A DNA stretch of 64,000 nucleotides from Simmondsia chinensis. Lineage: Eukaryota > Streptophyta > Magnoliopsida > Caryophyllales > Simmondsiaceae. The notes under the pieces are model-generated. The model saw nothing but the letters and a program-made list of their open reading frames with translations. It ran no database searches and was not told the origin of the DNA. A program made the translations under genes and the position numbers. The stretch covers positions 38,132,750 through 38,196,749 of the forward strand of contig JAGTTD010000005.1 of the NCBI GenBank assembly GCA_018398585.1, read 5' to 3'. Shown piece after piece: positions 1-64,000 of this stretch (positions are counted from its first letter, which is position 1; every line of letters begins with the position of its first letter).

Positions 1-281
1 CCCTCATTATTATTGGTAGATGTTTGACTATTGCATCTCAATTGTTGAACAATATCTTCTTTTCCATGAAAAATTCATTTGTTATACTTTGGCCAAAAAC
101 CCTCAAAAAGGATATGATATTCCACATCTTCTAATGAGAACCATTTGGCTACTTTGCATTTATTACATGGACATCGAGTTTTTCCTTCTATAAGGTTTTC
201 TTTAGCCAACTTAATGAATTCAATGACACCATCAATATAAGCTTGACTAATCCTTGGTTGCGTGATCCAACTCGTATCCAT
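1..281 (-). pseudogene. TNP2-like CACTA transposase, N-terminal transposase-associated domain, interrupted
   Basis: From the ATG at 281 the minus strand reads MDTSWITQPRISQAY and on to a cysteine cluster RCPCNKCK and the ending GFWPKYNK. This matches the plant transposase-associated domain (Transpos_assoc) that opens CACTA TNP2 proteins, typically MDRSWM...RCPCxKC...GFxxxYxxWxxHGE. A TGA follows KYNK exactly where the family has Trp; past it the same frame stays open with IFHGKEDIVQQ to the window edge. The simplest reading is a Trp-to-stop change, so this copy is probably not autonomous. An upstream in-frame ATG at 305 exists, but the family start favours 281. The remainder of the gene lies to the left of the window. 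Confidence 0.8.
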
Positions 282-897
282 ATCTCTAAATATTAAGTAG
301 TGCAATCAAATTACCTAAAAATTAAAAAAAGATAGAGTTCATAAGATAAATATTTAATCAACCAATCAAAATATATACAAATACAAAAACAAATAATTAA
401 TGGGACTTAGGAGAAGTTAGAAATTAAAGTAAGATAAATGAGTTCCTTATAATCAATTTTAATCCTCTAATGTGAAGGATCCATCTAAACAAGGGATACA
501 GCAACAAAGTTTTATTTTTCCAAATTTAAAAATTATGAAATCGATATCTAATCTCCCTGACATTAACAAATTGAACTCACAAGCGCCACCAACACATAAT
601 TTTAAACATCAATCAAACACAGTAACACAAGAATTTCGTCAAAACAACAATTTTTTGTATTAATCAATTGAAATGATGAGATGCAACGATAGAATCATTC
701 GAACCATAGCATTAAGGATGCCCATGAAGCAGGGGAAAATGTGAAACGGCGATAATACAAAACTATAATAAAACTACTTCAACCAACTCAAATGATATAA
801 CACTTGTAGAAGAATAAACAGTCCAATAAAAATAAAAACCGAAACTAGGGCAAGGACATCACATACTAACAGCAAAGCAAGAGCAACTGTGAAATCG

Positions 898-1130
898 GAA
901 GGTGAGGGTGAGAGACGAACGCTGGCGGCGACGGTGAGAGGCGAACCCGGGCGGCGACGGTGAGAGGCGAACCCGGGCGGCGACGGTGAGGGGAAGCCGA
1001 GCGGCGACGGTGAGAGGCGAACCCGGGCGGCGACGGTGAGAGGCGAAGCCGGGCGCGACGGTGAGAGGCGAACCCGGGCGCGACGGTGAGAGGCGAACCC
1101 GGGCGGCGACGGTGGAGGTGAGGGTGAGAG
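898..1130. repeat. GC-rich minisatellite inside the CACTA element
   Basis: About seven tandem units of roughly 28-31 bp built on GGTGAGAGGCGAACCCGGGC plus GGCGAC, with point and length variants. It is strikingly GC-rich against AT-rich surroundings and lies between the subterminal repeats and the transposase start, where a CACTA promoter or 5' leader would be expected. No protein-coding role is evident. Confidence 0.85.
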
Positions 1131-1388
1131 ACGACGGTTTGTTCGGGGTATTTATACCCCGAGAGATTCTAGGCGCTTATAAGCGCCGATATTTTTTGCG
1201 TCGTTTAAAAACGCCGAGAATTTTTGACGCTTTGTCTCGACGCATTTAAACGCCGAGATTTCTCGACGTTTGTATAAACGCCGATAATTATGCGCCGAGA
1301 ATTGCCCTGTTTTGTTGTAGTGAACATAGCATCATGGGAATGCTTAAATTGAGAACCAGAGGTTTTAGAGAGTGAGTAACTTTGCTAA

Positions 1389-1503
1389 TTTTTTTTTTTA
1401 TTTATGTTGGTAAAGGCAGGGGAGGGGGGTCACTAGTGGGGCTCGAACCCCGGCGCTCTCACACGGCAACCGGGCGCCTTACCACTAGGCTATGAGCTTG
1501 TTG
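1389..1503 (-). mobile_element. tRNA-derived SINE-like element
   Basis: On the minus strand a box A-like stretch (TAGCCTAGTGGTAAG, about 1479-1493) is followed by a box B (GGGGTTCGAGCCCC, about 1437-1450), then a short body and an A-rich tail at 1390-1400. The pol III promoter layout and A-tail indicate a short tRNA-derived retroposon. It does not fold into an intact tRNA, and no convincing TSD was found. Confidence 0.6.
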
Positions 1504-1579
1504 CTCAAAATTATAATGTGCAATTATTTCAAATTATAAATGTTTTACATTTAATCTTTAACTTTTGATATGAAAGGAT

Positions 1580-1615
<36 letters not shown>

Positions 1616-3597
1616 ATATAATATTTAATCTTATCACCAAAGGATTTTAGTACTAAATATTTAAAATGTAAAATAAATATTTAAATAAAAATAAAATATT
1701 TAGCACATATGTATAGTATATCGTTCAATATTAATAATTTTTGGGTAAAGTCATAATAAGATATTATGATTAGCTAGCTTATAGGAACAAAAAGCCAAAT
1801 CCCGACATCCTGTAGCTTTTCAAACACTAGCTTTTTGGCCCCATAAGTTGTCGTTAAATGCTAAAATATGATAAAAGCTCTAGCTATGAAAATTTTACAA
1901 AATGTGATGTGTATCATTTTCAAAGGTCAAACTACTAAATGGTAAGCTAATAAGGAAATTTTTAATAAACACGCATTGTTCAGGCTTCAGCTACTTGACC
2001 AATCAAAAACACTAGACACTACAAAAAGAGTGAACAAAAGCTTTTTCTAATCATAACAGTAAACTGATCCTAGATAAAAAGCTCGTTCATATTTGATTCA
2101 AAGCTTCAAAAAGAAAAGGAGCTCATTTCGAGAATACTCAATAAGTTTATGTTTTGAGTTTAGATAATCATTCCCTTTTCCCTTCTGGCGATTTGCTTCA
2201 GTTGGTATTCAATCCAATCAATTTCCAAATTTGCTTTCGTAATTTGCATTACAACCAGAATGCCGCAATCCTACCAACAAACATATATAATTTCATTGTT
2301 CCGGATCTTTAATTTGCTCAATGCCAAAACTCCTCATGTGGTACGCGCACTTCCAATTACTCATTAAGCACCACAATCTATAGACATTGGTTTGTTCAAC
2401 ACAGTGTTCAAACTACGACTAGGTATCAATGGACCTATGATTACAAACCGATTTTTTTTATAACTAGCGACAAAAATGATAATATAAGGCAAGAGCGAGG
2501 CCTGAATGTGTGTCAGTGTACAAATTGTAAACGTAATAAAAAAGGAAAAAAAAGACAGAAAAAGAAAAAAAAAAAGAAAAAAGAAAGGGCTTCAATAAAG
2601 CCATTAAAGTAACAAGAATCTTAATCGAAGTGTGATAATTTGTGTGTCCCAAGCATTAATGTAAAGACATTTCGATAACTTTTATGCAGAGTCAGACATA
2701 ACTCCAAGTAATTTAAACAATTGCTTAAAATTTTTAAATTTTTAGAAAAACGATTTTTAAAGTATCAATTATTAATATTGCTAACTTTTGTAGTCAGAAT
2801 TTTTATAATTTATGCTATATGAAGGGCTTCATTTGAAACTTTGCTTGAGGTCCTGAAAATATTAGGACTGGTCCTGCTCTCATGCATGACTTCGAGCAAG
2901 TTAATTTTCTTCTTAAAACTAGATAATGTATGTTAGGTAAAGTGGCATACTAGACTTATAATTGATATCTTTTCTTACCGATTGGATAGGTAATAAGTAA
3001 TTACAGTAGGATGTCGTACACAGGAGTTGCAACAATGCGGTGACCTACTACTGCACTTAACACCCATTGGTTCTGCAAGGATACCTTTTTTTTTTTTTTT
3101 TTTGATCAATTTGGGAGGATACCTCACTTGGACTTATTTGCAAACCTAACATGTATAGACTCCATGGGGCTACTTCTTTTTCGATAATTAGCAACAAAGT
3201 CACAATACAGAATAGGGAACTCGAACCGGTGATCCTAGAGTCGGCTCCTATAGAAACGAGGAACAAAAATGCAAAAAACAATACAACAAACCCAAATCGA
3301 GAAAACAAAATTACAAGACAAAAACAGCCAAAATCAGTATACACTAAATGTTTCAACCACCACTTGGGTAAGACCCGGAGTGAATTAGGAATAGGGGGAA
3401 ACGAGCCAAAAGATTTTTAAGAAGTAAACTATATCAACTGATCGTACAAAGCATTTAGACTTAGGTTCGAATCCGATTGATGGGTATTAATATTCCTTTT
3501 GGGGGCATCCATTAGGTATGTAGATCCTAACTTACACGCTTGCATATGGTGAAATTTTGAAATAGGTGATACGTAAAAACAAAAGACTAGTTGAGAT
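1504..3597. other. AT-rich intergenic DNA
   Basis: No gene is recognised here. It holds an (AT)n microsatellite at about 1588-1612 and, around 3080-3350, a poly(T)-led stretch with the motif TCGATAATTAGCAACAAAGT. That motif is the reverse complement of the poly(A)-proximal end of the retroelement family described at 17104-17366. Confidence 0.6.
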
Positions 3598-4020
3598 TAG
3601 AAGGGTAAATGAGTCAAGCTGGCTCATGAGCCTTCACGAGCCGACTTTTTTAGTTTATTGAGCCATGTTCGAGTCTAGTATAGCTCGAGCTCATAGGCTC
3701 GCGAGCCTAAATGAGCTTTTTTTAGTATAATATATGTGTTTAAATATTACACAATGAAACCATATTGGAGTCTAAATGAGATAAGACTAAGTTTAAATGA
3801 GCCCAAATAAGCCTATATTGAGCTTAAATAAGCCTAAATATTGCAAGCTTAATTTGAAGCTCGCCGAACTTTGATCGAGCTGAGCCAAGCCCGAGCTTTT
3901 GACTAGCGGAGCTAGAGCCTGAACTTTGAAAGCTCGATGAACTTCGACCCGAGCTTAAAGCTAATAAGCGAGCCTCAAATCTAGCGAGCTCGTGCTCGGT
4001 TTGGCTCAAATACGCCACTA
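3598..4020. mobile_element. hAT-like MITE, GAGC-rich family, copy 1
   Basis: A 423-bp element rich in GAGCCGAGC/GCTCG motifs. Flanking 8-bp sequences are GTTGAGAT (3590-3597) and GTCGAGAT (4021-4028), 7 of 8 identical, as expected for an old hAT TSD. It shares an internal stretch (around TTTTAGTATAATATAT) with the element at 58256-58631, so both belong to one family. Confidence 0.68.
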
Positions 4021-4087
4021 GTCGAGATACGCATAAGTTAACTTAACGAAAACACCACAATTAAAAAAAGAAAAAGAAAGAAAAAGA

Positions 4088-4106
4088 AAGAGAGAGAGAG
4101 AGAGAG
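4088..4106. repeat. (AG)n microsatellite
   Basis: An uninterrupted AG dinucleotide run preceded by an AAAAAG-rich purine tract. Confidence 0.9.
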
Positions 4107-4241
4107 TGGTAGGATAATGGAGGCCCATGTAAATGCCGCAATCTCATACGTTGTACACAACGGTGCATTCTATCATATTTGCAACTTGCACGTCTTATTT
4201 TCACACTTTATATGACAAAAAATGAATTTTTTTTATTTTTT

Positions 4242-4698
4242 ATTTTACTGAAAATCACCTATATTTTAAGTGATGTATTAGAAAACTATCCAATTTTTTT
4301 AAAGTTACACCTAAACTCTTCAAAATTTTTTAATGTAACACCTGATGCTTACACTGTTAACTTTTTGTCAAATAGAGCGACGCATTGTGGGGTATAAATG
4401 GATCAAAACACTAAGTTTAACTTAATTTCATTAAGTTATATTAATTAATGTATTTTGCAAAGAATTTGTGCCACCAAAAAAATTTAGAAGTATTTTTTTT
4501 ATTTGTAAACTTGTTCATAATTCATTGATAAAAAAATAAGTTTTATTGAGGATAATTTGGTAATTTCGTAATTATTTTAACGAAAAGTTGATGTGCCATT
4601 GCAAAAATTTTGAAAAGTTTAGGTGTAACTTTAAAAAATTAGAAAAGTTAGGTGGTTTTTTGGTACCTTACTTAAAATATAGGTGGTTTTTAGTTTTA
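4242..4698. mobile_element. AT-rich MITE with long terminal inverted repeats
   Basis: The ends are inverted: left CTGAAAATCACCTATATTTT and, reversed on the right, CTAAAAACCACCTATATTTT, followed by matching AGTTACACCTAAAC motifs further in. The same terminal pattern (a CACCTAAATTTAGGT-like core) recurs at 23351-23764 and 54766-55230. Exact boundaries are approximate because the flanks are homopolymeric. Confidence 0.6.
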
Positions 4699-4994
4699 AA
4701 AAAAAAAAAAACTAAAAAATATAGACATATACGCTGCCAATGTTCTCTTTTTTTTTTTTTTTGTATTAATAATAAAGTTGTCATCAATATTATGGCCCCA
4801 CGGGTAGGAATGACAATGAAATGGGTAAAACTCATTATTCGTGAGTATTAGCATTGTGTCGGATGAGTATGGGTGTAAGTGAGATGAGCAGCGAGTATAA
4901 TATCAATGCATGACGCAAATATGAGGTACTCACATTGGAATGGGTATTGATCGGTATGAGACAGATAATGAATACTCGTTCCGTGGCAATTCTC

Positions 4995-6163
4995 TTTCCT
5001 TAAAGATTCAACTAAGAAAGCAATGACTCATGTCTTTTCTTGCAATCGTCAATGCAATTTATTTTTTTAATGATAATTAAGAGGAACATACAGAGTCTCT
5101 ACAACAGTAATGAAGCAAAATTAAGAAATAAAATGAAATATCAAGAAGAAAACCACAAGCTGGAAGTGCAACGTAAGCAAAGCAAAGTAATGCGCTCCCG
5201 GCTTTGCCCATCCGCAACTGGGATCGCTACTGTAAAGATAGTAGTCTAAGTGACGTGTGGTATAGCCAATTTTGTGTCTTGGTCTGGGAATGGAATTGCA
5301 AATCAATCTGCGGGGCTCCTTCATACACTGGTGTATGGTAAAGTGATAATCCTCAATTTTATAGTGTCCATGATGAGCGACAAAATTTGGGATAGAGTTT
5401 TGGAAAATGTAGTTGTTTCTTGATTCCGAAATTGCATTGATGACGTCAAAGAATGCCATAAGCTAAGATTTCTTGGTTGAACCCTTTAGGGATGGAAGTT
5501 GCCTTTGCTGGAACAGATCTTTAAAGTTGTTTGGGAAAATGATTGCTATCCCCCACAATTTTATAATAGCAGTTCAGAGATTCAACGATGACCTGCAAGT
5601 AAGAAAGAGATGCTTGCACGATCCGACGCTATTTAAGCAAAAAGGGCAAAACTTTTAGTGTTAAGAATCTCAATTCTCACTAGCCTTTCTCGTGTTTAGT
5701 CTAGTTAGAAGCGCCAACACTCTAGTAACTCAATTCTAGGGGGAAACGTGTCCACACTAGTAATTCAATCATCAATGCAAGTTGGGAATCCAAGAATAGA
5801 TTTATCTTCGAAAACCCAACTCCTGACTGGCCATGCATGCTTGATATTGTAAAGTTGAGAGTTATTACTTAGTTTCAAGCGCTAGTTGCTAATTCTAGCA
5901 TTTTCGTTCGCCATTGCATGGAAAACGCTCTTAAATTAGTTATCACAATTCCCAAATCTAGGACGATTGAACTTCATTCTCACTCTGGGTTGCCAGATAA
6001 GTGGTGACCATTTTGCAAAGTTTGACACCGTGTTTGTCCGGCTTTAATCATGGTATGCACTTAGTCCTCGGGTTCCAATTTTGTGTTTTCCCAATTCTTG
6101 GTTGTTTAAATCATCCCCTTATCTTCTATTTTTATTTTATATTTTTACTCTTCTTCTCTCTTT
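4995..6163. other. Intergenic DNA, nothing recognised
   Basis: Short open frames occur on both strands, but none matches a family I know and none has a convincing gene structure. A hAT-like end (AGGAATGACAATGAAATGGG) lies just upstream at about 4806. Confidence 0.4.
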
Positions 6164-6272
6164 TAGGGTAACATTTTGAAGGGATAAGGCTGCATACATC
6201 TCACCCCTCACTCCCCCGACCTTGCTCAGGTGGGAACCATTTGGACAATGGATATTTTGTTGTCATTGTTTC
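6164..6272 (+). mobile_element. Au-like SINE tail fragment
   Basis: Contains the tail core seen throughout the window: GGGATAAGGCTGCATACATC, a C-rich stretch, a degenerate hairpin around GACCTTGCTCAGG, and an ending near TTGTTGTCATTG. The TCTTCTTCTC-like sequence on both sides could be a TSD, but it is low complexity. Confidence 0.6.
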
Positions 6273-7334
6273 TTCTTCTCTTTATTTCTTTTGTTCGGTT
6301 CTCTCTGTATAACCACAGGAGGTGCCTCTCCTCCCTCTTAATTATCAAAACAACTCGAGTATAGTAAACTTTGGCTCTGGTTAAGCTAGGAAAGCTTGTA
6401 AGCCGGTTGCACAATCAAATTTGTTGAGTTTCTTGCATGGCCGTCTTAACATTTTCGAGGCCTTAAGTGAAATTTTTTTAAATGGGCATTTTATATACAA
6501 TAAATTATAAAAAATTTAATCATAAAACTTATTAATATCAACAATTGATATTTTAAGAATCACAACGCAAAAATTTAAAATTCGGTGGCCCCAAGTAGCA
6601 CTTGGGCTGCTTAGAGCTATGTCTAGCCTTGGTTTCCTGAATAGTATACTTACACTGTAAATTTACAAATGCATAATCCTACAATTATTCTCAAACTCTA
6701 AACACAATAAATTATATATGCTTTATTTTCAACAATTAAAGAGATAACTTTCGGTACAAAAGCGGCACACCTACCTAAGCAGATCTAGAGAAAACCCACA
6801 ATAAAGGGGAAAAAATAAAAAAACATAACAACAGACCCCAAAATACCAAGATGCCTACCACGACTATAACTTCTGAAGTACAACAACATACTACAAAAGA
6901 CCTAAACGCTTATACCCACACCAACTCCTGAAACACGAACTGCCAAAAATGTACCATTCATTGCTTATAACATAAATCTAAATTATTTAGATAGCTTGGG
7001 TTTTTTTGTTGAGAACGAAGCCACTCGTAACTTGACTCGACTTATAATCGGGAACGACATCAGGATTTTTCTATTAGGGGCAGAATCAAAATTAAATAAA
7101 TAACAAATAAAAACGTCATACCTATATAGGGATAGTCGATCAACATCAAGTAAGTGGACTATTTTAATTCACAATCTGACAAATTAAAACTTATTTTTCA
7201 GTTTAGACTTTCTATATTTTAACATTTTGAGGGGGCTCTCTTTTATTTTTTACACTATCATATGACACATTGGATTATTTTTTGGAAAAATCAAACAATC
7301 AACACAAGCTGAAGCGAAAATAAAAAAGAACATT

Positions 7335-7690
7335 AAAACAATACACTAAAATTTACGTGAAAATTAAACCCTCTCTCAACTAAAGATAAAAAACCACGGG
7401 ACCCAAACAGTGCATCATCAACTATGAAATCAACAACTATGATTTCTAATTGTAATCTCAAAGCCCATATACAATTATCATGAATATCATCAATGTGATT
7501 ATTGCTCGATAAGTCACCCACCCTCCCATAAATAACTACTGCACACTGAGTTATCGACTTTCTCACAATATAACTACTGTACGACGAGCCACCAACCCCC
7601 CTTAATGTAATTGTTGCACGGTGAGCCACCAATCTTTCTCAGTTTAGCCTTTGCATGACCAGTCACCAACCCTTTTTAACATAGCTTTGA
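7335..7690 (-). mobile_element. LTR-retrotransposon LTR fragment with internal subrepeats
   Basis: On the minus strand a roughly 60-bp unit (GGTTGGTGGCTCACCGTGCA followed by a TTATATT-like spacer) repeats several times. It is followed by a GGGTCCCGTGGTTTTTTATC stretch and a CACGTAAATTTT end, a layout typical of the 3' part of copia LTRs. The same structure on the plus strand is at 51170-51460. Confidence 0.55.
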
Positions 7691-9031
7691 ATAGAGAAAG
7701 TTACAATAAAACTCTCACACGACCCTCAATCAAGAACAGGATGCCCTCAGGATACCCATTCACAAATAGCTCAAACTCTTACATTTTTCCTCTCTATTTT
7801 CTCCTCCTCAACCATCAACCCTTAACTCATTTTATAATACAGTTACCTAAATCTAATCTGATTCAAAATACCAAATCAAATCAAATCAAGCTTATTCAGA
7901 TAAGCTATCTAGATTTCAACTAAATCGAATTAAATAATTTTAAGATAATAATATCACAACAATTATATATATAACCGAGAGGAAAAATTTCATACGACTA
8001 AAACCACTACATGTATTAGGTAGCTTCGCCGTGGCTTATAGTCTCAAAACACTAAGGTCGTACTATACAACAAAATCATAATATTACTTATAGTGTTATG
8101 TAAGTAATACATAACACTTATCAAGATCCACTTCGGTGGATGCGTCGGCTTATGTTGAAAGCTTTCTCTTTGATTATTGAAAAAAAAAAAAGTAACACAT
8201 AACACAACCATAATACAATAATAATAACAAATATTACTATTATTATTATGAACTTGAGTATCGTAAATATGTATAGTTAAATTATAAAAAAATAATTTTT
8301 TAATACTAATTTTATATAATTTAATAACTTTTCCAATATGTGACTGTTTCTTAAGGGTTAAGAAATGCTCTTTTACACTTCTAATTCTAATTTAAAAATA
8401 TTATAATAGTCTACAAACTTTTTAATTAAGTAGAGAGAGAAATCTGTTAGTTACATGTAATTTCTAAAAAATAAAAAATAAAAAGCCAAAAGTAAAAATT
8501 CATAGATTTTTTTTGATAATTAGATAGAAAACTCTGAATACAAATACCGGTGTATGCATCGGAACGGAGCCTGAAAAGCCTATAAAAGTGGGGAAAAAAG
8601 CGAAAGACAACAGTTCTGTTATCTTGGGCCCTATTTTTCAGGTGCACCTCGCTTTGTACTTTGAGCTTTTGCTTTTACTTATCTAAAAAAAGAGAAACAC
8701 AACAAAAAGCCCGAAGCAAAATACCCCCAAAATCTATTCGGCTAGACCCGGGCCAATCCCCGAACCACTCAATGTTCTAGCAATCTCAAGTCTCCAATAC
8801 TGTTGTCTCTAAACTTTTTGTTTTAATAATTATGAAAAAAACAATAGTCTACAAATATACGTGAGATATATATATATATATATTTTGTACATCAAATACA
8901 TTAAGTGTAAGTAAACAATTTATGAAACAACTATATAAAACTATTTTTATAATTAATTATGTTTTACCACACCTATAAAAATTTGATAATAAAAAAATTA
9001 ATTTAATTTTATCAGTAAAGAAATTTGATAA
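7691..9031. other. AT-rich intergenic DNA
   Basis: No gene recognised. It contains short AT microsatellites (for example about 8866-8880) and low-complexity A-rich tracts. Confidence 0.5.
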
Positions 9032-9041
9032 TAAAAAATAA

Positions 9042-9426
9042 GGTTATTTACACCAAAAGTCCTTTTACTTTGCTCATTGTGTCAAGTTAGTCCTTATACT
9101 TTTAATTGCATAAATTTAGACCCTAAATAATTTAAAATGTGTCAATTTATTCCTTTAGTCAAATTAAGGTTAAGTTAATAACATAATTTTGAACGACAAA
9201 ATTATATTAGATACAAGTAACTTATTATAAATTCATTTATTTGCTTAATTTAACCCAACTTGCTGCCAAACTACTAAAAATTTCATTAAAAACTTAACAT
9301 AAATTTTCTTTAAGGACCAAAATTGACATATTTTGAACTGTCTAGGGACTAAATTGATACAATTAAAATTACAAGGATTAAATTAACACAATATACAAAG
9401 TACAAGGATCTTTGGTGTAAATAACC
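9042..9426. mobile_element. Mutator-like MITE, copy 1
   Basis: A 385-bp element with long terminal inverted repeats: left GGTTATTTACACCAAAAGTC, and right, reversed, GGTTATTTACACCAAAGATC, continuing inward over about 90 bp with AGTCCTTATACTTTTAATTG-type matches. Flanks AAAAAATAA and GAAAAATAA fit a 9-bp TSD with one mismatch, as in Mutator-type elements. A related copy is at 14232-14805. Confidence 0.72.
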
Positions 9427-9755
9427 TGAAAAATAAAATCTAAGATATCATATTTTGGTGTCCTAATTTTAATATTATTTTGACTGCGTGGGGTTAAAAG
9501 TGTTAAAAAAAAAAAACTTTATATTAAAAGATATTAACCCATTTGCATGCAGCTCCATGTGATAATTATTGTGGCTTTGAAATCCGAATATCATGAAGAA
9601 AATATTAAAAAGAAAATTGTACAGGTTAGTAGATACAAATTAAAAAAAAAAAGTTAGATAGAGGCGATCAGATATGACTTTACCTATCTAAATTTTACTG
9701 AAGAGAAGACCCTAGATAGATATGAGTAATGGTTAAAAATACGTGTAGCTGATAC

Positions 9756-10378
9756 TAGGGGTATTCACAAAAACCCATAACCGAACCGAAACTAAGAAAA
9801 CCGAACTAAAAATCTCAGTTATTGGGTTGGATGAAGTGATTTGATTAACGAACCGATAAAAATCCGGTTAATTTAGGTGGTTACGGTTCATGGGTTCTAA
9901 TAAAACGGTTAACCGAATAAACCAATTATTATATTTACGAGAGCAGTATAGTTGTGCATTATAAATTATCATCTAGTAAGTAAATATTCATGCATAGTTT
10001 TGTATGATTATGAGTTCAATTTAATTTAGTTTCAACCTTTTATAGTTCTAATCTGAACCAATTTAAATTAATATAATAATTGTGTAGACTTAAAAATATA
10101 ATTGACAATCTAAACTCAAGTGGTTACTTAGTTTACCTGCTTTTTAAAGCATACAGTAGTAGCAAAATTTTAGGATTTAAATGGATGAAAAAAATATTTG
10201 AATTTCTTTTTCAATAAGTGGTTAACCCATTAACCAAACCGAACTAACCGATACCGAAATTTTGGTTAGCCGATTGTAATAAACTGGTGGTAATGGTTAT
10301 TGAATTTTCACAAACTTCTTAAACGGTTATCGAATTAATAAGTTAAATGGTATAGTTAACGGGTAATGAACACGCCTA
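9756..10378. mobile_element. hAT-like MITE, AACCGAACCG family
   Basis: The ends are TAGGGGTATTCA (left) and, reversed, TAGGCGTGTTCA (right). Flanking 8-bp sequences are GCTGATAC (9748-9755) and ATTGATAC (10379-10386), 6 of 8 identical. The interior carries repeated and inverted AACCGAAC/GGTTAACCG motifs, giving a partly palindromic 623-bp element with no coding capacity. Confidence 0.72.
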
Positions 10379-10386
10379 ATTGATAC

Positions 10387-11162
10387 AACTTGTAAGATTT
10401 ATTTATAAGAAAATAAATAATAGATTTATTGCATGAAGATCATTCCAACAGAGAACACAATTAAGATCAATGCTTTGATGCCAAATAAATATCTTCATTT
10501 GTGTACCAAATCTAACAATTTTCAACCATATTATTTTTCTCGATAAATAGTAAGAAAAAACTTGTGATACAAAAAACAGTAGACCCGAGAGGACAGCCTC
10601 GAGAGACTCCTCAACCATATTATTAGATACACAAATTTGATATTCAGCATTTTCCGACAAATAATTAGTAATATTATCCCTCTCAAACCCTAATTAAAAA
10701 GTAATAATCCAAAACAAATTAAAAATCGCCAACCATTTAATTTGCATAATCCACCGCTGCCACTGCTGCAGCCGCCAACTCAACACCTTCGAGCCAATTT
10801 GATATCATTTTCTATTTGTAATTATGCGGATTGTTATTGCCAGAGTATGTTTCTGTCAATTCCCGGATAATTTGAACAAAACAAGGCTTAAAAGTCTTTA
10901 TTATTGCCTTAAATTAATAAAAACTGTCATCATAATAATATTAGCCAAAATCTTTTTCAAAATCCAGCTTTTAGCTTCTCGAAGCAACTCATTATTGCCA
11001 TAGCAAGCTATTATTGTCAGTGGAGGTATAACTGATAGTAAATAACAGTCATAAACTTCCACTAAATTGTCATAACAATAACAACTGTTGACAACAACAT
11101 CACCTTTCTTAAAAACCAAAAAAATACAAAAAAAAAAAATGTAATACCAAATAAGCGCTTCA
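10387..11162. other. 3' flank of the PYL-type gene, nothing recognised
   Basis: AT-rich DNA without a recognisable element. It includes the presumed 3' untranslated region of the minus-strand receptor gene, whose stop codon is at 11163-11165. Confidence 0.5.
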
Positions 11163-11744
11163 TTATTGATCGTGCCCATGCATGGCAGCCAAGGCCACGA
11201 CCCCGAGCTTTTGCAAGTTAAGCTTAACGACCGTATCCACGAACATCTTCGTATCCTCAGCCGTATTCCCCTCTGGTATATCGACGATATACGATTCCAA
11301 TATGACGGTATGTACCTTACCATCTTTATTAAACTCATTAACTGACGTAACCGATTTATAATTCCTTAGTCTATGGTCACCACCCACAACCCTAAAGCTT
11401 ATTATATGGTTCTCATCATCCAAAATTTCAAGCCTTTCGGTGCTCGTCGACGCAGGCAAGCCTGAAACAACCGTGACTTCACGGATGGAACCCACCGCAC
11501 CATTCCCTGACATGTGACAACTTTTGATGAAGTGCTTGTATTTTTGTGGGTTATCGAAACGTCGAACGAAAGGCCAGACGAAACGGGCTGGGGTGTCGAA
11601 ACGTTGGGTAATGAGAGAGGTGGTCGTGTTGGGGATGGGGGTGAAGGTGTGGTAGGATCCGATTATGGGTTCAAGGGTTGCGTATTCGTCTGGGGTTAGC
11701 CCCGCGGGCACGAGAGGTGGTTGTGATGAGTCTTGATTGTTCAT
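11163..11744 (-). CDS. PYL2: Abscisic acid receptor, PYR/PYL/RCAR family, PYL2-like
   Basis: A single-exon gene encoding 193 residues, close to Arabidopsis PYL2 (about 190). Family role: a soluble START-fold receptor in cytosol and nucleus that binds abscisic acid and then inhibits clade-A PP2C phosphatases, releasing SnRK2 kinases. Visible landmarks: ABA-carboxylate lysine K70 in YKHFIK with the adjacent histidine H71 typical of the dimeric subfamily; gate loop SGLPA (94-98); E103 in STERL; latch HRL (124-126); Y129 and S131 in RNYKS; E150; N176 in the C-terminal helix KLNLQKL. DVGS-type residues and the ending MHGHDQ resemble PYL2 rather than PYR1/PYL1. The ATG at 11744 is chosen because upstream in-frame sequence (to 11906) is a low-complexity leader without family similarity. 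Oddities: Asp123 replaces the usual Glu before the latch His, and the normally conserved RIHAP is RFDTP at 48-52. Confidence 0.95.
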
Positions 11745-11861
11745 GAAGGGATTTTTAGTAAGAAAAAGAGGGGTTGAGGGTTCGAACCTCGGGTTTTTTT
11801 GGTTTTTTTGGCAACAAGAATTCTGAACTCGAGATGTTAGAAGGCGGAAGGTCGGGGGAGG

Positions 11862-11880
11862 GAGAGAGAGAGAGAGAGGA
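11862..11880. repeat. (GA)n microsatellite in the PYL leader region
   Basis: A GAGAGAGAG run about 120 bp upstream of the receptor start codon; on the gene strand it is a CT-rich leader tract, common in plant 5' untranslated regions. Confidence 0.8.
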
Positions 11881-11906
11881 GGATGAGGAGAGTATGGAGG
11901 TAGCAA

Positions 11907-12587
11907 AGAGCTTAGGTTTTGAGAGGGCCTTTTGTATTGGTGGATGTAATGGGGTTGGAGGAATTTGTTAGTAATTTTATGGGTCAGTCTTAAAAGTTTT
12001 TCTAGGCTATGTCTTCAGTTACGAACCATACTGCTCGTTTTAGCTCGACTTTGACCACGTTACGGCCTTGTTTATTTTGCTTTCCCTCCTTGTTTTCTTT
12101 TTTTTAGCTCTTATATCTGTATTTTTTTTTCCCGATAATTAAGTATAGGCTACAAAAGATATCAATTGTCTTAACACAATCCAAAGAAGGCTGGAAAATG
12201 GTAAGTAAAGTAAGAAAAATAAGTCTATAAGACGTTCATCCACATGCGACTTCTTCATATCTTGCTAGCTCGAGACAGGGAATTAACTGCATCAATACGA
12301 GATAAGTTCTTTCCTTTGGGCCTTTCATTGTTGTCAATCTTTTTAAGTCGGTTGTATTTTTTTAAGAACACTTATCAAAAAAGTTTTAAGTAATATACAA
12401 CTTTTAATTAACTAAATAATATTCTTAGTAATTAGCTAAGAATTATAATACAAAGACAGGCGCATTCGCTAAAGTAGGCCGTGACCAAAACCATGAATTT
12501 AAAGTTGGAAAATATAGAAGTAGTTATTATCTAGACATTCGCTAAAGTAGGCGTACGCGCATCCATTCTTAATTGGATCAAATAAAA
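11907..12587. promoter_or_regulatory. Presumed upstream region of the PYL-type gene
   Basis: DNA immediately upstream of the minus-strand receptor gene. No specific promoter element could be assigned with confidence. A CCCGATAATTAAG motif after a T-run near 12122-12145 looks like a fragment of the poly(A)-tailed retroelement family. Confidence 0.35.
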
Positions 12588-12724
12588 CGTTGGGGGACCT
12601 CAGAAACAGTCTTTTGTCAAGGTCTCACCCTGATGGGGTAAGACTGCATACATCCTTCCCTTCCCAGGTCCTGCCCGAGCGGGAGCCCTTCAGGCACTGG
12701 GTTTGTTGTTGTTGTTGTTGTTGC
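12588..12724 (+). mobile_element. Au-like SINE, 5'-truncated
   Basis: Tail type common to the window: GTTGGGGGACCTCAGAAACA, then GGGGTAAGACTGCATACATC, the GGTCCTGCCCGAGCGGGAGC hairpin region, GGCACTGGGT and a (TTG)n terminus. No TSD was identified with confidence. Confidence 0.8.
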
Positions 12725-12769
12725 TTCCGGAGTTACTTTGAGACTTGATTCCAGAGGTAGATGAGTACA

Positions 12770-13196
12770 TCATGTCCAAGTTGCCTTCAGTTGCATATAT
12801 TCGGTTCTTGGTTGGTGCTTGTCTGGATCTTCTTTTAGGTTTTGTTTCAGTCTTTTGGAGTTTTGGTTTTTGTCTTGCTTCTGAGCTTTTGTTTTCGGTG
12901 TCTTCAATGATGGGCCTTCCTTGGCTGTCTCGAGTTGCTTTTCGGTGTTTTTCTTTAGCGTCCGGTGCTGCGAGTAAGAGGTTGTTTTTCTTTTGGTGTT
13001 TTTTCTTTTGCTCTGTTGTGGCTTTTTTTGGCTGTTTTGGGAGTGGTTCTAAGGGTTGAGCGCGTTTATCTTTTTTTTTGCAGATTTTCTGATTTTTTTC
13101 CTTTTCACACTTTGTGTGTGCTCTTCGAATCTCATGTTTAGATGCCGGCTTTTGTACTGTGAGTTTATCCTCGCTAATTATTAAAAAAAAAAAAAA
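12770..13196 (+). mobile_element. Poly(A)-terminated non-LTR retroelement 3' end
   Basis: T/G-rich 3'-UTR-like sequence ending TTATCCTCGCTAATTATT followed by a run of A. The CTCGCTAATTATY-A(n) end is shared with the family at 17104-17366 and 44387-44600. The open frame within it (12745-13059) is compositionally biased and not considered a gene. Confidence 0.55.
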
Positions 13197-13324
13197 TCTA
13201 GAGACTTAGCTTTGACCTTGACTCGCAATTCTGTTTTAAAACCTACGATCCTTTTGTATTATTTTTATATTTATTTTCATTTTTACTGTATTATATATAT
13301 GTTGTATCTGTTGGAGGTTTTTCT

Positions 13325-13843
13325 GAGCCATTATCTAAAATAACACCAAAATAAAAAATATTTTCAAAACTCAGTTTTTCTGAGCCATTACCTAAAATAA
13401 CACCAAAATAAAAAATATTTTCAAAACTAACTTTTTAAAAAAACTAATTTTCCAAATGACATTCATGTCATCATTTATTTTTTTAAATTTTTTTTATCTT
13501 TAATACATTTATAAGTTTTTAATTTATAATAATTTTTGTGTTATAATAAATAAATTATATTAAATTTCAAATAAAATTATTTGTACTCAAATTTAATCTA
13601 AATATTTAATTAATTTAGTTTAATTTCTTTTTTATGATTTAGAAAGTATTATAAATTTAAAAAATTATAAATGTATTGAAAACAAAATAAGAAAGTAAAA
13701 AAAAAAAAGAAAAAAAGTTAAATGATGACATGGATACCATTTAGGAAAATATTTTTTACATGGATATCATTTAGGAAAATATTTTTCTTAAAAGCTAATT
13801 TTAAAAATATTTTTTGTTTTAGTATTATTTCGGACTTTGGCTC
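13325..13843. mobile_element. Mutator-like MITE with duplicated left arm
   Basis: The ends are inverted: GAGCCATTATCTAAAATAAC on the left and, reversed, GAGCCAAAGTCCGAAATAAT on the right. Flanks GGTTTTTCT (13316-13324) and GATTTTTCT (13844-13852) make a 9-bp TSD with one mismatch. The first roughly 57 bp of the left arm is tandemly duplicated. The terminal motif is related to that of the 1.48-kb element at 48840-50315. Confidence 0.7.
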
Positions 13844-14231
13844 GATTTTTCTTCCATCTTAATTAGGAAAAAAAAAAGAAAAGAAATTATTATCAACTTA
13901 GATTGCTTGTGGTTTTAACTGCGGCGCGGTCAATGCGTAGGCCTAAAGATTATTAAATAAACAATAAAAAAAAATAACATTATTAAATTAAAAATAATAT
14001 TTGACAAAAAAAATAATTAATAATAAGATAATATTCATTTTAATAATGATGTCTGACAACATTTATTTAAAGTTATGCCACACAATCTATTTATCACAAA
14101 CAATAAAATCTCTGTCAATTTTAAAAGGTTAATTACTAAAATATTTCCTTTCGATAATTTTTTTAAATTTTTTTTTCTCGTAATATAAAAGTTATAATTT
14201 AAGTTTTTAGTATATATATATTTTACAATTT

Positions 14232-14805
14232 AGGGTTATATACGCCAAATGGTCCTATGATTTGTCAATTATGTCAATTTGGTCCTTGTACTTTTAGTTG
14301 TGTTAATTTAGTCTCTGAACAATTCAAAATGTGTCAATTTAGTCATTTGATTAAATTTAAGTTATGTTAATGACGTAATTTTGAATAAAAAATTATATTA
14401 GATGTAAGTAACTTATTATAAATTCATCTGTTTACTCAATTTAACTAGATTTGTGGAGAACCATTAAAATTTTTATTAAAAACTTGACATAAATTTTTTT
14501 TCTAAGGACCAAAATAACATATTTTAAATTGTACAGGAACTAAATTGATACAATTAAAAGTACAAGGATGTCATGTTCGGTAGGAATCTGGTGAGTTGTT
14601 TTGGGAGAAGTCGTTGTTTTGTGTTTTGGCAGGAATAGTCATTGGCGTTTGGGTGTGTTGTTAGTTGGCGTTGGCGGCAAAGAGTCTAGTGGGAAAATAT
14701 CTTCTTTGGTCCAATTAGTTAAGTCGGTTGTGAGCTTTAGATCACAATAAAGGACTAAATAGACAAAATAAATAAAGTGCAGGGACCTTTAACATAAATA
14801 ACCCT
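14232..14805. mobile_element. Mutator-like MITE, copy 2, carrying an internal insert
   Basis: The terminal arms match the 9042-9426 element (AGGGTTATATACGCCAAATGG on the left; the right end is TAACATAAATAACCCT). Between about 14569 and 14750 lies about 180 bp of G/T-rich DNA absent from copy 1. A SINE abuts its right end. Confidence 0.62.
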
Positions 14806-14940
14806 ACAACAACAACAACAACAACAGTCCCAATGCCACAGAGGCTCCCGCAAGAGCGGGGTCTGGGGGATGGATGTACGCAGCCTTCCCCCTTCCGGGT
14901 AAAAGAGAGGCTGTTTCCGCGGATCCCTAACCTGAAGATA
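14806..14940 (-). mobile_element. Au-like SINE
   Basis: On the minus strand: AACCTGAAG-type head fragment, GGATCCGCGGAAACAGCCTC, GGGGGAAGGCTGCGTACATC, ACCCCGCTCTTGCGGGAGCC, GGCATTGGGACTG and (TTG)n. This is one of the best-preserved tails in the window. Confidence 0.85.
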
Positions 14941-15075
14941 GAGTCGTCATACAAATTATGCAAATTATAATTTTTCAAATATTTAATATGAAAGGTGGTT
15001 GATATTTTATGAGCAGTATGATATTCATTCATTCCAACTCGGGAGGCCAAAAAAAAAAAAAAAAAATCATTCAAT

Positions 15076-16198
15076 TTATATATCTAATTTACATTATTTT
15101 TTTAGTATGTAAGTTTCGTAGAATAATATTTTGAAATTATATATAGTTAATAAAAGACAGCTTAAAAGGATATAAAATTTGTCATTTTTTGTTGGTAACT
15201 CGACTATCAATCCTTTGTTTGATAAGATACCTATTTTGTACACTTACAAACAATCGTGTGGGCTATTTAATTTATGAAATATACATAAATTTTGAACTAA
15301 AATATAAAGTTCAGTAACTGGAAAAATTTATATATCGAACCTCAACATAGTAATATGTATTTATCCTTTGATCTATGTATATACATTTAAAGATGCATTT
15401 GATTTATCTTAATACGTCTTATCTGTTTTTAGCTTATCTATTTATTTAAGATTTATATCTTTTTACCGTAAAATATTTTATTTTGTAATGCAGAAAGATC
15501 TTTTTTATATAATAAAGTATTTTGATACAAATTTAAAAAACAACTTATCAATTATAATCACAAAAAATGACTTAACAATAGTATGTACGAAATGATCATG
15601 GTAATGCTCGGTCATGGTAGTAAAGGGTGGTGAGGGTAGTGACCCATGGGATAAAACGGGTGTTTGTAGGTGTGCGTGGTGCTAAAAAGTAAAAATAGGT
15701 TATAAAAGTGAAAATTTAATACTAACATAGTCATTTTATAACATTTTTTTGAAATAAAGTGCGAAAAAAAAAACTAATTCTGCATCTTTTTATGCTTAGT
15801 TATAAAACAGTTTTTTTCATCTTTCTATTTAAGTTGTGAAAAAGATGCATAAAGGTCGTTTCTATCAACCAATCGCAAGCCTTACAATAGAGCCTGTCCT
15901 GACATTTTCGAATTCTCAAGCGAAAATCTCAAAAATAGCTCTTCATATATAATAAATTTTATATTAATTTTGACCATAAAATTCACTAATAATAAGAATT
16001 GATGCATTAAAACCACAATTTCAAAAATTTCGGGCTTATAAAATTCGAAGGCCTTAAGCGCGTACTTAGGTTGCTTGGGGCTATATTTGGTCATGCTTTA
16101 CAGTCAACTAAAACCTTTTTATAGCTTTAATCTGTTAAAAGGTAAACCAAACGCAGTCTAAGTATACAGAGTGCTTGCATGTGAGAAAAAAAGTGGTT
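15076..16198. other. AT-rich intergenic DNA, nothing recognised
   Basis: No gene or delimitable element was seen. A short stretch near 15890-16095 (AAAATCTCAAAAATAGC and an ACTTAGGTTGCTTGGGGC end) resembles other diffuse repeats at 6430-6630 and 47440-47620, which share CCCAAGTAGCACTTGGGC-like words. Confidence 0.4.
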
Positions 16199-16203
16199 AC
16201 ATG

Positions 16204-16722
16204 TGTCAAGGCACCATCTTTCCCAAAAGCTTAAGCTGATGGATGAAGTCCCAAAATTAGTTTTATGCTTTAACATGCCCCTTCACGCAAATGCCCATTT
16301 GGGCTTGAAGCGTGGATAATGCACAGGCCCACCTCATATCTTGTGCTTAAATTGTTTTTATATTGAAAGTGGGGGCGATTGAGATTCGAACTCCTAACCT
16401 CTTGGTCACAAGGCTCTGATACCATGTCAAAGAACCATATTTTCCAAAAGCTTAAACTGATGGGTAAAGTTCCAGGATTAGTTTTATAGTCTAACAACAA
16501 CAATAACAACAACAATCTCAGTGCCTCACGGGCTCCCGCAATAAGCAGGGTTTGCGGGGTAAATGTACGCAGCCTTCCCTCTTTCGAGTAGAAAAGAAGC
16601 TATTTCCAATAACCCCCAACCTAAAGATCTTATCGTTTTGAAAACATGGTATCCTAAAAAGGGATTAGGTCGTGTCGAAGACGACTCCAAGGCACGTAAT
16701 AAGGCAGTTTTATACTCTAACA
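16204..16722 (-). mobile_element. TRIM retrotransposon with a nested SINE
   Basis: Two 72-bp LTRs (16204-16275 and 16425-16496), each TGTTA...TGACA on the minus strand, flank a 149-bp internal region. Next to the right (5') LTR is TGGTATCAGAGC (16413-16424), the initiator-Met-tRNA primer-binding site. Next to the left (3') LTR is a GAAGGGGCA polypurine-like tract. The 5-bp TSD ACATG is present at 16199-16203 and 16723-16727. The right copy only lines up because a SINE (16499-16706) has inserted in the end of the 5' LTR and duplicated its last bases (16481-16498 and 16707-16724). There is no coding capacity, as expected for a TRIM. Confidence 0.92.
16499..16706 (-). mobile_element. Full-length Au-like SINE nested in the TRIM LTR
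   Basis: About 208 bp, flanked by an 18-bp TSD with one mismatch (16481-16498 and 16707-16724) made of TRIM LTR end sequence. On the minus strand it begins near CTGCCTTATTACGTGCCTTG, includes a TCTTCGACACGACC stretch that may be a decayed box B, then the tail GGTTGGGGGTTATTGG through GGGAAGGCTGCGTAC to a (TTG/TTA)n end. Its head is not the 5S-like head found in three other copies. Confidence 0.9.
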
Positions 16723-16920
16723 ACATGCAATATTTTATGTATATTTGTTTGCTATTATGGGGGTACAGTAGTTGATTATTTTATAAGGCCAGCGTTGTCT
16801 CTTTACTTGAAAGGGTAATGAGTATCTTTTTCAAAATTAGAGGCCATCATGAGCTGGGGACACCCTTTTTTTAGTAAATTGCTTCGAAAACCGAGCTTTT
16901 TTTTTTACTGTTTAGTAGCG

Positions 16921-17497
16921 AGTTAGAATAAGTGTAGTTGATATAGCGGATTAGAATACAAAAGCACAACAAAGCATGCCCATAGCGTCCCTAGGCTTAT
17001 ATACTTGCTATTGCTGCGTGTATTGTTTCTCTACTGTTGCTTTGCTGCTCTATTGGTTTGTTTGTTCTGATTGCTTTTATACTTGTTAGAATTGGGGGCT
17101 CTTTTTTTCGATAACTAGCGACAAAGTCACGAAACAAGCAGACCACTCGCCAAGCGAGGCTTGAGTCCAGCCGTAAGACAACGGAGACCAAAACAAACAA
17201 CATAAGAAAAAGGAGACATGACAACACAAACAGAGACGGAGCAACAGGCAAAGCACAAGTCCCAAAACACGACAAAACAAGACACCGAAAACAAGGCCAC
17301 CCAGACACAGAGAAACAGGACACGCAATGCCCAAAAACAGACGAAACCGAGAACTCAGCAATAGAGGAATTGAGGGCTCTTAAACACAGCTTTCCTTTAG
17401 GGTGCTTTGAAGGGGTAAGACTACGTACATCTTACTCCCCTCCCCCGACCCTGTATTGGCGGGAGCGGGAGCCATTTGGACACTGGGATTGTTGTTG
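16921..17497 (+). mobile_element. RTE-type LINE 3' end, interrupted by another retroelement
   Basis: Segment 16921-17088 resembles the region just after the LINE ORF at 32419-32895 (GTGTAGTTGATATAGCGGAT against TATAGCCGATTTAGCGG in the other copy). Segment 17382-17497 resumes with the common tail (AGGGTGCTTTGAAGGGGTAA, CGTACATCTTACTC) and ends ATTGTTGTTG. The gap is filled by the insertion at 17104-17366. No coding sequence remains. Confidence 0.7.
17104..17366 (-). mobile_element. Poly(A)-tailed retroposon nested in the LINE remnant
   Basis: A 263-bp insertion flanked by a 15-bp TSD with one mismatch: GAATTGGGGGCTCTT (17089-17103) and GAATTGAGGGCTCTT (17367-17381). On the minus strand it ends CGTGACTTTGTCGCTAGTTATCG followed by A's. 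The TTTGTCGCTAATTATCG-A(n) terminus recurs at 3170, 22209, 41764, 44387 and 54191. It is probably a 5'-truncated LINE or an unclassified SINE. Open frames within it are compositional. Confidence 0.82.
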
Positions 17498-17499
17498 TA

Positions 17500-19432
17500 T
17501 TTATTTATTAAATCATTTATTAATTTGGAGGTGAGTTTTGGTTGGACCATTTTATGAGCCAATTGAGTGTGTGATTCCTCTTTGTTCACTTTTAATTTTG
17601 TATTTTTAATCTTTCTTTTTGGTCTTCACGAGACTTTTGTTTAATCTTTTTATCTTTATCTTCTTGATTTTCAAAAGATAATATATGTTTTAATTTTATT
17701 AAATTTTTGGGCAAATTTAGTTTGGGGATTCAATTTGTTTATTTTGTAATTTGGTTAAAAATTATTAAGTTATAAAATATAAAAGTTAAATTATTATATT
17801 CTAAAGAAAATAGTGGCTTTTTTAATTACAAATTAATATTTTTTGTTTTGATTTTTGATTATTTAGCTGTCAACGCTAAGAGCGACTTTGACATACAAAC
17901 CAAAATGGCCCAAGTTTTGGTGTATGGGTATACACATGGTTTCGATTAGCAGCATATATTTTTACGTACGTGATTGTAACGGAAAGTGATCGAGCTTCTA
18001 TTTAACGGAAACTATATCATCGATGAGCACATGGGTTCCGGAAGAAACACCTGGAAGGAACTTTCTACTCGCCATCTTCTTGTTATACTAACAAGGGCAT
18101 ATATTTAGGCGGCAACCGGGTAGCCAGAAAAATATGGGACCTGTAGATTTTGCCACACACAAAAATTTGATATACAAGAATGGGGGAATAGAGTAATGAT
18201 AGTTGCTAACTTGATGAGGATTGCATATGAGGTGCTATATAAAAAGTTTAACTATATGGGTGTACTCGTAGATCAATAAGTTGGAGCTAGATCAACAGGG
18301 CAAAGATTAATCCAATATGTTGTCTGAATTGTGCTATGCGGCTATGTTGATTGATCCAAGCACAATTGTCATATTCTCGTATCTTGGGATCAGAGAAAGA
18401 TTCAATTACGATGATTCCGTTGTTGATCTATAAATCTAGTATTCAAGGATCAGGATTTGATGACTCGACATCTTATGAAGTAGTTGTATCAAGGCTGCAT
18501 AGTTATTAGGCACATTTAGAGCTCAAAAGTGGGTTGGGAAAGATTATAAGAGGTAAAATATAGCAGAACACGAAGGAAATGTAATTTTTTTGATTTTTCT
18601 GTTGGATATCCATGCTGGAAGGCTTTGTCGTCTGCGGAAGAATGTAAGACGATCGAATGCAAGCGCCTTCGAAACACGACTGATTACGTTTTTCATGTGA
18701 TGATCGCGTTCAAACTCTTTTGAAAAATTACGGAAACCTTTAGGTAACGTTACTCCATCCTGAAATTGGTGTATAAGGTAGAGGGTTCTCTAATTAGCAA
18801 CCTTATCATCCCTAAATGTTTTAAGCACGTAATAGTGTAAATATACTAGGCATTAAATAAACTATCCATGTTTGAGACTGATAAAAGTCCATTTGTGTTC
18901 GATTTCCAGGCTTCATAAGCTTATTGACCAAAGTTCGCTCCATAAGACAAGGCTAATTGAAATCGGGCTTTTTGACTTGTTATCGTTCGTGAATAGTTTG
19001 TTACATCCTTGAATATGAACTCGTCAGAAACTATTTTATTGCATGGTATTGTTTGATAATGGATTGTTTATGATTAATCAGTAACTCAAACAGCTTGACT
19101 TGGCAGTAAGCTGGCTTAATAATAAGCTCAATTTCGCTCAAGTCGACTTCATAATGTGCTCGAGTTAGTTGTAATGGACAAACGAGCTAAGTCGGAACAT
19201 GCACTAGGTATGCTAGAATCTTATTGTACTAGGTTGCAACAATGTTTGAAAAACTTGATTAAGGCTTGGCCCAATTGGAGTGTAAGTTCCAGTAAAAGGT
19301 CGGGTGCACGGCTCATTTACACTCTTTATAAGAGACGAATAAATCTCTTGTTTTACAAGTGCATTTGATGTAAGAAATATTCTCTTATGGTTTAGCTATG
19401 TGAGGTGGAGACTTATGGATGTTCCCGTGAGA
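17500..19432. other. Intergenic DNA, nothing recognised apart from diffuse repeats
   Basis: No gene was recognised. Around 18900-19365 there are GAGCTC/AAGCTT-rich words and an ACGGCTCATTTACACTC stretch resembling the right end of GAGC-rich hAT-like MITEs, but boundaries and a TSD could not be set. Confidence 0.4.
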
Positions 19433-19440
19433 ATTGAGCT

Positions 19441-19992
19441 TAGGGATGTCAATGAGACGAGGGGGATACGGGGTGCATCTCTATTGCCGTACCTGCCTTT
19501 CAAATCCAATACTTATACCTGTCATGGGTGTGAAGTAGATACGTATAAGGGGTACAAACTCATACCTATACCCGCTCCGCTGCCCATGGATGTTTAATAG
19601 GTATCTATTACCCGCTCTATATCCATCTGAATTTGTGTATCTGACAGTTCTTTATACTATAGTGTAAGTATTTGAAATTATTTTTTTTGTATTCTAATTC
19701 TTTTTTATGCATGTTTAATAGATACTTGAGTATGTAAATCCTTATTTTATATTCAAATTAATTAAATATAAATTGGGGCAAATAATGTGAGGTGAGTATG
19801 AAATGGGTATTGGCCGTATAAGACGGGGCTGGGTGGGTACATTTTTATACCCATGCCCAACCCATACCTATGGCGGTTATTTGCATTTGTAGCCTACTCC
19901 TACCCTCAAGCCACCTCACGAGCATCGATACTTGACCCAAACAAATCAAGTACCCTCGAGTAACAGGTTTTACCTGCCACATTGCCATCCCA
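19441..19992. mobile_element. hAT-like MITE, TAGGGATGGCAATG family, perfect TSD
   Basis: The ends are TAGGGATGTCAATGAGACG and, reversed, TGGGATGGCAATGTGGCA. The perfect 8-bp TSD ATTGAGCT lies at 19433-19440 and 19993-20000. The 552-bp body has GGGTAC/ACCCGC-rich subterminal motifs and no coding capacity. Related copies are at 25893-26446 and, incompletely, 47725-48170. Confidence 0.88.
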
Positions 19993-20161
19993 ATTGAGCT
20001 CAAATTTGACATGCACTGATGCATGCAATCATGTACCTAATTTTATATATTAAATTTCATCGGACCATTAAGACCAACTCACGAAGTTGGCACACATGAG
20101 AACCACGTATAAGTCCAAGTAAGGTTTTATCCTAAAACCAATTGACAATAGGTAAAGTAAC

Positions 20162-20588
20162 TGATGTAATGCGTAGATGGAAATTAACAGAAACAGAAGG
20201 TTTGACAGCTTTCTTTTAAATCTTTACTACGAAAATAATAAAAAACAAAGGTGAATAAAGAGTCTAACTAAATTCTCACTCCGAGAACTAGAAAGAACAC
20301 ATAAACAATAATAAAAATCTCTAAACAATTGAACTTACTAAATCCTAGACTTCCTCTCTTTTAAATAGAGGAATTAATTCAACTAAACTAAAAGGCTTAA
20401 AAATTAAAAGATAAATACAAAAATAACTATTAATTATCTAAACAACTAATAATCATCTTTTAATCCAATCTAAGCTAAGCTAAAGTCTCCTAATTGATGT
20501 TAACTTTCTCAATCCGGTTTACCCCTTCGCATCTCTCCCCTCTATCCGCGTCTTTTCCATCCGCCAAGATACAGGTTGCAGTGCATCA
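20162..20588 (-). mobile_element. Solo LTR (family with the 56699-57139 copy)
   Basis: 427 bp beginning TGATGTAATG and ending GTGCATCA, flanked by the perfect 5-bp TSD GTAAC (20157-20161 and 20589-20593). On the minus strand CCTCTATTTAAAAGAGAGG looks like a TATA region, so this is taken as the sense orientation. It matches the LTR at 56699-57139 in ends (TGATGCA...CATCA), leader and layout. It is a solo LTR left by LTR-LTR recombination. Confidence 0.85.
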
Positions 20589-20865
20589 GTAACCCACTAG
20601 ACTTATATATTGATTAATTCTCATAACTTTAATATAAAATTTTTATACTAGACTCACATGTAAAGTCGTTTACGTCAAAAAAAGCAAAGCATGGGCGTGT
20701 GGGAAGTCGACATCGTTGACAAGAGAGGGGAGCCGCAAAGCAATGGGGGGTGGGGGTGAGGGGGATCATGTGACATGTCTGACCCAACTACTTCCCGTGC
20801 CATCCTCACTGTCACTTCGCTGGATTCTCTCTCCTAAACTCTCCTCTATTTTTTTTTTTTTATTC

Positions 20866-21141
20866 GAGAAAATTTAGTTCAAGTACTCTAAGATTTGATA
20901 ATATATTTTTTATGTACTTTAAAGTTTGGTAATATATTTTTTGGTATCCTGAGATTTTGAAACATTTTTGACGTATCTGAACTTTGGAAATCTTTTTTTT
21001 TTTTTTTTAAAGTATAGCATCTGCTAACGGAACCTTAATGAAGTTAAGTAGAGGGTATCTGAAAAAAACAAAAAAGGTTAATAAAGTTTAGGGTATCTTA
21101 AAAATATTTAAAACCTTAGGGTATCTAAACAAAATTTTCTC
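20866..21141. mobile_element. AT-rich MITE
   Basis: The ends are inverted: GAGAAAATTTAGTTCAAGTA on the left and, reversed, GAGAAAATTTTGTTTAGATA on the right, with internal TACTCTAAGRTTTGA/ACCCTAAGGTTTT matches. It contains repeated TTTGGTAATATATTTTTT units. No clear TSD. Confidence 0.6.
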
Positions 21142-22009
21142 TTTTATTTTATAAAATGATGCCATGTTTAAATAATTATATTTATATGTTTTGATAAATT
21201 ATATTATTAACATTAATAAAAAGTAATGTTGTGTTATGTGTGAAGTCTGGTTGTATTGTGTCTTGTTTATAAATTATAGAATTGGGCCACTCTTATTTAG
21301 GCTTATAACGCACTAGAGTTTTAGTGTGGTGACTCTCTCTATTTATATATATACATGGTTGTGTATGTTACCATCGGAATTTGAGTTAGGTTGAGAGAAG
21401 GTGGAATGTTGGGACATTTCATGTAAACTCCAATTGATGGCGGCCCAATTTGAAGAAGTCGGTAATGTGGCTCCAATTGGTTAGGACTCCTTCAAGCATG
21501 AGAGGATTCGTGGCATTCCGAACACAGCTAGTTACGGAAAAAATGAAGTAAGCCATGCTTCAGGTGCTAGCCCTTGGAAAAAGGATGTGATAGGGATTAT
21601 CGTCACACCCATATCATGCGCAAAAACCGAGAAGGACTAGCACCCAGAGCATCGGCCAAGACCTATTCCAAGTTTGATGCAATTTTGGAGTTCCTCGCAA
21701 TTTCTTCAGACGAATATCGGAGATCACTGCTCCAAACCTTAATACAGAATCCGGTTATGAACACGGTGCTCCAGAAGTTAGCATCCCCCCCCCCCCCCTC
21801 CCCCCACGACATCTTCAAAGCTAATCATGTTTCTAGTACCGTTCCATGTAACTCAAACAACCACAAAAATTAAATTGATCCACACCTTTTTCTGAAACTT
21901 ACCTCCATATTCCATTTTATTGACATATTTTAGTGACAAAATAAAGTATAAATTTTCATAACACTGTAAAATTGCATTGTATTCTAGATCATTAATTAAG
22001 TACCGTTAG
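21142..22009. other. Intergenic DNA with an unassigned open frame and a C-run
   Basis: A 99-codon plus-strand open frame (21574-21873) is present but matches no family I recognise and runs through a poly(C) tract at about 21787-21806. I do not call it a gene. Confidence 0.4.
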
Positions 22010-22480
22010 GAAACACAACAACTAAATACAACGAAAATTCAACGAGAAAATAAATAGAAACACACAGATTTATATGGTTTGGTCAAAACTTCCTACATCC
22101 ATGGAGTTGCAGGGAGAATTTTATTGATTTGGATTTGTTACAGAGAGTTTTTTTTCAATTTGCTCTCTCTCTCCAATCCTAGAACCGAGTATAAATAGGT
22201 GCACACATTTTTTGAAATTAGCGACTAGGTTGTAATACAATTCAGGCACTCGAGCAAGCGAGCCCTTAAAAACTTGTTAAATAACTGGGCACAGAAAAAT
22301 AAGCACAGCATCAAAACAGGAAAACAAACAACAATAGGCAAAACAGGACGAACCAAATTGACCGCTATGACTCATTCAGATCTCAGGCAATTGAAATAGT
22401 ATAACTAGGCGCACACATGAAACCCTAATATGTTCAGCTGATATCTCTAGCCTGGACCTCGACCTGGGCCAAAAAAAGCC
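22010..22480 (-). mobile_element. LTR-like fragment interrupted by a retroposon
   Basis: The stretch TATGGTTTGGTCAAAAC then CCTACATCCATGGAGTTGC resembles the leader part of copia-type LTRs (usually GTGGTTCGG...TACGTCCACGG). It is interrupted by the element at 22209-22397, whose TSD includes the TATA-like word AGTATAA. Confidence 0.4.
22209..22397 (-). mobile_element. Poly(A)-tailed retroposon, second TSD-bounded copy
   Basis: 189 bp flanked by a 21-bp TSD with two mismatches (22188-22208 and 22398-22418). On the minus strand it ends CCTAGTCGCTAATTTCAAAAA, the same terminus as the 17104-17366 family. The upstream part differs from that copy, consistent with variable truncation or rapid divergence. 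Confidence 0.75.
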
Positions 22481-23350
22481 TATCAGCTCGATTCTCCACT
22501 CCATTAGATTTGACTCATAACAGTGTAAAACCAAACTTCATACTAGTAGTAATTTGACTATTAAAATTTTTTATACGTACGTGCGGTTGTATATTCAAAT
22601 TTAAGTTTGTTTTTTATTTTTATTTTTATTTTTTTGTGACCCATTAAGATAATAAATTTCTAGATATTGCCACCATTATATTTTATTTCGAACAGCTAAT
22701 ATTCCTTGTATAATATTATCTTTATTATTTACAGTTATTTCTTACATGGCTATCAATTATTTGTAGAATAATGTTTTTTAAAATATATTTAATCATATAA
22801 CATAAATTATTATTATAAAAATAAATAATTTAAATTTATTACAATATAAAATATAATTATTATTTCTTGTAATCTAAATTAATGTATTCAATAATATGAA
22901 AACTTAATTAATTTATATAAAAATGATTATATTTTATATTTTTTTATAATATTATTAAATATCTAAACTTAAATGCATATAAATAAATTATTACAAACTT
23001 AAAAGAGTTGTTCAACTTTTCTGTTTTTCTATTAATTTTTTTTCTTGTTTGCTTGACTTCGAATCAAAGTCTCTAACAAGAAAAAAAGATAAGATAGATT
23101 TTTTTTTTTTGAACAGAGAAATGGCTGACGGCCAAGATAAGATAGATTAATGCTATAACTATTTAAAAAAAACGGATTCTTTAACATGTGCCTTAAGGGA
23201 TATTTATTACATTTATATATATATATTAATTTTTTACTAAATTATCTAAACATTAAAAAAATATTATAGTTTTTATATGGATCAACAAAATACAAGAATT
23301 TAGTGCAATTGATATTTCTTAACATGTTAGAAAAATCCTTTAAAAAATAG
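22419..23350. other. AT-rich intergenic DNA, nothing recognised
   Basis: Very A+T-rich, with no gene and no delimitable element. Confidence 0.5.
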
Positions 23351-23764
23351 GATTTTTTAAAACCAAAATTCATCTAAAGTTTAGGTGTGACTTTAAAAAA
23401 TTAACTAAAATTTTTAATTTTTTAATATCGCGCCTAAATTTATAATGTCACATCTTAATGTGATGTCATTAATATACGTTAATTTTTGCTGACATGATAT
23501 TTAAAAAAAATATATTTTTAAGAATATATAACTTAATTTTCTAAATATTTCTAAATTTTTTAAGATATTTAAAATATTTTAAAATAATTTTAAATGAAAT
23601 TCCAAATTTTTTAAATTATTTTTGTAGAATGCCACGTCGGCCAAAAAAAAGATGTGACATTGAAAAATTTTAAAAAGTTTAGGCATTACATTGAAAATTT
23701 TGAAAAGTCTATATGCTTTTTTGAAACCGTACCTTAAATTTAGGTGGTTTTCAGTAAAAAAAAT
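23351..23764. mobile_element. AT-rich MITE, same family as 4242-4698
   Basis: The inverted ends contain AAGTTTAGGTGTGACTTTAA (left) and the reversed counterpart of AAATTTAGGTGGTTTTCAGT (right), with GTTAATTTT and TGACATTGAAAAATTT words in matching positions. Boundaries are approximate. Confidence 0.55.
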
Positions 23765-23801
23765 GAAAATATGATGTTAGATTTTGTGCAATGGTGAGGT
23801 A

Positions 23802-23904
23802 CAACAATAACAACAACAAACACAGTGCCTCCAAGGGCTCCCGCATAAGCAGAGTCTGGAGGGTAGATGTATGTAGCCTTCCCCCCTCAGGGGCCTACCC
23901 TGAA
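23802..23904 (-). mobile_element. 5'-truncated Au-like SINE with a 22-bp TSD
   Basis: The tail only: (TTG)n end at 23802, GGCACTGTGT equivalent, GACTCTGCTTATGCGGGAGC, GGCTACATACATCTACCC, ending at about AGGGTAGGCCCC. A 22-bp TSD with one mismatch lies at 23780-23801 and 23905-23926. Truncation with an intact 3' end and a long TSD is the signature of LINE-driven target-primed reverse transcription. Confidence 0.92.
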
Positions 23905-24267
23905 GATTTTGTGCAATAGTGAGGTATTAGGTTTAAAGCTCGTAGGATCTTGAACTCAAAACTCATATCCCCTTTTCCCTCGATGTTGGCAATATTTTAC
24001 TATTTACCTTTTAAAAAAATATTTTTTTTGAACATTAAAATGCCTTAAAAAAACTTATTAACTGTATATTTAATTTGCAGTAAATTGTATAATTGGAAGT
24101 GTTGTTAATTTATAAAAATAACTGATTTAACGTTATATTAGTAATATTTGATATAAATCTAAGTATCTATATTTAATATATTTGGTCTGTTAACTTCGAA
24201 ATATTACACATCTAAGGACCTGGTAAAAATGCGTACACAAGGATGACTTTGTTCCATTAAATGAAGC

Positions 24268-25149
24268 TAGGAGTTAGCAAAAGTACCTGATTACCTAAAT
24301 TTCAAGAATCGAACCAAACTTGGTGTGAAAAAATTAGGGTAACCGATCCGAAAATCTCTGGTTAAGGAATGCCCGATCGGTTGAAATATGATATCAGTTC
24401 AGGTACGGGTATCATTTAAAAAAATTTTCAGGTACCCGATCTGACCCGATATTAATTATATACATATTGTCCTGAACAAATATTTATATTATATTTAGAG
24501 TATTGATTTATTAAACAATGCTACAGATTTAATTCTAAATCTCAACAAAATTTTTTCAGAATATGTTTTTTTTTCCTTTCTTCTTTTAACAAAAGCTTAC
24601 CCTATTTTTATATAAAAAATTTATAAACTTTTAGCCATCTTTCGCCAAAAAAAAAAAAAAAAAAAGAATTTTCTCTTAGTTTTTGAATAAATTTGTAATA
24701 GTAGATAAATAGAATAACGATGCTTTTTTTGCTATGATCTATCTCTCTGTATGCAATTTTTGAATTTTTACATATTGGTTTATGTGGCATAATTATTTTA
24801 AGATGGTTATGTTTTTTTGACTATCTAAGTATGACAATTATGTGCATGCTCTTTTTTAATTTTAATTACGAAGTTCAAGTGAAATTATGTTATAACAATT
24901 TCTATAACATACTCGTAAACGACTTAATAGTATATTAGTAAGTAATTGTTTATACCTCTTACAAAATTGATTTTATGAGAAATTTTAATTAAATGGGCGG
25001 GTACCTGACTAGACATGCTCTGACCATATGTTTTAGGGTACCTGATTTTTTAGATCATATTATGGGCAATAATTTTGGTGATTTTAGTGTTCCGGATACC
25101 CGAACCGAAATGCATTTCGAATAGGGTACTCAATCCATGCTCACCCCTG
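24268..25149. mobile_element. hAT-like element, ACCCGAACC family, perfect TSD
   Basis: 882 bp with ends TAGGAGTTAGCA and, reversed, CAGGGGTGAGCA. The perfect 8-bp TSD AATGAAGC lies at 24260-24267 and 25150-25157. Subterminal regions carry GGTACCCGA/CCCGATCGG motifs in both orientations. There is no transposase frame, so it is non-autonomous. Confidence 0.88.
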
Positions 25150-25284
25150 AATGAAGCATGTATTTGACTCGTGAGCAAGGGAATATTCGGGTTGCCAACA
25201 CTGCCTCAAGAAACAGTTACTAAGCTAGAGAAAGATGCGATGGAAAAAGTCAACAATATCAAACATGTAAACCTAGGGGCACTA

Positions 25285-25445
25285 TAAACTAGTTTCGTTG
25301 TTCTCCTCTATTCTAAATCGCTACATCGGCTACACCTATTCTAACTTGTCATTCAGCTCTATCTAAGGCCATCTCCTCATATAGATTCAGTTGGGTGAGA
25401 TCGTGTCTAATTGTCTCCATTTATCTTTTCTTTGACCTATTATAG
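25285..25445 (-). mobile_element. RTE-type LINE ORF-end fragment
   Basis: On the minus strand it reads ATGGAGACAATTAGACACGA through GAGGAGATGGCCTTAGATAG, matching the ORF C-terminal coding region of the LINE copy at 32419-32895, but with stops and without the common tail. Confidence 0.65.
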
Positions 25446-25892
25446 GTTCAACTCAGCTTTTCTCAAAAAAATCAAAAGTTTAATTTACGTTTTCAAACAC
25501 GTCGGGCTTTCTTTTCTTTTATTGTCTTTTGTATTTTGTTCACCATACATTCCTTTGGAATATAAAGAAATCTGAGTGTTAATGATCGTGTTCGAGAAGA
25601 TATTGTTAGAAACAATGTCTTACAAACTAATTACTTAATTTTTAATTATTAATAAATAAAAAATTTATTTGTTTATTAACTTACGTGTTAAACATGAGCG
25701 TGATTATTATTACCATAAATATGACGGGGTTATTATTGACACTCGCCATTCATGCCTTCTCTTCTCTCTCCTCTCTTCTCAGTACCGCTATTGTTGACAC
25801 CGTGCCATCTACCCACGCGGATGACGAAACCCATAAATTGGATAGATAGGGAGGGAAGATAAAAGAAAAGAGAGAAAAACAGGATATAGGAA

Positions 25893-26446
25893 TAGGGATG
25901 GCAATGGGACGGATAAAACCTACTATTTGTGGGTACTCGCTTCGTTTGGGGTGGGTATTGGTATAAGTGAGGCAGGTAGTGAGTATGAGCTCGGTGTACC
26001 CGTCCCGTATCCGCCACGGTATGGGGCGTGTATACAGGTATAATGGTGCACGTCCGCTCCCGCCTCGCTCCATACCCACCATAGCGCTCCATTTTGGATC
26101 TAATTAACTTTCAAATAAAAAAAATACATGGTTAAATTTAATTGTCAAAAATATTTATCAATGTTATAAAAAATATTTTTGAATTTATAAAAATAATATT
26201 AAATAATTAATACGTGTGAGTATGAATAATTGTTTTGTACCTATATTAGGGCTGGTACGAGGCAGGTAATGGATAACCGTTGGATACCTTCGGGTACGGG
26301 TATGGGTTTGTATCTATCGGGGTGGGTATGGGTATTATTTCATACCCGTGGTAAGTATTAGGGTGGGTATGGATATATATTTGAGTGACGGATACGGATA
26401 TGAAGGAGGCACCCCCGTACCCCGGTCCACCGTATTGCCATCCCTA
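25893..26446. mobile_element. hAT-like MITE, TAGGGATGGCAATG family
   Basis: The ends are TAGGGATGGCAATGGGACGG and, reversed, TAGGGATGGCAATACGGTGG. Flanks TATAGGAA (25885-25892) and TACATGAA (26447-26454) agree at 6 of 8. It has the same GGGTAC/ACCCGC subterminal motifs as the 19441-19992 copy. Overlapping open frames here are compositional. Confidence 0.78.
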
Positions 26447-26454
26447 TACATGAA

Positions 26455-27520
26455 GATGAAGATAACTAGAGAACCTTTCACCCCGTTTGCTTCGTTCCCT
26501 CCTCTCTCTCTACTATTGCTACTTTTCTCCCATTTTATATATTTTAATATATTTAATTTGCTTATTAAGTACTAGTATATTGTACAAATACTGATTTAAG
26601 CATCGAATGAGTCACCCATGGTCAAAACCACGAGCCCTGTAACTGTGTGCTCATCTCGCAAGTTATACCATCAGACGTGAAGTTGCTCGCCTTCCTACCT
26701 GAACCTGCTCAAGATTTGATCTATAACAATTATTTTTCAAAACGTGTCATGAAAATATCTTAAACTCGTGCACGTACTTAGAAGTGAGGTCTATCAAAGT
26801 AACCAATATCTTTAGTATGTTGGGTGGTAGCATAAAGTATGACGTGAATGAACATTCAATAGTGAATCCATAGTCTCTTCTTGGGATAGAGATATTCCCA
26901 TAGGTGGATTTGCAAGTGTTCGAAAATTCAAAATCTTTGACCAAATTATTTCAAGTGAATGTCACTGAAATTTGACAGGAGAAAATTGTTTTGTATCATA
27001 GGATGTTTGGAAAGAGCAAACCAAGAACTTAAAGAAAAAATATGAGAAATATAATGATAGTAGTTTAAGTTATTATTTCTTATGAATGTCAATTGCCCTT
27101 TATCAAATAAAGCTAGACATGCTGTGTTTCAGTCTATATATCCGGAGCCACTAATGGCTATTCTAAGAGCTCTCGTAACCAAGAACTTTTAAGGATAATG
27201 CTAGTGCGGTATTGGCTGTCATTATTGTGATTAGCCTAACAATGCTAATCCCGTTGCACAAATCCTATGGGTTTTACCATATTAATATCTATTTCACTAA
27301 AAAATATATAAAAATGGAGTTACAAAATAGGTTTTTTTTAGTGAAGTCTCATTTTTTATGATATAATAAAAATAGGGCTTCAAAAATAAGGTTTGAGTTA
27401 GAGATATCCTTAACTATTTGACTAGTTAAAAGACTAAAAATTATAAAAAATTACTTGTTAAATACAGTCGGGATAAATTTTCCATTTTTTTTTCCTAACA
27501 AATAGAAGCAATTCCTCGAT
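26455..27520. other. Upstream region of the six-exon gene, nothing specific recognised
   Basis: No gene or delimitable element. The last part presumably includes the promoter and 5' untranslated region of the gene starting at 27607. No convincing TATA position can be chosen. Confidence 0.4.
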
Positions 27521-27557
27521 CAAAACCCTACGCTACCCAGTGTCGCCGTTGATTCTC

Positions 27558-27605
27558 TCTCCACTCCACTCCACTCCACTCCGGTGAGAGAGAGAGAGAG
27601 AGAGA
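27558..27605. repeat. (CTCCA)n and (GA)n tracts just upstream of the start codon
   Basis: Four CTCCA pentamers are followed by CGGTGAGAGAGAGAGAG, ending one base before the ATG at 27607. Pyrimidine/purine microsatellites are common in plant 5' leaders and are a likely source of length polymorphism here. Confidence 0.85.
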
Positions 27606-27606
27606 A

Positions 27607-30600
27607 ATGGCGGACAAGCCGAGCAGAGCAGTGGTGATCTACGGGTATGGGTTAGCTTCATCAGTCGATCCTTCACATAGCCACATTCACGCTGTTGCGT
27701 CTCTTGGTTGCTGCGGTTTCTTATCCCTCCACGATCTCCATCCTTCTCCTGGTTTGCTCCCTCTTTTTCTCTTTCTATGATTTCGACTTTGTTAGGGTTT
27801 TGTTAAGGACTGTATGTGTGAGTGTGATGAAATTGCGTATAGGAGTTGTGGGAGAGAAGAGATCGACTTGTAAGCTAAAATCCCACACAGGAGTTGTATG
27901 AGAAAGATATGAATGTATAAGCTTTGTTAAGGACTACACACGCCAGTCTAATAAAATCCCACTTAGGAATCGTGAGAGAAAAGAGATTAACATATAAGCT
28001 AAAATCCTGTATGGTAGTTGTCGGAGAAAAAAAATTAACCTATAAGCTTTGTTAAGGACTCTACAAATAAGTCTATTAAAATCCCGTAGAGTAGTTGTGG
28101 GAGAAAAGAATTAACAGTATAAGTTTTGTTAATAACTCTACATGTGAGTCTAACATAATCTTATATAGGAGTTGTGAGAGAAAAGAGATCAACATATATG
28201 CTTTGCCAAGGAGTCCTGCATAAGAAAGGTCTCGGGGGGGGGGGGGGGGGGGGGGGATGTATGCAGCCTTACACCTTCTGGGTGCTTTATTAAGGACTCC
28301 ACACACCACAACGACGACAACAACGACAACTCAAGGGCTGCCGCATAAGCGAGGTCTTTTGGGGGGGAGTGGTGGGATGTATGCAGCCTTACCTCTTCCG
28401 GGTGCTACCCTAAAGAGAGGCAGGACACTCAACCCGAGAAGCATGAGAAGCATATAACATGAAAGCATGGAATCATAAGAGCACAAATACGGCACAAGGC
28501 AAGCATAACGAAGCATAAAGCAACCAAAAGGCAAACAATAGGCAACTAATAAGGACTCCACACACGAGTCTAATAAAATCCCACATAGGAGTTGTGAGAG
28601 AAAAATGATCAAAATATATGCTAAGTCCTATATAGGAGTTGTGAGAAAAAAGAGATTAACTTATAAGCTTAATGGCTGACTCCGTTTAGTGTCAAATGGT
28701 TTTAGGAAGGAATTTTACTTAGGCTTATATGTGGACCTCATATTCAAACTTTATGGCTTGATGGGTGTTAAGGACTTTACATATGAGTATAGTAAGAATC
28801 CCACATAAGAGTTGTGATACAAGAGAGATCAACACATAAGCCTAGTGGGTTATTCCATCTAATACCAATTGGTTTTAGGATATAATTCTACTTATGCTTA
28901 TATCTGGACCTTATATTTTCCAACTCTGTGGCCTAAGGAAGTGTTAAGGACTTCACGTTTGAATGTAGTAAAAATCCCATTTTATAGTTGTGATAAAAAG
29001 ATCAACACATAAACTTAGTAGGTCATTTCACCTAAAGTCAATTGATTTAGAATGGAACCCTATTTGGGCTGTAAGTGGATCTCATGTATACCAATTCCGT
29101 GGGTTGGACCTAAAGGCCCAATGAAATTTAATAGGTTTTGTGCTACATGTTTCTCGATTGGATAACAAATAACTATTGCTTGAAATGACTTTCAATTTCA
29201 TCTGCAAAACCTTCCAACTATCAATTGGTTATAATTAGACTCTCTACTATGATTTCATCTAACATTTTAGCATCATTGATGATCAAACTTACGTGAAGAT
29301 CAATCAAATTTAAACGAATTAAGTGCTGCTGATAGAGCTAAATTTGAATTGCTACATTACCTTTAAATGATACAAACTAATAGTGAAACCAGTGTGATTG
29401 CTAACTCTAGCTTGAAGCAACACTATAAGCGTCTCCACTGGAACGACATTGTTGTATTAACATTTAGGATCCTAGTAAGTGTTGGGTAGTTTGCCATCTG
29501 GATGGTTGATGACTGAAGTTTGGGATGATCTGCTTAATTGACTGGTCTATATTTAGATTGTCATAAATTAAGGTTATTGTCATTTGTTTTTCTTTTTTCT
29601 TTTTGTCACTAGCTGAGAGACGAGAGTGCTTTTTGGTATTCTGGGTAGTTCAATCAGCGGCACTTCTGATTGGGACTCGTAGATGAGTTTACTGTCAAGT
29701 GGCATTCAAAGTTTTTGTGGATGAGAGTAATTTTGGGTTGAAGTTCTTTTCTTGTTCCCGATAATTGTTTGGGTTTGAAGTTTGTAAAAAAAAGGGGTCT
29801 GAAGTTGGAAGTCATGTGCTTGATTGAATTGTATGTAGATGAATATGTCAGAGATTAACATTAGCATTGTCATTAGCAGAGGTGATTTAGCTGAAAGTAG
29901 TTTGTAGACTTGACAATTTGGTGGGTCTGGCCAGGTTATCACGGGTTTAGGTTCTGGTCATTTTTGGGTTGCGGTCAGCCTATATCGTCTCACAAGCGAC
30001 AGTATAGTTTTGATATCTTTTTTCATTGTCTTTTGAAAAGCTGACGGTGTTCTGTATTAACGTTTATTGAATGAAATGAAAACAATTAAAACTATATACA
30101 TAAGATAATATACAATTTCCAAACGAATTCGAACAACAAAACTTATATGCATGTGAGTTGTAGAAGACTAACGCATTATTTCACAATTAGCTATCTTGCT
30201 AATCACGAGCTTCCTTTGATTTTTTTTATAATGAGGTACGAGCTTACAATGCACCTAAAAACATGATTGGCCACAAGTGATAAATGTCTAAACTGTCACT
30301 GTATCGATGGTCATGTCTGAATAGAAGAATTTCATGCAAAAAACCTAAAAACGGGTCGAATCAGGAAGGGTCATTTTGGTATTGGTCACATCAGGTTCTG
30401 GTTGTATTGAGTTTGAGTCATCAAATCCTTGACCTAATCCCAGTTTTTTGTACTGAATTCGAGTTGACTCATCTAGTTGGATTGAATATTGCCTGGCCTA
30501 GTACTTTGGATTTGTAGTTGGAAATGATCTATGTTTAATTGACAACATCAACAAGTCTAGTGCCTAAAAAGCTCCTGCCAAGGTAGGGTCTGGGGGTGGT

Positions 30601-31545
30601 GAAAGGTATGTAGCCTTACTCCTAAAGGGATGTTTCCGAGGGACGAAAAAAACCTATGTTTAGTTGAGTGATCCGTAAATTTTCCAGCTCCTGTTTTGGA
30701 ATCCCCGCCCTTTCCCTCTCACCCTAAGCAAAGTGTCTTCTATACTTGGCAGTGATTTGGCTGGAGTCGAATTTATTGCTTGCTTACAGCTATGCTACTC
30801 CAAATTCAGCATTGACATGGCATGTTTTTAGGCATTAAACTTGGCTATTTGCTATGATTTTCGATGTAGTTGGTGCTACTTTAAAGTTCAGATATGTGCA
30901 ATATCGTTATTAGACTTTTAGTCACGTATCTGTTGCAATGAATACTGAGCCAGATGAGACTGTTGGTTGTTTGATCATTTGATGTTATTGAGCATTATCA
31001 TGTTTCCCCGGTTTTGTTTTCGACTTCCTTAACCTTATGAACGTATTTTGAATGCCCTCATTGCTTCTACGTACAATTTACCCAAACATGTGACTATGAT
31101 GACATATGGTTGGAGGTCCTCGGATACAGCCTCCCTTTGGGATAGCGCCCTGAAGGGGTAAGGCTGTGTACATCTCACCCCCCAGACCTTGCATTGGTGG
31201 GAGCTTTTGAGCACTGGGTTTTTTTTTGTTGTTGTTTTCTTGAGTTGTCTTCATTTGTTAGGGAATTCTTGCCTCTTTGTGGCACTGGGTTTGTTCTTCT
31301 TGTTGTTTGACATCACAACTTTTTGGGTTGGCTAGATCTCTTGCTATTTACTAATTGATGTAGTGCAACTTGGTACTCAAAAGCTAAAAATTTTATTTTT
31401 TTCGAAAATTGAAACTAATGAATTACAAAGCTATATTTATAGAAAAAGCTTAATTCTATTGGACAACAACAAACCCAGTGCCACAAGGGCTTCTGCCAAA
31501 GCGAGGTCTTTTTCTTTTTTTTTTTTTTTTTTTTCGCAGGGGCCG

Positions 31546-31577
<32 letters not shown>

Positions 31578-34500
31578 ATGTAGGCTTATCTCTTCAGGTT
31601 GCATACTAAATTATGAGATAATATGAAATTAACTACGAAGCTACTTCTCTAAATAAAAACAACTAAATTATCCTGGTAATCAAAATAAAGATAAGTAAAA
31701 CATCCTATTGGCTAAAAAATGTATTCAGTTCTAATCCTATCGTTTAGCCTAACAGAATCTAATAAATATTATGTCTTTTATAATCATTAAGCCTCTTCTT
31801 TAGCGTTGCATCACTATTGTTTAGATTCATTGTTGTTATTGACAGAGAGTGAAGATGGCGGTCTAGTCGGAGAGTTGGCGCAACTATTGGATGCATATGA
31901 GGCTTCTCATAACGCTGTAAGTTTCTATGAATTCGGTTCATATGAACATAATGTTTGCGTATCATAAAACTTGTGTAACGCTCTTATCTTGCATTTCTGT
32001 TTCAGAATGGAGAGAGGAGTGTTGACTCAGAATGTCTAAAATCAGTACCCTCCATATCAGAAAGGTATGGTTCCATTTATTGTTTTTCTCGTGATATGGT
32101 CAAACAACAATTTTACATAGTAATGCTCTGTTTGTTTGGATAGAAAACATTTCATTCCTCATTTGTATAGCTCCTTTGCATAACGTGTAGCAATAACGGC
32201 AAATACGGAAAATGGTTTCCACCATTTAGGGGAAATTGACTTTCCCTAAAGGGGAAACATTTTCCTTCTTGAGGGGGAAACGTTTTTCGTTGTAGTCTCA
32301 TGTCAAATTCTTAACTTCAACCTCAACTTGACTAAGCCTGAATCTTACATAAATTTATAGAATGAAACTATTTTCTTTAACTAGAAAGACAACTTTTTGA
32401 GGAAAACATATTTTTAAACAACAACAACAGCAACAACAAACCCAGTGCGTCAAGGGCTCCTGCCAATGTAGGGTCTGGGGGAGTGAGATGTACGTAGTCT
32501 TACCTCTTCAGGGTGCTACCCTAAAGAGAGGCTTTGTCCAAGGACCCCCAACCTAAAAAGCATAAAAACAATAGCATGGGGAGAGCATAAAACAACAACA
32601 AGAAATAAATCAACAAGCACCAAGCAACCAGCAACCAGCAACAAGCAGCTAATAGCATACAACAATAGCAAGCATGAGCAAACAAGTGAACGTATAGGCC
32701 TAAGAGCGCTAGGACTAGCTTAGTTGTGCTCTAGTCTAGACCGCTAAATCGGCTATACCTATGTTAACCATCGACTCAACTCTATCTAAGGCCATCTCCT
32801 CACTTAGGTTGAGGTGGGTAAGGTCGTATCGAATCGTCTCCATCCTGTTCTTCTTTAGCCTGCCTCTCCCTCTTCTCCCGTAAATAGTATGGAGAAAAAC
32901 ATATTTTTAAATGAAAATAATTTTTGAAGAGAAATTTTTTATAAGAAAAACGTTTTTTGTTAGCGAAGTTGAATGCTTCGTTCTAAAGATTACAGGTTCA
33001 TGGGAATGAGAGCTGCCCTTATTACAAACAATTCATCTGTCAAGTCATTCGGAGAGAAACTCGGTCTCACTGCTTTAAACTATAACAATCTTAGCAACAA
33101 TGGCCTGTCAGCTGGTGTTGCGTTGCTAAAATTACTTGGATTTGAAGATGGAAAGACGTTAGAAACCAACCAGTATGATTTAATCTTTGTTCATATTGGA
33201 TCACATGGAGTAGAAGATGACATTATTGCAAATGATCTCAAGTACACAAATGATTTAGTAGGGGAAATATTGCGAGTTGCTCAACCTGGGTCAGAAATCG
33301 GGTCTCGTCTTCATTTGACCGTTATAATGAGCTATGGGGATGTCACAGAGGAAGATCCAGAGCTTACGCTTCAGTCCATTAATGGAGGAGTAAACTCACA
33401 GTTTGCTTCAATCATCCCACTTCAAAGTTATATGGTGAAAGGAGGGAAATTGAGGAACGGAGTCAGGTAGAAACTTGCATTTATCTTCTTCTAGTGGATG
33501 CCTTGCTAGTAAAAAAAAATCGTATAGTACGCACATTGAATACGTATATGTATTTTCTTGTTTTAAAGGGTGTTTGTATATAATTGTCAATAATACAGTT
33601 GAAAATGCGTTTTCTCAGTGTATCTGTATTTTTCCTGTCTGAAAAACAACTGATTATTTGAAAATAATCATATTCACTCCTAAATTAAGTAATATATTTT
33701 GTATTTTGCGAAATTTGTCATTTCAACTCCCAAATTATTGAATAGACTCTATTTTTTATCGTGTTTTGGATTCTGCTATCACTATTGTGGCTAACACTGT
33801 CAAACAATTGAATTGATAGAATTACTTACCTCTCCACCCTGTTTATTTTATAAAAGAAGGGTTGTTTTATACAACTTTTTTGTAAGTCTTAACAAATATT
33901 TTATAGGAATTTTTATGTATAAAGCCAAATAATACGTGTATAAATTAAATCCCATCTAATTTCCGTACTGTATTTTACTAGCTAGGAAGAGACGAGCACA
34001 CTTTGTGTCTTACAAGTTTCTTGTTCACAGGCAACATCACCCAATGTTGATAGCGCAATGGCAGCAGGCCGTAACTCGCAGGGATATGGTGCATAAATTT
34101 TCATTTGACGAATTCAGAGAGGTATTCTCTTCACTGAACTAAATAAAAGGACTTTAAGGCGTCCAAGAACTAAAATGGGTAATGTTATTGTCATGGTAAA
34201 ATTGTTATTGTAATAGCAAAACTATAGTTTTCGAGACAATTTTGTGGCTCTCATTGCTTATAAGTTACATTATTGCTCTAACAATAACAGTTTTTGCCCT
34301 AACAATAACAGCTCCCACTAATATTCCTTGGTACTTTATTATATGATGATATATGCGTTGTTCTGTCACTCTCCCTTGAGAAGCAAAACATATTGATAAA
34401 AGCGATACTACGGGTACCCTTGGATTCTAGTTAACTTGTGTACCTAATACAGATGTTAAAGGGTATTAGTACTTAGGTATCTTTGAGTTTTGGGTATTTT

Positions 34501-36238
34501 TCATCTAAATATTCTGACATTTTAATATATAAAATGAGATACTATGAGCTTTAAAAATTCTATCACTTAGGCTGCATTTGTTTTGGAGGAAAATATGATT
34601 CTAGGAATTGGTTTTCATATTTTCCTTTGTTTGGCGCGCTTTCTTTGACGGAAATGCTTTTCCGACGGAAAATGTTTTCCCCCAGTGGAGGGAAAATGAC
34701 TTCCCTTGTAAAATAAGGGAAGTCACAATTCCAAGTGGCACAGGAGCCTTTGCGGTAATTATTGTGCGGATATGGATCAAACCGAAACTAACTGAATTGG
34801 AACGTAAACTTTAACGTCATAATGCTGAATAGGAATTAGACTGAATAATCAAACAAAGCCAGATGTTACTTTATCATGGTTTTAAAAGAAACAATTTTCA
34901 TCATCTTGAATTACTATATAATATTATATAGGGAAGTTATCAATTAGGTACCTTGGGATTTGAACGTTTATTACACGGGTACTCTGATGTTTTGTTAATA
35001 GATAATGATGTACCGTAAAGTTTAAAAGTTTTATCACTCAAGTGCTCTGAAGTTTAAAAATTTTATAAATAAGGTAATTTTTTGCCAAAATTGTTGATGT
35101 GGAATACGAGTTTCAATAATATATATATATATATATGTATATGTGGCCTTATCATAAACCAGTGATTTCTTTTGTAAGAAAATGCTAGCATAAAACGTTA
35201 ACGAAAATTCACTAGATTCAAACGCATGTTATTTTTAGGTGATAAAATTTCGTGTCCCAAGGTACCTTATTACATATAGTAAAATGATATGATACTTAGA
35301 TAATAAATGCTCAAACTTTAGGGTATTTGATAGATAATTTTCCTATTTTATATAGCTTTGATAGTTAATTTTATTTTTCTATTACCTTTTATATAGGTTG
35401 GATTACTACTTATATTGTCGTATAATAAGATGTAGGATGATTTATGCAAAATGTTTCTTTTAAACTATATAAGAAAACATTAATGTGGAAGCAAGTTTTC
35501 CTTTGAAACAAACAAAGGAAAACCTCAATCGGATTTCAATTTTCTTGGAAAACCTTTTCCAAAGAAAAACATATTCCTAGAATCCACTTTTCCTACGAAA
35601 CAACGGAGCCTTAGTTACCTTGAAGTTTGAAAAATTTTATGAATCAAGTACCTCTTTTGGCGAAATTCTATGGATTTTTGTTGGAAAATGATGACGTGGA
35701 ACATGATTCTTGGTTCCTCTATCAAAACCTGGTGTTTTGGGCCAGAAAATTATTACATGACACATGATTTGCACAATACATATGCATCTTCCATTATGAT
35801 TCGATGAATTTTTGTCGTAATAGCTGAGTTTTCACTGAAAACACTGACAATACTCGTATATGACCACAATTATGTACGCGTGAGCATTTTCTCATGAAGG
35901 TCGGCCTGCTTTTGACAGAAGAGCATTGAGTTCTGGCATAAGTTGCCTAGGTAATGAAATTTTCAAATCTCTAGTTTAGCGTACATATTAAAATATCATA
36001 AATCAGGATGCTTAAGTAATAAATTATTGAGTGTTGTCTTCCTATGATCGAATGGTTTTCAGCCCCAGACAATATGTACTTAATGGGTATCTAAATTGTG
36101 TACAGAAAGCATTTTCTAATGAACAAATCGTTATTTCTCCGATCATGGCAGAGTAGTGGAAATCTTGTCATACCAGCTGACAGATTTCTACACGAGATCG
36201 CATTCAAGCTATGGAAGGCGCCCAAATATGGCGCATGA
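27607..36238 (+). CDS. Plant-conserved protein of unknown function, six exons
   Basis: Exons by GT-AG reading: 27607-27751, 31846-31916, 32006-32064, 32996-33466, 34031-34121, 36152-36238. Together they give 924 nt, an intact frame of 307 residues. The protein starts MADKPSRAVVIYGYGLASSV, contains HSHIHAVASLGCCGFLSL (about 27-44), a central exon with FMGMRAALITNNSSVKSFG and LIFVHIGSHGVEDD, and ends LHEIAFKLWKAPKYGA. I recognise this as a family conserved across land plants but know no established biochemical function. The N-terminal VIYGYGLA...HIHAVASLG pattern and the central FVHIG recall metal-dependent alkaline-phosphatase/phosphoglycerate-mutase folds, which is inference only. Intron 1 (4.1 kb) and the other long introns hold many SINE, LINE and MITE copies. 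AATAAA at about 36308 could direct polyadenylation. Frame, splice sites and conserved end all look intact. Confidence 0.85.
27780..29110 (+). repeat. Tandem intronic repeat cluster in intron 1
   Basis: Repeated units built on AAGGACTCCACACACGAGTC, AATCCCACATAGGAGTTGTG and GAGAAAAGAGATCAACATAT occur about ten times, about 80-170 bp apart and degenerating to the right. Longer units add an ACCAATTGGTTTTAGGA and a GGCTTATATGTGGACC segment. Two SINE fragments interrupt the array at about 28210-28435. All lie in intron 1. Confidence 0.75.
28210..28440 (-). mobile_element. Two adjacent Au-like SINE tail fragments with a poly(G) run
   Basis: Fragments at about 28213-28292 and 28312-28432 both contain the GGATGTATGCAGCCTTAC core and the CTTCCGGGTGCT segment, on the minus strand. 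In the first, the GGTCT-GGG position of the tail has expanded to a run of about 22 G. In the second the same place reads GGTCTTTTGGGGGGGAG. Confidence 0.75.
30543..30653 (-). mobile_element. 5'-truncated Au-like SINE in intron 1
   Basis: A 111-bp body flanked by a 14-bp TSD with one mismatch: CTATGTTTAATTGA (30529-30542) and CTATGTTTAGTTGA (30654-30667). The tail core GGGTCTGGGGGTGGTG and GTATGTAGCCTTACTCC is clear. Confidence 0.88.
31112..31245 (+). mobile_element. Au-like SINE in intron 1, plus orientation
   Basis: Reads GGTCCTCGGATACAGCCTCC, GCCCTGAAGGGGTAAGGCTG, CCCCCCAGACCTTGCATTGG, GAGCACTGGGTTTT and a (T/G)n end. A further partial tail end (GGCACTGGGTTTGTTCTTC) lies at about 31281-31308. 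Confidence 0.75.
31462..31615 (-). mobile_element. Au-like SINE tail with a long poly(G)/poly(T) expansion
   Basis: A (TTG)n end at 31462, GGGTTT/CCAGTGCCACAAGGGC and GCCAAAGCGAGGTCT are followed by a T-run (31510-31534) and about 31 consecutive G (31547-31576), then TATGTAGGCTTATCTCTTCA. The homopolymers interrupt the tail at the place where other copies read GGTCTGGGGGAGGG. Confidence 0.75.
32419..32895 (-). mobile_element. 5'-truncated RTE-type LINE with intact 3' end and TSD
   Basis: 477 bp flanked by a perfect 16-bp TSD AAAACATATTTTTAAA (32403-32418 and 32896-32911). On the minus strand it opens inside a reading frame GRRGRGRLKKNRMETIRYDL and continues LTHLNLSEEMALDR to a stop. This is the C-terminal signature of plant RTE-clade LINE polymerase proteins (typically RGRPKKTW..R.DL..L.L.EE.A.DR). 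About 330 bp of 3' UTR follows and ends with exactly the tail of the window's SINEs: AGGTTGGGGGTCCTTGG, GGTAAGACTACGTACATC, GGGTCTACATTGGCAGG-type hairpin, GCACTGGGTTTGTTGTTG. It sits in intron 3 of the six-exon gene. Confidence 0.9.
34560..35600. repeat. Diverged MITE remnants in intron 5
   Basis: Words such as GGCTGCATTTGTTTTGGAGG, GGAAAATGTTTTCC and, reversed, GGAAAACCTTTTCC occur at about 34570-34720 and 35455-35610. TAGGTACCTTGGGATTTGA and AGGGTATTTGATAGATAATT form inverted ends of a second family at about 34932-35346. No TSD could be fixed. An (AT)n run lies at about 35119-35136. Confidence 0.5.
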
Positions 36239-36309
36239 CGGTTACTTTCGATGATCGCCTCGAGCAACAAGAATAAACGCCTTTCTTGTTCAACTTTAGT
36301 GCAAAACTA

Positions 36310-37420
36310 ATAAAGCCGTGAGAACCCAAATCATACACTAAAGTGTTGAGGTATGTACATTCAACTGCATTGACCAATGATCTTGTCAGAAATCATTTTA
36401 TATCTGTAGTTTTTTGGTTCTTTTAGAAACTAGAAACCATATTTATAAGGAAAGTTTCTTATTTTTGAGTTTTTGTTTTTAGTTTGTTCCTAATTTGAGT
36501 AGAAGCTAAAAGTAGAAAACGAAGCACAAGAAAAGTCGTTTCTGAAATCCTGTTTTTAATCTCTGAAAACCAAAAACTATAAAAAGAAACCGTTTGCAAG
36601 AGGCCCTTAGAAATGTAATTTGATACATGAAATGGGAGGCCATGATGGATTAGTCTGATGATTTGCAGATCAATGCATTATGTATTGAGAGAAGGAGATC
36701 CATGTGTATATGGATCAAAATTGAGTTCTGTATCCATTTTCGGAAACCATCGATGAATTTAAGGGCTTGTTTGTTATTGTTTTCTATTTATAATTTTTAA
36801 GAAACAAATTTTAGAAAGATTTTTCTTGTTTTAGAGCCTGTTAAGTGTCATTGTTTCTTATTTGCAATTTCTTTTGCTGTTTAGGAACAAAACCACATTC
36901 TAGAGCGAGCTTTTTAAGTTTTTCGTTTCTTGTTTCAAATTTCTCCTAGTTTGAATAAAAATTGAAAACAGGAAACTAAAGAACAAATTAACCGTTTCTA
37001 AAAAGAGCTACTTGATGGCTCAACCCTTCCCCCCTATTTGACAACGGAGTAATGAGGGGTAAAGGAGGAAAGGGTAATTGGGATCAAACCTTTAACCTCG
37101 TTCGACAAATTTTTAAGACGGGTAAAAACCCAGTTGCGAGGTAAAGAGGAGAATGGTAAACTTTAAAAAAATTTCAAAAATTTTGTCCTTATTTTATCCG
37201 TATAAAATTACCTTCAAAATTATCTCTCTATAGTTCGAGTTAGAATTTCAAGATTATCTCCTCAAAACATATGCAAAAAAGTAGGCAAATTTTACGTACT
37301 ATAGAATCTGACAAGTTCCACACACGTAAGAAAAACCGATATATCGGTGATTTTGGTCATTGTAGTCTCATACTAAATATCACTTGGATTCGACGTCGTT
37401 AACGATGTGATTGCCATTCT
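36310..37420. other. Intergenic DNA between two gene remnants
   Basis: This holds repeated GAAACAAATTTTAG/AGTTTCTTG-type words (36405-36610, 36770-37010), probably diverged MITEs. No gene recognised. Confidence 0.45.
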
Positions 37421-37430
37421 TGAGAAGTCC

Positions 37431-37684
37431 CTAGTCTTCGATGGGCTTGATATAAACTCCAATAGACCTGACAGACGAAGAATCATAGGATCCAAAGAAT
37501 CCACAAAACTCTTTTTCTAGCCCGAACTCGAAAATGAACTCTTCGCCATTACAAGATTTACGTCCAAATGGCCTGTAAGAATGTTCATTGGTGCCGAAGG
37601 TTATACTCTCCAACGTGTTTTCGTTATAATAGCCACTTATCGATGCTACGTACTCCGATGGATACTTCAATATGATCTGCTCAG
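37431..37684 (-). pseudogene. Jacalin-related lectin, isolated C-terminal exon
   Basis: The minus strand encodes IILKYPSEYVASISGYY, then SITFGTN, YRPFG, EFCGFFGSYDSSSVRSIG and VYIKPIED before a stop at 37431. The order YPSEY.xSISGYY - SITFGTN - PFG - GFFGS - IGVYIKP is the second half of a jacalin-type beta-prism domain, a carbohydrate-binding (mannose/glucose-type) fold. Reading upstream, a stop is met just before PEQ, and a GAGCAG/ATC junction at about 37677 could be an intron acceptor. I found no first half of the domain (GGxGGxxWDDG) in the neighbouring kilobases, so it is either the last exon of a gene with a distant start or a fragment. The domain sequence itself is undamaged. Confidence 0.75.
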
Positions 37685-37699
37685 GTCAATCAGATATGT

Positions 37700-40600
37700 T
37701 TCGTTCATAAGGTTGCAGTAAGATATTATCCCGAACAAGACAAGCAACCGTTGTTAGAAAAAAAACGTGTAATAATATGATTATTACAAACATATCTATA
37801 TTTTCCCGTTAAAAAACTTTTTTTACTGCCAATGATGGAATAAGATACACATTTTCTTAATTTTGCTTATATGATACACGTATTATAGATTTATCTATAG
37901 ACATCATATGTGTGTTGTGCGGTTCTAGCTTGGGAACTTATACCGATATCTTATTCATGAGCTCATTTTGTCTTTCTTTCAGGAAGGAGAAGAGTTATTT
38001 ACTCCATTAATCTCTTAATATTCGTAATTTGTTTAAATTAATTTCTTATTTTTTTTTGTGCAAATTAGTTCTGCATATTTTATTTATTTATTTTTTATAA
38101 TCAAATTGGTCCCTCGACCAACCATTAAACAACACTAGGTGGACATTAAAAGATAACAGTCCAATTATCATAAAATAAAATATGAGTGAATTTTTTAAAA
38201 AAATTATTTAAATAAATTTATAAATATTAGAAACCGGGTTAATAAATAAGTCGAGGAAAGAGCATTTCTTGACCAGTCTGTGCTCTGTCTTCTATCAAAT
38301 CCATGCTACTTTGTAGTTTAATTTAAATTATAAACTTAACACCAATAATATTAAGGCTATGTTTGGCTGTAACTGTTAGTTGTTAGCGTTTAGTTTTTAG
38401 TTGTTAGCTGATTGATTAGCTGTTAACTGATAGGTAATGGGTTTGGTAAGTTAAGATAAAAGAAGGGGCAAAATGATAAACGCTATGAAAAACATCAACA
38501 ACACTTTTACCAAACAGTGTTATTACCAATTTGACTAGTCAAAAGTTAAAAGTTATGAAAAACGTTATGAAAAATTGCTTGCTAAACATAACCCAAATAG
38601 AGGGGTAATGTGTTGCTTGTGGTTTTTGCCTCCACTCCATACCGAAAGGTTTCCCAGTAAAATTCTTCGTTTTGAGCTCGAGCCGAGCTAGCTTGCTTGT
38701 CATTCAACTCTAATGAAGGTTGAGCTTGTAGATTTGTTAGCTTAAACAAGTTTAAGTGTGCCAATCTACACAATTTATGGGATTAAATAATGGTCATTCC
38801 AAACCTAAATGTGTCGAGTTCAAAAATGAACGAGTCTGGATTGAGTTTATATGGGTCTAAATAATAAGAGCCTAGCTTGGAGTTCACCCAACTGCAAGCT
38901 AACGAGCTAAATGTTGCCAATTAGAACCTTGAACATGACGAACTTAAACTTGGCTCGAGTCATTTACACTCATGAAACCTGTGAATAAACATTATCTCTT
39001 CGTAATCTAAGAAAAGTGTGCTTAGGGACTACATTTGTGAATAATGGTGTAATCTGAGTTGAGTCGAGTTGAGCAGAGCAACACAGTTGTCAACTCGAAC
39101 TTGATTAACTACTCTGGTACTCGAACCTGATTCGAGTAGTTAATTTTGCTCGAACTTAAAATCGATTAACTATTGAAGTACTTGATTCGAATACTCGTTT
39201 ATTGTGCATATGAACGGTAACAAATTAGCTCCATAAGAATATTATTCCATACACTCGAAGATTAGTTATACTTAATTTGGTTACCAATTATTGCCTACAC
39301 TATATTTTAACATAATCAACCATAAGTTATCGATATATTAATGCCAGTTATGCTACAAAACTTAAGTTTCAAAAAAAATACAAGCGTATGATCAGTTATA
39401 AGAAACTCAAGGTTCTTTTATTCTATCACAAATGCAACATGTCATCTTTTATAAGAAATTCAAACTTCCTTCTTTCATTTTATCATAAATGTCAAGAGCC
39501 ATCAATTTTAAAGGAAAATAATACACAAGAACTACTTTATATGATTCGAGTATTGAGTTGAGTACTAATTCGAGTATCGAGTCGAGTATTTAATCGAGTA
39601 TCGAGTTGAGTAGTTCACTATTCAACTCGTACTCGTTTATTAGTCAAGTATCTTTTCATACTCGAACTCAGTTAATTCGAAGGGGAGAGTTAGGGTTTGC
39701 TGTCATAGTAATAAATTGAAAGAAAGAAAAGAGGATGAAAGAAACCAAAAATTGAGGATAAAAGAAATAATAGCCAATCAAAGTACTCGTAATTGAAAAG
39801 AAAAAAGACATAATACCATCTGAGAGTAATGCCGGGATTGAATTGCATCAAATGAATGATAAGGAGAGGTACATGCTCTATTTATAGTGCTAAGCAATAT
39901 AGGAGAAAGATTAGAGTGCCCTAAATGACTATACTCTAATACATATCTAGATAGCTGCTACTGCTTCTACAATAAGGATTGAAATAGAGTCTTATGTTTA
40001 TGCCCAATATGAATCTAAGTTTGGAGCTTCTCGAGTCTGGAATGGTGGAATTCAAGCTTAGCTTATCACAAGTTCGAGCTTAGCTTATCTGAACACAAAT
40101 TTAGGTTTGGTCTACTAGGCTTCTTTATGTTCATGAGTTGCCAAGCCCTGCTCAAAACGTGCTCAGTGTTGTCTCACCAATTAGATGGAACACTAGTCAA
40201 CTCAGCTCATTTATAATCTATTAAATGGTTCGAACCTTGGGTTAGCAAGACGTTGTACGTCAAAAGTAGACTAGAAGTATGGCTTTCATCGTAATCTATA
40301 AAGGAAAGTAGTGTCAAGTTGAGAAACTAAAGTTCGTACCCACGTAAAATTTCAATAATAAAAATGGCTTACCCTTTCATTACCGACTGATTTGTCTCAA
40401 AATCCACCTTAACATGTGACAGAAGTATTAATATACTAGGATTGTCATTCTCACGTACTCACCAGTTGTAGAGGCCCGCTATGACATGTTACGTACTTCC
40501 ATATCGCAATCAAGGCCAGTCGAGCGATGGGAGCCAAAAAACGTGAACATCCCGACTAAACCTTATTTCCAACTTCGATCTTCACGTTTCGTAGAATTCA

Positions 40601-40720
40601 AAGGGCAATCAAGCAGCCGATTAGGTGGCTATCAAGTGTAACAGAATTTCGGGATCGAAGAAATAAGCAGGGTGCTTTAGTGATAAATCCCGACCCATTC
40701 AAACTTGATGATATATTAAA
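37700..40720. other. Intergenic DNA rich in diverged MITEs
   Basis: 38353-38592 is a MITE-like stretch with inverted ends GGCTATGTTTGGCTGTAACT and, reversed, GGGTTATGTTTAGCAAGCAA. 38660-38965 has GAGCTCGAGCCGAGC-type words and ends GCTCGAGTCATTTACACTC, like the GAGC-rich hAT family. 39050-39680 is a field of repeated CGAGTYGAGTA words. 39860-40020 contains a TATA-bearing segment (CTCTATTTATAGTGCTAAGC) that may be an LTR fragment. No coding gene seen. Confidence 0.45.
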
Positions 40721-40880
40721 CAAAACCGTTCAATACACCCCGGAGCCATAAGAGTTGGTATTACAGGTAAAGCTATCAACTTTCCAGCTATAAGTCTTCG
40801 ATTTACAACTCAATCGTTCCCATTCTCTGTCGTAATCCTTACTAATTGAACACAAAAATGTCCAAAAAACCCGAAAAAAA

Positions 40881-41186
40881 TTAAATTCGGAAAGCGAATT
40901 CTCTTCTACTTCTACTCCAAGACACACAAAAGAAAACAATAAACAAAATAAGAAGCATCAAAATCACCCAACCTAAGGGCAACACATGCATGTGAGGGCT
41001 GCATGACCCTACTCTACAGCACCACAGCTGCGCGTAACACTTGTAGTATCCGGTGTCGCCACCTAGCCCACCGACCGAGCTGGTCTCTGGAGGCGGAGGA
41101 GCACCCGAAAGTACTTGTTGTTGCGCGGTGGCGGGTAAGAGGAGGCGGAGGAGCATGGTGGCGGACACGGCTTTGGAGGGGTTCAT
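40881..41186 (-). CDS. Small putative secreted or membrane protein, 101 residues
   Basis: The open frame has features of a real small gene: it starts MNPSKAVSATMLLRLLLPAT with a hydrophobic, signal-like segment (about 10-22), followed by AQQQ, a proline run GAPPPPETSS, a cysteine-bearing stretch YYKCYAQLWCCRVGSCS (about 47-63), a strongly hydrophobic segment LPLGWVILMLLILFIVFF (about 69-86) that could span a membrane, and a basic end SWSRSRREFAFRI. The coding sequence is distinctly more GC-rich than its surroundings. I do not recognise the family and assign no function. A 22-A run sits about 20 bp upstream of the ATG in the leader. Single exon assumed. Confidence 0.5.
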   Translation of the reverse strand: MNPSKAVSATMLLRLLLPATAQQQVLSGAPPPPETSSVGGLGGDTGYYKCYAQLWCCRVGSCSPHMHVLPLGWVILMLLILFIVFFCVSWSRSRREFAFRI

Positions 41187-41477
41187 GGTGGTCGTCGTGG
41201 GTGTATTTTTTTTTTTTTTTTTTTTTTGAAACGGTGAAGATAGACAGGTTTAGGATCGTTCACCACAAAAGCGATACTCTCCTGCAAAACAAATGCGGAG
41301 GAAAGACAGACAGTTTTAAGATCGCTCACGACTGACAGAGGTAGAGGAAAGAGGTAGAAGGTGAAGGAAATAAAGCATTAGGGGATATATGAGGGCTTAA
41401 TAATGTTAATGGTATGTGTAAAGTTTAGGGCTCTTTTTATTTATTTTTTCGGTTTTTGATTTAAAAATGATAAAATT

Positions 41478-42204
41478 TGTAGAGTATAAAATTATTTCTA
41501 GGCTCTTATATATCCACTTACTTAAGTTTTTAGAAAGTTAGTTCTTTAATATGATATCAGCGTCTTGTTGATCAAGAGGTAACGACTCCTACATTCAATA
41601 TTAACATATTTTAAGCATATTGTTGCTATTTGAGTTCCTCAGCTAGACCCCCTTAGAAAAGCCCATTGTTGAGGGCCATCGATAAAGCTCGGCTTGTATA
41701 GACGTGCGCGTATTTTTGATTTTGGTGCAATTTGGGATCTAGGCTTATTTTTGTTTCCTCTCATTTTTTCGATAATTAAAAACAAGAGTCGCGATACAAT
41801 ACAGACAAACCTGCAAAAGTAGAACTTAAGCTAGCCCGCATAACATTGTGCAGCAGGGAAAAAAAAAAAAAAAAAAAAAACGAAACTAGCAAACACTACA
41901 GATGGAAGCAACAAGAGAAAGAAAGTTAAAAACGATACTACTTATTAGATGTTTCTTCCTCCCAAACTTTTCGAGTTACCTGTTTGTACCACTGCTATGC
42001 CAATATTTATCGGAAAAGAAAGATGTTTCATCCTCTCACTTAATTAAGAAACATAATTTCAACATAAGATATGAGGTAGGCTTACGCACTATCTATGTTT
42101 CAAGCCCAATAGATATTTATATGAGGCATATTAGAGTATAAAATTATTTTTGAGTCTTCACCTATCTATTTGTCTAAACTTTTGAAAAGGTCGGTTTATT
42201 TACA
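41478..42204 (+). mobile_element. TRIM retrotransposon with an internal insertion
   Basis: Left LTR 41478-41551 and right LTR 42129-42204 (both AGAGTATAAAATTATTT and homologous onward to the 72-bp LTRs elsewhere) lie in a perfect 5-bp TSD AAATT (41473-41477 and 42205-42209). The primer-binding region reads TGATATCAGCGTCTTGTTGA, a mutated form of TGGTATCAGAGCCTTGATGA. The internal region is about 577 bp rather than 149 bp because of inserted DNA (about 41597-42055), including a poly(T)-led TCGATAATTAAAAACAAGAG segment of the poly(A)-tailed retroposon family. Confidence 0.82.
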
Positions 42205-42504
42205 AAATTTTAATTTAAAAAGCTTAAAATAAAATCCAAAAAATGGAAATTTATTTAAAAATATAGGTTTTGATTTTTAAAATATAAATTATTTTCTTAG
42301 AAAAAAAGAGATAGGAAGGAAGGCTAAGTAAAGGTAAAGACAAAAGGTAAAGGTAAAGGGTGCTTTAATAAGGTAGTGGGGGATATGCGTAGGACAAATA
42401 TTAAAGAGGGAATGTAATCTCCAATGTTAAAGAATTTCACTTTCACGGTATGCGGGAAGTAGGTGTAGGAAGTTGCATTTTCTCATAATCCTGAACAGTC
42501 CTCT

Positions 42505-43130
42505 AATTACTAAGGCCTCGTTTTGTATGCCGGAAGAAATTGCAGGAAGTTGTAATTCATGGGAAGTGTCGATTTTGGCTTTTGTTTGGCATGCAGGAAG
42601 CAGGCAGAACGTAGGAAGTTGAAATTGCTAATCAGTTTCCAATTGCTTCAAAATGCTGGAAGTAACTTATCTAACTCTCAGGATAAGTTTTGCGCTTGTT
42701 TCTTGTTGTTTTCTCCCTTTTTTTTTTTGGATATTTTCTGTAGGTCTCCCATTTACGGGGATTTCCAAGGGCTCGTTTAGCCGAGTGCCCTGTTTTGTTG
42801 CGCGGTTTTGCCCCTATTTATCAAAAAAAAAAGGTTCTACTACCTTAGTAACTTTTGATTTAGATGACAATTCTGTCCTTTGTAATTTTTAAATATGACA
42901 ACTTTACCGTTCTAATTGTGAGTTACTCTGTCAACTTTACCCTTCCGTAGTGAAATTGGAAGATTGACCATGGGTGTAATAGTTATTTTAATTGTATTTC
43001 ATGAGAAGTTGTTATGTCAATCAAATGAAATATAGGAATTAAATTTTCAGAAAGTTCTATTTTTTATACGGGCAACCAAATACTTTTATATTACTTCATG
43101 AGAAGTTGACAAGGGAGGTTAATTCCTCAC
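42505..43130. repeat. MITE-like repeat interrupted by a poly(A)-tailed insert
   Basis: Outer parts repeat GCAGGAAGTTG-type words and ATGAGAAGTTG on the right. Inside, about 42675-42831 is T-rich DNA ending GCCCCTATTTATC followed by ten A's, like a LINE 3' end in plus orientation. Boundaries uncertain. Confidence 0.45.
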
Positions 43131-44386
43131 GCACTAGTATGAAAAAAGCGACAAGAACTTCTCATAGGAGGGCTCCATCCGGACGCATCAACTTATGATA
43201 AAGCCTAGATCTAGGCTAGGCCAAGGAATTGAGTAGGTCACTAAGCCGAAATTATGGCCGATTGGCTTCGCAACGTAGTCAGGTTTTGAATTAGCTTTCT
43301 TAAAGCATTAGTTGAAATTGATTACTATTTCATTATGAGCTGTCCTTCTCACGTCTTGGATAATGTTCTACATCTACCATGGGGGATTTAAACTCCCCGT
43401 CAGAGCCGTGATAACTATCTCATTGTCACCTTCTACTTGAATATCTCGAAATCACAAGTTAACTACATTGCAAATACCATCTCTCTTTACCACGACCTCC
43501 GCCACTATCATTGACGCTTTTTTAAGATGTTGCATTCATGCTGAAATAAATCGTCCATTCTCATATCCAAAAATGTAGCCAACAACCATTTTAAAATTCA
43601 AGCCTTCCATCAGATCGACTCTTGATTTCTAACACTTCTGGCTCTTTGCTTTACGCTAATGTCCTCTTCAGTGTGAACCAGACAGTTCTTAATGCTCCAT
43701 ACCTAACAACAACAACGAGCTTCAACTGTAGGTTTAGCTGGACTATGGGTTCGACTTCCGAAACCTTGGTCTCATTCTTGTCTTACTAGAAACTATATAG
43801 ATAAACAACTCCTCAATTTTTATCCAAATATATGATTGTATTGGTTTACAAATGGAAAGAAATTATTAGATACTCTCAGTATATTCATATCAAAAATAAT
43901 TTCATTAAAACAACTAATTTATATAAAATTGGTGTCATATTTATTTTAATTATTTTAATAAGCGATTTGGACAAGTTTCATTTTTTTGTTTTTATTATAT
44001 CAGCAAGGAGTTTATAAGGTTTGACTCTCTAAAAGGGACAACGACCAGTGATATTGATAAAAACATTAAACTCGGGACTTAGTCAAAAAGGGCAAAATTT
44101 TAACCACCAAATCAACCCAGAGAAGCTCCTTAGAGGAGCCATATAACTGTATAATTAGAAATGCTATACAATTTTTTCCTGTACATGAGAAGACGTGCAT
44201 GGAAGGAATTGAAATAATTTAGGATATCTTGAGTTCGAAATTGAAGTCTGTTTTATTCTTAGTTAGATTGTGTCTACGGTTAGAGCATTAAAGCGATCCC
44301 TACTTACGTGAACTGAGATTTAGTTTGTAGGTATATATGCATTGTTAAGATCGCAATGAAATAGAAGATCATTCCAAATTGTTTTT
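43131..44386. other. Intergenic DNA, nothing recognised
   Basis: No gene or delimitable element identified on either strand. Confidence 0.4.
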
Positions 44387-44960
44387 TTTTTTTTTCCGAT
44401 AATTAGTGACAAGGTCGCGGAACAAGCAGGCCACTCGACTAAGCGAAACCTGAGTCCACCCGTAGAAAAATGGGGGCCACAAGAGCCAACAAAAAGCAAG
44501 AAGACAAACAAAAATAGGCACAACACGAGCCTCAAACACGACAACTCAAGACATCAAAAACATGATCAATCAAACGGCAGGAATCTGGAACAGCGACGCG
44601 CTGAAGCTATTGAAGCACGGGACTCAGGAAAAGTGGATCAAAGCCATTGTCATAGTTCAGCTCGAATTGCAACTAGAGTCCCTCTGCTAGGTACCTCGTG
44701 ACTAAAACTATCCATCACAGCCTTCTATGCAGCAAAGCACTCAACCATAGGTGGATGGAAGCCATCGAAATTCAGTCCTAGTCTTTTTCCCATCTCTATT
44801 ACTCGGCCTGCCTCCTGTATTTTAGCAGCATCAATACCATTGTCACCCCGATTCCCCATATTCCTCTTTCTCTTTTTGCCAGGGGTCTTAACCTGTTTCT
44901 GCATATTTCTCCCTGGCGACACGTCCTTAAAGAAATCTTGTAGTTCCCGCTTCTCCTTTT
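44387..44960 (-). mobile_element. LINE remnants: poly(A) 3' end and a possible ORF fragment
   Basis: 44387-44600 on the minus strand ends GACCTTGTCACTAATTATCGG plus A's, the family terminus described at 17104-17366. 44725-44922 encodes KKRKRNMGNRGDNGIDAAK and IEMGKRLGLNFDGF, resembling the linker before the endonuclease domain of plant L1-type LINEs (a GKxLGLxF motif). This resemblance is tentative. The two parts may or may not belong to one insertion. Confidence 0.45.
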
Positions 44961-45268
44961 CTCCCTACATATTCTAAACCGTGTCTTATACTATTTCTTT
45001 GAACGAACTATATAAATTTAAAATATCATATTTTCTCTTGCTTTTATTATGTGATTGCTAATTCGATTCAAAATATGATGTATCTGGGTGGCCATGACAT
45101 AAGCAAGCAAGAAATACAATGGGAAACTTAGGCTCTAAGGCAACCGCAAAATAAAAAAAAAAAAAATGATTTATAAATATGCAACTACATACAAGTAAAA
45201 AGGAGCTTTAAATTTATTATAGACAAAACAAAAGGTTTAATTTCTCTTGCAATCTTGGACCCATATTT

Positions 45269-45464
45269 CGAAGTTAAGCGTGTTTGGGCGAGCGCAGTAC
45301 CAGGATGGGTGACCTCCTGGGAAGTCCTCATCCTCAGGTTGGAGGCACTCGGAAACAACCTCTCTTCAGGTTAACACCCTAAAGGAGGAAGACTGCGTAC
45401 ATTCGCCTCTCAGAACCTGCGTAGGCGGGAGCCCTTGAGGCATTAGGTATGTTCCTTTCCAGTG
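45269..45464 (+). mobile_element. 5S-rRNA-headed SINE, copy A (5'-truncated)
   Basis: Begins inside the 5S-like head at CGAAGTTAAGCGTGTTTGGG and continues GATGGGTGACCTCCTGGGAA, both diagnostic of plant 5S rRNA. It then joins CCTCAGGTTGGAGGCACTCGG, CCTCTCTTCAGG, GGAAGACTGCGTACATTCG and GCGTAGGCGGGAGCCCTTGAGG, the Au-like tail. It is flanked by a 14-bp TSD with one mismatch: TTGGACCCATATTT (45255-45268) and TTGGACCCATACTT (45465-45478), showing it moved as one unit after truncation. Confidence 0.92.
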
Positions 45465-45695
45465 TTGGACCCATACTTGATGTTGTGTTCACACTTTTAT
45501 ATGGTCCATTCCATCTCTTCAAAGGCATTCGACAAAGTTGGAACGGTACCGTTATCATGATATCTGAACTAAATTTTTTCAAAAATTTTAAATCTTAAAG
45601 TCACTTATTGTAGATATTGAAATCTTAGGTATTTAAGTGATAAAATATTAAACGTAGAGTTCTGAATAATAAATTCTCAAAAGAACATTACCAGG

Positions 45696-46216
45696 TATGA
45701 AGGAACCATCTATTTCAAAAGCTTAAGCTGATGGGTGAAGGCCCAGGATTGATTTTATACTCTAACATGCCCCCCACACAAATGCTCGTTTGGGCTTGAA
45801 GCAGGATACTGCATAGGCCCACCTCATACCTTATGCTTAAATTGTTTTTAATATTAAAAGTGGGGATTGCTGAAATTCAAACTCGTGACTTCTTGGTCAA
45901 CAAGGCTTTGATACCATGTGAATGAACCATCTTTCCCAAAAGCTTAAGCTGATGGGTGAAGGACCAAGAATAGCTTTATACTCTAACATGCCCCCTTACG
46001 TGAATGCCAATTGGGCTTGAAGTGCGGATAGTGCACATGCCCACTTCATACCTTGTGTTTTTTAATTGTTTTTTTTAATATTGGAAGTGGAAGCCTATTG
46101 AGATTCGAACTTGTGACCTCTTGGTCATCAAGGCTCTGATACCATATCAACGAACCATCATTCCCAAAAGCTTAAGTTGATGGATGAAGGCTTAGGATTA
46201 ATTTGATACTCTAATA
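45696..46216 (-). mobile_element. Tandem TRIM with three LTRs
   Basis: Three 72-bp LTR copies (45696-45767, 45917-45988, 46145-46216) alternate with two internal regions (149 and 156 bp), each internal region having a TGGTATCARAGC-type primer-binding site. The outer flanks CCAGG (45691-45695) and CTAGG (46217-46221) are a TSD with one mismatch, so this is one insertion enlarged by LTR-LTR recombination rather than two insertions. Confidence 0.9.
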
Positions 46217-46224
46217 CTAGGACA

Positions 46225-46395
46225 GTTGACCAGAACACGACCCAAATGACACAATTATTCATGCAAAAAAAAAAGGAAAAAGCTAAAAAACACCAAAAAA
46301 AGGGGCACGAAGAAGCCACGAGAAGGGATTCAAACCCAGGCCTCGCGCATGTTGGGCTCACCCATCCCCCATCTGAGCTACCATTCCCTTAGTGA
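46225..46395 (-). mobile_element. tRNA-derived SINE-like element
   Basis: On the minus strand GGGAATGGTAGCTCAGATGG (box A-like) and CCTGGGTTTGAATCCC (box B) lie about 45 bp apart at about 46325-46395, followed by a T-rich body with A-runs to about 46265. The stem ends do not pair as a tRNA, so a retroposed tRNA relic is favoured. Confidence 0.55.
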
Positions 46396-47724
46396 TTTAT
46401 TAGGGTAAATAAAATATTTAAATATTTTTGGATGATGTCCACCCATGCGTTTTCGTCCCCTATTTTCTCGTGACGTATAGCACTACTAATAAAAAGGAAA
46501 AAGGTTAAAGAAAAACGTTAATCCAGCCCAACGGTCAAATTTTGCAAAAAATAAATGAGCCATGTTGAGTGTCAACATATAGAATCAGTTTCTCTTCTTC
46601 GCTTTACTTTTATTTCTTGCATTCATATATATTTGATAATTTTTGCTCTCGTTTTAGTTATTGACTTTTAAGTTAGGTTTTCTTCGAAGAGCATAGGTCA
46701 TAAAGGAAAGAAAGAATGAAAAAAAAAAAGGAAAAATAGTTAATTCTCTTCTCTCTTCTCAAAATTACGATGCTCAGTCAGTGTGATGCATCTCCTCTCA
46801 AAAGCCATCTCAACTGTTCATCATCATCACATCGACGAAAAGGAATGCACCAAAAGAAACACAAAATGGAGCCACAAGATCGCTTCAAGTGTCCCACTAG
46901 AGACCCACGAGGAAACATCGCTTGACCGGGGAAAGATGTAAACCCTCCAGCATGTATCCCTGCATTATTCACCTTTTAGTGCCCGACGAATATTTCGACC
47001 ATATGAAAATTCTATAAATATAGAAAATTGTACCATCCATACATTTTATTTTCAGAAAGACTTATTACAGAGATTCAGAGAGGAAGCTGACAACTTCACG
47101 TTTCATGGTATAACCTACAAGATGAGTAAATAGTTAGAATGGCCTGCGGGTTTTAACCGTAGGGGAACCATCCGATGCCTAAATTAGTAAGCTATTTATA
47201 GAAGTTTAGGCTAAGGCTTGCTTGCTAGGAATTTTGTACTGGGACACTCGATATATATACTAGGAAATGGGTACAAGAAACTTGGTACTAGGAACTCGGT
47301 AATGGGAGCTTGGTACTAGGAACTCAGTGTACCGACCTCGATACTAGGAACTCGATATTAGGAACTTGAAACTAGACATTGAGTACAAGGCACTCGGCAT
47401 TGGGAGCTTAGTACTCATAAATTAGAGCTCGGGATTAGGGTTGGACATAACTCCAAGCGACCCACACAGCCACTTGGGGTCCGAATTTTAGGGTCCAAAT
47501 TTTCGGGATTTTAATTTTTTAAAATATCAATGCTTAATATTAATAAGTTTTATCATTAAAATTTTCATAATCTATTATATATAAAAGTTTTCATTTAAAA
47601 ATTTTACTTAAGATTCAATAATGTCAAGACCGACCCTCCTCAATACTCGCCCCGATGCAGGTACGCCTAGTTGTGCGTAGGTCTCGCTGCACAACGAAAG
47701 CCTGGGCCATAATGGGCCGCAGAA
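46396..47724. other. Intergenic DNA with a GGTACTAGGAACT minirepeat
   Basis: 47240-47420 holds about ten imperfect copies of a 14-17-bp unit around GGTACTAGGAACTCGG. It follows a segment with CCGATGCCTAAATTAGTA and CTATTTATAGAAG, words common in LTRs, so it may be the 3' part of an old LTR. No gene recognised. Confidence 0.5.
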
Positions 47725-48170
47725 CATATGAAGAAACAGAGACTGAGTTGGCCCAAAGTAAATAGGCCCAATACGAGTATGGAGTGGATATTCATCTCTA
47801 TTCGTGGGTATCTAAAAGATATCCCTTACCCACCCTATAACCGTCCTAATATGCCTACTAAACGATTCCGTATTAATTTTTCAATACTACTTTTAAGAGT
47901 ACAATTATATTTATAATAACAATGATAAATAATTTAGATAATTGAATTTAAGCACATATTTTTTTTTAAATTTGAAATTATTTAAATATATAGTGGAGTG
48001 GGCATGGGGTGGGGCGGGTATAACATTATACCTACACGCATCCCATATCCGCAGTGGGTATTGGCTTTGAGTACTCGACCCGTACCCACTATCCGCCTCA
48101 CTCTATACGTGCTCCAAACGGGGTGGATACCCGGAAGTAATAGGTTTTATCTGCACCATTACCATCCCTA
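47725..48170. mobile_element. hAT-like MITE, TAGGGATGGCAATG family, right end clear
   Basis: The right end, reversed, is TAGGGATGGTAATGGTGCAG, and the interior has the family's GGGTAC/CCCGCC motifs. The left end (near AGGCCCAATACGAGTATGG) is diverged and no TSD was found. Confidence 0.55.
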
Positions 48171-48509
48171 CTCAATTATAGTGCTTTGTCTCTTTCTTCT
48201 ACCTAAACATGTGAAGGGCGAGCAGCGTATCATTTTGAAAATCTTGGGAAAGTAATATTTTGTATGTATTGTATTATGATTATTCCTATGGTGCAGGACA
48301 TTCCTTATTCAATCGATATATGTGACTTTACCCTTTAGAACATCACTTGCATCATACTTGGACTTGTGTTAAGTTTCCTAAAGAATTGGCTTTTTATATC
48401 TGCTCGTGTTACTCGGTTTGTCTTACTAGCTCCTCAGATGTGTTTATCAACACTACTATTGTTCGTGTTAAATAATAGCAAACTGCTTATGTTTTTTCTA
48501 CCAACACAC

Positions 48510-48511
48510 AC

Positions 48512-48552
<41 letters not shown>
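48510..48552. repeat. (ATA/AAT)n microsatellite
   Basis: About 14 uninterrupted AAT trinucleotides. Confidence 0.95.
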
Positions 48553-48553
<1 letters not shown>

Positions 48554-48839
48554 TTTTCATAAGTGAACACTCAAGCTTATATTTTATGTGATATTTTTTT
48601 TTTGAGCAGAACAAAGCCCATGTAATGTATTCTTAAACTTTGTTCTAATAGAAATACTTTTAGATTAACTAAGTTTTTGTATTTTCTTTTCCATGATATT
48701 TTTTTTAACATTAAGACATTAAAAACATTTTCTTTCATTTTATATTTATATTTGGTAGAAGATTTTTTTTTCTTCTGTGCATCCCATGTGTCCCTCTCTC
48801 TTTATATATATATATATTTTTTTTTCCCCTTCACATATT

Positions 48840-50315
48840 GAGCCGTTGCCCGAAATAGCCTAAAAAAAAATATTACCCAAAATAACATATTTGTAATATT
48901 ATTTCCTAAACTAGCCTCTATATCAACAATTTTAATTTTTTTTCTTTTTTTTGTTTTCTTTTTGAAAAAAAGGTGGCAGGGTGGCAGACTCTGCCACTTT
49001 TTTGTTTTTTTTTTTGTTTTTTTATAAAATTATTTATTGAATAAAATGGTAGGAATGTTGTCATTTAATTTTGTATAAATTAAATAAAACATATAAATTT
49101 ATTTACTGTTATATTATATTTATCTTTATATGACCTTTAAATTTATTTTATTATGAAACTATGGATTTAATAAAATATATTAATTTTTTATTATTATGTT
49201 ATATTTAGTTTTATAGTATATGTTTTATCCAAATTGCATTTAAATTATGTATATAATTAATAATAAAAAATTTAAATTAAGTTATTTATTAAATATTATA
49301 TTATATTATTTATAAATATTTTATAGGTTATTTATTATTAGAGCTGTCTAATAATAGTCTTATATATGTTCATATAACATTTAATATAAATTATTATTTT
49401 TAAAAAACTATACAATGTAAATTTTCAAATATTATTATTTTTAAAGGCCTATATAACATATACTTCTATTATCTCCAGAATTCTTTGCTGTTAAAAACAT
49501 GTATTATTGTTCCAAATTTTCGAGAGAAAAAATTTTCTAAAATTTTTGAATTTCAATAGTGTTAATTTTTTTTTTTTGCAACATATATATATATATATAT
49601 TATGGAATATAAGATATTAAAGGTACCTCATTATATATATTGATATGTCTAGATATCTATGTGATAAATGATAAAATTTTAGAGTACCTAAGAAATAATT
49701 TTTTAATATCTTAAAAAATATTACATAATTATTTATGTATTTATATAATAATTAAAAGATTATTGTTGAGAATGAAAGAAGAAAGTTATATTAATAATTA
49801 TAAATTTAAAATAGGATAGGAGTTAATGGCCTTTAAAAATAATAATTTATGATAAATTTTATTTTAAAAAATTACTATTATTAGATAGTTTTATTAATGA
49901 GAAAAGTATAAAATTATGTATTTATAATAAAATTTAATATTTAATAAATAACTTAACTTTAATTTTTTTTATTATAAGTTATATACATTATTTAAATATA
50001 ATTTATATATTGTAAAAAAAATTTTAAATAAATATGTTGTAAAGATAAATGTAATATAATAATAAACAAATTAATATATTTTATTTAATAAATAATTTTA
50101 TAAAAAAATAAAAAATAATAAGTGGCAGGGTCTGCCACCCTGCCACCTTTTTATTGAAAAGAGGTACCTCCCTCGAGCGAGGTACCCAAAAACAAAAAAG
50201 AGAAAATAAATAAAAAATTAAAATTACTGACGTGGATACTAGTTTAAGAAATAATCTTACAAATATATTATTTTAGGTAATATTTTTTTTTTCAGGCTAT
50301 TTCGGACAACGGCTC
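48840..50315. mobile_element. Mutator-like foldback element, 1.48 kb
   Basis: The ends are GAGCCGTTGCCCGAAATAGC and, reversed, GAGCCGTTGTCCGAAATAGC. The perfect 9-bp TSD TCACATATT lies at 48831-48839 and 50316-50324. Inversion continues inward: an AGGTGGCAGGGTGGCAG...TCTGCCAC block near 48970-49000 faces GTGGCAGGGTCTGCCACCC near 50121-50145. AT-rich words such as AAAGATAAATGTAATATAAT on the right mirror ATTATATTTATCTTTA on the left. Each arm appears to be about 700 bp. No protein is encoded. Confidence 0.85.
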
Positions 50316-50339
50316 TCACATATTTCTATTCTTCTAGCT

Positions 50340-50760
50340 TGGAGTCATTACCTAAAATGACTTTAAAAATAAAAATATTACCTTAAATAACTTACTTTAA
50401 AAAATATTTACCACACTAACTCCCACCATGACATTTCTCAAGTTTTTAAAATTTTTTTGCATTTTTTTTTATCAGAATTTTTTTTAAAATTAATACCCCC
50501 TATTGGAGGGAGGTACTGCAAATGTCAGCACATTTTTTTGTAGGTTTTTTAAAATTTTTAAATAAAAATATTAATAAATTAAATATATTAATTCTAATTT
50601 TATTATTATATTATATTTAACTTTATAATGCACATTTTAGTTAAATTATAAACATAATTTATAATAAAATATTTGATTCAAAAAAATTTATAATAAAATA
50701 TATATATATATATATATTTATTTATTAATATTATGTATGTATTTTGCTTGAGAGTACAGA
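50340..50760. repeat. Partial MITE arm related to the neighbouring element
   Basis: Begins GGAGTCATTACCTAAAATGA then TTAAAAATAAAAATATTACC, similar to the left arm at 13325. No matching right arm was found. An (AT)n run is at about 50698-50716. Confidence 0.45.
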
Positions 50761-50799
50761 GTTGATCTTATCTCTACTAGTTGCCGTAGTAAAAAGGCC

Positions 50800-52063
50800 T
50801 TGGGTTGGAGAGAGTTCTCAAGCAAACAAATCGAGGTAAGTACTCTTGCATAGTTTTTAATTCTTTTTAGGTTCTGTTTGTAATTACAGTTGTTAGGATG
50901 TTAGTTATCTTAAAATTAATATTAATTTGATATAATTTATATTTGATTTGAGTGATATTTGATTAAGATTGAATTACTTAAATAAGTTTGATCTGATCTG
51001 ATTTGATATTTTAAATTAGATTAGATCTATGTAATTCGATTATAAATAGGGCTTAAAGTTGAGCGGTGAGATGGAGAAAAAAAATAGAGGGGAAAAATGT
51101 GAAGAGTTTCAGTGATTTGTAAAGGGTATCTGGGGCGGGGGGAAAAATGAGATATTGATGTTGAGACGTATTTTAATTGAGATGCATTAGTAAGAGTTTT
51201 GTAGCTTCTTTTATCAAAAGTTATGTTGTGAGAGGGTTGGTGGCTCCCCGTTCAAAATCTATATTAAGGAGGGTTTGTGACTTGCCGTACAACAGTTATA
51301 CTTTGAGAGGGTAGGTGACTGTGCAATATTCACATTGATGTTGGGCTTGTCGGTTATAATTAGATATTGTAATTTCTAAATTTTATAGTGGATGAGGCAT
51401 CCATTTGGATCCCGTGGTTTTTTCCTCTGGTTGAGATAGGATTTCCACGTAAATATCAATGTGTTAATTTTTTTTGTTTTTCGCTTCCATGTGTGCTTAA
51501 TTGCGATTATTTCCAACTGTTTGTCTTATGGTTTTCCCCTCTATCTTAGAGGCTCTCCCTGTTTGAAAATAAGACTATTGAGCAATCAAAATTTGAACTT
51601 TAAGACAAACAAAAGGAGCCCGAGACAGACAAGATGTATCAGAAGAACGAACCCTAAACTTCTAGAATTTTGTGATTCTTTGTCTTATCACGATGAAATG
51701 ACAAACAATTTCTTATAGTATGTAGGTATTATCGATTGGAGAAGGTTTGTCGCGATGTAATCAAATTTCGCTGATCTCATATATAGTGTCGTAATCATGT
51801 GTCATATCTATATTTTAGGATTAAATTTTCCTCGTTTTTGACAAAGCATCACCAAAAGCCTGCCATAGGATACATATGTGATAACATTTTTAAATCTTAG
51901 TGCAGTTTATTGTGTATATTAAAACCGTGCGGTAATTAAGTGATTGATTCTAACAGTAAATATACCAGTTCTTTTATTATCTGTTCAATTACTCATTCAT
52001 CTGTTTATTCCTCTCATGCTTTTGTAATGTATGTTAGTCATTTTGTGATTGGTCAGATTCATC
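50800..52063 (+). promoter_or_regulatory. Promoter/5' leader region of BAHD gene 1, possible leader intron
   Basis: A strong donor-like GAG/GTAAGT at 50836 and an acceptor-like GTGATTGGTCAG at 52056 could delimit a 1.2-kb 5'-UTR intron ending 7 bp before the ATG at 52064. Within it, 51170-51460 is an LTR-like fragment in plus orientation with GGTTGGTGGCTCCCCGTTCA subrepeats and GGATCCCGTGGTTTTTTCC, matching 7335-7690. Splicing is inferred from sequence only. Confidence 0.4.
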
Positions 52064-54156
52064 ATGGCAATAGTCAAAATATCAGAATGCGTCATCAAGC
52101 CAGAACACATAGTAGAGACGGCAAAGCATCATTGCTACTTGGGGCCAACTGATCTAGTCATGCTCTCCATGGATTACATGCAAAAGGGTTTCCTATTTGT
52201 CAAGCCTCCACCTACAAATAACCAAGAAGTCCTGGTCCCGGTTCTCTTAGAGAAGCTTAAACGCTCCTTATCTATTGCCCTTACACATTTTTACCCGCTA
52301 GCTGGTCAATTAGAGACGCAGGTAAATGAGAGAAACCATTCTTGTTTGGTATGTATAAACTGCAACAAGGGCCGTGGGGCGAGGCTCATCCATGCGACCG
52401 TAGACATCACAATGTCGAATATTCTCTCACCTGTAGATGTACCTCTGGTGGTGCAGTCCCTTTTTGACCTAGGTGAAAGAACAATAAACCATGATGGCCA
52501 CACCAAGCCGTTATTGTCAATTCAGGTAATAGAGTTGGTTGGTTATGTCTTCATTTTATATCCTAAGAATCATCATGTCAATGAACCTTTTTCTGTTTCT
52601 CGATCACTAATCAGTCATAGATTAGCACTACAGAAACTCCTTGTAAGTTTCGTCTTTGATTTCTTCTGTAAAATTAAGCGAAGTTCAACTGAAGCCTCAT
52701 TCGAATTAGTTATTAGTCACATATATAATTATAATCGTTATATAAGGAAAAAAAAAATCATGTGATCCTTAGGGCAACAAATGTGCTACGTAGTGTGTTG
52801 TCGCTATTCAAGGGGTTTCAGTGAAATTATCGAATTTAACATGACCTACTTATTGAATTGGTAGTGACCCTCAATCCTACCCAATCAATAAACAAATAAC
52901 TTGCAAGTTTCTTATTTAACTAATTGGGTACGAGTTACTGGACAATTTAGCGACTTGCCAACAATATGAACTTAGAAATGAAGATATGTCATAAGTTTAT
53001 ATCTTCTTTATAATTTGTAGATAAAAGGGAGGGCGAACCTATAGACGATTTGTCAAACAGTTCCATAAAGTAAAATACAAAAAGTTGCAACCTCTTTGTC
53101 AAACAATTCCTAATTAACCTAAAACTAATTATAGGAGTAAATACGAAAGGTAAAATATCAAATACAAAAGTACAAAATACGTAATATTTCAACGGTAAAA
53201 TTCATCACTAAATCACATATTTTTGGAAATGATGATTTTCAGCAACCTATCCTTGTTGTTTGTTGATCTAGGTAACAGAGTTGGTAGATGCCATCTTCAT
53301 CGGTTGTTGCATGAATCATTCTGTTGCTGATGGGACCTCTTTGTGGCATTTCATCGATGTGTGGTCTAAGATATTTGAAACAAATTGTGAAGACACCCTT
53401 ATTTCGAATCTACCTATACACCAACGTTGGTTTCTTGACGGCTATGACCCACGCATCAACCTTCCCTACATCCACCCAGATGAGTACATAACAAGATGGG
53501 AACCACCTCAACTTAGAGAACGGATCTTCCATTTCTCCCCCGATTCCATGGCCAAGCTCAAGGCAACAGCCAACGCTGAGCAAGGAGCACATGATATCTC
53601 CTCCTTTCAAGCATTGTCGGCCCTTATATGGCGGTCTATAACTCGAGCACGATGCCTAGAAAGCAACCAAGAAACATGTTGCTGGATAGTAGCTTCAAGC
53701 AGGCACAAACTAAACCCACCTTTACCAAATGAATCCCTCTGTAATGCCCTTTACGGACCTAACGTCACTCTCATGACAAGTGAGCTACTAGGGAGTGGCT
53801 TGGGCCATGCTGCACGTCTATTAAACCAAGCAATCAAGAACCAAGGTGTAAGTGACTGGATGAAGAGTTGGATGGAGTCTCCTTTCATACCGAAAACCGG
53901 TTGGACCTCACCAAATAGTGTGCTCATAGGTGGCTCGCCTAGGCTCGGCACTTATGGTCCATTGTTTGGGCTAGGACAAGCCAAGGCGATTCGTAGTGGG
54001 TACGGGAATAAATTTGATGGGAAGGTAACAACCAATGTCGGGACCCAAGGGAGAGGAAGTGTGATTGTTGAGGTCTGCCTTTTGCCCCATGTAATGAGTG
54101 CACTCGAGGCAGATGAGGAGTTCACTGCCGCCTTCATTTTACCTTCTCATGCATGA
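52064..54156 (+). CDS. BAHD acyltransferase, gene 1 of a tandem array
   Basis: Two exons, 52064-52525 and 53272-54156, with a phase-0 GT-AG intron after Gln154; 448 residues, normal for BAHD enzymes. The family transfers acyl groups from CoA thioesters to alcohols or amines in the cytosol. The HxxxD motif is intact as HSVAD (170-174) in CCMNHSVADG; YFYPLAGQ-type sequence HFYPLAGQ (75-82) is typical. The protein resembles the uncharacterised At3g50280-type branch (MAIVKISECVIKP start, LSMDYMQKG). Unusually, the C-terminal DFGWG is LFGLG (395-399): the Asp and Trp are gone, though flanking AIRSGYGNKFDGKV is well kept. No stop or frameshift. The start at 52064 is preferred over 52049 because genes 2 and 3 begin at the same relative position. 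Reading straight through the donor gives a 238-residue frame, discussed under findings. A retroposon fragment begins about 35 bp past the stop. Confidence 0.9.
52526..52594 (+). pseudogene. Decayed copy of the exon-2 start inside the BAHD gene 1 intron
   Basis: The first 69 bp of the intron, in frame with exon 1, read VIELVGYVFILYPKNHHVNE. The true exon 2 starts VTELVDAIFIGCCMNHSVAD. They align without gaps with V, ELV, F-I, NH, V and a later S in register (10 of 23 residues over the aligned block, about 41 of 69 nucleotides by eye count). HxxxD would be HHVNE, so the copy is not catalytic. Confidence 0.6.
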
Positions 54157-54190
54157 TCAAGCGCAGCACACACGATTTTTGGAGTAAGCT

Positions 54191-54330
54191 TTTTTTTTTT
54201 TTTTTCGATAATTAGCGATAAAATCGCGGAACAAGCAGGCTATTCGACAAAGCGAAACCTGAAGTCACTCGAACAATAGCGGGGGAAATTTCCTTGAATG
54301 ATGTCTTTTTTTTTTTTTTTTACCGGAGTT
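54191..54330 (-). mobile_element. Poly(A)-tailed retroposon fragment
   Basis: A T-run then TCGATAATTAGCGATAAAATCG, CGGAACAAGCAGGCTATTCG: the 3' terminus of the 17104-17366 family on the minus strand, strongly 5'-truncated, just downstream of BAHD gene 1. Confidence 0.7.
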
Positions 54331-54483
54331 AATCCATTTTAGACGCAAATTTATCGATATAAATTTTCTGTAAGTCAATGACCTTTTGACTAAGTTATTA
54401 GTTGAATTATTCATAACAAAAACAAAACAATACAAAAATGTGTTGCATCCCATCATATCTTGTGTATATTGTCATTGTTGCCC

Positions 54484-54720
54484 CTACCAAAGAGGGCACC
54501 AACACGACGTCACCGGATCCCATTAGAACTTCGAAGTTAAGCGTGCTTCGGCGAGAGTAGTACTAGGATGGGTGACCTCCTGGGAAGTTCTCACCCTCCA
54601 GTTGGGGGCACTGGGAAACAGCCTCTCTTCAGTTGAACACCCTGACGGGGGAAGGCTGCGTACATCCACCCCCCCAGACCCTACGTAGGCGGGAGCCCTT
54701 GAGGCGCTGGGTATGTTCCT
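54484..54720 (+). mobile_element. 5S-rRNA-headed SINE, copy B (full length, perfect TSD)
   Basis: A 237-bp unit in a perfect 17-bp TSD TATTGTCATTGTTGCCC (54467-54483 and 54721-54737). Head: GAGGGCACCAACACG, CACCGGATCCCATTAGAACT, AAGTTAAGCGTGCTTCGGCG, AGTAGTACTAGGATGGGTGA, CCTCCTGGGAAG. This is plant 5S rRNA almost from its 5' side through box A, intermediate element and box C. Tail: CCAGTTGGGGGCACTGGGAA, CAGCCTCTCTTCAG, GGGGGAAGGCTGCGTACATC, CCCTACGTAGGCGGGAGCCC, GGCGCTGGGTATGTTCCT, i.e. the Au-like tail without the (TTG)n terminus. It lies between BAHD genes 1 and 2. Confidence 0.95.
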
Positions 54721-54765
54721 TATTGTCATTGTTGCCCTTGTATGATGCTCTGCTTCCAAAAATGC

Positions 54766-55230
54766 TATAAAAAAGGATTTTTTTTATTGAAACTACCTAA
54801 ATTTTAGGTACGGTTTTAAGAAATCACATAATTTTTTTAATTTTTTAAAGTCCCATCTAAAAATTTTTAGTATCATATCTTAATGTTAACACTGTTAGAA
54901 TCAGTTAATTTTTGTAGACGTGACTTTTGAAAAAAATAAAATAATTTAAAAATTTTGAATTTAATTTAAAATAGTTTAAAAAATATTTGAAATATCTAAA
55001 AATTATAAGTATTTGAAAGATAATTTTTATATTTGAATAAATATTTTTTTTAAAATGTCACGTAAGTGAAAACTAACGGATGTTGACGGGTGTTACATTA
55101 AGGTATGACATTAGAAAACTTTAAAAAGTTTAAGTGTGATTTTAAAAACTAAAAAATATAGGTATTTTTTTAAAATTTAACCTAAAATTTAAGTGGTTTT
55201 AGTTTAAAAAAAATCCTTTTTTTTTATAAT
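54766..55230. mobile_element. AT-rich MITE, family of 4242-4698
   Basis: The inverted ends are long: TATAAAAAAGGATTTTTTTT then AAACTACCTAAATTTTAGG on the left, mirrored on the right by CCTAAAATTTAAGTGG and AAAAAATCCTTTTTTTTTAT. Internal GTTAATTTTTGTAGACGTGA faces GTGAAAACTAACGG. A TA target site is possible but ambiguous. Confidence 0.7.
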
Positions 55231-56170
55231 AGAAGTAATAAATTTGACAAAATATGTCAATTGATGACAGATGAAATAATAATTAAACTATTGTTTTCTT
55301 ATTTTTAATTTTGAGTATAATAATTAAACTATTGTTTTCTTATTTTTAATTTTGAGTATTCAATCAAATAACTACATTAGTTACATATATTTAGGGGTGT
55401 GAGAGAACTGCATCCAACCAATTGAGCATGCCCTTGGTCGAACATGAGATCGATAAGGCATTTGAGTCGAGCTCTTATCAATCTTTGAACCTTTGTTCGA
55501 GCTCAGTTCAATAAAATTTTAACTTGTTCAAAACCTGAGATAATCCAACCTAAGGGACCTTAAACCGAGATATGTCAAAAACTAAAATGATGTGGTGTTA
55601 CTTATTTCGATCGGGACTAGAAATGACGCAACTTGATTCATTTAAGAACAAGATGGCTCGAGCCCTAAATTACCTTACCCAACTCAAACATGACCCATGT
55701 TATCGAAGACCAAGAACGATCATATCTAATTTGCAAAGAAAACCGCTACAACTTGAGCATGATATGATTTGACCCCACTGAACTCGATTCAAGTTGATCC
55801 AAAGCTTGAAATGAATCAAATCTGAAATAATATGATCTGAAATGGTCCAAGTAGGACTAATTGATGGTTTGTGCAAGAAGGGACTGTATTATTTTTAAAA
55901 GTGTATTCCCAAAGGCAAAAGCTAGTGTACGAGATGAGAAGAAGCTCATGCGCCTCATTTTGGCGCATGGGCTAGGATGTTCTAAGACTTTCTTACTGTA
56001 GGGATCGCTACAGGACTTCCCTATTGTGCTTTCCTTGAGTCTTCTATAAATATCTCTGTAGCATTTTACTGTTTATTATCAAAATTAAAGTCACATCGTA
56101 ACGGAGCATTTACTCTTATTCTCAACGGCTCTTACTCTTCCTTATAATCCATTGCCTTCTTATCTACACA
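55231..56170. other. Intergenic DNA, LTR-like segment at the right
   Basis: A 55-bp stretch (AATAATTAAACTATTGTTTT and following) is directly repeated at 55279-55310 and 55319-55350. 55920-56110 (CTTCTATAAATATCTCTGTA, then TTATTATCAAAATTAAAGTC) has the look of an LTR leader. No gene recognised. Confidence 0.4.
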
Positions 56171-56177
56171 ATTTTGG

Positions 56178-57480
56178 CATGAAGGACCTTACTTCTCTTC
56201 ATTACTTCCTGGTTATTGAGGCAATATGAATAAACTGAACAATTTTTCGCCAATGCATATACACTATTGACCTACTAACCAAACACGATACGAAAGAGGC
56301 AAAACCTGTTAAAACACCTTTTCTAGTCCGGGTACATTTGTCATTGAGTGATTTAGATCTAATTGATGACACAACTGAGTATAGAAGTGCAATCAATGCA
56401 CCCCAATACTTAACAATGACCTAACCCGAGATTTGTTATGTTGGTAACATTGCCTCTTAGTTCGTGCATGCTCTTCGGTTTTATCAGTTGGCAGGTTATG
56501 AAACAGATCCTATGGAACCTAAAGGGCACACCTGATCATGATATCACCATCCTACCCGAGCTCTACACCACCATATTGCTTTCATTTATGTTGATTTGAG
56601 GTGGATGCCTCTCCACTCGCTGCTCCACCATCGACAATGCCCTTTTTTGACAACCTAATCTCATTTCTCAGCGAGCGAAAAAGCAGGCGACAGTTGTTGA
56701 TGCAGCAGCGCCAAAAAAGATAATAGATTTAAAAACTTAAGTCTTTAACAACCTTTCTTTAAATTTCTATTGCAAAAGCTAATTAGAAACAAAGAGAAAA
56801 ATTCTTAATCTTAATTCTCTTACTAAAGAACTAGAAAGAACAAAATAATTAAAAAAAAATCTAATATTAAAACTGAATCAAAACCCTAATCAGCCATCCT
56901 CTTTATATAGAGGAGCTTTTCTAGCTAAATTTAAAGTCTTAAATAAATAAAAATAAAAATAAAAATAAAACAATTTTATCTAAATACATCTCCTATCTTT
57001 AAGATAGTTAAAATAAGGATAAATCAAGCAAATGTAGCCTAATCTAGCCAATTCGCATCTTCCCAACTATAAGACTCTTACGAGGATCAAAACTCTTAGT
57101 CGCCCATCCCTCTACCTACCGAGATAGGGGGTTGCATCAGTTGTTAAGTCCATCACTGAATCTAAATATCTCGCCATTTTGCAAGCCGTTGTCAAAAGTG
57201 ACTAGGTTCACTACACGATATGAGACTTGGGACTTCGGCAATCACGCCCCAATACGTATGCTGTGTCAATGCCTTAGCTACCTATATTGCAGCTAACCCT
57301 GTCTCACACAATCACACCGAACATGTTGATGCTAACTATCACTTTTTCCTCAAGAAGGTGTTAGTTAAAGAGTGATCTCTAGAGTTAATACAGTCCACTA
57401 TGAAGCAAATTTTAGAAATCTTCATCAAAGGGCTTTCCACTGATTGCTTCAAATTTCACAAATCCAATCCACACACAGGT
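56178..57480 (+). pseudogene. Ty1/copia pol relic (RT end to RNase H), split by a solo LTR
   Basis: With frameshifts and stops the plus strand reads MKDLTSLHYFL, LLTKHDTKEAKPVKTPF, TEYRSAINAPQYLTMT, PEICYVGNIAS, HALRFYQLAGYE and AKKQATVV. After the solo LTR (56699-57139) it resumes VVKSITESKYLAILQAVV, then AANPVSHNHTEHVDANYHFF. These follow the order of copia reverse-transcriptase C-terminus and RNase H (canonical SAKKQATVARSSTEAEYRA and HVDxxYHFxR). It is non-functional by multiple lesions. Confidence 0.8.
56699..57139 (-). mobile_element. Solo LTR inserted in the copia relic
   Basis: 441 bp, TGATGCAGCA...GTTGCATCA, in a perfect 5-bp TSD GTTGT (56694-56698 and 57140-57144). Same family as 20162-20588, including CTCTTTATATAGAGGAGC in the corresponding place. 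It interrupts the RNase H sequence between AKKQATVV and KSITESKYLA. Confidence 0.88.
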
Positions 57481-58247
57481 CATTTGAGTAAGGTCATTTT
57501 GAATTTTTATTCAAATTTTAGACAGACTGGGCCTTTTCGTTGTAATCATATTGAGTTTTGGGCTAATTTTTTATTTTAGGTTAATAAAATTAATATAAAA
57601 TTACTATTCTTTTCCGTACCTCAAAAAATTAGTATATGGTCTTACTTAAGACCTAATTTTATGATTTAAGTATAGGACTGTAATTTTAGTTCTAACAGAT
57701 AAACAAAATAATAAAATTAAAAATTTTTAAATCAATTCCCGAGAGAGAGAGAGAGAGGGGCCAAGAGCTTCTTACATATACAACGGAGTATGTTGAGCTG
57801 GAAAGATGAGCCTAGAAAGCACTTTGCGCTCTCGACTTAGCAATTGATGAAGTCCAGGTGTTCAAATCCTAATATAAAAACATAAAAAGATAAAATTGTA
57901 CATGATTAAAATGATGTCGTTCTTGATGTCTGGCATTAAAGTTCGACTCTATAATTATTCCTCTATTCCTGAAAGCACTTGGATGCAATTTGAACTAAAA
58001 CGTTAGCATTTGTAGTCCATTTAAAATGCGCCAAATATAATTAATGGGTAATTTTATGAACATATTATATTGGTTAATTAAAGGTACTTGTCGCATGTCA
58101 ATTTTTTGTCTAAAAATGATTTCTTCTCGCAGGAGAGAATCTATTTATTAATACGAACAAAATCTAAAGCATTAAAAAATGGATCAAAAAGGTGGCTTTT
58201 TTATTAGTTTAAGAAACGTTGAGTGATTAAAAAGTGAATAACTTTTA
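57481..58247. other. Intergenic DNA, nothing recognised
   Basis: AT-rich; includes a (GA)n run at about 57740-57757. No gene or delimitable element. Confidence 0.45.
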
Positions 58248-58255
58248 ACTATAAT

Positions 58256-58631
58256 TAGGGGTGTGAATGAGATCACGAGCTAGCTCGTCTTAAAACTGGA
58301 AAAGCTTGGCTTGCTTTGAGCTTGAGCGGAGCCGAGCCGAGCCGAGCCGAGCCTAATCCTAGGGAAGCTTAAGCTCGTCTTTTAGTATAATATATTTGTT
58401 TAAATATTATCTAATGAAGTCATATTAGAGTCCAATAAATTGAGCCCGAGCTTAAATAAGCCTAAACGAACCTATATTGAGCTTAAAGGAGCGTAAATAT
58501 TACAAGCCTAATTTAAAGTTTCCTGAGTTTAGATCGAGCTGAGCCTGAATCCTTAAAACTAACAAGCATCGCCTTGAACCTGATATACTTAAGCTCCAAC
58601 TCGGGCTCGGCTCCGCTCAAATACATCCCTG
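58256..58631. mobile_element. hAT-like MITE, GAGC-rich family, copy 2
   Basis: 376 bp with ends TAGGGGTGTGAATGAG and, reversed, CAGGGATGTATTTGAG. Flanks ACTATAAT (58248-58255) and ATTATAAT (58632-58639) agree at 7 of 8. It contains tandem GCCGA units (GAGCCGAGCCGAGCCGAGCC) and shares its interior with 3598-4020. Confidence 0.78.
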
Positions 58632-59773
58632 ATTATAATACTGGAAGCGGTGAACCAACGTGCCACTGCTACCAACCGTCATATTTGACTTTTGTGGAGC
58701 AAGTGACAAGTGTTATTTAAGTTGTCAACAACAATTTGATGATAATAATTAAAAAAATATTTTATGACGGCTAGGATAACGATTATATTAGACACAGTGA
58801 AGTACATTATACATGGCCTAGATTATATGCGAAGACTTTAATATTTAATGTATTAATTTTTTAGTTTATAAATATTTTATGATAAGGCATTTAAAAAAAT
58901 GTTTTTTAAAATATATATTTATTTTGTAAATATTTATAATTTTTTTAGATAATTAGAATATTTCTTTAAATGTTTAATAGATTTTAAAATTATTTTAAAT
59001 GCAAATTCAAATTTCTTAAATTATTTTCTCTTATTTCAAAAAAGTCATGTTTAGGCACTAACATTAAGGTTTAACATAAAAAAGTTTTAAAAAATTTAAG
59101 TATGACATTAAAAAATCAAAAAATTTAGATAACTTTTTAAAATCGTACCTAAAATTTAGATAATTTTTAATTAAAAATTATAATTTTATACCTTATCAAA
59201 TATTTCTCAACAACCACCCCACTACCTTAAGCTATATTTTTTTAATAATGCCATGCCAAACACATAATATGATAAAGTTTACTCTGGCAAAGAGATCTTC
59301 ATTTAGTCACTCTTCATCATCTCATCAAGAGGTGAGTGTCTTATCATCAACTCATGATGATTGTATGATCACTTCCAATACAAAATTGGTGAGCCAATTG
59401 AAGTGGAGCCTGAGAAAATTCACGAGAGCAAGAAAAAAAAAAAAAACATAGCAACAAGCCCCAATAAGTTGTTGTTTGCTTGTTGTATTTGTCAGGGCTC
59501 GATGATTTCAGAGTTTTTATAGGTTGAGTATTCGTTTTCTTCCTATTTGTTTTGTTGGTGCAATCTTTGATTATATCGCAACAATTTTGCTCCTTCTTTT
59601 GATTTATTGTTTCGGTTTTGATCTCATTTATTGATCTTCTTTTTTCTTTCTTTTCGACTTCTGTACAAAGAATTCGTTGACACGGAAAATATTAGCTGTT
59701 TCGTGATTGATATTCTCCTCCTTGGGGAAAACCTCAACATCATTAGTTGACTCGTATCCATCTCAAATTCATC
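58632..59773 (+). promoter_or_regulatory. Promoter/5' leader region of BAHD gene 2, possible leader intron
   Basis: 58830-59190 is an incomplete AT-rich MITE. Near the gene, a donor-like CAAGAG/GTGAGT at 59331 and an acceptor-like CTGTACAAAG at 59670 would define a 339-bp 5'-UTR intron. Gene 3 has a comparable pair. The sequence between them shares words with the gene 3 leader (TTGTTGTTTGCTTGTT; GTCAGCTGTTTC-like end), so the leader was duplicated with the gene. Confidence 0.4.
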
Positions 59774-61770
59774 ATGATGGTGACTAAAATCTCGGAGTGC
59801 CATATCAAGCCAAAACGTGGTGTTGAAGAGGCAAAGCAGCCTTGTTACTTGGGACCAGCAGATCTGATCTTGCTTTCTATGAATTACATGCGAAAGGGTT
59901 TACTATTTTCCAAGCCTTCACCTACAAAAGACCAAGAAAACCCGATCTCAATTCTTTTAGAGAAGCTTAAATGCTCCTTATCTATTGCTCTTACTTATTT
60001 CTACCCATTAGCGGGGCAAATGGTGACATGGGTAAACGAGAGCAATCACTCTTGCTCAGCATTTATAGATTGTAATAAGGGACCCGGGGCTAGGTTCATC
60101 CATGCCACCACAGACACCACCATGTCGAATGTTCTCTCATCGGTGTATGTACCATTGGGGGTGCAATCCTTTTTCGATCTCAGGGAGAGAATAGTAAACT
60201 ATGACGGTCACACTATGCCTTTACTATCGATTCAGGTAATGAAGTTGATTATGATTCATTTTATGGCTGTTGGAAACCTCTTCCTTTTAAATACTATGAT
60301 AATATATGTGATGTAGTGGTGTTATATTATTGCAAAATTTTGAGACAATAAATCTATCATTTGTTAGGTAATAAAACAAGCACCAACAATAAAAGACTTT
60401 AAAGCATATAGCAAATTACTTTTTTTAAGACTTATTTTGTTCTTACAGAAATAATATCGGGGATAAAATGAAATCAAAATAAAAAGTGAGAACGGATGCA
60501 CAGGGAATGGATTTCTGAGATTGAAGAACAAGAGTGATAAAATGTTGTGTGATATATTTTCAATCTTGAGAATGAAAGAAGTATTTATAGTTTTTCAAGT
60601 GTCTCTTAGAACAGATATATCTCTTCACATGAAGAGACACATCTTTCACTAAGAGACACCAAATTTTTTTTAATTATGTTAAAAATACAGCAACATTATT
60701 AAACCGTTATGCTGATTAGTTGCTAGTAATATGTGATGCGATACCAAGCCAACATTGTTGATTTAGATAACAAAGTTTGATGATAGTATCTTCACTGACG
60801 GTTGTTATATGAATCAAGTTACTGTTAGTGGAATACTTCTCTGATTAATAACAATAATAATTGAGTCTTGTTGTTGATTCAGGTGACAGAGTTGCTAGAT
60901 GGCATCTTTATCGGTTGTTCTATGAACCACTCTATCGTTGATGGAAACTCTTTATGGCATTTCATCGATGTGTGGTCTGAGATATACAAAGCTGGTAGCC
61001 AAGACATAGCCATTTCAAACCCACCAATACATCGACGTTGGCTTCCTGAAAATCATGACGCTGTCATAACCCTTCCATACACCCACCTAGATCAGCACAT
61101 AACAAGATGGGAACCACCCCAACTTAAAGAACGAATCTTTCATTTGTCCGCTGACTCTATGACCAAGCTCAAGGCCATGGCTAATATTGAGAACAACACT
61201 CTTGAAATATCCTCATTTCAAGCCATGTCTGCTCTGATATGGCGGTCAATAACCCGAGCTCGGCGCATAGAAAATGACCAAAAAACGTCTTGTTTTCTGG
61301 TGGCATCAAGTAGGCACAGAGTTAACCCACCCTTACCAACAAGCGCATTTTGTAATGCAATATATCCACTTGAAGTAACTCTCAAGACTAGTCAGCTACT
61401 AGGGAGTGGCTTGAGCCATGTTGCACGAGTATTACAACAAGCGATCATGGATCAAAAACCATGGGACTGGATGAAGGATTGGATGGAGTCCCCTTCTATA
61501 CCCAGAACTGGTTGGACTTCACCTAGTAGTGTGCTCATAGGGGGCTCGCCTAGGCTTGGCACATATGGTCCATTGTTCGAACTTGGACAAGCCAAGGCGA
61601 TTCGTAGTGGGTATGGAAATAAGTTTGATGGAAAAGTGACAGCGAACCAAGGGAATCAAGGGATAGGAAGTGTGGTTCTTGAAGTGTGCCTTTTACCACA
61701 TTTCATGAGTACACTCGAGTCGGACCGTGAGTTTATGGCTGTTGTTACTTTACCTTCTTTGACATATTGA
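59774..61770 (+). CDS. BAHD acyltransferase, gene 2 of the tandem array
   Basis: Exons 59774-60235 and 60883-61770 with the same phase-0 intron position as gene 1 (after Gln154); 449 residues. Start MMVTKISECHIKPK; the first of two adjacent ATGs is taken because it aligns with genes 1 and 3. FYPLAGQ (76-82) and HSIVD (170-174) are intact, so transfer chemistry using the HxxxD histidine remains plausible. DFGWG is replaced by LFELG (395-399), one change more than gene 1's LFGLG. AIRSGYGNKFDGKV and the C-terminal VCLLPHFMSTLE are conserved. The reading frame is intact. Substrate cannot be inferred. Its intron (60236-60882) holds a decayed exon-2 fragment and a TATA-bearing LTR-like stretch around 60400-60680. 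Confidence 0.9.
60767..60845 (+). pseudogene. Decayed duplicate of the exon-2 start in the BAHD gene 2 intron
   Basis: Following TTGTTGATTTAG, a copy of the normal acceptor region, the sequence reads ITKFDDSIFTDGCYMNQVTVSG before a stop. The real exon 2 reads VTELLDGIFIGCSMNHSIVDG. Position-for-position similarity is clear at the nucleotide level (GATAGTATCTTCA against GATGGCATCTTTA; GGTTGTTATATGAA against GGTTGTTCTATGAA). His of HxxxD is Gln, one codon is extra, and the frame ends in TGA. It lies 37 bp upstream of the real exon. Confidence 0.8.
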
Positions 61771-62730
61771 TGAAGTTGATTTACGAGCAGAGTATGACTG
61801 GGATGTTATTTTGGTTCTTTTTTTTTTTTTTTTATACTTTGTCCTGTAATATTTAAAAGAAATGCATGTACTTGCAGATGAAACATATAAAACATATAAC
61901 AAAATGCATTACTTTACCTAGTGTAAAAGAACTAGGGTGATCTTTAAGGGCGAGCTATGGAATGTCGACAAGGCTTGTGGGAGTAATACAGATGAGGATA
62001 GGGTTCTAGATCTGTGTTTGATGCATAGGATTCCCCTACAGCTCTAATAAAGTGGCCAAATTTATCGATTGTATTAGGTGTTAGTCTAATTAACAGTGAG
62101 GCTTCTGTATTCTGGGGCCGATTGTACTAGTTGTTTGTTGGCCTTTGATTCCTATTTTCTTTTTTTGTTGATTTGACGTTTTTGCACTTGGCTCTTCATG
62201 CACTTGTAAGTTTTTGTACTTACTCAATTATCGAAATAAAAAACCCTTAAACTACTATTCACCACATCGCGCTCAATTTTTAGGCACCTATTGTTTAAAA
62301 TATAAATGTTATATTATATATTTCATTATGTATAATTTTATACATATAAATTTATTGATTTATAAAAGTAAATTATTTAATATTATTTTTTAATGTAACT
62401 CAATTCCTAATATAAATATATAAATTAGGATAGACTTCGTCATGCTATTACTTTCTAGAAGCAGCAAGTGTTCAACTGAATAGAATATGTCATGTATTTA
62501 TATATTAAATAGTTTCAAATTATGATTAGCCTACAAAAAATATTAAACAATTATTCTTTTAATTAATTTACAAAAATAATGTTTAACGAATCAATATCAG
62601 GAAACTAATAAATTTAAGATAATGTTATAATCAAGACAAAATTATTATTATTAAAGTAAGATCGCTATTTTCAAGATAATTTTATAACTTTCTTTTTTTT
62701 TTTTTTTAAGTTACATTAGTACTTTAATAA
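61771..62730. other. Region between BAHD genes 2 and 3
   Basis: Presumed 3' end of gene 2, then about 62090-62240 of T-rich DNA ending TACTCAATTATCGAAATAAAAAA, which resembles a LINE-type 3' terminus in plus orientation. The remainder is AT-rich with no gene. Confidence 0.45.
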
Positions 62731-62997
62731 CCCAAGAGGGTACCAACACGCAAGCATCAGATCCCATTAGAACTTCAAAGTTAAGCGTGCTTCAGCGAGA
62801 GTAGTACCAAGATGGGTGACTTCCTGGAAAGTCCTTGTGTTGCACCCCTCAGGTTGGGGGTTCTCGAAAACAACCATCCTTCAGGCTAGCACCTTGAGGA
62901 GGGAAGGCTGCGTACCTCTACCCCCTCCCCGCACGGATCCTACTTAGACGAGAGCCCTTAAGATACTAAAAATATTATTATTTTTTCTTTTTTAATC
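62731..62997 (+). mobile_element. 5S-rRNA-headed SINE, copy C (full length, TSD)
   Basis: Starts CCCAAGAGGGTACCAACACG, then ATCAGATCCCATTAGAACTT, AAAGTTAAGCGTGCTTCAGC, GTAGTACCAAGATGGGTGAC, TTCCTGGAAAGTCCTTGTGT, TGCACCCC, then the tail CTCAGGTTGGGGGTTCTCGA, GGGAAGGCTGCGTACCTC, and an A/T-rich end. It keeps more of the 5S 3' side (GTCCTTGTGTTGCACCCC) than copy B. TSD AGTACTTTAATAA (62718-62730) and AGTACTTTGATAA (62998-63010), one mismatch. The 5' start coincides with copy B. Confidence 0.93.
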
Positions 62998-63010
62998 AGT
63001 ACTTTGATAA

Positions 63011-63680
63011 TATCAATTTTTACTTTATTAATAATATCGAGTTAAATTTAAACATACTCAAATTTTTTTTCAAATCAACTTTAGGCAAAATTTTCAATCA
63101 TGCCATGACATGTACACTTTTTTTTTTTTGTTTTTTTTTTTGTTTTTGGAACAGCTAGTATGATGACTTTTACTTTTTTATTCAAACAAGTGCTTGCTTT
63201 CATTTGACATGTTCTTGAATGTCTTGGCTAAGCAATTTTCATTTTATTAGTCTCCATATGCTCATATAGGGTGTTTCTTCTATCTTCAACTCACCAAGGT
63301 ACGTGATTTTTTGCTGTTTAGTTCGGTGGTTGCTTGTTAAGTTGTGCGAGTTCGGTAATTTTGGAGTTCTTGTAAGATTTTACTGTCTAAATGTTTGTGT
63401 TTAGAGAGTCTCTTAGGCTGTTTTATTTGAGTAGTCGCTGAGTTGTATCGTGTGTGTTTGAGTTTTGCTTTTGTCTTTCTGCTTTGAAGTCCGAGCTCTT
63501 TTATTTGAAAATGATTTTGTTGTTGTTGTATCCATTGTTTAGAATTTTTGACCTCGGTTATTGAAAAAATGACACCCATCAATTACTTATTCTTCTTCTT
63601 CTTCTTCCTTACAGATTGTGGTGTAAGAAATTCATTAACAAGAAGAAAAAGTCAGCTGTTTCAGATTAATCATATTCATT
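63011..63680 (+). promoter_or_regulatory. Promoter/5' leader of BAHD gene 3, predicted leader intron
   Basis: A textbook donor CACCAAG/GTACGTGA (after 63298) and a polypyrimidine-plus-acceptor TTCTTCTTCTTCCTTACAG (ending 63614) predict a 316-bp 5'-UTR intron, leaving a 66-nt leader exon before the ATG at 63681. The layout parallels gene 2. Confidence 0.5.
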
Positions 63681-64000
63681 ATGGCAGTGGCCAAGATATC
63701 AGAGTGTTTCATCAAGCCAAAACACATGGTAGAAGAGGCAAAGCAACCTTGTTATTTAGCACCAGCAGATCTAGTCCTGCTTTCTATGAATTACATGCGA
63801 AAGGGTTTCCTGTTTGGAAAGCCTTCACCTACAAAAGATCAAGAAGACCCGATCCCTATCCTCTTAGAGAAGCTCAAATGCTCCTTATCCATTGTCCTTA
63901 CTTATTTCTACCCATTAGCAGGGCAGATGGTGACACATGTAAATGAGAGCGAGCACTCTTGTTTTATATTTATCGATTGCAACAAGGGCCAAGGGGCTAG
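63681..64000 (+). CDS. BAHD acyltransferase, gene 3 of the tandem array (5' part)
   Basis: Exon 1 only, cut by the window edge after about 106 codons. Start MAVAKISECFIKPKHMVEE, then LAPADLVLLSMNYMRKGFLF, KPSPTKDQEDPIPILLEKLK, TYFYPLAGQMVTHVNE, IDCNKGQGA. It is closer to gene 2 than gene 1 in this part (MNYMRKG, PSPTKDQE, LAGQMVT). The frame is open to the edge. Its HxxxD and C-terminal motifs are outside the window. Confidence 0.9.
   Translation, partial: MAVAKISECFIKPKHMVEEAKQPCYLAPADLVLLSMNYMRKGFLFGKPSPTKDQEDPIPILLEKLKCSLSIVLTYFYPLAGQMVTHVNESEHSCFIFIDCNKGQGA

Follow-up and report, generated by a model that had tools for sequence, protein, structure and literature searches.

Results

Three 5S-headed insertions in the window

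The window, that is, the whole stretch of DNA analysed here, comprises 64,000 nt of the Simmondsia chinensis genome (assembly GCA_018398585.1, contig JAGTTD010000005.1, positions 38,132,750 to 38,196,749 of the forward strand). MatK points to jojoba or a close relative as the host (91%, the next entry listed being 80%); the BAHD and PYL2 proteins, with best matches of 52% and 80% among the 120 listed, singled out no host. It contains three short insertions, A (45269-45464), B (54484-54720) and C (62731-62997), each consisting of a 5S rRNA-like head joined to a body and tail and each bounded by its own target-site duplication (TSD). A first-pass annotation, made from the letters alone, had delimited the same three units, and we find them at those ends with TSDs matching at 13/14, 17/17 and 12/13 positions (Table 1). 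It had also described copy A as 5'-truncated, in keeping with an alignment that covers only positions 47-237 of the B consensus, and had given copies B and C a common start; their heads are indeed alike from the first position. Against the Rfam 5S model, copy B scored 64.1 bits (E 3.7e-11; 54492-54599, model positions 1-120) and copy C 48.1 bits (E 6.1e-7; 62736-62848, model positions 1-120), while the truncated copy A gave no 5S report at the gathering threshold. The Rfam matches start ~6 nt inside copies B and C because the first 12 nt are strongly unlike 5S.

Table 1 SINE copies, their parts and body-only copies in the window
Feature	Position	Strand	Basis
Body-only copy, TTG repeats at end	12589..12707	+	Consensus alignment
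Body-only copy, TTG repeats at end	14823..14935	-	Match start at the junction
Body-only copy, 5'-truncated, TTG repeats	23815..23906	-	Consensus alignment
Body-only copy, RTE LINE 3' end	31108..31219	+	Consensus alignment
Body-only copy, RTE LINE 3' end, TTG repeats at end	32435..32554	-	Match start 1 nt from SINE junction
Copy A, 5' TSD	45255..45268	+	13/14 identical to 45465-45478; TTGGACCCATATTT / TTGGACCCATACTT
Copy A, 5S-like head, 5'-truncated, B-type	45269..45334	+	91.1% to B consensus (positions 47-237)
Copy A, body and tail, RTE-LINE-derived	45335..45464	+	Consensus alignment, LINE 3' end comparison
Copy A, 3' TSD	45465..45478	+	Pairs with 45255-45268
Copy B, 5' TSD, 17 bp, perfect	54467..54483	+	Sequence inspection
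Copy B, 5S-like head (B-type), with internal promoter region	54484..54598	+	Rfam 5S; 94.5% to consensus
Copy B, body and tail, RTE-LINE-derived, ending in TATGTTCCTT	54599..54720	+	Consensus and LINE comparison
Copy B, 3' TSD	54721..54737	+	Perfect 17-bp repeat
Copy C, 5' TSD	62718..62730	+	12/13 identical to 62998-63010; AGTACTTTAATAA / AGTACTTTGATAA
Copy C, 5S head (C-type), 5S 3' end complete	62731..62849	+	Rfam 5S; C-type alignment
Copy C, body and T-rich tail, RTE-LINE-derived	62850..62997	+	C-type alignment, LINE comparison
Copy C, 3' TSD	62998..63010	+	Pairs with 62718-62730

The head is a 5S rRNA gene

The head comes from an RNA polymerase III gene, 5S. In C-type copies it is the whole 119-nt 5S gene, gapless from nucleotide 1 and joined to CAGGTTGGGG, and the C consensus is identical to the host's arrayed 5S gene at 104/119 positions with no gaps. 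Eight of the 15 differences fall within nt 1-12 and two within nt 50-97, the promoter region, where box A, IE and box C lie; the head keeps the internal 5S promoter sequences described in the first-pass annotation, and its promoter activity is predicted. The C-type head is more diverged than the B-type head, and the latter lacks 8 nt next to the junction, namely GTGTTGC and a single C from the 3' end of 5S (junction at consensus position 113 in B-type, 121 in C-type). Thus, the single junction that the first-pass annotation assigned to all three copies is identical on the body side alone and differs on the head side. Among the best-scoring copies, the junction is kept (at most 3 mismatches of 20) in 39/39 B-type and 21/21 C-type rows. 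The Rfam 5S alignment spans 118 nt in 7/13 matches, of which two displayed start at element nucleotide 1, and 105-112 nt in the other 6. Across the genome the 5S model gave 51,838 first-look candidates (47 scored), a count in which SINE heads and other 5S sequences are pooled.

A high-copy family with independent insertions

The 5S-headed SINE family is high-copy. The genome search returned 4,634 and 6,487 first-look candidates for the two subfamilies (40 scored each), and the best-scoring copies are short, non-coding, dispersed units with common 5' and 3' ends. Because only top-scoring hits of each search were fetched, complete elements with uniform ends are over-represented among them; a random 200 kb sample contained 5 5S-headed pieces that were 7-33% diverged from the B consensus, one of the five having lost the junction. 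Strong TSDs were present in 30/39 B-type copies compared to 3/780 re-paired flanks, and in 13/20 C-type copies compared to 0/400 (best-scoring copies), leaving 9/39 and 7/20 copies, respectively, in which a strong TSD was absent. The TSDs are mostly 10-20 bp long (median 18 in 29 B-type loci), with 29 distinct sequences in B-type loci and 13 more in C-type loci. The genome search, which the first-pass annotation had called for, retrieved copies that share start, junction and TSDs across the genome, and not the lack of a common start or junction that the annotation had named as telling against its reading. That reading, a 5S-headed SINE family, is supported, and chance adjacency of a 5S fragment and a SINE is excluded by one junction per subfamily with many independent TSDs.

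Body and tail match the 3' end of a resident RTE LINE

By sequence comparison, the SINE tail, which the first-pass annotation had called Au-like, is the 3' terminus of an RTE-clade LINE residing in this genome. The likeness to Angio-domain/Au SINE tails is a putative one. The SINE body was found downstream of the RT match in 6/7 LINE copies examined, and these 3' regions match the C consensus from position 114-121 (junction 121) to 243, so that the LINE match begins at the SINE junction or at most 7 nt away; TTG-type repeats follow the body match in all six. The remaining copy (L096) had no body within 1.8 kb. One LINE copy (L099) carries EN (PF03372, 8.2e-7) and RT (PF00078, 1.7e-35) domains, and a Pfam search of a degraded LINE piece (L065) gave no domain. 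Placement in the RTE clade is based on the combination of EN and RT domains and on the TTG tail. Body-only copies were taken both from the window and from the random sample, and several of them have LINE 3' UTR sequence in common upstream. In 6/7 LINE 3' regions, the SINE thus shares its 3' end with an RTE LINE from its own host genome.

Insertion sites carry a T stretch

A T stretch ~10 nt before the TSD is a published feature of RTE LINEs in plants and of SINEs related to them (PMC13295347), and we found one upstream of the TSD in both subfamilies. With a flank background T frequency of 0.319, positions -12 to -10 are T in 54/87 letters at B-type sites (unadjusted p 7e-9 for the best of 22 windows) and in 24/39 letters at C-type sites (best of 12 windows). 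TSDs of published plant SINEs have T first, then A; here, in 29 B-type loci, the first letter is T in 48% and A in 41%, with TA first in 8/29 and AT in 6/29.

Discussion

Origin and spread of the family

Given the anatomy of the copies, their TSDs, the LINE 3' end held in common and the insertion signature, we consider it very likely that the family is a 5S rRNA gene fused with the terminal part of a resident RTE LINE, and that the LINE drives its spread. The element combines a head of ~119 nt (C-type) with the last ~125 nt of the LINE as body and tail. We infer that TFIIIA and RNA polymerase III use the 5S internal promoter with the start at element nucleotide 1; the transcript would begin at ACCAAAGAGGG or ACCTAAGAGGG and cross CAGGTTGGGG. 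The B consensus has no T4 run and the C consensus one, at position 245 of 248, so the polymerase could read through the body, there being no T4 run before the tail. The RTE protein would then bind the LINE-like 3' end of the SINE RNA, nick DNA ~10 nt downstream of the T stretch and reverse-transcribe the RNA, leaving TSDs of mostly 10-20 bp. The fusion itself probably occurred when a reverse transcriptase on LINE RNA switched template to 5S rRNA. One chimera, a single case next to an AT repeat, favours this reading: a near-intact 5S copy sits immediately upstream of a B-type SINE, and TATATTAAA flanks the two on both sides.

The 5S part could instead derive from a Cassandra-like TRIM, the likeness to a SINE being secondary, which we regard as very improbable. 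Cassandra TSDs are 5 bp long. Here, 10-20 bp TSDs directly flank a 237-bp unit, the 3' half of which is the RTE LINE 3' end, and the sites carry the RTE signature. Moreover, in the 10 distinct loci examined, no LTR-like direct repeat of at least 60 bp lies on both sides of the SINE (at one, L004, a second SINE copy, 76% identical, lies nearby). The check for TRIM membership that had been suggested earlier thus places the SINE units outside a Cassandra-like TRIM in these 10 loci. In favour of the TRIM reading, Cassandra occurs broadly across land plants and its LTRs contain 5S sequence (PMC10853983, PMC10886601); TRIMs related to it give a 5-bp TSD (PMC10886601).

That truncated LINEs landed repeatedly beside 5S pseudogenes, or that one chimera was spread by segmental duplication, is barely credible: truncated LINE tails occur frequently, and two B-type loci (L028 and L029) are one duplicated insertion with an identical TSD, but the 29 B-type and 13 C-type distinct TSDs with one junction per subfamily speak against both, and TSD independence among loci led us to reject segmental duplication. 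It is also unlikely, if less remote, that the 5S head was swapped onto a tRNA-headed SINE that already had this tail and not joined to LINE RNA directly. The moth HaSE3/HaSE1 pair has been proposed as such a 5S rRNA/tRNA-derived SINE chimera (PMC3272025), and an Au-like tail would fit, but ARAGORN, which would overlook decayed tRNA heads, detected no tRNA-like gene in the 264 kb made up of the window and 20 sampled stretches, and the LINE 3' UTR upstream of several body-only copies also speaks against a swap.

Fusion of 5S to the RTE LINE 3' end can be extended to a joint reading, in which the family is the first plant 5S-headed SINE and its RNA has the 5S closing stem rebuilt across the junction; we hold this extension to be doubtful. 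If true, the divergent 5' end (ACCWAAGAGGG) would pair with CCCTC-AGGT(TGG), half 5S and half LINE, a 5S-like fold would be kept, perhaps for holding 5S-binding proteins, and an origin of Cassandra in plants from a 5S SINE that entered an LTR would become testable.

Significance and comparison with known systems

The 5S-headed plant SINE family is real, its build is known from animals, and our literature searches found none described in plants, only in animals and a fungus, in agreement with the first-pass annotation, which gave animals as their hosts. (Exact junction patterns gave 0 matches in viral contigs, which has little bearing on plants.) An abundant family of this kind indicates that the 5S promoter has been recruited for LINE-driven elements in plants too, as in animals. 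Reviews call plant SINEs tRNA-derived (PMC9033089), or 'nearly all' of them (PMC10741241). Programs that detect SINEs by their tRNA A and B boxes would presumably miss 5S-headed ones; AnnoSINE compares heads with 5S too (PMC8825457). The family may also disturb 5S annotation.

Angio-domain/Au SINEs are plant elements with a conserved 3' domain and tRNA heads (PMC9033089); the present family differs from them in its 5S head. Cassandra TRIMs are plant retroelements with a captured 5S promoter, as here, but are LTR elements with the 5S inside their LTRs (PMC10853983, PMC10886601), and the family bears on the speculation in PMC10886601 that Cassandra arose via a 5S SINE inserted into an LTR. The 5S rRNA-derived SINEs (SINE3) of fish, bats, moths, a beetle and Aspergillus share the 5S head and 5S-type promoter and differ in host and body, the relevant passages of PMC3272025, PMC8010984 and PMC5063351 naming no plant member. 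Tobacco TS, like our family, is a plant SINE with an RTE LINE 3' end, having ~100 nt of 3' end in common with a potato RTE LINE that terminates in TTG repeats (PMC3747384), but it is tRNA-type (table in PMC9033089) and ends in TTG repeats, whereas the family described here has a 5S head and TTCC or T-run tails. Finally, compared by description, Ped-1 of the springhare joins a 5S head to a BovB/RTE tail (Ohshima 2013 table, PMC3747384), the same build in a mammalian host, with LINE and 5S sources that were probably independent of those in S. chinensis.

Three 5S-headed insertions in the window

The first-pass annotation had proposed three SINE insertions carrying a 5S rRNA-like head, and all three were found at the coordinates claimed. 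Copies B and C match the Rfam 5S rRNA model over positions 1–120 with 64.1 and 48.1 bits, respectively, and the matches start about 6 nt inside the element. Copy A has no Rfam 5S match at the gathering threshold, and no Rfam family besides 5S reaches this threshold in the window. The two adjacent BAHD-like (HXXXD-type) acyltransferase genes of the window comprise two ORFs each, perhaps split by introns or by decay; of these ORFs, one was assigned by database search (Pfam PF02458 in relatives) and the rest by eye. Plastid matK is represented elsewhere in the genome by numerous nuclear copies or fragments, the majority carrying stop codons, on C8, C4, C13, C35 and other contigs. The protein of one broken matK copy shows 91% identity to Simmondsia chinensis across 166 residues, against 80% for the next best among the 120 listed of 2,818 matches, which makes jojoba or a very close relative the probable host.

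Coordinates of the SINE copies and other features in the window and the host genome
Feature	Position	TSD or flanking match	Remark
GC-rich tandem array	window 907–1118		26-bp units (GGTGAGAGGCGAACCCGGGCGGCGAC)
Abscisic acid receptor PYL2-like ORF	window 11163–11906 (-)		best match 80% identity among the matches listed
SINE copy A	window 45269–45464	14 bp, one mismatch	5'-truncated
Tandem repeat	window 45696–46214		228-bp unit, immediately downstream of copy A
BAHD-like gene	window 52049–54156
SINE copy B	window 54484–54720	17 bp, perfect
BAHD-like gene	window 59747–61770
SINE copy C	window 62731–62997	13 bp, one mismatch
5S rDNA array (L088)	C8:4685657–4702430
5S rDNA array (L089)	C8:6396691–6414603
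5S + B-type SINE pair	L091 335–710, C29:34924734 onward	TATATTAAA on both outer sides

A large family with two subfamilies

The host genome search (831 Mb, 35 contigs) with copy B that the first-pass annotation had proposed gave thousands of candidates, and TSDs and the junction recur in the best-scoring copies fetched. Of 4,634 first-look candidates, the best 40 were scored: the query, copy B, and 39 further loci matching it at 92–94% over almost all 237 bp. For copy C, the best 40 of 6,487 likewise contain the query and 39 further loci, at 81–89% over most of the query. The sets of 4,634 and 6,487 candidates may overlap and do not equal copy numbers. Twenty randomly drawn 10-kb stretches, taken from 20 of the 35 contigs (658 of 831 Mb), contained five pieces with a 5S head, of which L048 holds three and L052 and L056 one each; scaled to the genome, this gives about 21,000 pieces (Poisson range roughly 7,000–49,000). 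The junction is crossed by four of the five pieces and lost in one (L048, 9667–9592).

The B-type consensus, built from 39 copies, is 237 bp long, with a mean divergence of 3.0% from consensus and 5.5% between copies, whereas the C-type consensus of 248 bp, from 21 rows (20 fetched copies and the window copy), has 17% divergence between the 20 fetched copies. The C-type is therefore probably the older subfamily, although both sets consist of best-scoring copies. The single common junction claimed in the first-pass annotation holds within each subfamily: the complete 5S 3' end GTGTTGCACCCCT precedes CAGGTTGGGG in 21/21 C-type rows (at most 3 mismatches in 20), with the exact start ACCTAAGAGGG in 13/21, and the B-type junction is present in 39/39 copies (at most 3 mismatches in 20). 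Across them it holds on the body side only, as the B-type is 8 nt shorter at the 5S 3' end, lacking GTGTTGC and one C.

Target-site duplications and insertion signature

We compared the 5' flank of each copy with its own 3' flank, using the 3' flanks of the other copies as control, in 39 B-type copies and in 20 C-type copies (20 of the 39 loci listed, with short flanks of about 40–80 bases). A strong TSD (score 10 or more) was present in 30/39 B-type copies and 3/780 re-paired controls, and in 13/20 C-type copies and 0/400 re-paired controls. L028 and L029 have one TSD in common and count as a single insertion that was duplicated; 29 distinct TSDs remain for the B-type, 10–20 bp long (median 18). 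A 2026 study (PMC13295347) reports that insertions of plant RTE LINEs, and of SINEs related to them, have a run of T located about 10 nt upstream of the TSD. At positions -12 to -10 of the 29 B-type loci, 54/87 letters are T (flank background 0.319; p = 7e-9, unadjusted for 22 windows scanned), and the same positions are again the highest of 12 windows in the 13 C-type loci (T 24/39). TTT occurs within -14 to -8 in 14/29 B-type loci and within -24 to -18 in 5/29, and TA starts the TSD in 8/29. According to that study, the TSDs of these plant SINEs begin with T; among first bases in the B-type loci, T accounts for 48% and A for 41%, so this feature is only weakly reproduced.

The alternative raised in the first-pass annotation, that the copies are parts of an LTR element such as a Cassandra-like TRIM, was examined in 11 regions representing 10 distinct loci; the flanks included were about 1.5 kb per side, or 1.0 kb downstream of copy C. 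One region (L004) holds another SINE copy (76%), and in two regions repeats lie to one side only; none contains a direct repeat of at least 60 bp bracketing the SINE, which rules out LTR-element membership at the 10 distinct loci.

Body and tail correspond to an RTE LINE 3' end

Body-only copies are numerous in the window and in the random sample; their longest matches begin at B-consensus positions 111–116, which places the start at the junction (113), and most of the copies continue into TTG repeats. One of them (L065) lies downstream of what, by eye, are RTE-type reverse transcriptase remnants, and a search with this LINE piece gave 13,770 first-look candidates, of which 150 were scored. 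Among seven LINE 3' regions examined from these 150, six of them chosen for long open frames, the SINE body is present in six, about 0.5–1.0 kb past the end of the reverse transcriptase match and followed by TTG-type repeats. These matches start at C-consensus positions 114–121, the junction being 121; the seventh LINE (L096) has no body within 1.8 kb. In one LINE copy, endonuclease (PF03372) and reverse transcriptase (PF00078) domains are both present. A weakly similar 3' UTR is common to some body copies. The 60 nt preceding the body look different from one LINE copy to another, with the exception of the near-identical L093 and L095, and we infer that CAGGTTGGGG is the start of the LINEs' own conserved 3' module.

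Relation of the head to host 5S genes and its possible origin

The true host 5S genes form two tandem arrays on C8 (46 of 47 places scored, the other being on C29). Their unit lengths differ (mostly about 435 versus 421 bp), and the 5S genes read from the two show a few differences. The C-type head aligns without gaps to an arrayed gene (L088) over 119 nt with 15 differences, eight in nt 1–12, four in 13–49, two in 50–97 and one after, and CATTAG and AAGATGGG are common to the C-type and both array genes read. The C at positions 79 and 95 of the C-type, where the L088 and L089 genes have T, indicates that this head is not derived from the present array sequence unchanged. The B consensus has 19 differences from 5S in its first 105 positions when compared position by position; a free-end-gap alignment places a 6-nt shift near the start instead. 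Rfam gave 13 5S matches among 15 sources, with none in L048 and L056. All cover model positions 1–120 and span 118 nt in seven and 105–112 nt in six; both of the 118-nt matches shown as alignments begin at the first nucleotide of the element (ACC).

At L091 (C29:34924400–34925300), a near-intact 5S copy adjoins the 5' end of a B-type SINE, the two being separated by TTTACAAA. The pair is a possible template-switch chimera, in which reverse transcriptase would have jumped from SINE RNA to 5S rRNA within one insertion; it is a single case, and a neighbouring AT repeat makes the TATATTAAA match less telling. The family's proposed founding event, probably a template switch, is shown by this one case to be plausible in the host genome. 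The divergent 5' 11 nt are predicted to pair with the junction at -12.4 kcal/mol (B) and -12.5 kcal/mol (C), and shuffled 5' ends pair equally well in 1/2,000 (B) and 23/2,000 (C), for a pairing that was spotted before its test and in subfamilies that are not independent. Against the 5S 3' end alone, the 5' end of the C-type forms only a weak pairing (-4.0 kcal/mol). These predicted pairings are suggestive of a closing stem rebuilt between the divergent 5' end and the junction.

Comparison with known 5S SINEs

No plant 5S-headed SINE is named in the consulted parts of the open-access PMC literature searched. The family is apparently new for plants and may have been described elsewhere. The kind itself is already known: 5S SINEs are reported from fish, mammals and insects (PMC3272025, PMC8010984) and from Aspergillus (PMC5063351), so we regard the present family as a variant of a known build. 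Its nearest counterpart, as far as the consulted text describes it, is Ped-1 of the springhare, which joins 5S to BovB (PMC3747384).
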